Assembly: GCA_029262005.1 (NCBI GenBank)
Contig: JAJDAG010000154.1
Span: 1 to 35,001, forward strand
Source: Candidatus Zhuqueibacterota bacterium
GTDB taxonomy: Bacteria; Zhuqueibacterota; Zhuqueibacteria; Oceanimicrobiales; Oceanimicrobiaceae
Direction: 5' to 3'
Length of the DNA: 35,001 bases
Each line of letters starts with the position of its first letter. Position 1 is the first letter of the stretch. Position numbers and translations under genes: made by a program. Positions 1-35,001 of this stretch are shown in pieces. Under the pieces are notes generated by a model, which worked only from the letters and a program-made list of their open reading frames with translations, had not been told where the DNA came from and did no database searches.

Positions 1-137
1 TCGGGAGCAACTACTTGAATAGTGGGAATGTGCACGACATGTGCGTCGTGCTTGCGCAAGGACTGAATAAATTCTTCAGCCTGCTCTGTGGCCCGCGTTA
101 CAACGACTGTTTTTCCAGTTAAGTTATTTTCCGTCAT
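1..137 (-). CDS. hemD: uroporphyrinogen-III synthase, N-terminal part (cut by window edge)
   Basis: Only the first 45 codons are inside the window; the gene continues to the left. The start ATG lies at 137-135 on the minus strand. The N-terminus carries GKTVVVTRATEQAEEF followed by HIPTIQVV, the usual opening of uroporphyrinogen-III synthase, which cyclises and inverts ring D of hydroxymethylbilane. It sits 61 bp downstream of hemC and on the same strand, the standard hemA-hemC-hemD order, so it is probably the third gene of one haem operon. The ribosome-binding site is weak. The identity rests on a short fragment plus context. Confidence 0.8.
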   Translation of the reverse strand, partial: MTENNLTGKTVVVTRATEQAEEFIQSLRKHDAHVVHIPTIQVVAP

Positions 138-198
138 TTCAAGCTATTTTTTCAGGCACCCACCTGTTTCCGGATGCTCATACCAAAGGTTCTTATAT

Positions 199-1119
199 TT
201 AACTGATTGCCATCGGCTTTACTTCTGCTGCGGCCCGGAGTGCGATGTCTGCTGCATCTTCAATTTTTCCAGACAATTCGACACGTTTCATTTCCGCGCC
301 GCTGTCGGTACTGCCTAGTGCCAGAAAATTTATATTTCCCTGATTTTCGCGACAATAAGCTCCCATAGGCGTATGACAACCGCCCCCCATTTCTGCAAGA
401 AAAATCCGCTCCGCGGCGACGCAGCGTTCAGTTTCCCGATGATTTAACGGCGAAATTAAAGCGGCAGTAGCCGCATCTTCAGACCGAATTTCCAGGCCCA
501 AAGCGCCTTGGCCCACTGCCGGAACCATCACCTCGCAGCTCAAATAATCTTGGATACGGAAATCCCACCCCATTCGAATCAAACCGGCTGCGGCCAGGAG
601 AATGCCATCATACGCCTCGGTTGTGGATTTATTAAGACGTGTGTCAATATTTCCGCGAATGTCCACCACTTCAAGCTCTGGCCTGCATTTGAGCAATTGA
701 ACTTTTCGGCGCAGGCTGCTGGTGCCAATCTTTGCGCCCGTCGGGAGCTTTTGCAGATCTAATTCTAGACGGCTTACCAGCACATCGCGCGGATCCACGC
801 GCTCCGTCACCACGCCCAAACTGAGTCCTTCCGGAAAATCAGTGGGCAGATCTTTCATACTGTGAACTGCCAGGTCAATCTCGTTGGCAAGCAGTTTTTC
901 CTCTATTTCTTTAACAAAAAGCCCTTTACCGGGCACTTCGCTCAATGTCTTGTCGAGAATGCGATCGCCAGTGGTTACCACCTCAACGATTTCAATGCGC
1001 AAATCAGGATACAGCCGCGCCAGTTCACCGATTACCCAATTGGTCTGCGCTTTGGCCAACTTGCTGCGACGAGTGCCAATACGCAGAAGAGACCCTCTTT
1101 CAAATTTTAAATTTGCCAT
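199..1119 (-). CDS. hemC: hydroxymethylbilane synthase (porphobilinogen deaminase)
   Basis: The 306-residue protein has the family's usual length. It joins four porphobilinogen units into hydroxymethylbilane in the cytoplasm. Visible landmarks are the N-terminal LRIGTRRSKLAKAQ, the catalytic loop HSMKDLPT with Asp90, the substrate-binding stretch GTSSLRRK (132-139), DIRGNIDTRL (153-162), and GGGCHTPMGA, whose Cys248 carries the dipyrromethane cofactor. All key residues are present. It starts 3 bp after the hemA stop codon and is followed by hemD, so the three genes very likely share one transcript and translational coupling. Confidence 0.97.
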   Translation of the reverse strand: MANLKFERGSLLRIGTRRSKLAKAQTNWVIGELARLYPDLRIEIVEVVTTGDRILDKTLSEVPGKGLFVKEIEEKLLANEIDLAVHSMKDLPTDFPEGLSLGVVTERVDPRDVLVSRLELDLQKLPTGAKIGTSSLRRKVQLLKCRPELEVVDIRGNIDTRLNKSTTEAYDGILLAAAGLIRMGWDFRIQDYLSCEVMVPAVGQGALGLEIRSEDAATAALISPLNHRETERCVAAERIFLAEMGGGCHTPMGAYCRENQGNINFLALGSTDSGAEMKRVELSGKIEDAADIALRAAAEVKPMAIS

Positions 1120-1122
1120 GGT

Positions 1123-2400
1123 TTAGGCTGACTCCAAGCCAAAAATTTTCCTTACTTGTACAACATGATTACTAACATTTCCACCCAAAGCCTGTTCGCG
1201 CAGATGCACAATCGGCTTGTGTAATAGCTTATTCACGATCCGCGTGGTGAGTTCAGCGAGAATTGCCGAGTCATTTGGGGAAATTTGTCCGTCCAACTTA
1301 CCCATTGCGCGCCGTAGCTCATTCTCCCTGATAGTCTCAGCCTGCTGCCGCAAATCCAGAATCACCGGTTTCAGGGCACGCGATTCCTGCCAGGCCTCAA
1401 ACTCTGTCAACTCTGTGGCGACAATATCACTTACCTTTGCAAGTTCAGCAGCACGCTTACCCTTGTTCAAATCAATAGCAGCCTGCAATTGATCGATATT
1501 GAGAAGCGTAATCCCCGGCAAAGAGCCGACCTCAGAATCAATGTCTCTGGGCACGGCAATATCATAAAGCAACAGAGGTTTACCTTGTCGGGCCGCTGCC
1601 ACCGAAATCATCATTTCTTTGGTGATAACAGACTGCCTGGCGGCGGTTGAACTAATCACCACATCTGCTGTTTCAAGGCATTCACTGAGCGCGTCAAAGC
1701 CTTTGGTTTGAATCGCTTCTTTCTCGACAAAAGCCAGAGCACGTTCCTGGTTGCGATTAACTACTGTGATGTCTTTGCCACCGTACTTTTTCAAAGCCAG
1801 GATCGTTAGCTGGCTCATTTTGCCAAGACCGACTACAACAATTTTCTTTTTAGTCAATGCACCCAGTTGCCCGTGAATGTGCGAAACCGCTGCATGGCTT
1901 ACAGACAAGGAATGTTCCCCGATTGATGTTTCACTGCGGGCACGCTTGCCAACCCTTAGTGCATGCTGAAAAAGTGCAGAAAGCACTGGGCCAACAGTTT
2001 GCTCAGATTTTGAAGTCTCAAATGCCGCTTTGATCTGTGCCTGTATTTGTGTCTCCCCCAAAACCATTGACTTGGCGCTGGTGGCCACTAAAAAAAGGTG
2101 TTCTACGGCCTTTCGGTCCAGCAAAGTATATAAATGAGCAGCAAAAGCGCTGGTAGGAATATCATGGAATCTCGACAGAAATTCGGTGATCAAATCAGCA
2201 CCGCATTCATTCTCAGCAACAACGTAAAGCTCAACCCGGTTACAGGTTGATAGAATTACTGCCTCCAAAATGCCATCAGCCTTGAGTAAAGTTTTCAGTG
2301 CGGTCGACTGTCGGTCAGTTTGAAAAGCTAGTTTTTCCCTTAAAGCCACTGGCGTTGTCAAGAAATTCAGCCCAACAAGAATAATTTTCATAGATGCCAT
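1123..2400 (-). CDS. hemA: glutamyl-tRNA reductase
   Basis: This 425-residue enzyme reduces glutamyl-tRNA to glutamate-1-semialdehyde, the first committed step of C5-pathway haem synthesis. The catalytic Cys53 lies in LSTCNRVELY. GETQIQAQIK (115-124) is the family signature and VVVGLGKMS (188-196) is the NADPH-binding loop. The C-terminal helical dimerisation region is complete. ATG2400 is annotated; an in-frame ATG at 2391 (protein starting MKIILVGL) would be an equally normal N-terminus. Neither has a strong ribosome-binding site. It is the first gene of a tight hemA-hemC-hemD operon running leftward. Use of GluTR shows the organism makes 5-aminolevulinate from tRNA-bound glutamate, not by the Shemin pathway. 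Confidence 0.97.
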   Translation of the reverse strand: MASMKIILVGLNFLTTPVALREKLAFQTDRQSTALKTLLKADGILEAVILSTCNRVELYVVAENECGADLITEFLSRFHDIPTSAFAAHLYTLLDRKAVEHLFLVATSAKSMVLGETQIQAQIKAAFETSKSEQTVGPVLSALFQHALRVGKRARSETSIGEHSLSVSHAAVSHIHGQLGALTKKKIVVVGLGKMSQLTILALKKYGGKDITVVNRNQERALAFVEKEAIQTKGFDALSECLETADVVISSTAARQSVITKEMMISVAAARQGKPLLLYDIAVPRDIDSEVGSLPGITLLNIDQLQAAIDLNKGKRAAELAKVSDIVATELTEFEAWQESRALKPVILDLRQQAETIRENELRRAMGKLDGQISPNDSAILAELTTRIVNKLLHKPIVHLREQALGGNVSNHVVQVRKIFGLESA

Positions 2401-2684
2401 CCAGACTATTTTATTACGAATGCACCAGTGCCTTCAAAAATGGTGCCACACTAACAGAGCCGATTCATCACCCTTTTCAAGTCTTGAAGCCAGCGCATAC
2501 AAATCAACCTAACTTCTATATTTAAATAGTGTTGAGTCAAAGAAAATTGCCGAAAAACAAGAACTGTCCAAGCCAAATCAGGCAATCTAAAATGTGTCGG
2601 TTTTTCAATATGAAAAGCATTGCTCGCACATCTGAAAAGAATAAAAAAAACCAGCCCTTAATACGCTATCCACATTTTTTTTAC

Positions 2685-2713
2685 TTGACATTTATGATCA
2701 TTATTTTTATCAT
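2685..2713 (+). promoter_or_regulatory. sigma70-type promoter for the porin/flavoprotein operon, with Fur-box-like sequence in the spacer
   Basis: TTGACA at 2685-2690 and TATCAT at 2708-2713 are separated by exactly 17 bp, close to the housekeeping consensus. Read on the minus strand, the stretch 2696-2713 is three successive hexamers resembling GATAAT (one mismatch each), the pattern of a Fur box. A Fur-type repressor bound here would cover the promoter. The regulator is inferred; only the sequence pattern is seen. Confidence 0.65.
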
Positions 2714-2754
2714 TGCACCCTTTTTGTTTTATATGTATAACAAAAAGGGTGCAA
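2713..2754. promoter_or_regulatory. long perfect inverted repeat at the predicted transcription start
   Basis: The arms TTGCACCCTTTTTGTT (2713-2728) and AACAAAAAGGGTGCAA (2739-2754) are perfectly complementary over 16 bp, around a 10-bp AT-rich centre. It begins at the last base of the -10 box, so it covers the initiation region. It could be an operator for a dimeric repressor or an RNA hairpin at the 5' end of the leader. It lies about 100 bp before the porin start codon. Confidence 0.6.
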
Positions 2755-2818
2755 ATAGATTATTTGATTATGTAGTAGCACAGTCATTGTCATACCAATT
2801 CCTCACTTCACTACACAC

Positions 2819-2837
2819 GGACAAGCCGGGCTTGTCC
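2819..2837. promoter_or_regulatory. 19-bp perfect palindrome in the porin leader
   Basis: GGACAAGCCGGGCTTGTCC has 9-bp arms around one central base. It ends 8 bp before the AAGGAG ribosome-binding site (2846-2851) of the porin gene. It could be a DNA operator or a hairpin next to the ribosome-binding site that tunes translation. The 2401-2857 divergent region otherwise holds no convincing gene. Confidence 0.45.
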
Positions 2838-2857
2838 AAAACATTAAGGAGTTCGAG

Positions 2858-4159
2858 ATGAACAAAATCTTTAAAATCATTACCTGCACCGTACTTGTCC
2901 TAATTCAAGTCCATCCAATCTTCGCACAGCAAACGACAAAACAAGACACACTTAAAGAGCTCTTGCGGCGAATAGACATTTTAACCGAAGAAATAGAAAA
3001 AACAAAAATAGGGGATGTGGCAAAGCCCCTCTATGAGAGTAAACTGGGAATGGGACCCGCAGCTTCGAAAATTTATCAAAGAGAAAAAAGCGGTGTTTCA
3101 ATTGCTGGTTACGGTGAAATTGTTTATAATAACTTTTCGTCGGAAAACGACAACAATGCAGCCTCTGGCGCGAAAGACAAAATTGACTACTTACGGCATA
3201 TCACCTATATTGGCTTTCGGTTCAATCACTGGCTTCTGTTTAATTCGGAAATAGAATATGAACACGCAAAAACCGGTTCAGGCGCGCCCGGCGAAGTCGC
3301 CGTGGAATTCGGCTATATTGAGGCGGCAATCACACCAACATTCAATGCGCGCGCCGGTATGGTACTCATTCCAATTGGCATTATGAACGAACTGCACGAA
3401 CCGCCTACATTTCATGGCGCTTTACGTCCGGAGACGGAACGAACAATCATCCCGGCAACATGGCGGGCAAATGGCTTTGGAATTGTCGGTACAATTAAAG
3501 ACGCGTTCGAATACAAACTCTATCTGACGGAAAGCTTGAGCGCCGCAAAATTTTCGGCAAGTGGCATCCGCAGTGGCCGACAAAACGGCGCCAAAGCAGT
3601 AGCGGAAAATTTCGCTGTATCCGGCAGGTTGAGCTACAAAGGCCTGCATGGGCTGGATCTTGGCGGCTCATTCTTTCTCGGCAACACGGGCCAAGGCCTG
3701 CAGGATTCAACCGGAACAGAAATTGATGCATCGCTGCGACTGTTCTCAGTGCACGCCATATTTTCTCGTCACGGTTTTGAATTCCGTGGACTATATGCCA
3801 ACTCATCAATTGATGATGTTTCGCGCCTCAACGAAACGCTTGGCTTGCAGGCGGCGAAGGCAGTGGGCGATGCACAAAGCGGTTATTATGTCACTTTTTC
3901 CTACGATGTTCTACCACATTTGGTGCCGACATCCACGCACAGCCTGTCACCCTTTTTTCAATATGAGAAATACGACACCCAGGCCTCTGTAGCGACAGGA
4001 TTTTCCAGAAATCCATCACGGGAAATCACCAATGTCACATTTGGCCTCACGTACAAGCCGCACCCAAACGTGGCGCTAAAGGCTGACTATATCAACCGCA
4101 GCAACAAAGCCGATACTGGCGTTGACCAATTTAATGTAGCGCTGAACTATTTATTCTAG
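2858..4159 (+). CDS. outer-membrane porin, phosphate-selective porin O/P-like
   Basis: The 433-residue protein has a Sec signal peptide (residues 1-24, ending IFA-Q). A short charged helical or coiled-coil stretch follows (about 28-52), of the kind found before trimeric porin barrels. The rest is alternating aromatic/polar beta strands (GYGEIVYNNF, YIGFRFNHWLLFNSEIEYEH, GYIEAAITPTFNARAGMVLIPIG) and it ends in Phe, the outer-membrane insertion signal. A MNELHEPPTFHG-type loop is typical of this porin class in metal-reducing and FCB bacteria. AAGGAG at 2846-2851 supports ATG2858. It heads an operon with an FMN-binding protein and a membrane protein, so a link with iron or electron transfer is suggested. 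The substrate cannot be read from the sequence. Confidence 0.8.
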   Translation: MNKIFKIITCTVLVLIQVHPIFAQQTTKQDTLKELLRRIDILTEEIEKTKIGDVAKPLYESKLGMGPAASKIYQREKSGVSIAGYGEIVYNNFSSENDNNAASGAKDKIDYLRHITYIGFRFNHWLLFNSEIEYEHAKTGSGAPGEVAVEFGYIEAAITPTFNARAGMVLIPIGIMNELHEPPTFHGALRPETERTIIPATWRANGFGIVGTIKDAFEYKLYLTESLSAAKFSASGIRSGRQNGAKAVAENFAVSGRLSYKGLHGLDLGGSFFLGNTGQGLQDSTGTEIDASLRLFSVHAIFSRHGFEFRGLYANSSIDDVSRLNETLGLQAAKAVGDAQSGYYVTFSYDVLPHLVPTSTHSLSPFFQYEKYDTQASVATGFSRNPSREITNVTFGLTYKPHPNVALKADYINRSNKADTGVDQFNVALNYLF

Positions 4160-4165
4160 GCACAA

Positions 4166-4723
4166 ATGAACAACTTCTTAACAAAAATATTCGTCTGTCT
4201 ATCTTTGACTCTGACTATCGCCGCAGATAGTCAGAGTCAAGTATTTAAAACGAAAGAAAGGGCGCTTAAAGAGACCTTTGCAGAGTGTGACACTGTAGTT
4301 AGAAATGTGTTGTTCCTTAAGGACACTGAGATCGAAACCATTCAGAAACGCGCAAAAGCAAAAGTTGAATCAAAAATGGTGACCTACTACACCGGACTCA
4401 CAAAAAACAAGCCGAGCGCTTACGCCTTCATTATTTCCGATGTCATCCGAACAAAACCGGGGACCTTTTTCGTTCATCTCAATGCCAATGGCGTCGTGCA
4501 ACATGTAGAAATGCTGGCATTTTACGAGCCGATGGATTATCTGCCAATCGGCAAATGGTTTGGACTGTTTAAGGACAAAATTTTGAACAATCAACTTTGG
4601 CCCCGGAGAGAGATTCACGCTGTAACCGGTGCGACCCTGACTGTTCGCGCTGTCACAAAAGGTGTTCGCAAAGTCATCGCAATCTATGAAGTTGCACTAG
4701 CTAAAACGGAGCCAAACAATTGA
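4166..4723 (+). CDS. exported FMN-binding domain protein (covalent flavoprotein)
   Basis: The 185-residue protein has an N-terminal signal sequence (about 1-24) and one FMN-binding (NqrC/RnfG-like) domain. The key motif is TGATLT at 154-159 in HAVTGATLTVRAVTKG. It matches the [S/T]GA[T/S]xT flavinylation site, in which ApbE attaches FMN through a phosphoester bond to the last Thr (Thr159). The strand pattern before it (YAFIISDVIRTKPGTFFVHLNANGVVQHVEML) fits the family. It starts 6 bp after the porin stop and its stop overlaps the TTG start of the next gene, so the three are one operon. No ApbE is in the window. Role inferred: periplasmic electron carrier. Confidence 0.87.
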   Translation: MNNFLTKIFVCLSLTLTIAADSQSQVFKTKERALKETFAECDTVVRNVLFLKDTEIETIQKRAKAKVESKMVTYYTGLTKNKPSAYAFIISDVIRTKPGTFFVHLNANGVVQHVEMLAFYEPMDYLPIGKWFGLFKDKILNNQLWPRREIHAVTGATLTVRAVTKGVRKVIAIYEVALAKTEPNN

Positions 4724-5268
4724 AGTATTTGCAAAAGGGTGGATTTCAAAATCATTCACTAATGAAACTCACAATCATGTTTACCCTGCTTTTTTTGACT
4801 GCCTTTTGGTTGACAAATTTTGCCATCTATTTCTCAAAAATGAACTTATCGCCACAGTCAGTACAGGACTACTACCTGGGTTCAGAAGAGAATTTCACCA
4901 TGCCGAAAACCTTCCAGTCAATGCTGGAAGTGACGCATTCACATTTGCCAATGATGGCCATGGTCATACTGTTGGTCACGCATTTGCTTATTTTCACGCC
5001 ATATCAGTTCAAGACTAAAATTTTTTTCATCACCTCCGGCTTCCTGCTGGCCCTTGCCAACGAAGCATCGGGGTGGTTGGTCAGATTCGTGGATCCTGAT
5101 TTCGCATGGCTGAAGGTCGTTGCTTTTTTTGGCTTTCAGTCCGTATTGGGAATACTGTTATTCGCATTGACTGCCTTCGTTGGGAAAAACAAGCAGAATG
5201 GCACGAAAAATAATCATGCGGAAGAAACAGAAGGTGCCAATAAGATGACACCTCAGGGCAGCTTCTAA
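4720..5268 (+). CDS. small integral membrane protein of the flavoprotein operon
   Basis: The 182-residue protein has four predicted membrane segments (about 19-38, 75-92, 100-115 and 132-152). Two His-rich stretches, VTHSHLPMM and VTHLLIF, lie in or next to the second segment, so it could bind haem as a di-haem or quinol-oxidising anchor does. The tail is charged and hydrophilic. The TTG start at 4720 overlaps the flavoprotein stop (TTGA) and is preceded by CGGAG. An ATG at 4762 is an alternative without a good ribosome-binding site. It has no family name I can give with confidence. Context suggests it hands electrons between the membrane quinone pool and the FMN protein. Confidence 0.7.
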   Translation: MKYLQKGGFQNHSLMKLTIMFTLLFLTAFWLTNFAIYFSKMNLSPQSVQDYYLGSEENFTMPKTFQSMLEVTHSHLPMMAMVILLVTHLLIFTPYQFKTKIFFITSGFLLALANEASGWLVRFVDPDFAWLKVVAFFGFQSVLGILLFALTAFVGKNKQNGTKNNHAEETEGANKMTPQGSF

Positions 5269-5457
5269 TTTCTCGAAATAAATATGAAGTATCATCAACA
5301 AAAATTCATGATGAAAACTATATAGAACTAATGCTGCAAAGTATAATTTGAGGTTGACAAGTGCTACATGCAGTTGTTGCCAATCCAATTGTTGGCACAC
5401 TAAAACAATTTACAAGTTACAAGAACATTCGTTTCACACATTTACGACATATTTATC

Positions 5458-5486
5458 TTGATAAACAGAAAACCGTTTATTATATT
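5458..5486 (+). promoter_or_regulatory. promoter with overlapping inverted repeat, upstream of the DtxR-feo operon
   Basis: TTGATA (5458-5463), a 17-bp spacer and TATATT (5481-5486) form a good sigma70-type promoter 35 bp before ATG5521. An inverted repeat TGATAAAC-N8-GTTTATTA (5459-5482, one mismatch in 8-bp arms) spans the same bases. A metal-dependent repressor bound there would block the promoter, so autoregulation by the DtxR-like protein is plausible. The region 5269-5457 shows no gene. Confidence 0.6.
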
Positions 5487-5520
5487 ACCGCGCTCATCGA
5501 ACTTACGAAAGAGAAATGTC

Positions 5521-6063
5521 ATGGAAGTTTGGAAAACCTTTGACAAAAATGAGATCACGCATAGCGCGGCGCATCATTTAATGACAATTTATGACCTGCT
5601 GAACAAACATGGTTATGCGCGTGTTACCGATGTGGCACGCAGCCTTGAAATAACGCGAGGAAGCGCCTCCATCACTTTAAAAGCCTTGAAGGAAAAAGGT
5701 TTTGTAAAGGAAGATGAAAACAAATTTCTTCGCCTTTCCGAGCATGGTGAACAAATCAGTCACTCTATTCAGCAGATGCGGCAGATTTTCAAAAAATTTC
5801 TGGTCATTGTGCTTGGCGTTGATCCCGATCAAGCAGAGATAGACTCCTGTAAAATCGAACATTTGCTAAGTCTGGAAACGGGGAATAAACTTTTTCGGTT
5901 CCTGAAGTTCCTGTCATCCGAACGGCCGGAAGTCAACAAATTCACCAAAGCATTTGCCGGTTTCAAATGCACCTGCTCCGGCAATATTGAAACCTGCGAA
6001 GTCTGTGATACTGACTGTTTGATGCCAACGACACCTGAGTCTGGAAAACAAAAAGCCAAGTAA
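5521..6063 (+). CDS. DtxR/MntR-family metal-dependent transcriptional regulator with a C-terminal Cys cluster
   Basis: The 180-residue protein has an N-terminal winged helix (about 8-75; VTDVARSLEITRGSASITLKALKEKGFV) followed by a DtxR dimerisation/metal-binding domain. DSCKIEHLLS places Cys110, Glu113 and His114 where DtxR has its Cys-x-x-Glu-His metal ligands. A C-terminal tail has Cys150, 152, 159, 162 and 166, which simple MntR or IdeR proteins lack; it could bind a further metal or an Fe-S cluster. ATG5521 (preceded by AAAGAGA) is preferred to an upstream TTG at 5458 because the promoter covers that TTG. It lies 29 bp before feoA, so it probably controls ferrous iron uptake and itself. 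Confidence 0.88.
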   Translation: MEVWKTFDKNEITHSAAHHLMTIYDLLNKHGYARVTDVARSLEITRGSASITLKALKEKGFVKEDENKFLRLSEHGEQISHSIQQMRQIFKKFLVIVLGVDPDQAEIDSCKIEHLLSLETGNKLFRFLKFLSSERPEVNKFTKAFAGFKCTCSGNIETCEVCDTDCLMPTTPESGKQKAK

Positions 6064-6092
6064 CCAATTACTTTTAAGAGCCCAGATAAACA

Positions 6093-6329
6093 ATGAACAC
6101 CATGCTATCGTTAGAAAAGCTAAACCCGGGCGACAACGCCATTATTAACGAAATCAAAAGCAATGGCGTTGACCACGGTGTCCTCATGGAAATGGGGCTT
6201 ATTAGTGGAACATCCGTTCAACTCATCAAGTTTGCGCCACTCGGTGATCCTCTGGAAATAAAAGTAAGGGGATATCATTTATCCATTCGCAAATCCGACG
6301 CAAAGTCCATTCTTGTAGAGAAGCAGTAG
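6093..6329 (+). CDS. feoA: ferrous iron transport protein A
   Basis: The 78-residue protein is a single SH3-like FeoA domain (LEKLNPGDNAIINEIKSNG, LMEMGLISGTSVQLIKFAPLGDPLEIKVRGYHLSIRKSDA). FeoA is a small cytoplasmic partner needed for FeoB-driven Fe(II) uptake. Its stop codon is 1 bp before the feoB start, so the pair is translationally coupled. Confidence 0.95.
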   Translation: MNTMLSLEKLNPGDNAIINEIKSNGVDHGVLMEMGLISGTSVQLIKFAPLGDPLEIKVRGYHLSIRKSDAKSILVEKQ

Positions 6330-6330
6330 T

Positions 6331-8502
6331 ATGGCCTCAAATTGCCACGCATCAACAAATTTAGACGATGCAACGGCGTGTGATAACAATGTTGTACTCG
6401 TTGGCAACCCTAACTCCGGCAAGACCACTGTATTTAACGCACTCACCGGCCTGCGGCAAAAAGTAGGCAACTACCCCGGTGTCACAGTCGAAAAGAAAAC
6501 CGGCAGCATGACGGACAATCATGGCCGTGTTATCAAGCTGCACGACCTTCCTGGCCTCTACAGCCTTATACCAAAATCTCTTGACGACAAAATCTCAGTC
6601 GATATTCTCACAGGTCGTAGCCCGCACCTGAAAAGTGTCAAGCTTATCGTACTTGTGGCTGATGCCAGCAACTTAAACCGCAGTTTATATCTGATTACAC
6701 AGATAACCGAACTCGGGGCACCTGTTGTACTGGCACTCAACATGATGGATGCCGCGGAATCAAAGGGCACGCGCATCAACACAAAAGAGATGGCGAATGA
6801 ACTGGGGGTTGAAGTTCTGCCTGTTGTGGCCAAAAAAGGACAGGGCATCGCCGAGTTACGCAGCAAAATAATTGAATTATTAGCTCAAGAAAAAGACAAG
6901 CAAGCGCATACAGCCTTACCTGTAACCGACGCTGTGCAACAGGCAGCGCAACCTGTTGGCGAATACATCCAACGCGTTCATGGTCTCAGCGTGCAGGCTA
7001 GTCTTGCGGAAGCGTATCGAATCATCTCGAATGACAACGCACTTCAGGGTTGGCTGAGCCACACAAATGGCCGTAAACAAGACGCAACAGAGTTATCCAG
7101 CCTGGCGACCGATGCACGCGCTCAATTAGATGCGCAAAGTGTTACCTGGCAAATGCTGGAAACAAATAGTCGCTATCGTTTGGTAGATCACATTTTTCAA
7201 AAAGCTGTACAGCCAAACCTGAAGCAAGGGCGCAGCCATAGTGAAAAGGTGGATATCGTATTAACCCATCGCCTTGTTGGGCCACTCATCTTTGTCGCAA
7301 TCCTTGCACTCATTTTTCAGTCTATCTTCTTATGGGCTGAAATACCAACACAAGCCATCGAGTCAGTCATGGTATGGTTAGGGCAACAAGCAGCCCTAAT
7401 TCTACCGGAAGGAATTTTGCAGGACTTGATACTGGATGGCGCCATTGCCGGCGTGGGTGCCGTTCTTGTATTCATGCCGCAAATCATGTTTCTATTCTTC
7501 TTCTTGTCGCTTTTAGAAGACAGTGGTTATATGGCCCGCGCTGCGTTTATTTTTGACCGCTTTATGCGTGCTGCTGGATTGAGTGGACGCTCAGTTATCC
7601 CGCTCCTCTCTTCGTTTGCTTGTGCCATTCCTGGCATCATGGCAACGCGTACAATTCAAAGCTCACGAGATCGAATAATCACCATAATGATTGCCCCATT
7701 CATGAGTTGTAGCGCCAGGCTTCCGGTTTATGCCTTGATGATTGGCGCCTTTATTCCGCCGTATTATGTTCTGGGTATTTTTTCACTTCCAGCGCTCACA
7801 CTCCTGTCAATGTACATGATTGGCATATTGGCCGCACTTGGCACTGCAGTTCTTCTAAAAAAGCTTACAGGCCGTCAGACAAAAGAATCAAGCTTTGTTA
7901 TGGAATTGCCGCCGTACCGCCTGCCCTCACTTCGGTGGACTTCACTGCAAATGTGGGAACGTGCCAAAATATTTGTTACGGATGCAGGCAAAATCATTTT
8001 CGCCATGTCCATTGTTTTGTGGGCGCTTGCCTACTTTCCAAGGCCGGATAATCCTAATGAAGTCAGTGGAAGCACGGCAATCAGGCAGAGTTACGCCGGT
8101 AGATTAGGCCAGGCAATGGAGCCCGTTATTAGACCCCTTGGATTTGACTGGAAGATGGGGATTGGCCTGATTACTTCATTTGCAGCCCGCGAAGTAATGG
8201 TCAGCACCATGGCAACTATTTACAATGTTGAAGGTGGGAACGAAACTTCAGTGACATTGCGGGAAGCACTGAAGCGCGATCGCGATCCAATAACCGGCCA
8301 AGCGGTCTACACGCCTCTTGTCGCGCTGTCACTCATGGTATTTTTTGTGCTGGCGTGTCAATGCATGTCCACAGTTGCCATTGTCAAACGTGAAACCAAC
8401 AGTTGGCGTTGGCCAGTCACCATGATCGTTTACATGACGGTTATGGCGTATATCGGTTCTTTTATTGTGTATCAAGGCGGAAAAATACTGGGGTTAGGCT
8501 AA
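6331..8502 (+). CDS. feoB: ferrous iron transporter FeoB
   Basis: This 723-residue inner-membrane Fe(II) transporter has an N-terminal G domain: G1 GNPNSGKT (25-32), G2 VTVEK (51-55), G3 DLPG (72-75) and G4 NMMD (137-140). A helical GDI-like spacer follows to about 290. The transmembrane core then contains the conserved PLLSSFACAIPGIMATRTI and MSCSARLPVY segments, which hold the Cys residues of the Gate motifs, and later FAAREVMVSTMATIY. Length and motifs are normal. The preceding AGAAG serves as the ribosome-binding site. Its stop overlaps the ATG of the downstream Cys-rich peptide. Confidence 0.97.
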   Translation: MASNCHASTNLDDATACDNNVVLVGNPNSGKTTVFNALTGLRQKVGNYPGVTVEKKTGSMTDNHGRVIKLHDLPGLYSLIPKSLDDKISVDILTGRSPHLKSVKLIVLVADASNLNRSLYLITQITELGAPVVLALNMMDAAESKGTRINTKEMANELGVEVLPVVAKKGQGIAELRSKIIELLAQEKDKQAHTALPVTDAVQQAAQPVGEYIQRVHGLSVQASLAEAYRIISNDNALQGWLSHTNGRKQDATELSSLATDARAQLDAQSVTWQMLETNSRYRLVDHIFQKAVQPNLKQGRSHSEKVDIVLTHRLVGPLIFVAILALIFQSIFLWAEIPTQAIESVMVWLGQQAALILPEGILQDLILDGAIAGVGAVLVFMPQIMFLFFFLSLLEDSGYMARAAFIFDRFMRAAGLSGRSVIPLLSSFACAIPGIMATRTIQSSRDRIITIMIAPFMSCSARLPVYALMIGAFIPPYYVLGIFSLPALTLLSMYMIGILAALGTAVLLKKLTGRQTKESSFVMELPPYRLPSLRWTSLQMWERAKIFVTDAGKIIFAMSIVLWALAYFPRPDNPNEVSGSTAIRQSYAGRLGQAMEPVIRPLGFDWKMGIGLITSFAAREVMVSTMATIYNVEGGNETSVTLREALKRDRDPITGQAVYTPLVALSLMVFFVLACQCMSTVAIVKRETNSWRWPVTMIVYMTVMAYIGSFIVYQGGKILGLG

Positions 8503-8672
8503 TGGGCGTTCAGGAAATAACTGTCTTTTTGCTTGTGGCAGCGGCTGTATTTTATTCATCGAGAAAATTCCTTGAGCAGTTCTCGCAGGACGGCTCAAAT
8601 CCGAAATGCGCTAAATGTGAATTGAAAGAAGCCATTTCTTTGCAAAAACAACACAACACCGAGAGAACCTGA
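8502..8672 (+). CDS. FeoB-associated Cys-rich membrane peptide
   Basis: The 56-residue protein has one N-terminal transmembrane helix (about 4-17) and a short cytoplasmic tail with CAKCELKEA. It matches the small FeoB-associated Cys-rich family (FeoC-like position, CxxC motif). The ATG at 8502 shares its A with the last base of the feoB stop (TAATG), showing tight coupling. The longer open frame from 8403 only shadows feoB. It may assemble with FeoB or sense Fe or redox state, but the family's function is poorly known. Confidence 0.75.
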   Translation: MGVQEITVFLLVAAAVFYSSRKFLEQFSQDGSNPKCAKCELKEAISLQKQHNTERT

Positions 8673-8717
8673 GTTTTGAATTCCCAGCAAACAAAACCCT
8701 GCATCTTTAGCCAACGT

Positions 8718-9212
8718 TTACCTTAGCTGCATCTCCACCTCAATTTCATCACGAATTGGAATACTATCCATACCATAAACCGGCATATCCGTTTTGAGTA
8801 CGCGTGATTCCTCCACAGCATTTCTGTATAAAGCCACAAGCACAAAACCACGGGTTTGATAAAATCGCAACGCGTTCAGGTTGTCGTTGGTGGTGATCGC
8901 CCAACCACGTTTACATTTCAGGCCCACAGCCGTTTTTAACACTTCCTTCAACAATTCCGTACCAATGCCAATGCCCTCAATGAGACTATTAAGCGTAACA
9001 ATTTCACATTCATTACTTTCGATGTGGTAAGTGACGAGCCCTATCTTATTTCCATCCTGAACCGCAACGAACCCTGGAAGTTCATGTCCTTTTTGTATTC
9101 GCCCGCGGGTAACGATGTCTGTTGATCCCCAATGATCCTGCAAAAATTCTAAAACCCAAATCACATCTTCAGGCAATAGCGCCCGCACTTCTAAATTACT
9201 GCCTGCTTCCAC
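8718..9212 (-). CDS. GNAT-family N-acetyltransferase
   Basis: From a GTG at 9212, with an excellent GGGAGT ribosome-binding site five bases upstream, the protein is 164 residues. A longer frame to 9281 would need an ATG with no such site. The GNAT fold is clear: N-terminal LEVRALLPEDVIWVLEFL, strand GFVAVQDGNKIGLVTY, the acetyl-CoA loop region LIEGIGIGTELLKEVL (R/Q-x-x-G-x-G/A type) and the C-terminal NLNALRFYQTRGFV. The substrate is unknown. It is convergent with the feo operon and has no obvious partner. Confidence 0.85.
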   Translation of the reverse strand: MEAGSNLEVRALLPEDVIWVLEFLQDHWGSTDIVTRGRIQKGHELPGFVAVQDGNKIGLVTYHIESNECEIVTLNSLIEGIGIGTELLKEVLKTAVGLKCKRGWAITTNDNLNALRFYQTRGFVLVALYRNAVEESRVLKTDMPVYGMDSIPIRDEIEVEMQLR

Positions 9213-9346
9213 TTTACACTCCCAATAAATAATTAGATTCTGTGCACAATTTGCGAAACCAGAAAGCGATTTGCAAGGCATTTATGCACTGCAGCAATCA
9301 GCAGAAAACACGCCGTGCCTCTATTACAGTTGGTCTGGACAAAACA

Positions 9347-10300
9347 TCACAACACTACTTTTTCAAGTTCTTCAGCCAGGTTAAATCCGTTCCGTTCAAT
9401 GGTTTTTCGCGCCTCACTTTCAGGCCACAAGGCGGGATTTGTATGATTAAAATGAATAAAACGAATTTTCGCGCGTTCTTCAACAGACAAGGGTTTAAAA
9501 CGCGCCATGCTGTGCGTGATAAAGGGATGCGGAAACCCGCTCATATCACGCCCTGGTATTTCACCGTTGCCATAAAAAGTGGCGTCAATGTAGGCCACAT
9601 CCACCGTAGTCAAAACGTCCTCAATGTGCATACCTGCTTCGTCCCACTCCTTCCAGCTATCGATGTCCGGAATAAACAGGACTGATTTCCTGGGTCCGGC
9701 AATGCGAAATCCGACCACCTCAGAGTATTCCTGACGATGTGGAACCAGTAACGGCGTAACCGCCAAGCGCTTGTTGAGCTTCACAGTCACCCCTTCATGA
9801 AGCGAACGCAAGACAATATTTTCATACTTAACTAGTTGATGCCAGGGGCCATTTGTCTTGAGAAAATGGCTCATTTTCGGCATGGCGTAAACAGGCGTGC
9901 GGATTGCGCCCAGCGCCTCGTGCCCGAGAAACATCAAACCGGTATAATGCCCAATATGCGCGTGCGTGATAAAAATGCCATCGAGTCCCGGTTTATTCTT
10001 CACCGGTGCCGCCTTGTCCAACAAATGCAGTTGTTCCGGGAAGTCGGGTGTGGCCTCAAACAACCAACGCGTTGAATCAGCCGGGTCAACAATGGCCAGA
10101 CAAACCACATGTTGCTTGAAACTGACATTATCCCAACCCGGGTGCGTTTTTGTTCCTGCTTGCGGAACGCCTCCATCCTGTGCAATCCCGAGCACAAGCA
10201 GAAAGGGGGGCTCCGGAAGCTCTAGCGCTTGTGCAACCAGGCATTTAGAAAAAATCAAAAACAGCATCACGCTCAAACCAACCTGAAACTTGTTTGCCAT
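9347..10300 (-). CDS. exported metallo-beta-lactamase-fold hydrolase, PqqB-like
   Basis: ATG10300 is chosen because GGA lies 6 bp upstream and a signal peptide follows (residues 1-25, ending VAQA). This gives 317 residues. The strand and loop VLGIAQDGGVPQAGT recall the PqqB/phnP-type opening, and HAHIGH (113-118) is an HxHxxH metal site in which the usual Asp of HxHxDH is Gly. Later metal or active-site segments are VPHRQEYSEVVGF, FIPDID and IRFIHFNHTN. Export to the periplasm is unlike PqqB itself. No other pqq gene is nearby, so I call only the fold, not the reaction. Confidence 0.8.
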   Translation of the reverse strand: MANKFQVGLSVMLFLIFSKCLVAQALELPEPPFLLVLGIAQDGGVPQAGTKTHPGWDNVSFKQHVVCLAIVDPADSTRWLFEATPDFPEQLHLLDKAAPVKNKPGLDGIFITHAHIGHYTGLMFLGHEALGAIRTPVYAMPKMSHFLKTNGPWHQLVKYENIVLRSLHEGVTVKLNKRLAVTPLLVPHRQEYSEVVGFRIAGPRKSVLFIPDIDSWKEWDEAGMHIEDVLTTVDVAYIDATFYGNGEIPGRDMSGFPHPFITHSMARFKPLSVEERAKIRFIHFNHTNPALWPESEARKTIERNGFNLAEELEKVVL

Positions 10301-10337
10301 AATCATTCCTATTTCTTTTGGTGAAAACAATTCGGCT

Positions 10338-10366
10338 ATAATATAAAACGAATGCCTCATTGTCAA
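10338..10366 (-). promoter_or_regulatory. sigma70-type promoter of the metallo-beta-lactamase-fold gene
   Basis: On the minus strand TTGACA (10366-10361), a 17-bp spacer and TATTAT (10343-10338) give an almost consensus promoter 38 bp upstream of the ATG at 10300. Confidence 0.7.
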
Positions 10367-10482
10367 CGAATTGCATGTACGCACTTCTCATTTAAAGTTG
10401 TTATATTATTGCACGTTGTGCCAATCGGAACATTCATTACATAAACTGAAAGCCAGTCGAAAGACACATGTTTCCGCAGATC

Positions 10483-10511
10483 TGAAATCGAATTGTGACA
10501 TTCCGATTTCA
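10483..10511. promoter_or_regulatory. inverted repeat upstream of the SulP gene
   Basis: TGAAATCG (10483-10490) and CGATTTCA (10504-10511) are perfect 8-bp arms around 13 bp that include TGTGACA. It sits 75 bp before the GTG start of the SulP transporter, so it is a candidate operator. The TGTGA half-site hints at a CRP/FNR-type regulator, but the other half is poor. Confidence 0.35.
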
Positions 10512-10585
10512 TGCCATCGCATGTCGCAATTAGCTATCTGCGCATTGAAACAAGGCCACTAGCAATCTAATTAAGGAGAAACCTC

Positions 10586-12805
10586 GTGAAGCTTTTTTCA
10601 AACCTGAAAGGCGACATCATGGGGGGGATTACAACTTCGGTTATTGCACTACCATTGGCCATCGCCTTCGGTGTCGTGGCGTTCGCACCGCTGGGTGCGG
10701 ACTACATTGCACAAGGGGCGCTCACCGGACTCTACGGTGTGATTGTGGCAGGTATTCTCACCAGCATATTTGGCGGTACCCCCGGGCAGATTGCCGTGCC
10801 CACGGCCCCAATGTCCGTCATGGTTACTTCCATTATTGCAACTTTACTCAAACAACCGGAAATCATGGCACTGGGTGAAAATCAGGTCATGATCATTTTA
10901 ATCCTGGTTTCGATTACCATTTTTTTTGCTGGTATTTTACAACTGATTATGGGTGCAATCGGGGGCGGCAAACTCATTAAATTTATACCCTATCCAGTTA
11001 TTGCCGGTTTTATGAATGGCATTGCAATCATCATTTTTATCGGACAATTGCGACCCATACTCGGCGTGGCAAAGGAGGCTTCTTTCGCAAACATATTTAG
11101 TGGCGCCACCGTTGTCAGACCCGAGACCATTGTCGTTGGGGTCATTACAATAGCCGCCATGCTTACGGCAAAGCGACTATCCAAGGAAATACCCAGCTCA
11201 CTGGTTGGTTTGCTCTGCGGTGTTGGCGCTTATTTTTTCATTGGCAAAATCTTCAACCCATCGCTTTTGATGCTGGATAGCAACCCCTTGATCATAGGGC
11301 CCATACCCAGCACATTCCCAACACCGCGTCAAGTCATGAATTTTTTAAGTCTGAGTGCACAGATTCCAATGAACATGCTCAGCATTCTTATCATTCCCGC
11401 CATCACGCTTAGTGTTCTTGCCTCAATCGACACATTATTAACTTCTGTTGTCACAGACATGTTTACCAAATCAAAACACAACAGCACCAAAGAACTTTTT
11501 GGGCAAGGTGTCGGCAATATTGCGTCTGCATGTTTTGGTGGGCTGCCAGTCGCCGGGTCAACACTGGCTACGATGGTAAATGTAAATGGGGGTGGCCGCA
11601 CACCCATCGCCGGGGTCGTCAACAGCATTACTGTTTTGCTGGTTGTTTTGTTCATGGGCAGCCTGGTTCAGTGGATTCCAATGTCTGTCCTTGCGGGTAT
11701 TTTACTAATCACTTCAATTGGCATGATCGAGTCAGAAAGCATCAGCCTTTCTCGCAAGAAATCAGCACTGGGAAACTTATTTGTTATCATCATCGTGACG
11801 GTTGTCACGGTTGCCATTGACTTGATTATTGCCGTGCTAATCGGCCTTTTCATCACCACATTTCTATTTGTAAAAGAACAGATTAGCAAGAATATCGTGC
11901 GGCGCGTTTACACAGGCAACCTCATACGTTCAAAAAAAATCCGCAGCCAGGAAGCCATGGAGATCCTGACGAACAAAGGTGCGCGCATCAAGGTGTACGA
12001 ACTCAGCGGTTCCTTATTCTTCGGAACTTGCGACAAACTGCTCTCAGAAATTGAGAAAGAACTGGATAGCTTTGCAATCATTCTCGACTTTAAACGTGTT
12101 CACACCATCGACCTTACTGGCTCGCAACTCCTCAAACAAATCGTTGAGCGTATTCACGAAAAGGGGAACTATTTTCTTGTTAGCTACGTGTCGGCAGCAA
12201 TGAGTGATGAGAAATCGCGTATGTACGAACTTATGGACGATGTCGGCGTGTTGCAGGCCATCGGTAAAGATTTTATTTTCCAGGACACGGACCACGCGCA
12301 GGAATGGGCAGAAGACACGCTTATTCAGCAAGAACTTGAAGCAGCCAACATAAAACAGCAAGCGCTCGCCCTGAAAAATCTAAGTGTGTTTGAGACTCTT
12401 GGCCCGGAACAAATCGAAACGGTGCGAAAACACATGCACCCGCAACATTTCAAACCAAAAGAAATAGTCTTCAATGAAGGCGACCCGGGTGACAAAATCT
12501 ACTTTCTGCTCTCAGGGTGCGTCAGCGTTTTGACCAGCATTTCCGGCAATGGCCACGACCGCCGATTGGCTACTTTTGGTGAAGGCGTTTTTTTTGGCGA
12601 CATGGCCATTCTTGAGGGCAAACCGCGTTCAGCCACGGTGCGCGCAGACCAGGACACTGAAGTTCTTTACATGACCGTGGATGATTTTGAGCATCTGGTG
12701 CAGTGCGAACCACTGCTTGCCTCCAAAATGCTCCTTGGCATGACAAAAGAACTTTCAGCGCGTCTACGTCTTACAACAATTGAAGTGAGGACGCTGGAGG
12801 AATGA
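10586..12805 (+). CDS. SulP-family anion transporter fused to STAS and cyclic-nucleotide-binding domains
   Basis: The 739-residue protein starts at a GTG with AAGGAG 8 bp upstream. Residues 1-430 are the SLC26/SulP membrane core (ALPLAIAFGV; TAPMSVMVTS; VIAGFMNGIAIIIFIGQL; GQGVGNIASACFGGLPVAGS). Residues 455-575 are a STAS domain (IILDFKRVHTIDLTGSQLLKQI). Residues 597-725 are a CAP-type cyclic-nucleotide-binding domain with FFGDMAILEGKPRSATVRA; the phosphate-contacting Arg of PRSAT is present and the usual FGE is FGD. SulP proteins move sulfate, bicarbonate or related anions. Here the fusion suggests gating by cAMP or cGMP. The substrate cannot be assigned. It stands alone between a divergent hydrolase gene and convergent moaC. 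Confidence 0.93.
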   Translation: MKLFSNLKGDIMGGITTSVIALPLAIAFGVVAFAPLGADYIAQGALTGLYGVIVAGILTSIFGGTPGQIAVPTAPMSVMVTSIIATLLKQPEIMALGENQVMIILILVSITIFFAGILQLIMGAIGGGKLIKFIPYPVIAGFMNGIAIIIFIGQLRPILGVAKEASFANIFSGATVVRPETIVVGVITIAAMLTAKRLSKEIPSSLVGLLCGVGAYFFIGKIFNPSLLMLDSNPLIIGPIPSTFPTPRQVMNFLSLSAQIPMNMLSILIIPAITLSVLASIDTLLTSVVTDMFTKSKHNSTKELFGQGVGNIASACFGGLPVAGSTLATMVNVNGGGRTPIAGVVNSITVLLVVLFMGSLVQWIPMSVLAGILLITSIGMIESESISLSRKKSALGNLFVIIIVTVVTVAIDLIIAVLIGLFITTFLFVKEQISKNIVRRVYTGNLIRSKKIRSQEAMEILTNKGARIKVYELSGSLFFGTCDKLLSEIEKELDSFAIILDFKRVHTIDLTGSQLLKQIVERIHEKGNYFLVSYVSAAMSDEKSRMYELMDDVGVLQAIGKDFIFQDTDHAQEWAEDTLIQQELEAANIKQQALALKNLSVFETLGPEQIETVRKHMHPQHFKPKEIVFNEGDPGDKIYFLLSGCVSVLTSISGNGHDRRLATFGEGVFFGDMAILEGKPRSATVRADQDTEVLYMTVDDFEHLVQCEPLLASKMLLGMTKELSARLRLTTIEVRTLEE

Positions 12806-12872
12806 GCCTGGCCGGTGTTTTGTGTGAGTGAGTTATACAACGGATGTGCAGGCAGGCTTAACAATTGTGGGT

Positions 12873-12893
12873 AACAGCCAGGCCTGGACTGTT
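12873..12893. terminator. hairpin between convergent sulP-type gene and moaC
   Basis: AACAG-CCA-GGCC-TGG-A-CTGTT can fold into a stem with one bulged base between two converging genes, followed on the plus strand by TTTACTT. The T tract is short, so termination is only suggested. Confidence 0.3.
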
Positions 12894-12899
12894 TACTTG

Positions 12900-13391
12900 C
12901 TAAGTTGCCACTTTTTCATTTACCCAGGTGCCACTTTTACCCCCACTTTTCTTTTCCAGATAAATATCACCAATTTGCATACTTTTGTCTACGGCCTTAC
13001 ACATGTCATAAATGGTCAGCGCAGCCACAGAAACAGCCGTCAGGGCCTCCATTTCCACACCGGTTTTGCCAGTGCAAGTCACCTGGCTCCGGATCTCAAC
13101 ACCAGTGTCGCCAAGCTGAAGCTTAACCTCGATTTTGGTCAATAATAACGGATGACAAAGTGGAATCAACTCGTGCGTGCGCTTTGCTGCCATAATGCCG
13201 GCAATTCGCGCCACTTCAAGCGGATTACCCTTCTTCATCTTACCGGACTGCACCAGTGCAATAACTTCACGGGACAATGAAATGAAGCCGCAGGCAATCG
13301 CCTCGCGTTTGGTTTCCTTTTTGTCCGTCACATCAACCATTTTGATGTTGCCGGAATCATCATAGTGGGTTAGTTTTTTCTTAGAGTCCAA
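12900..13391 (-). CDS. moaC: cyclic pyranopterin monophosphate synthase
   Basis: The 163-residue protein has the normal MoaC length. It converts the 3',8-cyclo-GTP product of MoaA to cyclic pyranopterin monophosphate in molybdenum-cofactor synthesis. Landmarks are [29 protein letters not shown] (metal/substrate His and Lys), and [26 protein letters not shown] with the catalytic Lys and Asp. The start is a TTG preceded by AGGGAA. No other moa gene is adjacent, so it is a stand-alone moaC. Confidence 0.96.
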
Positions 13392-13826
13392 GGCCGTTCC
13401 CTTACTATTTTTCCATTGAAATGATTATTTGCATTTTCCGCGTTAGATTTGCAAAGCAAAAATATAGTCATTTGGCTAATAGAATTCAAATATAAAACAA
13501 TTTCCTTTCCTAGGCGAACTAGCCGATAAACACCTAAAACTAAAACTCACTGGATGAACGAATGTGCTTCAAATCAGGACTGGACGTGCGGGGGGACAAA
13601 TGCGAGATGCCTTTCAGTTGTTTAATGGCTGGCTGTGGATTGGAACAGTCAGATATCTCCTCCTTGTGAAGCAAACGCCGAGTCTGTCACGCATGCGGTT
13701 GCGCCAACAAAAAACACCTCAGAAAGATAGAGATTGTTGCGTTTTCAGCAAGACCGTTCGTACAAACGAAGTGAACCTTTCAACCCAAATTGAATGGCAG
13801 AGAAAAAAATCTAAGCTGATTTGTAA
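13392..13826. other. gene-free intergenic stretch
   Basis: Between the moaC start and the citrate synthase stop I see no protein with family features. The left end is AT-rich and probably holds the moaC promoter, but no confident -35/-10 pair was found. A plus-strand open frame from 13564 runs into the antisense of citrate synthase and is not credible. Confidence 0.5.
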
Positions 13827-15131
13827 CTATTTCACGCCGGCAATTTTTTCCAGCATATCCGTTGTGAGTGATTTTGGCCGTTCAAGAGCCTGGCCAACCG
13901 CTCTATCCCAAATCAGATTGCTTAATACACCGATGGCGCGACCAACTCCAAACATCACGGTATAAAAATCGTAAGCGCGTACCCCATAGTGCCATTGCAA
14001 AACGCCGGAATGAGCGTCCACATTAGGCCAAGGATTCTTGGCTTTGCCTTGCTCAACGAGAATCTGTGGCACAACCTCATAAAGCAAACTAACAAACTTA
14101 AACATTTCATCATCGGGCAAATGTTTCTGGGCAAAATCCCTTTGCGCTGTGTAACGCGGGTCTGTCTTGCGCAGTACCGCATGGCCGTAACCCGGAATCA
14201 CTTGACCGGAATTCAAGGTTTCCCAGACAAAATTCTTTAATTCATCTTTCGTTGGGAGTTTGTAGTTCATTTTTTCCATCACGCCTTGAATCCAGCGCAA
14301 CACTTCCTGGTTTGCCAGTCCGTGCAACGGGCCCGCCAGACCGTTCATTCCTGCCGAGAAAGAATAGTAAACATCCGAAAGAGCAGACCCAACCAAATGG
14401 GTAATATGCGCACTGACATTCCCGCTTTCATGGTCGCTGTGCAAGATAAAGTACAAACGTGACAGTTCATCGTACGGATTCTTTACGCCCATCATATGAG
14501 CGAAGTTGGCACCGAAATCAAGTTTTGGGTTTGAGGCAATAATTTTGTTCCGCTTGTATTTCAGGCGGTAAATATAGGCTGCAATTTCAGGCAATTTTGC
14601 CAGGAGGTTCATTGCATCCTCATACGTAGGATCCCAATAATCCATCTTGCTGAGACCCTCGTTGTAGCGTTTCACAAAAATCGATTCTCTCTGCATGGAA
14701 ACCACTGCTGCAGAAAACATACTCATCGGATGCGTGTCTAATGGCATAGCCCGCAGCATGTCGTAAACATACCCGGGAACCTTGCTCCTCCCTCTAAAAT
14801 CATCTATCACGTCATGAATATCATCCTCAGATGGGATTTCGCCTGTCATAAGCAGATATACCTGACCTTCGACATAAGGAATCTCCGCATTTGGCGCCTT
14901 GGGAAGTTTTGCAAGGCAATCATCGATGGTGTGCCCTCTGAACCGAATGCCTTCATCAGGGTCGAGGTAGGAGATATCAGTTGCCAAAGACTTCAGGCCA
15001 CGCATACCGCCAAAAAATTGACGGATGTGGACTTTGTCCACCACAACATCGCCATATTCTTTTACTAATCTGCTGATCCGTTCCCTGTATCCAGGGATTT
15101 GCTCAGATAATTTTTGCTTAAGTTTGGACAT
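13827..15131 (-). CDS. citrate synthase, mitochondrial/eukaryote-like type
   Basis: ATG15131 follows AGGAG and gives 434 residues; an upstream ATG at 15158 lacks a ribosome-binding site. It condenses oxaloacetate and acetyl-CoA. The catalytic triad is in place: His270 in GLAGPLHGLANQEV, His317 in PGYGHAVLRKTDPR and Asp372 in NVDAHSGVL. The sequence (LHSDHESGNVSAHITHLVG, SFSAGMNGLAGPL) follows the mitochondrial-type family rather than the E. coli GltA type. It is a single transcription unit with 168 bp before the next gene upstream. Confidence 0.96.
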   Translation of the reverse strand: MSKLKQKLSEQIPGYRERISRLVKEYGDVVVDKVHIRQFFGGMRGLKSLATDISYLDPDEGIRFRGHTIDDCLAKLPKAPNAEIPYVEGQVYLLMTGEIPSEDDIHDVIDDFRGRSKVPGYVYDMLRAMPLDTHPMSMFSAAVVSMQRESIFVKRYNEGLSKMDYWDPTYEDAMNLLAKLPEIAAYIYRLKYKRNKIIASNPKLDFGANFAHMMGVKNPYDELSRLYFILHSDHESGNVSAHITHLVGSALSDVYYSFSAGMNGLAGPLHGLANQEVLRWIQGVMEKMNYKLPTKDELKNFVWETLNSGQVIPGYGHAVLRKTDPRYTAQRDFAQKHLPDDEMFKFVSLLYEVVPQILVEQGKAKNPWPNVDAHSGVLQWHYGVRAYDFYTVMFGVGRAIGVLSNLIWDRAVGQALERPKSLTTDMLEKIAGVK

Positions 15132-15299
15132 GCCACACACTCCTATTTCTTGACGCATTCATAAACAACTAAGTGCCAACAAACAATCTAAACAACAGTT
15201 AGCTGACGCTCACTCAAATATCAATCTGATAAACAGCAACGTTGTCTTGATAATCGATTAAGGCCAAGTTGCCCCTTTCAATCCTACAGAACGAGAATA

Positions 15300-15770
15300 T
15301 CAGTGTTCGACAGTTATATTCGCAACATTCGGCTTTGCCAGCGTTTCAAAATCTTTGTAGAGAATTCGAATGACATCCTCGTGCGTACCTGCATTAAACG
15401 TGATCATATGGTCTTCCGCCAGATGATGGCTAACATAAACAGGTAGTTCATATAAGGTGCCAAAAGGTGGCATAGCCCCGACTTCACAATCAGAGCAGAT
15501 TTGGGCAATTTCGTCTTCAGTTGCCAATGACGCGTGCCCTGCATTCAACACATTTTTCACCTTCTCAAGACTCACAAGATACGTTGCCGGGAGCACGACC
15601 ATATAATATTGGTTGTCAGCAAACACAATCACAGTTTTTGCAAAACTCTTGCCCTTTGTGTGTGTATCTGCTGCAGTCTGTTGCGCCGTGTAATCACGCC
15701 GATGGCGAATAACCTCGTAAGCAACTTTGTGCAAGTTCAGATACTCGTTAAAAGCATGTGGGATAGGCAT
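15300..15770 (-). CDS. YbaK/aminoacyl-tRNA deacylase-domain protein
   Basis: ATG15770 is preceded by GGAGGTG at 6-bp spacing, giving 156 residues. The N-terminus LHKVAYEVIRHRRDYTAQQTAADTHTKGKSFAKTVIV and the later GAMPPFGT (98-105) are the YbaK/ProX fold, with the conserved catalytic Lys45 in AKTVIV. Such proteins hydrolyse mischarged tRNAs in trans. The exact aminoacyl-tRNA cannot be told here, though some family members also act as general stress proteins. It stands alone. Confidence 0.88.
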   Translation of the reverse strand: MPIPHAFNEYLNLHKVAYEVIRHRRDYTAQQTAADTHTKGKSFAKTVIVFADNQYYMVVLPATYLVSLEKVKNVLNAGHASLATEDEIAQICSDCEVGAMPPFGTLYELPVYVSHHLAEDHMITFNAGTHEDVIRILYKDFETLAKPNVANITVEH

Positions 15771-15946
15771 AAGGTCACCTCCATATTTGCTTGTATTATC
15801 ATCCATATGTTATTACAATATCCGTGCCCAAACCAGAGGATAGAATAAAATGACTTAACTGCTTAATATTGTTGCCTGATTATTGTTTTAGTATCACAAC
15901 ATCCCTGCACGACGTATTTACATTTTTTCTGTATTAAGAATTTTGC

Positions 15947-16171
15947 TTATTTCTGTCTTGATTTTGAGAAGTCATTAACGTCGACCAGCACGACTTTATC
16001 GTTCGTTTCAACATAAGGTAAGCGAGTCGTCCCGCTTGTGTCATCATCGTCAATTTCCACCCCGGGCTTGAGATAGTCGTTCTGCTTTTTGTGATTTTCG
16101 ATATGGACGCCGCCCCGGCACAGGAATACTTTTGCCGTGGGGAAAGTACTAAAAAAATACTTGACTTGCAC
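15947..16171 (-). CDS. possible small hypothetical protein
   Basis: A GTG at 16171 opens a 74-residue frame. Its composition looks protein-like (PTAKVFLCRGGVHIENHKK, DKVVLVDVNDF, an acidic EIDDDD patch), unlike the low-complexity +1 frame beside it. The frame stays open upstream for another 14 codons with sensible residues but has no start codon there, and no ribosome-binding site precedes the GTG. It may be a decayed 5' end or a small gene with an unusual start. No family is recognised. The flanking 15771-15946 and 16172-16278 show nothing else. Confidence 0.35.
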   Translation of the reverse strand: MQVKYFFSTFPTAKVFLCRGGVHIENHKKQNDYLKPGVEIDDDDTSGTTRLPYVETNDKVVLVDVNDFSKSRQK

Positions 16172-16278
16172 AATTTCATTAAAGATCTTGAAAGGTAATT
16201 TTTGGGACTCTGCTCAAAAAATTACACACAAGACAATATAAAATCAAATCTCAACAGTTGAAACAGGAAGAGCATTGA

Positions 16279-17457
16279 ATGTCACGCCTTCTTACTATAG
16301 CCGATAGCAAGATACCATTTGCAGAGGAAGCATTCAGCGTTTTCGGAAATGTGGAGGTCTTGGAAAAGGAGGCCATCTTACCTGAACGGTTGCGTTCTGC
16401 CGATATTTTGCTTGTTCGCTCAGAAACCCGTGTTGATGCTGAGCTGCTGCAGGGAAGTCGCGTGCAGTTTGTCGGCTCTCCAACCAGTGGTACGGATCAT
16501 GTAGATTTTAAGTATCTACACGCAAAAAAGATTGCATTTGCACATGCTCCCGGCAGCAATGCCCGCTCGGTTGCTGAGTACGTCCTGGCTGCGATGCTCC
16601 TTACTGGTCAAATGCGTGGTCAAACATTGCGCGGTAAAACCCTTGGCGTGGTAGGCCTTGGCAACATTGGTAGTCTGGTGGCGGAAATCGGTAGCGCTCT
16701 TGGCATGAGGGTTCTGCGGAATGACCCACCACTACAGTTCACCACCGGGACCGCATCCTTTGTGCATCTCGATGAATTAAGCGATGCTGATTTTGTTACC
16801 CTGCATGTACCCCTGACCCACGGTGGCCGTTTTCCAACCTGGCATCTTTTTGATGAAAAAAATCTGAATAAATTGAATCCTGAGTGTGTACTGATTAACA
16901 GTGCACGCGGAGCAGTCGTTGAAAATACTGCACTAAAAAAAGTGATTGCCGGAAAAGGCATTAACACGGTTGTTCTGGATGTATGGGAAGGAGAACCTGC
17001 CATTGATTGTGAGCTCTTGAACATGGTGACTATTGCAACCCCACATATCGCCGGCTATTCATGGGATGGAAAAGCAAAAGGCACAAACATGGTTTTCCAG
17101 GCTGCATGTGAGTATTTTGGCGTAGAATCAGCATGGTTGCCTTCCGAGCCTGCCACTGATTTAGTCAGTCTCGGCAACCTACCGAATGGCTCCGGTTTTG
17201 ATGCGTACCTGTCTGCTGTCGTTAGGCGATTCTATGATATTACAACGGACGATCACAACTTGCGGCAGATCTCGAAATTTTCGGTTAATGCCAGATCAGC
17301 ATATTTTTCCACTTTGCGAAAAAGTTACAGGACAAGACGTGAATTCAGCTCACAACCGCTACACGGGAATGAGCGAGAGTCTGCTTATCGAAATGTCTTG
17401 CAACAATTAGGTTTTGAGTTCCTATCTCCACCCTGCAAAGCAGCAACAGAAAGCTAA
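16279..17457 (+). CDS. pdxB: erythronate-4-phosphate dehydrogenase
   Basis: The 392-residue NAD-dependent 2-hydroxyacid dehydrogenase acts in the DXP-dependent branch of pyridoxal-phosphate synthesis. PdxB-specific features are SPTSGTDHVD, PGSNARSVAEYVL (91-103), the Rossmann loop VVGLGNIG (124-131), catalytic Arg210 in INSARG, the Glu of LDVWEGEP (233-240) and His256 in TPHIAGYSWDGK. The last ~100 residues are the PdxB dimerisation domain, giving full family length. AGGAAGAG upstream supports the ATG. It appears monocistronic. Confidence 0.93.
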   Translation: MSRLLTIADSKIPFAEEAFSVFGNVEVLEKEAILPERLRSADILLVRSETRVDAELLQGSRVQFVGSPTSGTDHVDFKYLHAKKIAFAHAPGSNARSVAEYVLAAMLLTGQMRGQTLRGKTLGVVGLGNIGSLVAEIGSALGMRVLRNDPPLQFTTGTASFVHLDELSDADFVTLHVPLTHGGRFPTWHLFDEKNLNKLNPECVLINSARGAVVENTALKKVIAGKGINTVVLDVWEGEPAIDCELLNMVTIATPHIAGYSWDGKAKGTNMVFQAACEYFGVESAWLPSEPATDLVSLGNLPNGSGFDAYLSAVVRRFYDITTDDHNLRQISKFSVNARSAYFSTLRKSYRTRREFSSQPLHGNERESAYRNVLQQLGFEFLSPPCKAATES

Positions 17458-17656
17458 ATTCGAATGGATTCAATTTTAATCGACCAATTGGATAAACCTT
17501 TTACCGTTTGCAACTGTCTAATAACCAGAGGCACTTCGTAACCTATTACTGCTCGTCTATATTTTGTATGATATTCAATTTAATGCTTGCAAACAGTAGG
17601 GAATTACCGGCAAGTTACTAGAACAAGCACGATAACATTTCATAAAACAAATTCAC

Positions 17657-17842
17657 ATGACCAATACAAACCAAAGTCAGTTGGAAGAAAAAATAAAACT
17701 AAAAGGGTTTCATTCTTCAGAGGATTTGAAGGAGGAAATAGGCAAGCGAGTTCTGGAACGCAGCAAATCTGATTGGGCCTTTGTTGATCTCGTCAGCCGT
17801 GGTCCGTATCTATATTTGACCTTTAAGCAAGACCTCAGTTGA
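17657..17842 (+). CDS. small hypothetical protein
   Basis: The 61-residue frame is charged and probably alpha-helical then beta (SQLEEKIKLKGFHSSEDLKEEIGKRVLER, WAFVDLVSRGPYLYLTFKQDL). It reads like a real protein, while the overlapping frame from 17587 does not. The ribosome-binding site is weak. No family is recognised and it sits alone between pdxB and the pilin-like gene. The stretch 17458-17656 holds no other feature. Confidence 0.5.
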   Translation: MTNTNQSQLEEKIKLKGFHSSEDLKEEIGKRVLERSKSDWAFVDLVSRGPYLYLTFKQDLS

Positions 17843-18008
17843 ATTCCACCTGGCTTTTCTAACTTAAAAAACCGTGCTCAGCCTTGCTCGCTTTGAACAT
17901 CTGCCAGTTCTATTATTTGTATTTCGGACGACAAATTAAAACCAGGCGCCGTTTACAAACAAAATAAAATCTCTTCCGCACCCAAAATCATCAAAATTAT
18001 TTATCTTC

Positions 18009-18027
18009 ACTTGCAGACGCTGCAAGT
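18009..18027. promoter_or_regulatory. perfect inverted repeat before the pilin-like gene
   Basis: ACTTGCAG (18009-18016), ACG, CTGCAAGT (18020-18027) is a perfect 8-bp inverted repeat with a 3-base centre, 47 bp before the GTG start. It could be an operator or an RNA hairpin. Otherwise 17843-18074 is AT-rich and empty. Confidence 0.4.
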
Positions 18028-18074
18028 AAATATTGAATTAGAAAAGTCCGTTGCAATAAGGCAGGAAATCACGA

Positions 18075-18467
18075 GTGGGCTCCCAGCAAATAGTTATCCT
18101 TTTTCTGGCATCAATTATCACAACAACGGCTCTGGTTGTCGGGTTGAATTTGTTCGAGTCAGCCAATAAACAGGCAAATAGAGATAATATCAGAACCGAG
18201 TTGAGTCAACTCATCTCTTATGCACAGGCCTACTATAAAAAGCCCACCCTCCTTGGAGGAGGCGGCGCGACATTCCGCAAGTTTGAAATTCCAGAGTCGT
18301 TTAAAAAGAATGAAAGTGGCCAAATAACCCATATAAGAAAAAATCACTCAAATGACCATATTCACTTTTTGGCAACAGGTAATGAAAAAGGGTTGAACGG
18401 GGTTAAACCAATTAGTATTGAGGTTCGTGTTGAAATTGGAAAAGTGCAGTATATTGAGCACAATTAA
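18075..18467 (+). CDS. pilin-like protein with an N-terminal hydrophobic helix
   Basis: The 130-residue protein starts at a GTG with AGGAAA upstream. Residues 5-25 form a hydrophobic helix (IVILFLASIITTTALVVGLNLF). An amphipathic stretch with ANRDNIRTELSQLISYAQAYYKKPTLLGGGGATF follows. The N-helix plus AQ-x-YY-KP-x-LGGGG-x-F is the layout of a small pilin-like family I know from Calditrichota and Ignavibacteria-like genomes. The classical prepilin cleavage site (G-FTLIE) is missing, so export and processing by a prepilin peptidase is uncertain. It is convergent with the PP2C gene. No pilus machinery is adjacent. Confidence 0.65.
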   Translation: MGSQQIVILFLASIITTTALVVGLNLFESANKQANRDNIRTELSQLISYAQAYYKKPTLLGGGGATFRKFEIPESFKKNESGQITHIRKNHSNDHIHFLATGNEKGLNGVKPISIEVRVEIGKVQYIEHN

Positions 18468-18534
18468 ACGTGTGGAACACAAAATAGCAATTGGGGTGAG
18501 ACATTATGGAGCGCCAGATTGTTTTGTGGGCATT

Positions 18535-19341
18535 TTATTTTAAGATTTTGGAATCCCGGTTTTTTCGGGTCAGGTTAATGGTTTCACGAAGGTCTGGATG
18601 TTCACAGGCAATTATTACAACCACTGCGGTCAGATGATCTTTCGCTCCTTTCGAATAACATGTCTCCTTAAGGGTTAGACAAATTTCCTCCGGATTGTCT
18701 GAGTTTTTCGCCAGATTCTCTTTAATTTCTTCTGCAGAATTGTAATTATAAATCCCATCAGTGCAGAGTAAGAAAATGTCCTTATTCTTGAGGTTCACTT
18801 TTTGTATGTCGGGTTCGACTTGGGCCTCTACGCCTAGCGCCCTGGTTATAACATTGCTATCTTCATAATTATCAATGTCAATTGTGTTTGGGGGCATTCG
18901 ATCGAGAAGCTGTTGCAATTTTGAATGATCCTTTGTGAGTTGCAACAACTCACCATCCCGGAAAAGATAGATTCGACTGTCACCAACATGCGCCAGGACT
19001 AAGGCGTTTCCCCTGATTGTCAGTAAGGCAATGGTGGATGCCATGGACAATTGTTTGTCGTTGGCCAGTCGACAAACTTCGTCATTACCAGTTTTGATTA
19101 GTCTTTTGACCAACTCAATCGGGTTCTGAGCTGTATTGTCCGAATGTGCGCTCTGCACATTTTTTTTAATTGCACGCAAAGCGCCCTGACTGGCTACATC
19201 GCCTGCCTGAGCACCGCCGACGCCATCCGCTACTGCAAACACCGATTCATCCTCTAATACAAGAAAACTGTCCTCATTCACAGCACTTTTAGGGCCCAGG
19301 CCTTTGTCCGTTATGCTGGCATACTCAACTTTAGTATTCAT
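18535..19341 (-). CDS. PP2C-family protein Ser/Thr phosphatase (PstP/Stp-like)
   Basis: ATG19341, preceded by AGGGAAAA, lies inside the last codons of the SEDS gene. It gives 268 residues; a longer frame to 19392 would overlap the SEDS gene further. The metal-binding motifs of bacterial PP2C are present: NEDSFLV (22-28), VADGVGGAQAGDVAS (37-51), HVGDSRIYL and LLCTDGIYNY, with KDHLTAVVV near the end. It dephosphorylates Ser/Thr-phosphorylated proteins. It ends the FHA-FHA-PBP-SEDS-PP2C operon, so likely targets are the FHA proteins and cell-wall factors. No transmembrane segment is seen, unlike mycobacterial PstP. Confidence 0.93.
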   Translation of the reverse strand: MNTKVEYASITDKGLGPKSAVNEDSFLVLEDESVFAVADGVGGAQAGDVASQGALRAIKKNVQSAHSDNTAQNPIELVKRLIKTGNDEVCRLANDKQLSMASTIALLTIRGNALVLAHVGDSRIYLFRDGELLQLTKDHSKLQQLLDRMPPNTIDIDNYEDSNVITRALGVEAQVEPDIQKVNLKNKDIFLLCTDGIYNYNSAEEIKENLAKNSDNPEEICLTLKETCYSKGAKDHLTAVVVIIACEHPDLRETINLTRKNRDSKILK

Positions 19342-20881
19342 GCTTTTCCCTAATGCCGTTTCTGTGAGAAATCCCCATAAGAAAACCAACAATTATGCAC
19401 GAAATTAGAAACGAAAATCCACCACGGCTAATGAAGGGCAACGTGATTCCAGTTAATGGAATCAATTTAATGACCCCGCCGATGTTGACAAACACCTGAA
19501 TCGCGAGCATGGTTGTGAAGCCAAGTCCCAGTAATCGCTCGAAATCCGTAGCAGCCTGAATTGCAACGCGCATTCCAAGTATAAAAAGAAGTAAGTATGA
19601 AAGCACGATCAGCCCTGAGCCGAGAAACCCAATTTCTTCCGCAATGGCAGCATAAACAAAATCTGAGACAACCAAAGGTATGTTGGTTGGATGGCCGAGT
19701 CCCAGGCCGGCGCCTGTCCACCCTCCGGCATTCAAAGCAAAAAATGAATTCATTATCTGATAAACATTATCCCACCAGGCTGAGTCGTGGGGCAGTCTCC
19801 ACACATCGCCCCAGATGACGAAGCGTTGCAGCACATGTGGTGGAATGACACCCTCCAGGAGAAAAATTGACTTTGAAACCAGGATTGTAACCACAATGCC
19901 ACCTATTAAGTAGGCATACTTCCTCGTGACAACAAAAATCATAATAACCACAAGCCCACCGTAAATAATAACCTGGCCAAAATCTTTGAGTAAAACAAAA
20001 AGCAGTTGTGGTGTCAACCAAATTAACGTAAACGGCCCCCAAATCAGCAGCAGGCGCTGCAATTTTTTCCCCTTCACTTTGCGCCTTTCCCGAGTGAAAT
20101 CATCTTTGAATTTGGCAAAAAAACCTGCCAGAAAAATGATAATTGTTATCTTGAAAGCCTCCCATGGCGTCATATTGTAAACAAAACGGCCGCGCGTGCC
20201 AACTTCACTCAGACCGACAAAGAGGAACAACATCAAAACGGTAAATGCCATCCAGAAAAAGGGATTATTAAGAGAGTCGATAAACTGCTGCTTTGTACAC
20301 TTTTTGATGATTATGAATATCGACAGCAACGCCACCAGGTGGGAAATAATGAGACGCGACCAACCCGGGAAACTCTCGAGCAACTCCCGAAAGACTTTTC
20401 CCGACTCGAACGTGTCCACTTTAAAGAGTTGTTTGGCTTCTTCCTGAATTGCACCAATTTCTCTTTCCGCCAACGGCCTGGATTTGGCAATCTCTGCACT
20501 TGTTGAGTCTGTATTCACCGAATCAGTCAAGGCGTTCTTTTGAGCGGCAACTGAGAGCTGTTTGATCAGGGTTTTCTGAAAATCAACATTGATGGCGGAA
20601 CTGATCCTGTATTGCACAACAAACCCAATGCCCGTGAGCAGAGCAACGATTACCAGGATTGAGAAATCACCTTTATAACTCTTTTTCAGAACCGAATACA
20701 CCACAAAGAAAAAAGACATAAGCAGCACATTGCGAATCAAGACAGTCAGGCTGGGATCATAACCCCGTGCGTTACCAGCCAAATAGACCGAGACCATGCC
20801 GAGGATTGCGATAGCAAGCGCAATGCTCAGGCCGACGCCCGGGCTAATTTTCAGTCGAACTGCTGTTTTGGCTGGTTCCAT
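19331..20881 (-). CDS. SEDS-family peptidoglycan glycosyltransferase (RodA/FtsW-like)
   Basis: This 516-residue polytopic membrane protein polymerises lipid II with a partner class B PBP. Conserved SEDS segments near the C-terminus are GHPTNIPLVVSDFVYAAIAEEIGFLG and GVIKLIPLTGITLPFISRGG; canonical members have PFISYGG. Residues about 94-178 form an unusually long hydrophilic insert between early membrane helices. ATG20881 has GGGA upstream; its 5' end overlaps the PBP gene by 38 bp. The PBP gene directly upstream makes a RodA-PbpA type pair, but division versus elongation cannot be decided from the sequence. Confidence 0.92.
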   Translation of the reverse strand: MEPAKTAVRLKISPGVGLSIALAIAILGMVSVYLAGNARGYDPSLTVLIRNVLLMSFFFVVYSVLKKSYKGDFSILVIVALLTGIGFVVQYRISSAINVDFQKTLIKQLSVAAQKNALTDSVNTDSTSAEIAKSRPLAEREIGAIQEEAKQLFKVDTFESGKVFRELLESFPGWSRLIISHLVALLSIFIIIKKCTKQQFIDSLNNPFFWMAFTVLMLFLFVGLSEVGTRGRFVYNMTPWEAFKITIIIFLAGFFAKFKDDFTRERRKVKGKKLQRLLLIWGPFTLIWLTPQLLFVLLKDFGQVIIYGGLVVIMIFVVTRKYAYLIGGIVVTILVSKSIFLLEGVIPPHVLQRFVIWGDVWRLPHDSAWWDNVYQIMNSFFALNAGGWTGAGLGLGHPTNIPLVVSDFVYAAIAEEIGFLGSGLIVLSYLLLFILGMRVAIQAATDFERLLGLGFTTMLAIQVFVNIGGVIKLIPLTGITLPFISRGGFSFLISCIIVGFLMGISHRNGIREKHEY

Positions 20882-22502
20882 CAAAATATCCCAATTCGTG
20901 GGCTCTTAAGTAAATTTCCTTGGCGATCGGTGCCGCTGCTGCGCCCCCATATCCAGCGCCTTCTGCAATGACGGCAATGGCGATTTTCGGATTATCAACA
21001 GGTGCGAAAGATATAAATACTGCGTTGTTAACAATTCTCTTTTCGAATGTACCATCCTCGCGCTTGCGCGGCAGGTTGATTTCAGCAGTGCCTGTCTTGC
21101 CGCCGACTTCAACCTCTTTCATTCTCATCCGCCAGGCTGTGCCGCCGCGCGTCCAGACAACCTCGCGCATCATTTTTCTCACCTTGCGAGCTGTCTCTGC
21201 AGAAATAACCCGGTTCCAGATTGCCGGTTTTTCCTGACGCTCGATTGTCGGTTTCATCAAAACACCATCGTTGGCGATTGTCGAGGCAATCAGGGCAAGT
21301 TGCAGTGGTGTCGCTAACATCTTCTCCTGACCAATGGATGACCAGGCAAGTTCATGCGCATTTTTTGTTGGCGGGAAAGAGCTTTCAAATGCCACAAGAC
21401 TGGCCAGCAACTCAGGGCGGGAAGCGTTCCACTGCACCGGCTGGTTAAAGCCGAACCGTCGGGCTGTTTCGTGCATCAGCGAGTCGCCAACGGTCACACC
21501 CAGTCTGGCAAAGTAAGCATTGCTTGATTTCACCAGCGCACGAGTCATGTCCATCTCCCCATGTCCACGCCAAACCTGTCCTCTTTTGCGGTAACTTGCA
21601 CGCTCGTGATCGAATACTCTTTTGCGGCGCACTCCCGGCGGCTTGTAGCCATCCGCACCAATATGCCAGATGGGATCAAGCCCGTTCTCAATGGCTGCAC
21701 AGGCGACCAGAGCTTTAAATGTTGAACCGGGTGGATAACGTCCCCAAAGAGCGCGATTATACAACCGTTTCCCTTCTTCATCTGTTACAATACGCACCCA
21801 GGCTTTATCCACTGAAACCGAGTCAGGATGAAAACTCGGTGCGCTGATCAAAACCAGAATTTCACCTGTGGCCGGCTCAATGGCAACCACCGCACCTTTG
21901 TTATTGCCAAAAGCCTCGTAGGCTGTCTTTTGCAATTCATAATCCAAAGTCAGGACGATGTCGCTGCCTCTTGGCTGCAGACGGAAATATTTATTGTTTA
22001 GATAGTTATCCTCTTCTTCTTGCGTGGTTCTGGATTGGCCCATCAGTCTTTCAAAATAGTATTTTTCAAGCCCGGATTTGGCCCTTTCAACATCAGAATA
22101 GCCAATTATGTGCGCGGTGGCCTCACCAAGCGGATAGTATCTGTGCGGTAGTTGACCGTCTTCAGCCGTGGTGTATCCGGCAAGGACTTTTGATTCGTCA
22201 TGCGTGCGATCATAGATAGTGCCCTTAATGGTTGTGGCTTCGATTATCCATGGCCGCGGATCGTGCAACTCTTTTGTTTTTTGAAATAGAGCATTGTTAA
22301 TGAATAGTTGCCAATATGCTTGATAGCCAACAAGTATTGAAAATGCGAAAACGAATACCCATAGAACAACAGCCATCTCTTTATGATGTTTGAAAGAGAA
22401 AGTACTTGCGAGAGATTTCAGGGATGGGGACAGTATTCTTAAAACGTAAATTCCGAAAACGGCGACGATGAGGAATTTGGCGATTGTGAGTACGAGCAGC
22501 AT
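20844..22502 (-). CDS. penicillin-binding protein, class B transpeptidase (PbpA/MrdA-like)
   Basis: The 552-residue protein has two N-terminal hydrophobic segments (about 3-22 and 43-63), a short pedestal domain, then the transpeptidase. The motifs are SxxK as Ser260-Thr-Phe-Lys263 in YPPGSTFKAL, SxN as Ser326-Ser-Asn328, and KTG at 469-471 in VGGKTGTAE. It cross-links peptidoglycan on the outer face of the inner membrane with the SEDS partner encoded just downstream. Two membrane segments instead of one are unusual for a class B PBP. It starts 5 bp after the upstream FHA stop. Confidence 0.94.
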   Translation of the reverse strand: MLLVLTIAKFLIVAVFGIYVLRILSPSLKSLASTFSFKHHKEMAVVLWVFVFAFSILVGYQAYWQLFINNALFQKTKELHDPRPWIIEATTIKGTIYDRTHDESKVLAGYTTAEDGQLPHRYYPLGEATAHIIGYSDVERAKSGLEKYYFERLMGQSRTTQEEEDNYLNNKYFRLQPRGSDIVLTLDYELQKTAYEAFGNNKGAVVAIEPATGEILVLISAPSFHPDSVSVDKAWVRIVTDEEGKRLYNRALWGRYPPGSTFKALVACAAIENGLDPIWHIGADGYKPPGVRRKRVFDHERASYRKRGQVWRGHGEMDMTRALVKSSNAYFARLGVTVGDSLMHETARRFGFNQPVQWNASRPELLASLVAFESSFPPTKNAHELAWSSIGQEKMLATPLQLALIASTIANDGVLMKPTIERQEKPAIWNRVISAETARKVRKMMREVVWTRGGTAWRMRMKEVEVGGKTGTAEINLPRKREDGTFEKRIVNNAVFISFAPVDNPKIAIAVIAEGAGYGGAAAAPIAKEIYLRAHELGYFDGTSQNSSSTEN

Positions 22503-22507
22503 TTCGA

Positions 22508-23224
22508 CTACTCTGCGGCAAGGGTTAGGACGATGGGGTCAATCTGGCAAAATTGTATTTTGCTGCCAAACTTCAAGTCCCGGCTACCCTGAATCTGTTC
22601 TTGTTCATCATCGATAAAAGTGCCGTTGGCGCTGCCTTCGTCGACGATGACGATATTGTCCTCTGAAACAAAATAAAGCGTTGCCTGCGTTTTTGAAATG
22701 TTGTCAAAAGGCAAACTAATGTCTGCCGAAGACAGCCGCCCTATTTTGTAAGTGTTACCCGGGGTGAGCGCCCAGTCCATCCCCCTACCTTCCCCGGATA
22801 CAACCTTTAATTGATATTTTGCGGAGGGTGTAATTGAATCCGCTAGCGCATCTTCCGAAGAAAACCAGCAACGAATGTCTGTCTTGCGCTTGGAAAGCGT
22901 TGCCGATGACAAAATATGCAGGCTGACTCGTGGTTGCATCAACTCGTAATCACTGTCGGCAACATAGCGCTGAACCTGGGTGGCCAGCACTTTCTCAAGG
23001 TTCTTCACCGCTTGAGCGTGTGTTATGAAAACCTGATTATTAATCAACACTTCAAAACAATCCGGTGATATGGTTTTGTCCGGGTTGTTCACATCGAGAT
23101 TGCGTTCGATGGCATCGATTAGCTGGCCCATCAGGCGCTCCTTATCCAGTGGATCAATAAACCACCAGAACAGAGAGAAAATAACATTCTTAATGCCTTG
23201 ATCGATTGATTTAATTATGCTCAT
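22508..23224 (-). CDS. FHA-domain protein (FhaB/FhaA-like)
   Basis: The 238-residue cytoplasmic protein has an N-terminal region (1-120) resembling the FhaA-type DUF3662 domain and a C-terminal FHA phosphothreonine-binding domain (about 137-235). FHA landmarks are YKIGR (159-163), NISKTQATL where the usual S-R-x-H is S-K-T-Q (177-180), and GSANGTFI (198-204). The loss of the conserved His may weaken phosphopeptide binding. An amphipathic segment at 10-25 (GIKNVIFSLFWWFID) could touch the membrane. It is second in the leftward cluster, so it probably scaffolds the peptidoglycan enzymes encoded downstream. Confidence 0.85.
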   Translation of the reverse strand: MSIIKSIDQGIKNVIFSLFWWFIDPLDKERLMGQLIDAIERNLDVNNPDKTISPDCFEVLINNQVFITHAQAVKNLEKVLATQVQRYVADSDYELMQPRVSLHILSSATLSKRKTDIRCWFSSEDALADSITPSAKYQLKVVSGEGRGMDWALTPGNTYKIGRLSSADISLPFDNISKTQATLYFVSEDNIVIVDEGSANGTFIDDEQEQIQGSRDLKFGSKIQFCQIDPIVLTLAAE

Positions 23225-23329
23225 GGTCTATTTCGCAATATGTGACAAGTGTCTGAAAAAATATTTATTGCCATCGTGGGCAGGTAAAACAGAACGCAAC
23301 TTCAAAGAAAGACATGGGCTGTGACTTGT

Positions 23330-24172
23330 TTATGCCAGCAGCTTCATGGTGTAATGCATGATCTTTATTTCATCATCGTTGGACAGGGTAGTCTCTTTGT
23401 TCAACTCAAGTTCCTCGCCGTTGAGAAACGTGCCATTGACGCCCAAGGGAAGCAGAATGTACTTTCCCTCCTTTAACTCAATGGTCGCGTGCGAGCGGGA
23501 GATTGAAAAGTCCGAGCTTTCCAGAACAACATCATCCTGAGTGGCTCTGCCGATGGAAATTTTCTCTTTGCTAAATGCCAGCTCTCTTTTCTCATTGCCG
23601 AAATCAACCAGCAGCTTAAACTGCGTTGGCGCTGCAGGTCTCTGAATCACGGTCACTTTTTCATCAGGGTCTACGCTTGCCGGTCTTTCGACTACCGTGG
23701 CTTTCAAATCAACATCCTGTACCGGCGGCCTGACTGGTTCCGGTTTTGTTGGCGGCAAAGGCGCACCCGGTGCCGCTGCCGGGGCTTTTTTCATGCTGCA
23801 CTCTATCCGGAAATCACCGCGCTCAAGGCTTGCATCGGTTTTGACTTCAACAAGGATGTCACGCTTGTTTTGCTCAGGATTAATGCGACGCATCTCCGGG
23901 TAAATTTCCTCTTTAAGCTCATCGCAAAGAACGGTTTCCACCTCCGCGCGCGCCTGGCGATCATATTCACTGAAATGGACACTATAATAGGACGGAATCA
24001 GTATTTTTCTACCGACAACGTCGACATTCTTTTTCATCAGTTCTTTCAGTTTCTTGGAGATGGCTTTGAACGGAATGCGCTCACTCTCTGCGGATTGAGC
24101 TTGGACGGCGCTGTCGTCCTCAAGGTCGGAGATACGGTTCCAGGCGCCTTTGAGTTTATCCTTCAGTCCCAT
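23330..24172 (-). CDS. FHA-domain protein with DUF3662-like N-terminus (FhaA-like)
   Basis: The 280-residue protein begins with an FhaA-type domain (residues 1-130; KKNVDVVGRKILIPSYYSVHFSEYDRQ is close to the DUF3662 core). A Pro-rich linker (131-182) follows, then an FHA domain (183-280) with SIGRA (206-210), SISRSHATI (223-231) and GVNGTFLNG (244-252). All conserved phosphothreonine-binding residues are present. The linker contains two similar sites, ATVVERPA and VTVIQRPA (Thr159 and Thr174), which look like phospho-acceptor motifs for FHA docking. It is the first gene of the cluster and follows a good promoter. Confidence 0.88.
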   Translation of the reverse strand: MGLKDKLKGAWNRISDLEDDSAVQAQSAESERIPFKAISKKLKELMKKNVDVVGRKILIPSYYSVHFSEYDRQARAEVETVLCDELKEEIYPEMRRINPEQNKRDILVEVKTDASLERGDFRIECSMKKAPAAAPGAPLPPTKPEPVRPPVQDVDLKATVVERPASVDPDEKVTVIQRPAAPTQFKLLVDFGNEKRELAFSKEKISIGRATQDDVVLESSDFSISRSHATIELKEGKYILLPLGVNGTFLNGEELELNKETTLSNDDEIKIMHYTMKLLA

Positions 24173-24224
24173 GATAATTACCTTATTAAGTACAAACGAA
24201 TCGATCAGCCGGGTGAGTGCAGTA

Positions 24225-24253
24225 AATATGTTGATTTAGCGGCAATTAGTCAA
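24225..24253 (-). promoter_or_regulatory. promoter of the FHA-PBP-SEDS-PP2C operon
   Basis: On the minus strand TTGACT (24253-24248), a 17-bp spacer and CATATT (24230-24225) lie 53 bp upstream of ATG24172. The -10 is imperfect but spacing and position fit. Confidence 0.5.
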
Positions 24254-24741
24254 GTGATAAGTTGCCATTTCTGCACAAATGAGGCGAAATTACGCACTTT
24301 TCACGCCATATCGCTTTCTGTGCGCGACAATTTCTCTCTGAAGGAATTAACAAAAGCCCTTAACCTCTATGCTGCAGCAGCCACAGAGACACGGAAAGCG
24401 CAGAACAAAAAAAACAAAAGGTTAAAATTTAAGAAACGTGTGCGCGGCCATTGGCTCCTAATATCTTTCTTTGGTCAGAGCAAGTGTTCCAAGTTCTATC
24501 TTCTCAGTGGGCGCTGTGACTCCGGGCAAAATTTATGAATAAAGCAGGCTGACTTTATGACCGAACTGCATAATCCGCCACCATAAAAGGGTTCCGCGTC
24601 GAGCAGCAAAGTTCATCGCCGGCACAAATCACAGATACCGGAGGTCTTTTACGCTGCACGGTTTGCTGCTTAACACCTTTGGCGTGCATTCTTACGCACC
24701 ATACAACATCGCGCCATTTACCCTCCCTGTTTAGTGAAAAC
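24254..24741. other. intergenic stretch without a gene; long-range inverted repeat
   Basis: No credible protein is seen. AGCAGCAAA (24602-24610) and TTTGCTGCT (24662-24670) are perfect 9-bp complements enclosing 51 bases, which could form the basal stem of a structured RNA. The plus-strand frame to 24538 is mostly antisense to the first FHA gene. Confidence 0.4.
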
Positions 24742-24956
24742 CTTTAACCAGGGCACGCTTGTCCGCAAGCAAACATCGAAGGACTTTTTACAGCTCTCAC
24801 ATATCCGTGACGAACGGTAAATAACTTTAACCAACGCACGCTTGACCGCAAGCAAACATCGCAGGACTTTTTACAGCTCTCACATATCCGTGACGAACGG
24901 TAAATAACTTTAACCAAAGCACGCTTGTCCGCAAGCAAACATCGCAGGACTTTGTT
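24742..24956. repeat. 83-bp tandem repeat, about 2.6 copies
   Basis: CTTTAACCA recurs at 24742, 24825 and 24908, an exact 83-bp period. Copies 1 and 2 are complete and nearly identical. The third stops after GCAGGACTTT at about 24956. Each unit includes GCTTGTCCGCAAGC (GACC in copy 2), which can form a short stem, and CATATCCGTGACGAACGG. Short open frames here follow from the repeat and are not genes. Confidence 0.9.
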
Positions 24957-24994
24957 GAATTATTCCTTAATTCTCCGGGTTTGACAGCTACTTG

Positions 24995-25260
24995 TTATGA
25001 AATGTCGTTGCTGCGGCATGGATTCGGGAGCGCTTTGCTGGATTCTCGTTCAGGCCGCCGCAGTTGGTGAGCAGTTATGCTGCATGCATGCCGTTGCCAG
25101 GGCATTTTATTCTGCGCTGTCTGCATACGCTCGCTTCCCGCGCTCGCCGCCTGGCAATGCCGTTCCGTACGCGCCGGCGTCACCGGCAGTGCGGCCCAGG
25201 GAACGCCCACCGAGAACGCCTCACACATGGCCGTTTGCCGGAGACCGTTGCCGCAAGATA
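24995..25260. other. GC-rich block with open frames on both strands, uncertain nature
   Basis: This block is visibly richer in G and C than the AT-rich sequence on both sides. Frames on plus (24997-25293) and minus (24995-25228) stay open but have Cys/Arg/Pro-rich, low-information composition, no ribosome-binding sites and no family match I can name. It may be a decayed mobile element or a dispersed non-coding repeat. Confidence 0.3.
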
Positions 25261-25290
25261 AAATTTTCGTTGATTTTTTTAAGCATTTGT

Positions 25291-25309
25291 TGACTGTTTT
25301 TAACAGTCA
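25291..25309. other. perfect 8-bp hairpin
   Basis: TGACTGTT-TTT-AACAGTCA is a perfect short inverted repeat just after the GC-rich block. It could be an element end or a stem-loop. 25310-25560 shows no gene. Confidence 0.35.
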
Positions 25310-25573
25310 CCGGAATTCCCACTCCTGTCAACCACTTCAGGGTCTTTCCGACTCTGTGAACACGCACGGGAGGTGGCTACCAGATCGCATGGACCCTTGT
25401 TTAAACCAACATGGGAGTGATTGATGCTATACCGGCTCACCTGTTTTTTTCTCTGTTGCCATGTTTCTCCATCCGCTTATTTACGGCAATGCAGAATTGT
25501 CGAATTCCGCGGATTTATAACTTTGAGACAGCCGCTACTTGACTGTCCGCAAGCGTGGGACTGCCTTTAGGCC

Positions 25574-25610
25574 GAAAAAAGGCCGTAAACGCTAGCAAAA
25601 ACGCCTTTTT
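25574..25610. terminator. bidirectional terminator-like hairpin upstream of the CRISPR leader
   Basis: An A tract, GGCCGT, a loop containing GCTAGC, then ACGCC and a T tract (GCCTTTTT) form a stem with T runs on both strands. It would insulate the CRISPR array from the upstream repeat region. Confidence 0.4.
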
Positions 25611-25626
25611 CGGGCCCCAAAAACAG

Positions 25627-25787
25627 GGAGATCATTACAATTGGCTTATCTCACTTAAAATATGGAGGTTAGATGGTGTGAAAAAATCGAATTCGTTAAA
25701 AAGTACTCACAAAAAATGGACTAAAAAAGGAGATCATTACAATGGCCTTTGCAAGGGATTGTTTTTATTGAGCCTGCAAGGGTAGCT
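25627..25787 (+). promoter_or_regulatory. candidate CRISPR leader with a duplicated 15-mer
   Basis: The AT-rich 160 bp directly before the first repeat contains GGAGATCATTACAAT twice (25627-25641 and 25729-25743), 102 bp apart. Both copies follow purines and are followed by T/G-GGC-type bases. Position and composition fit a leader with a repeated integration or regulatory motif. The second copy resembles a ribosome-binding site plus ATG, but it opens only nine codons. Confidence 0.45.
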
Positions 25788-25968
25788 ATTGGAAACTAGA
25801 CCTAACAAGAGATGGGATTGAGACCGTGCAGTTTCTTGCTCACGCGATTCACTTGCCTTCAATTGGAAACTAGACCTAACAAGAGATGGGATTGAGACAA
25901 CAGAACACTCATGCTGACACCTCCGCACTTGTTAGATTGGAAACTAGACCTAACAAGAGATGGGATTG
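25788..25968 (+). CRISPR. short CRISPR array: 37-bp repeats, two 37-bp spacers, degenerate last repeat
   Basis: Two identical 37-bp repeats (25788-25824 and 25862-25898) start ATTGGAAACTAGACC and end GATGGGATTGAGAC. A third copy (25936-25968) matches for 33 bases, then reads CCGG instead of AGAC. Spacers are 25825-25861 and 25899-25935, 37 bp each. The 3' end ATTGAGAC resembles the 8-base crRNA handle (ATTGAAAC) of type III systems, and the degenerate copy lies at the far end, so the array is read rightward. The repeat has little dyad symmetry, fitting Cas6 processing of unstructured repeats. Cas6 is encoded 1.5 kb downstream. Confidence 0.93.
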
Positions 25969-25985
25969 CCGGTCTTCCCCGCCCT

Positions 25986-26135
25986 GTCATTCCGAACAAC
26001 GCGTTTCTCAGCGGTGGAGGAATCTGCTTTAGCACGCTTGTAGAAGTGCAGCAACAGGCTTTGGAGCAGAGCAGTAGAAACAGTACATTTTACAGATTTC
26101 TCACACCGGCGAGAACATGCCGGGTTAGAAATGAC
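25986..26135. repeat. MITE-like 150-bp element with ~42-bp imperfect terminal inverted repeats
   Basis: The left end starts GTCATTCCGAAC and runs to GGAATCTG (25986-26026). The reverse complement of 26093-26135 starts GTCATTTCTAAC and ends GAAATCTG, and the two align along almost their whole length. There is no coding capacity. It begins 17 bp after the degenerate CRISPR repeat. Confidence 0.6.
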
Positions 26136-26172
26136 AATATGTGTGGTTGACCAGGGGCTTGAATGAGGAAAA

Positions 26173-26280
26173 CTTGTACCACGACATTTATGTCGTGACA
26201 GCACCCAATATTGGGTATGGACCACGGAGCGCCAGACAAAAAATTTCAAAAAAACGCGACATGAATGTCACGATACAGGT
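26173..26280. repeat. REP pair 1 (inverted REP palindromes upstream of the transposase)
   Basis: The REP at 26173-26196 (CTTGTACC then ACGACATTTATGTCGT) faces an inverted copy at 26255-26280 (CGCGACATGAATGTCACG then ATACAGGT). Between them is another palindrome, ACCCAATATTGGGT (26203-26216). The layout is that of a REPIN. Confidence 0.75.
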
Positions 26281-26323
26281 AGAGGCCAAGTGCTGGCCTG
26301 TGGCGTAAACGAAAGGTGAACTA

Positions 26324-26998
26324 ATGGAAGATCTGCTCTACTATCGTCGCAATCTGCCACACTTTCACCCGAAAAATGGTGTGTTCTTCATTACGTTCCG
26401 GCTTGCAAACTCGTTGCCGGCACATGTGGTAAGGCAACTTCGGCAAGAGCGAGACTCAAAACTTAAAACCGTTGACAACAACCATTCCTCCCAATTGCAC
26501 CAACGAGAAAAATACCGAATTGAAAAACGTCATTTTGGACAATTCGATGAATTGCTTGACAGGGCTTTATCCGGACCGCGCTGGCTGGGCATAGGGGAAA
26601 TAGCAGAGATTGTAACCGCTAAACTACATGATATGGATGGCGTTGCCTACAAACTCATCGCGTACTGCATCATGTCAAATCATGTGCATTTATTGGTGGA
26701 TATGGCGGGTTATGACCAGTCGGCTAATGCCGGAGTGGCCGGTTCAAAAAAACAGTATCCGGTCGCAGACTTTTTGAGCAGACTTAAGGGCAGTACTGCG
26801 AGAATGTGCAACCTGGTATTGCAGCGTGAGGGTTCTTTCTGGCACAAGGAAAGCTATGACCATTGTGTCCGTGACAGCGATGAACTGGTCAGAATTATTC
26901 AGTATATTCAGGATAATCCCGTGAAGGCTGGTCTGGCCAAAGACTGGCAGGAATGGCATCATACCTATTGCCACTTGGCAGCTATTACGGATTTATAA
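26324..26998 (+). CDS. REP-associated tyrosine transposase (RAYT, Y1-type HUH nuclease)
   Basis: The 224-residue Y1 transposase domain protein starts RRNLPHFHPKNGVFFITFRL. The HUH motif is His120-Val-His122 in IMSNHVHLL, and the probable nucleophile is Tyr178 in FWHKESYDHCVRDSDEL, followed by YIQDNPVKAGL. All parts of the family are present, so it looks intact. RAYTs cut and join single-stranded REP hairpins. It is flanked on both sides by REP palindromes (pair 1 upstream, pairs 2 and 3 downstream), the expected arrangement for a domesticated RAYT with its own REPINs. The ATG is preceded by AAAGGTG. Confidence 0.93.
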   Translation: MEDLLYYRRNLPHFHPKNGVFFITFRLANSLPAHVVRQLRQERDSKLKTVDNNHSSQLHQREKYRIEKRHFGQFDELLDRALSGPRWLGIGEIAEIVTAKLHDMDGVAYKLIAYCIMSNHVHLLVDMAGYDQSANAGVAGSKKQYPVADFLSRLKGSTARMCNLVLQREGSFWHKESYDHCVRDSDELVRIIQYIQDNPVKAGLAKDWQEWHHTYCHLAAITDL

Positions 26999-27012
26999 GA
27001 AGACAGCACGTA

Positions 27013-27121
27013 CTTGTACCAGGGCATTCATGTCATGAAGTGCCTGAAACTGTTAGTGAGGGCAGACCGTCTGATGAAAGATTAGAAGAAAAAGCCGCGA
27101 CATGAATGTCGCGATACAGGT
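27013..27121. repeat. REP pair 2 (downstream of the transposase)
   Basis: The copy at 27013-27036 (CTTGTACC, then GGCATTCATGTCAT, partly decayed) faces a perfect inverted copy at 27096-27121 containing CGCGACATGAATGTCGCG. The spacing of the pair is close to pair 1. Confidence 0.75.
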
Positions 27122-27142
27122 GCCTGACCGGTAAACCGGAAA

Positions 27143-27236
27143 CTTGTACCACGACATTCATGTCGTAAAGTGCGGCGAAGGAGCCGAAACAACAAAACCC
27201 GCCGAAAAGCCGCGACATGAATGTCGCGATACTGGT
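27143..27236. repeat. REP pair 3
   Basis: ACGACATTCATGTCGT preceded by CTTGTACC (27143-27166) faces CGCGACATGAATGTCGCG followed by ATACTGGT (27211-27236). Both palindromes are perfect. Confidence 0.78.
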
Positions 27237-27318
27237 TGGGACACGGGGCAATATTGATGGCCTGCACCGGTATCTCACGAATGGTATCACATTCAAGACA
27301 AATCCGTCACAAAATCAC

Positions 27319-27347
27319 TTGACTCACTTCCTGTGCTTTGCTATATT
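27319..27347 (+). promoter_or_regulatory. promoter of the cas6 / type III CRISPR operon
   Basis: TTGACT (27319-27324), 17 bp, TATATT (27342-27347) is a near-consensus promoter about 120 bp before cas6. In the leader, TGCGGGT (27353-27359) and ACCCGCA (27394-27400) are complementary, and TTTTCTTC follows, which could act as an attenuator hairpin. Confidence 0.65.
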
Positions 27348-27468
27348 AAATCTGCGGGTTTGAGTTCCCCAAACATTTCCCAAACTTTCGCGTACCCGCA
27401 TTTTCTTCAGAGTTTAGTCAAGATTGTTCTTTAAGCAACCGGTGAGACCAACAGGAGGGACATACCGG

Positions 27469-28500
27469 ATGAGTAGCGATGAATCTTATAAACTGCCCAA
27501 CATACCGTTTCTGCGGTTGCGCTTCCAATTAAGCTCTCATAGCAACTGTTATCTTCCGGAATACAAAGGCTCTTTGTTGCGCGGCGCCTTTGGCCATGCT
27601 TTGCGCCGTACTGTCTGCGTGATGGCGCCACAACAGGCATGCGATTCCTGTATGTTACGGCAACAGTGCACTTATGCCCGGCTGTTTGAAACTTTTGTGC
27701 AGGAGCCGGCGCCGCGGTTTTTGCGCGGAGTGCCGACTGCGCCCCGTCCCTATGTGTTTGAACCGTTTGACCGCAACAAAAATTACCAGAGCGGCGATTT
27801 GCTGAAATTTGACATGGTGCTTTTTGGCCAGGCGGTTGAGTTGTATCCCTATGTCATTTATTCGGTGGAATGCATGGCCAAGACCGGACTGGGTAAGAAC
27901 CGGCATCGCTTTTCCCTCGACAATGTGGTTTGGCAGGATGAAACGGCCTTTGCTCATGCAGGCGGAAATGGCGTTGCCGCAAAGCAAACGACTCAGGCAA
28001 ACAGCAATGGCTGGCACGCGCTTTATAGTGGCAAAGAGCGCAAGTTGATTTCCCAGGCCGTGCCGCAAAGGCGCGCGGCCAACCCGATAGATAATTCCCT
28101 GAACGCTGTCACTTTACATTTTTTAACCCCGACCCGTTTAAAATTCCGCGATAGTTTAAGCATTGATTTTACCTTTCGTATGCTGGTGTTTAAAATGCTG
28201 CGGCGGGTTCTGGAGCTGGCGCATTTTCATTTGCCGGACGCGGAAGTTGACTGGGAATTCCACGACCTCTTGGTGGCTGCCGATGAGGTGCAAATCACCG
28301 GCCGCAAGTTAAAATGGCATGACTGGCAGCGCCGCAGCAACCGCCAGGATACCAGCATGAAAATGGGTGGTTTTGTCGGTGGGCTGACTTTGCAGGGGGA
28401 GTTGGCGCCTTTTCAGGCGCTGTTGCAGGCTTGTGAAGTGGTGCATGTGGGCAAGGGGGCGGTGTTTGGGAATGGGAAGGTGGGGGTTGAGTTTGGGTAG
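27469..28500 (+). CDS. cas6: Cas6 CRISPR pre-crRNA endoribonuclease (RAMP)
   Basis: ATG27469 with AGGAGGG upstream gives 343 residues; an upstream TTG frame at 27424 has no such site. The N-terminus LRLRFQLSSHSNCYLPEYKGSLLRGAFGHALRRTVC is the ferredoxin-like Cas6 opening with the L-R-G-A-F-G-H motif. It is followed by Cys50, Cys58, Cys61 and Cys67 in the four-Cys arrangement seen in many type III Cas6 proteins. The C-terminal G-rich loop VGKGAVFGNGKVGVEF is typical of RAMPs. It cuts the repeat of the adjacent array to leave the ATTGAGAC handle. It heads the cas operon. Confidence 0.92.
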   Translation: MSSDESYKLPNIPFLRLRFQLSSHSNCYLPEYKGSLLRGAFGHALRRTVCVMAPQQACDSCMLRQQCTYARLFETFVQEPAPRFLRGVPTAPRPYVFEPFDRNKNYQSGDLLKFDMVLFGQAVELYPYVIYSVECMAKTGLGKNRHRFSLDNVVWQDETAFAHAGGNGVAAKQTTQANSNGWHALYSGKERKLISQAVPQRRAANPIDNSLNAVTLHFLTPTRLKFRDSLSIDFTFRMLVFKMLRRVLELAHFHLPDAEVDWEFHDLLVAADEVQITGRKLKWHDWQRRSNRQDTSMKMGGFVGGLTLQGELAPFQALLQACEVVHVGKGAVFGNGKVGVEFG

Positions 28501-28792
28501 TTTTTTCTACAGATAGTAATTGGCTTGATGCGCTATGAAGAATTGATTCATTTTCAATAGAATGCCATTCCTTTTTGTTTTGGGCGGGAATAATAGGATG
28601 GACAACGGGTGCCGCTCATTCGATTCTATCATTGCTGCATAGTGACTTTGCGGTAGAACACTTATTGCAGACACGCAAATTAGTGAAGTCGAACTGGATA
28701 CAGGTTTTATATAATTGTGGCTGACATATCTTCGAGCAAAAAGTGTACATCGTAAGTTCTTATAAAATCAGGTCATTGAACGGGAGCGACGA

Positions 28793-29308
28793 ATGATAGA
28801 CAAAAATGTTCTTAAATTGTACGGTGAAAACACAGCCAATTCTGCAAAATGTCATTTTAAAGCTGCAGACCTCCGCAAGCGCACAATCATGTTTTTGATA
28901 ATTACAATAATGCTTGTCTCAATTATTGGAATTACTCAATTAATTCAATCGGCGCTTATAAACCAACTCCTTGGGGTACTGAGTCTCCTAGGTTCCATCC
29001 TGTTGTTGGTTTTTGAACTCCAGGATGGAGCTAATAGCCATGTAAAACACAAAGCCATTGGAGAGGCATATATTCAACTGCATTATGACATTTTTCATGC
29101 TTTCCAAGACGATAAATGCGCTCAAAAGCATATTACGAGTCTGAAAAACCGAATGAACGATCTGAATAAGAGTGACAAACCATTTGTTTCATTTTTTGCC
29201 AGAAGGATGGCGAAAAGAGCAATCGAAGTAAAAGAGGAAATGAATCCGTGGTGGAAGCCGGATGCTCTCCCTTCGGATAACGACGAATCAATGGCTCAAA
29301 GAAAGTAA
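28793..29308 (+). CDS. SLATT-like two-TM membrane protein inside the type III CRISPR operon
   Basis: The 171-residue protein starts at an ATG with CGGGAG upstream. After an amphipathic N-terminus with ADLRKRTIM, two transmembrane helices follow (about 32-52 and 56-75). A cytoplasmic helical domain then carries VKHKAIGEAYIQLHYDIFHAF (84-104) and a basic C-terminal part. This is the layout of SLATT domains, predicted pore-forming effectors coupled to nucleotide-signal or other defence systems. It sits between Cas6 and a Cas10-like polymerase, 292 bp after cas6 and 81 bp before cas10. The 28501-28792 gap has no gene; a TATAAT at 28710-28715 lacks a good -35. The effector role is inferred. Confidence 0.72.
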   Translation: MIDKNVLKLYGENTANSAKCHFKAADLRKRTIMFLIITIMLVSIIGITQLIQSALINQLLGVLSLLGSILLLVFELQDGANSHVKHKAIGEAYIQLHYDIFHAFQDDKCAQKHITSLKNRMNDLNKSDKPFVSFFARRMAKRAIEVKEEMNPWWKPDALPSDNDESMAQRK

Positions 29309-29389
29309 ATATGTTTCCTCAGAAGTGGGGTGAGTGGTGCACAGTTACGCATTCAACTGGTAGATCCAATTACTTAGGAGTATGATTTC

Positions 29390-30865
29390 ATGAGCAACTA
29401 CTATCTCCGTGTTGAAGCTGTCAATCTAGACAATTCAATACACGACACGTACAATATCAGTACGATTCGAGGCGGTAGCTTCATGCTTTTTGAAGCGATC
29501 AAAGCGCTCGAAAAAGATTCATCTGTTTGCAGCAGCTTAGCCAAGGTCTCAGAAGGCGCGAGTATAGGTTTATATAAGCTCACTGCGGCAAGCAATGATA
29601 AGGAGGCTAAGAGAATCAAAGATGATGTTTTGAGTTTTTTACACAAAGAAGCGCCAATAGCAACTTTTGTCGCCAATTATTATGACTTTGACTGTGAGGA
29701 ATGCTGTGGCGATTTTTCCAAAGGTGTAAAAACACTCATGGCTAAGAACCGATGGGCACAGTGGCAGCGGCCGACCATCGTTATGCCAGAAGCAAATTCA
29801 TCAGAAAGAGCGTGTACTTTGGATGGTGTGCGGCCGGGGTGTCACGGTAATGGGGATGAAAACATTTCAAGCGCAACATTGAGCAGAAGAGACTATGGGA
29901 GGGCTCTACGTAACAATCTCTATGAGATCATACTTCAAGATAAGACTATTGACGTAAAATTCACAAAGGACCTGGAAGCTCTCAGCAGTGACGCACAAAA
30001 AGGAAATCTCAATGGTAAAATGGCCTTTATATATCTGGACGGAAATAAGTTCGGTAGCATACGGGACAAATACTGCACGAGTGATACACTTCTCAATAAA
30101 TTCGACCATGTTGTACAGGAGGAACTGCGAGCTACTATCCTGAGGAATATTCTTAAAGAAGTAGAAATACTTGATGACTTTAAAACGGAATTTGGTGAAA
30201 TTCGATTAGAAACTTTGCTTTGGGGTGGTGATGAGATTGAATGGATTGTGCCAGCCTGGCTTGGATGGCAAGTTCTTGAGATTTTCTACTCAACGAATAT
30301 AGCATTTGAGGTTTCTGATAAAGACCAACAAGCTATGGCAGTCCCGTTAACTCACGCCTGCGGAATTATTTTTTGCAACCATTCAGCACCCATATTGCAA
30401 ATTAGAAAAATAGCGCATGAGCTGGTTGACTGTGCAAAGCAGGAAATCACAAGCACTCCGGAAAGACACAGAGAGGGCAATTTCATTCAGTATCTTGTTT
30501 TGGAGTCCTTTGATATGATAGAAGGTAGCTTGGAATCGTTCACAGATAATTACTATAAGGACATTCCGTTTTCAGAGCTATTGATCCATGGAGACGATAT
30601 CTCACCGCTTAAGAATAGTTTTCAAATATTACATACTTTTTTCCCTCGCAATAAGGTTTTCGAGATTGTAGCGGCCTTGAAAATAGCAGTCAAAGATGCC
30701 AGGTCTGCAGGGAATAGCGTAGAAGAAATACTGAAAAAAGTGCTAAAAGGTCTGGGTGATGATCGGGAAATAGTGGCGCAATCCATAGAACAAATTACCA
30801 AATCAAACCAAAACCGCTGGTATTTAATTGCCGACTTATGGGATTTTTTCAAGGAGGTAAAATGA
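29390..30865 (+). CDS. compact Cas10-like polymerase (type III CRISPR), no HD domain
   Basis: The 491-residue protein has an ATG preceded by TAGGAG. The N-terminal part (YYLRVEAVN, STIRGGSFMLFEAI) is followed by Cys102, Cys105, Cys106 and CTLDGVRPGC (142-151). The palm begins at MAFIYLDGNKFGSI (Asp217). The active-site turn is GGDE (279-282) in LLWGGDEIEW, a form of the Cas10 GGDD. CGIIFCNHSAPILQIRKIAHELVDCAK (324-350) matches the second half of the Cas10 palm. No HD nuclease motif is seen at the N-terminus, and it is shorter than Csm1 or Cmr2. It could make cyclic oligoadenylate or a related signal. Its stop overlaps the next gene (ATGA). Confidence 0.8.
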   Translation: MSNYYLRVEAVNLDNSIHDTYNISTIRGGSFMLFEAIKALEKDSSVCSSLAKVSEGASIGLYKLTAASNDKEAKRIKDDVLSFLHKEAPIATFVANYYDFDCEECCGDFSKGVKTLMAKNRWAQWQRPTIVMPEANSSERACTLDGVRPGCHGNGDENISSATLSRRDYGRALRNNLYEIILQDKTIDVKFTKDLEALSSDAQKGNLNGKMAFIYLDGNKFGSIRDKYCTSDTLLNKFDHVVQEELRATILRNILKEVEILDDFKTEFGEIRLETLLWGGDEIEWIVPAWLGWQVLEIFYSTNIAFEVSDKDQQAMAVPLTHACGIIFCNHSAPILQIRKIAHELVDCAKQEITSTPERHREGNFIQYLVLESFDMIEGSLESFTDNYYKDIPFSELLIHGDDISPLKNSFQILHTFFPRNKVFEIVAALKIAVKDARSAGNSVEEILKKVLKGLGDDREIVAQSIEQITKSNQNRWYLIADLWDFFKEVK

Positions 30866-32667
30866 GCTATCAAGGAATAGAACTTGAGGTAACACTTACC
30901 ATTGAAGGCCCTTTTCTCTGTACTGCAACTGGCACTTCGCAGTGGGGAATAGACGCTACATTTACTCGTGATTTTAACGATGAGGTGGTCATTATGGCCA
31001 GCCACATCAAAGGCAAATTACGAGAATCCTGGCGGGAACTGCAATCTGTGGAAAGCAGTGGTTTTTGTCTCGACCTCGACCATTTGCTTGGCAAAGAGAA
31101 CAGCGACGGCTATTTTGAACCTGAGCGTGGCTCCTTGCAGATATCCAGGTTTAAATTATCCGGTGATGAACCGCAGAAAAGAGCATACCACCGAATTAGA
31201 GTAGAAAGTGAATCCGGAACTGCTGACGAAGGAGCTTTACTCACTTTTGAAACGCCATTCGGAAGCGGAGAAACAACTGAATGGACTGGTACTATTTCAT
31301 TCACTGCCGAAACCGCTGAAATCGAAAACCTCATCAACCAGATTAAGCAGGGTCTGCGTTGGATTACTGCGTTAGGTGCGAACAAGGGAATCGGTTTTGG
31401 CCGCTTACACAAGGTTGAAGTTAAGGAGATTTCCAGAAAGAATATAGGAAAGCCAATTATTGGAAATTCAGCAAAAAATAGAACTGCCCTCGGGTTAGTC
31501 ATCAGTCCGGTCGAACCGCTTCTCATTGGCGGCATAAAACGCAAGAGCAACTATCTTGAATCAGAGACAAATATTTCCGGGGCCGTTCAGAAAGGCGCTT
31601 TGGCCGCTTGTATTAATAGAAAATTGGGACGACCTGCAAATAGTCCACTGCCCCCCGACCTTAGTGAACTTCCTTATTTATCAAAATATTTTTCCACCCT
31701 CTGTTTTCAAACAGCATTTCCAACTTTGGATGATGAAACGAAAAAGCGTCCTACTTTTGTTCCACTGTCAACAGTTGAGGTGAAAAAAAATGACTTTTTT
31801 GATGTCGCCCTGACCTCAGTTCCAAAACTTATACATGGTGAGCCTCCGGCGTTTAAACTTGATTGGAAGCCACCCGCCAACGTCTATTCAGAGTTCGGGT
31901 TTGCTTGTCCCAAAAAGAAAGGCTATACGCGAACTGCTGTTGAAAAAGAAAGCCGGAGGGCGGCTGAAGAAAATTTGTTTACTTATGTATATCTCTGCCC
32001 TGTTGATGAAAAAACGGGTAGGAAAATCGATTGGGTTTCTAATGTTACTTTGCCGAAAACGATTTCTGAGTCTGACAGGAATGGTGTATTAAACGAACTT
32101 GCATTCGTTGTTGAAAACTGGTGGGATAAACTTGGAAAAAGAGATAGTCGTGTAAAAGTACAGGCTGTGGATATGATAGAATCATTTCAGGCCGAAAATA
32201 ACCCTATTGAAGATGGTAAAGTAATCATTTCGCTACAGTCTGACACCCTCATGCTAAACCCTGACAAAGATTTGGTTGATCTTGAGGCTTTATACAGTGA
32301 ATTCTGGTCAAAAATATCGGGTGGTGGTCTGCAACTGGATTCATTCTTTGCAGAACAGAAATTACTCGGGGGGTATTTGTCATACCGTTTCAAGAAAAGA
32401 GCTGATGAGCCGTACTACCCGTTTTTTCTTACAACGGCTGGGAGTGTTTTTGTTCTCAATGTTACATCCAGAAAGACAGACAAAGAAATGACATCAAAAC
32501 TAAATACATGGAGGCAAACAGGACTTGAAGTTCCTGAATGGGCGCTCAAAAAACACGGAACACATGCCGGGCAACTCGACTGGAGAACCTGTCCATTTAC
32601 ACCCGAAAATGGCTTTGGTGAAATAAAAGTGAACCTGCAATGGCACTGGGGAAAACAAGCAAAGTAG
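30862..32667 (+). CDS. fused double-RAMP protein (Cas7 + Cas5/Csx10-like), type III
   Basis: ATG30862, with AAGGAGG just upstream, is the proper start (601 residues); it overlaps the Cas10 stop by 4 bp. Residues 1-195 form one RAMP unit with an IKGKLRESW motif (49-57) and the G-rich loop GANKGIGFGRL (172-182). Asp residues at 31, 37 and 40 precede the motif and may be catalytic. From about 209 a second RAMP begins (LVISPVEPLLIGG, then ISGAVQKGALAA 238-249), resembling Csx10/Cas5. The rest (to 601) is poorly defined. Type III-D2 is known for Cas7-Cas5 fusions; this may be a relative. Confidence 0.75.
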   Translation: MSYQGIELEVTLTIEGPFLCTATGTSQWGIDATFTRDFNDEVVIMASHIKGKLRESWRELQSVESSGFCLDLDHLLGKENSDGYFEPERGSLQISRFKLSGDEPQKRAYHRIRVESESGTADEGALLTFETPFGSGETTEWTGTISFTAETAEIENLINQIKQGLRWITALGANKGIGFGRLHKVEVKEISRKNIGKPIIGNSAKNRTALGLVISPVEPLLIGGIKRKSNYLESETNISGAVQKGALAACINRKLGRPANSPLPPDLSELPYLSKYFSTLCFQTAFPTLDDETKKRPTFVPLSTVEVKKNDFFDVALTSVPKLIHGEPPAFKLDWKPPANVYSEFGFACPKKKGYTRTAVEKESRRAAEENLFTYVYLCPVDEKTGRKIDWVSNVTLPKTISESDRNGVLNELAFVVENWWDKLGKRDSRVKVQAVDMIESFQAENNPIEDGKVIISLQSDTLMLNPDKDLVDLEALYSEFWSKISGGGLQLDSFFAEQKLLGGYLSYRFKKRADEPYYPFFLTTAGSVFVLNVTSRKTDKEMTSKLNTWRQTGLEVPEWALKKHGTHAGQLDWRTCPFTPENGFGEIKVNLQWHWGKQAK

Positions 32668-32696
32668 GGCTGAAAGTAATCTAAAGAGGAACCGCT

Positions 32697-33641
32697 ATGA
32701 GTACTGTTAACTATTTAAAAGGAAGTAATTTTATAAATCGGTATAAAATCGTGGGCCATTTAATAACTGAGACACCGCTTCATATAGGCTCTGGAGGGGT
32801 AACGAATCGTCCCGGGTTAACCAAGAAAGAAAACGAGAAAGAGCCGGTAGATATTTCTGAAGTAGCTCTTGATCTCCAAGAAAAGCCATGTCTGCCAGGG
32901 AGTACTTTACGTGGAAACATACGAAGCTGGCTGTTGCAGATCCTACGCTGTGTGCCCAAATCCTGGCCGGAGAGCAACGAAACTCTGGCTTGGGAGCATG
33001 ACTTTGAAAATTTAGTCCATTATGAACGATACCAGCAACAGGGAGAACAAATCAATTTCATGAAAAACTCTGCCAGTGTTCTGGAGCGGTTATTTGGAAC
33101 TGCATTCTCAGCCTCCAAAATAGATGTGTGGGATGCCCCATGCATCACAAGTGGCAATCAGCTTACTGTTCCGCCAGAGCTTTCCCATGCCAACCAACCG
33201 CCTTACTGGTCATCACAAAGACTTACCTATGTCACTCAATCGGTTGCTATCGATCCGAATACCGGAGCGGCTGCCGATCAGAAGCTGTATCACTTTGAAG
33301 TGATACCAAAAGGGGTCATGTTTAAAGTAACATTAGTCGGACAAAATTTGACTGATTTGGAACTGGGCATGCTCTTGTTTGGCCTTGAGGCGTTTGATTC
33401 ACAAATATTCCCTGTCACTTTGGGAGCCATGTCCAATCGTGGGTTCGGACATTTTAAATGGAATCTGCAAGAAATTTACCGACTTGATCTGAGCAACATG
33501 CGAGACTGGCTGAAAGAGGCAATATCGGCAAACAGCGCCGGTTATGCTTCACTAAAGCCACTCGGTGCAAGCAAGGAAGCATTGATAAATAACTTTAAGG
33601 AAACATTCAAAAATGCTTTGGAGGTTCAGTATGAAGGTTGA
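32697..33641 (+). CDS. RAMP protein, Cas7/Csm3-like
   Basis: The 314-residue protein has AAGAGGAA upstream of ATG32697. Features are LHIGSGG (28-34), PCLPGSTLRGNIRSWL (64-79), the strand QSVAIDPNTGAAADQKLYHFEVIPKG typical of Cas7, and the glycine-rich GAMSNRGFGHF. Cas7 subunits line up along the crRNA in the type III complex. Asp59 (LDLQEKP) precedes the PGSTLRG helix at the place where Csm3 has its target-cleaving Asp, though alignment is needed. It overlaps the next gene by 11 bp. Confidence 0.85.
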   Translation: MSTVNYLKGSNFINRYKIVGHLITETPLHIGSGGVTNRPGLTKKENEKEPVDISEVALDLQEKPCLPGSTLRGNIRSWLLQILRCVPKSWPESNETLAWEHDFENLVHYERYQQQGEQINFMKNSASVLERLFGTAFSASKIDVWDAPCITSGNQLTVPPELSHANQPPYWSSQRLTYVTQSVAIDPNTGAAADQKLYHFEVIPKGVMFKVTLVGQNLTDLELGMLLFGLEAFDSQIFPVTLGAMSNRGFGHFKWNLQEIYRLDLSNMRDWLKEAISANSAGYASLKPLGASKEALINNFKETFKNALEVQYEG

Positions 33642-34656
33642 AGAACCGTTTGCAAAAGGCATAAATTCTGTCTTGGTCATTAATTGGAGTATAAAACTGG
33701 CAACCCCACTGTGCATAAGAAATGGCAGCAAGTTTAAATGGAAACAGACGTCAAAAGAAAAATCCAGGAACACCGGTGTGCAATTTCTCTGGAATGAGCC
33801 TAAAGAAGGCAATTGGAATGAAATTCAAGATTTACACTACGCCCTACAGCTTCAGAACAATCATCTAACACCCTTTTATCAAATACCGGCGAGCAGTCTT
33901 CGCGGGGCCATGCGGTCCTGGTCATTGCAACATTTATCTGAAGAGAAAGATTGGCCGGTTCTAACCGGCATCAACAAAGAAGAATCTGGTAGCACGGATA
34001 TTAGTTTGGAGGATGTTAAAAATAAACTGAATCAATACAAAAATGGCTTGTCACTTATTGCTGGTCTGTTTGGCTTGACTTTCCAAAGTTCGGATGAAAC
34101 TGAGGCTCTGTCCTTTGCAAGCAGACTGTGGGTTGAGACCCTCCCATTCCACAACCAGCAAGAAAAGCCAGATATTGACTCGCATAGTATGGCGTCTAAC
34201 AATAACTACGGTCCACAAAATGCCTGGCGCCAGATCATGCTGCGAGGGCCGGTGGACCGAATCACTCACAGCGCAAAAGAAGGCGGGTTGCATAGTTTTT
34301 TGGAATTTTCAGCCGGGCAGCACTTTGAGGCCCAAGTGAAAATTATGAATCCGCAAACAAGAGACTTAGGGCTTGTTGCACTTTGGGAACGTGAAATCGA
34401 TGCAGGGTTTCTTCGTCTCGGTGCATTAAGCAGCGCTGGCAGAGGACGGCTTAGCATTCTGCAAGACAAGTCACATAGAGAAATCCATGCGGTTCCCGGA
34501 GAAACGGTTGCGGGACTAACGGTAGAAAATTCTGCCCATAAATCCAATGATATTATAGCAGGACTCTGGCATAAATGCCTTGTCCCATGGGATGAGAAAT
34601 CAAAGCAATACTATTTAAATAAGCTTAAGAACTCACTGAAAAATAATGTGGAGTAA
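33631..34656 (+). CDS. RAMP protein, second Cas7-like subunit
   Basis: ATG33631 follows GGAGG at 6-bp spacing, which decides it over the frame's earlier start at 33613. The 341-residue product has TPLCIRNGSKFKW near the N-terminus, IPASSLRGAMRSW (85-97, the RAMP S-x-x-x-G helix) and GALSSAGRGRLSI (G-rich loop). DRITHSAKEGGLHSFLEF is the usual Cas7 strand region. The Asp used for target cleavage in Csm3 is not apparent upstream of the SLRG helix, so this subunit may be a structural Cas7. Its gene is tightly packed with its neighbours. Confidence 0.8.
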   Translation: MKVEEPFAKGINSVLVINWSIKLATPLCIRNGSKFKWKQTSKEKSRNTGVQFLWNEPKEGNWNEIQDLHYALQLQNNHLTPFYQIPASSLRGAMRSWSLQHLSEEKDWPVLTGINKEESGSTDISLEDVKNKLNQYKNGLSLIAGLFGLTFQSSDETEALSFASRLWVETLPFHNQQEKPDIDSHSMASNNNYGPQNAWRQIMLRGPVDRITHSAKEGGLHSFLEFSAGQHFEAQVKIMNPQTRDLGLVALWEREIDAGFLRLGALSSAGRGRLSILQDKSHREIHAVPGETVAGLTVENSAHKSNDIIAGLWHKCLVPWDEKSKQYYLNKLKNSLKNNVE

Positions 34657-34662
34657 TTATTC

Positions 34663-35001
34663 ATGGCTGATCATCAAATGAACCCCTTTGATTTTGTACC
34701 GCTGCCGAAAAACGGCCCCCTACAACCAAACGAAGTTCTTAACGATACCGAACGTTACGAAGGCTTCATAGATTATTCCATTTCAACGCTCACTCCAGTT
34801 AATATCGCTGGAAAAATCGAATGTGAAGGCCACGGGAATTCATTACACTACAAACAGAAATCCTTTTTTCGCTACCAGTCTGGTGGGCCTTGTGTTATTC
34901 CGGGTAGTTCAATTCGAGGCATGATCGCCAGTTTTATCGAAGCATTGACGGGAAGTGATTTTGGTGCATTGACTGTTGGAGATGAAAAAAACAGTGATCC
35001 G
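34663..35001 (+). CDS. TIGR03986-like CRISPR RAMP protein, N-terminal part (cut by window edge)
   Basis: ATG34663 has GGAG upstream. The 113 visible codons contain NPFDFVPLP (7-15), ERYEGFIDYSISTLTPVNI, KSFFRY and the RAMP helix VIPGSSIRGMIASFIEALTG (78-97). This combination is the opening of the TIGR03986 family of CRISPR-associated RAMP proteins. The gene continues past the right edge. It belongs to the same operon as the genes upstream. Confidence 0.82.
   Translation, partial: MADHQMNPFDFVPLPKNGPLQPNEVLNDTERYEGFIDYSISTLTPVNIAGKIECEGHGNSLHYKQKSFFRYQSGGPCVIPGSSIRGMIASFIEALTGSDFGALTVGDEKNSDP

Follow-up and report, generated by a model that had tools for sequence, protein, structure and literature searches.

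Within the window, by which we mean the whole 35,001-nucleotide stretch of DNA that was analyzed, a CRISPR array is followed by a set of cas genes on the plus strand. The array (25788-25972, +) consists of three 37-nt repeats and two spacers, with a last repeat that is degenerate at its 3' end. The repeat terminates in ATTGAGAC, which resembles the 5' tag of type III crRNAs, and it also occurs on contigs C110, C43, and C203 of the same genome; no exact matches to the spacers were found in viral contigs. Three tandem 83-nt direct repeats lie at 24734-24982. A REP-associated-transposase-like ORF (26324-26998), with repeated palindromic elements (CGACATGAATGTCG) on either side, lies between the CRISPR array and cas6 (26172-27240 in all). 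No Rfam matches at gathering scores were obtained in the window.

The first gene of the set is cas6 for crRNA processing (27424-28500, +; Pfam CRISPR_Cas6, 2e-17; PADLOC Cas6, 5e-93), followed by a gene for a small two-transmembrane protein (28793-29308, +) and by cas10 (29390-30865, +). Next comes a Cas5-family, Csx10-like double RAMP (30862-32667, +; PADLOC Csm4/III-D, 1.8e-41; PDB 9wxh_C, 5.2e-70), which probably begins at ATG 30862, within the ATGA that it shares with the stop codon of cas10, rather than at the start of the longer listed frame (30838). Three Cas7-family RAMP genes complete the visible operon: a Csx7/Csm3-like protein of 314 aa (32697-33641, +; Pfam RAMPs, 2e-26; NCBIfam Csx7, 9e-23; 9wxh_D, 1.8e-28), a second of 347 aa (33613-34656, +; Pfam RAMPs, 2.3e-6; PADLOC Cas7_IIId, 4.6e-10), and a TIGR03986/Cas7-11-like third (34663-35001, +; PDB Cas7-11, 2.8e-5), of which 113 aa remain before the contig end at 35001 cuts the gene. 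A relative in locus L025 matches the window at this third gene only. From its sequence, the operon is type III-D-like: besides cas6 and cas10, it has one double RAMP of the Cas5 family and three Cas7-family RAMPs encoded by separate genes. A Csx10-like Cas5 and multiple Cas7 RAMPs, as in type III-D operons, are both present, with PADLOC and NCBIfam matches across 30838-34656, those of NCBIfam staying below the curated cut-offs. Because the contig breaks off within the operon, a further effector may be encoded downstream. Contig C110, on which a reverse transcriptase gene and cas1 are also found, may be the continuation of the window locus by a putative join. Its locus (L046) contains, at 3-374, a 5'-truncated S-4TM gene with 45% identity over 119 aa to the S-4TM protein of locus L065 and, downstream of it at 1930-4007, the reverse transcriptase and cas1 genes together with an array that has the window's repeat.

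The 491-aa Cas10 comprises Palm1, an eroded zinc ribbon, Palm2 (D217, GGDE279-282), and a helical C-terminal domain. The initial annotation had described a compact Cas10 of this length with an intact palm Asp217 and GGDE and no HD motif, and all of this was confirmed by the translation, which contains D217 (FIYLDGNKFG), GGDE279-282, IRGGS26-30, C102/C105/C106, and CTLDGVRPGC142-151, and by Pfam, NCBIfam, and PADLOC scans, in which no HD domain, degenerate or otherwise, was detected at E<=1. The gene could be extended upstream by only four more open codons. Residues 1-375 align with positions 1-403 of the PADLOC Cas10 profile PDLC01418 (E 2.3e-25), and as the first residues align to profile position 1, the protein begins with the Palm1 strand. 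An HD-type Cas10, common in III-A, was thus ruled out, there being no HD match, no room upstream, and a start at Palm1; similarly, the H18-D19 dipeptide was rejected as an HD nuclease motif, with H18 private to the window protein and D19 invariant among 19 aligned sequences. In this alignment, D217, N219, G279, G280, D281, and E282 are invariant in 19/19 Cas10s, far beyond chance, including first-set relatives with only 25-43% identity to the window Cas10, and hence neither palm metal ligand (D217, D281) has been lost. The proposal of a signal synthase without DNase activity is therefore supported as probable, and would be normal for III-D; lacking an HD domain, the output of this Cas10 should be mainly signalling, besides target-RNA cleavage by Cas7.

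A separate Cas10 family, as had been suggested from the N-terminal motifs, was not supported. IRGGS is the counterpart of the IRGAS Palm1 motif in the ordinary Cas10 of locus L008, and the zinc ribbon of the type III-D Cas10 8bmw_K aligns over its first half (CDNCGIRPAV) with CTLDGVRPGC, which we therefore read as an eroded zinc ribbon. Among the 19 sequences, C142 is kept in 14, whereas C102, C105, C106, and C151 occur in the window Cas10 only, so that the Cys102/105/106 cluster was rejected both as a family mark and as a metal site. The absence of an HD domain is likewise the rule in III-D, where a survey found HD domains in only 3% of Cas10s (PMC11229360). A Cas10 model built from three sequences (mean pLDDT 55, used for topology only) contained Palm1, a linker, Palm2 with the GGDE hairpin, and the helical C-terminal domain, and its best fold match was the type III-D Cas10 8s9t_C, while a profile built from 14 relatives reached the type III-D Cas10s 8bmw_K and 8s9t_C. 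Profile and fold searches thus favor III-D structures, and Palm2 carries the first-strand Asp and the GG(D/E)-type motif of III-D Cas10s. At the level of sequence, the protein is thus an ordinary member of the HD-less Cas10s found in type III-D-like systems, and the Cas10 assignment itself is firm.

Among solved structures, the best sequence match is 9wxh_B, a 592-residue Cas10 (E 5.8e-62). In the 9wxh/9wxi/9wxj complex (Cas10 of 592 aa, RAMP of 635 aa, TIGR03986 RAMP of 1235 aa), for which no publication was found in a literature search, the Cas10 and the double RAMP are clearly homologous to those of the window, and the Cas7 is homologous too; no HD region was aligned between the two Cas10s, and the Cas7 units, which the window encodes as separate genes, are joined into a single chain of 1235 aa in 9wxh. 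The type III-D Cas10s 8s9t and 8bmw resemble the window protein in profile match, best fold match, GG-D active site, and the Csx10-like Cas5, and differ in that the window protein has an eroded zinc ribbon, GGDE instead of GGDD, and SLATT as the associated candidate effector. A type III-I Cas10, defined by the lack of an N-terminal polymerase/cyclase domain and by a Cas7-11i partner (PMC12669027), was ruled out, as the cyclase residues are present and the Cas7 genes separate, and so was the mCpol of Panoptes, a stand-alone single-palm enzyme that lacks genes for a crRNA complex, as the window protein (491 aa) has two palms and belongs to a complete cas operon accompanied by an array. A weak second Cas10 match in the genome (contig C142) reads as an MHYT/PAS histidine kinase, and viral contigs yielded no Cas10 relatives in a single-sequence search or with alignment A2.

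The unusual part of the locus is the neighboring gene at 28793-29308, which the initial annotation had left out of its finding. Located between these two cas genes, cas6 and cas10, and sharing their strand, it encodes a SLATT-type protein of 171 aa, a candidate membrane effector. Hydropathy peaks at residues 32 and 55 indicate two transmembrane helices (~32-50 and 55-73), followed in the model by a helical cytoplasmic part; the single-sequence model is all-helical, without a nucleotide-binding beta domain, at low confidence (mean pLDDT 65). The protein matches NCBIfam SLATT_4 at E 2.2e-10 (40.6 bits, below the curated cut-off of 55) and the PADLOC CBASS 2TM profile PDLC00712 at E 5.5e-9, and a homologue in locus L033 at a BLASTP value of 2e-6, while the homologue in locus L065 passes Pfam SLATT_4 (48.6 against a cut-off of 27). 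The window SLATT is divergent. PDLC00712 has one match in the 5.77-Mb window genome and none in 14 control genomes. As cas6 and the SLATT gene are separated by 292 bp, their co-transcription is not certain; no promoter signal stands out. Pore formation in membranes is predicted for the SLATT family (PMC12632851). A literature search, with most subscription journals outside its reach, returned no link of SLATT to Cas10 or type III CRISPR, and an earlier mention is possible.

Membrane genes also lie next to cas10 or elsewhere in the operon in related loci, which we read by local ORF calling and BLAST, scanning key neighbors with profiles; the sources of the Cas10 relatives were the phylum of the window itself, those to which a Desulfobacteraceae and a Chlorobiaceae genome belong, and a single plasmid. 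Including the window, 3/19 loci carry a SLATT protein, all three with PDLC00712 as best PADLOC profile: in L033 the gene (6e-58) shares 4 nt with the end of the RAMP series and precedes cas6, overlapping the last of the RAMP genes, and in L065 it (8e-26) ends 39 bp upstream of cas10. An S-4TM protein is encoded in two loci, 5 bp upstream of cas10 in L005 (PDLC00724, 5e-15) and 25 bp downstream of the final RAMP gene in L025 (PDLC00724, 3e-26), so that SLATT or S-4TM stands beside cas genes in only five of the 19. CorA or a DHH-CorA fusion is the commonest partner (nine loci: L026, L027, L028, L029, L032, L061, L062, L063, and L064); no membrane protein was found in L009 and L030, and the remaining three loci end at a contig edge (L010, L034, and L035). 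The CorA-associated III-D systems share with the window the Cas10 clade, the operon, and an adjoining membrane effector gene, and differ in encoding CorA or DHH-CorA where SLATT or S-4TM is found here. On the Cas10 tree, which is small and weak at several inner branches, L065 groups with CorA-carrying loci in one clade (100/100), and a minimum of two switches between CorA and SLATT/S-4TM is required.

Several further features of these loci deserve mention. DHH domains are fused to or lie beside the CorA effector in L027 (12317-14722, -), L063 (4872-7310), L064 (4659-7421), and L031 (14351-15160), with matches to PADLOC DHH_CorA and C3a116, which makes these proteins candidate signal-degrading enzymes; III-D loci are stated to encode none of the known SAM-AMP-cleaving enzymes (PMC12669027). 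Two frames are chimeric, one in L005 (1685-3670), where Cas10 from about residue 405 runs straight into the double RAMP, and one in L031 (7418-8587), where the start of CorA runs into the C-terminal part of Cas10; these represent either deletions or assembly errors. Directly downstream of the III-D-like operon of L065 lies a CBASS-like set (7725-12040) of a metallophosphatase-FGE protein, a SMODS CD-NTase, and S-4TM; as its own CD-NTase precedes it, this 4TM gene was left out of the tally of type III effectors.

The closest plasmid relatives of the SLATT protein, from Aeromonas, Rhizobium, and Methylobacterium, each have a CD-NTase directly downstream (PDLC00769, E ~1e-109 or better), which indicates a CBASS context. 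PDLC00712 is the best match in both settings, but whereas the CBASS examples adjoin a CD-NTase, none was detected in the window (tblastn with three CD-NTases, window only), where the neighboring signal enzyme is Cas10.

In type III systems, binding of target RNA switches on the synthesis of a nucleotide messenger by Cas10. We propose, with a probability of roughly 0.6, that the RNA-guided, III-D-like Cas10 of the window makes a nucleotide signal that triggers a CBASS-type SLATT membrane effector. Cas6 would make the crRNA for a complex of Cas10, the Cas5-family double RAMP, and the three Cas7-family RAMPs; upon binding a matching foreign RNA, Cas10 would join nucleotides into a second messenger, which would most likely open or assemble the two-transmembrane SLATT protein, and activated SLATT would permeabilize or depolarize the inner membrane such that phage replication stops. 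In this scheme we infer the cyclase activity, the identity of the messenger, and the activation of SLATT by it. As no CARF or SAVED domain was found in the six scanned operon proteins of the window (Pfam, NCBIfam, PADLOC), and as the SLATT model is all-helical, at its low confidence, the messenger would presumably act on SLATT itself. Candidates for this messenger are cyclic oligoadenylates and SAM-AMP-like conjugates, the latter being considered because related Cas10s accompany CorA, the SAM-AMP effector of Bacteroides fragilis, where synthesis involves the acidic acceptor-site residues D70 and E151 of Cas10 (PMC10600005); the CorA signal in III-D is an open question (PMC12669027). A broader and tentative extension, to which we give well under even odds, is that this III-D Cas10 clade produces a messenger, perhaps other than a cyclic oligoadenylate, whose readers are membrane effectors lacking CARF and SAVED domains, with CorA, SLATT, and S-4TM being interchangeable in this role.

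The pairing of SLATT with cas10 might instead be incidental, if the real effector were of CorA or CARF type, with its gene past the end of the contig or at another genomic site, and if SLATT were a passenger or were left over from a decayed CBASS inserted in the locus. The break of the contig inside the operon and the prevalence of CorA among relatives would fit such a scenario, as would the usual partnership of this SLATT family with CD-NTases and the CBASS-like set just downstream of the type III operon in L065. However, the SLATT gene is intact, it lies between cas genes in two loci (the window and L033) and beside cas10 in a third, these three loci sit on distant branches of the Cas10 tree, and no CD-NTase was detected in the window, and we consequently regard a passenger role as unlikely.

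A still less probable arrangement is inhibition, in which SLATT is kept silent by a low basal level of Cas10 messenger and becomes toxic once that messenger is lost, for instance to a phage phosphodiesterase. Panoptes provides the model for this: its mCpol, a miniature Cas10-like cyclase, works in this manner beside the CBASS-like two-transmembrane protein 2TMbeta (PMC12657230), and in DRT10, cDNA has been suggested to inhibit SLATT (PMC12632851). But mCpol is stand-alone and constitutively active, whereas the window encodes a full crRNA-guided operon, in which synthesis is normally activated by target RNA, and 2TMbeta has a beta-barrel sensor that is absent from the all-helical, low-confidence SLATT model. 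Finally, we consider it very improbable that the cyclase is inactive, with the complex cleaving RNA only and SLATT acting independently: cyclases have been inactivated or lost in III-C, III-G, III-H, and III-I (PMC12669027), and GGDE departs from the canonical GGDD, but D217, N219, and GGDE are invariant across the 19 sequences, and GGDE is one of the variants that are listed for loci with known effectors and for cyclases that are likely active (PMC11229360).

Sharing of effectors between CBASS and type III systems is a known theme, TIR-SAVED being a CBASS effector that has already been noted in type III loci (PMC11229360); the pairing of SLATT with Cas10, and of S-4TM with its relatives, which we put forward with moderate confidence, appears to be new. 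Taken as signal-driven effectors of the Cas10 complex, SLATT and S-4TM would constitute a new class of type III effectors that is exchanged with CBASS, widening the known type III effector set and linking two nucleotide-signalling defences via shared membrane effectors. As relatives carry CorA, the clade offers a direct comparison of one Cas10 family with different membrane readers, and a programmable, RNA-triggered Cas10 product could provide a route to the ligand of SLATT and S-4TM. Overall, our findings suggest that bacteria swap SLATT-like membrane effectors between type III CRISPR and CBASS.
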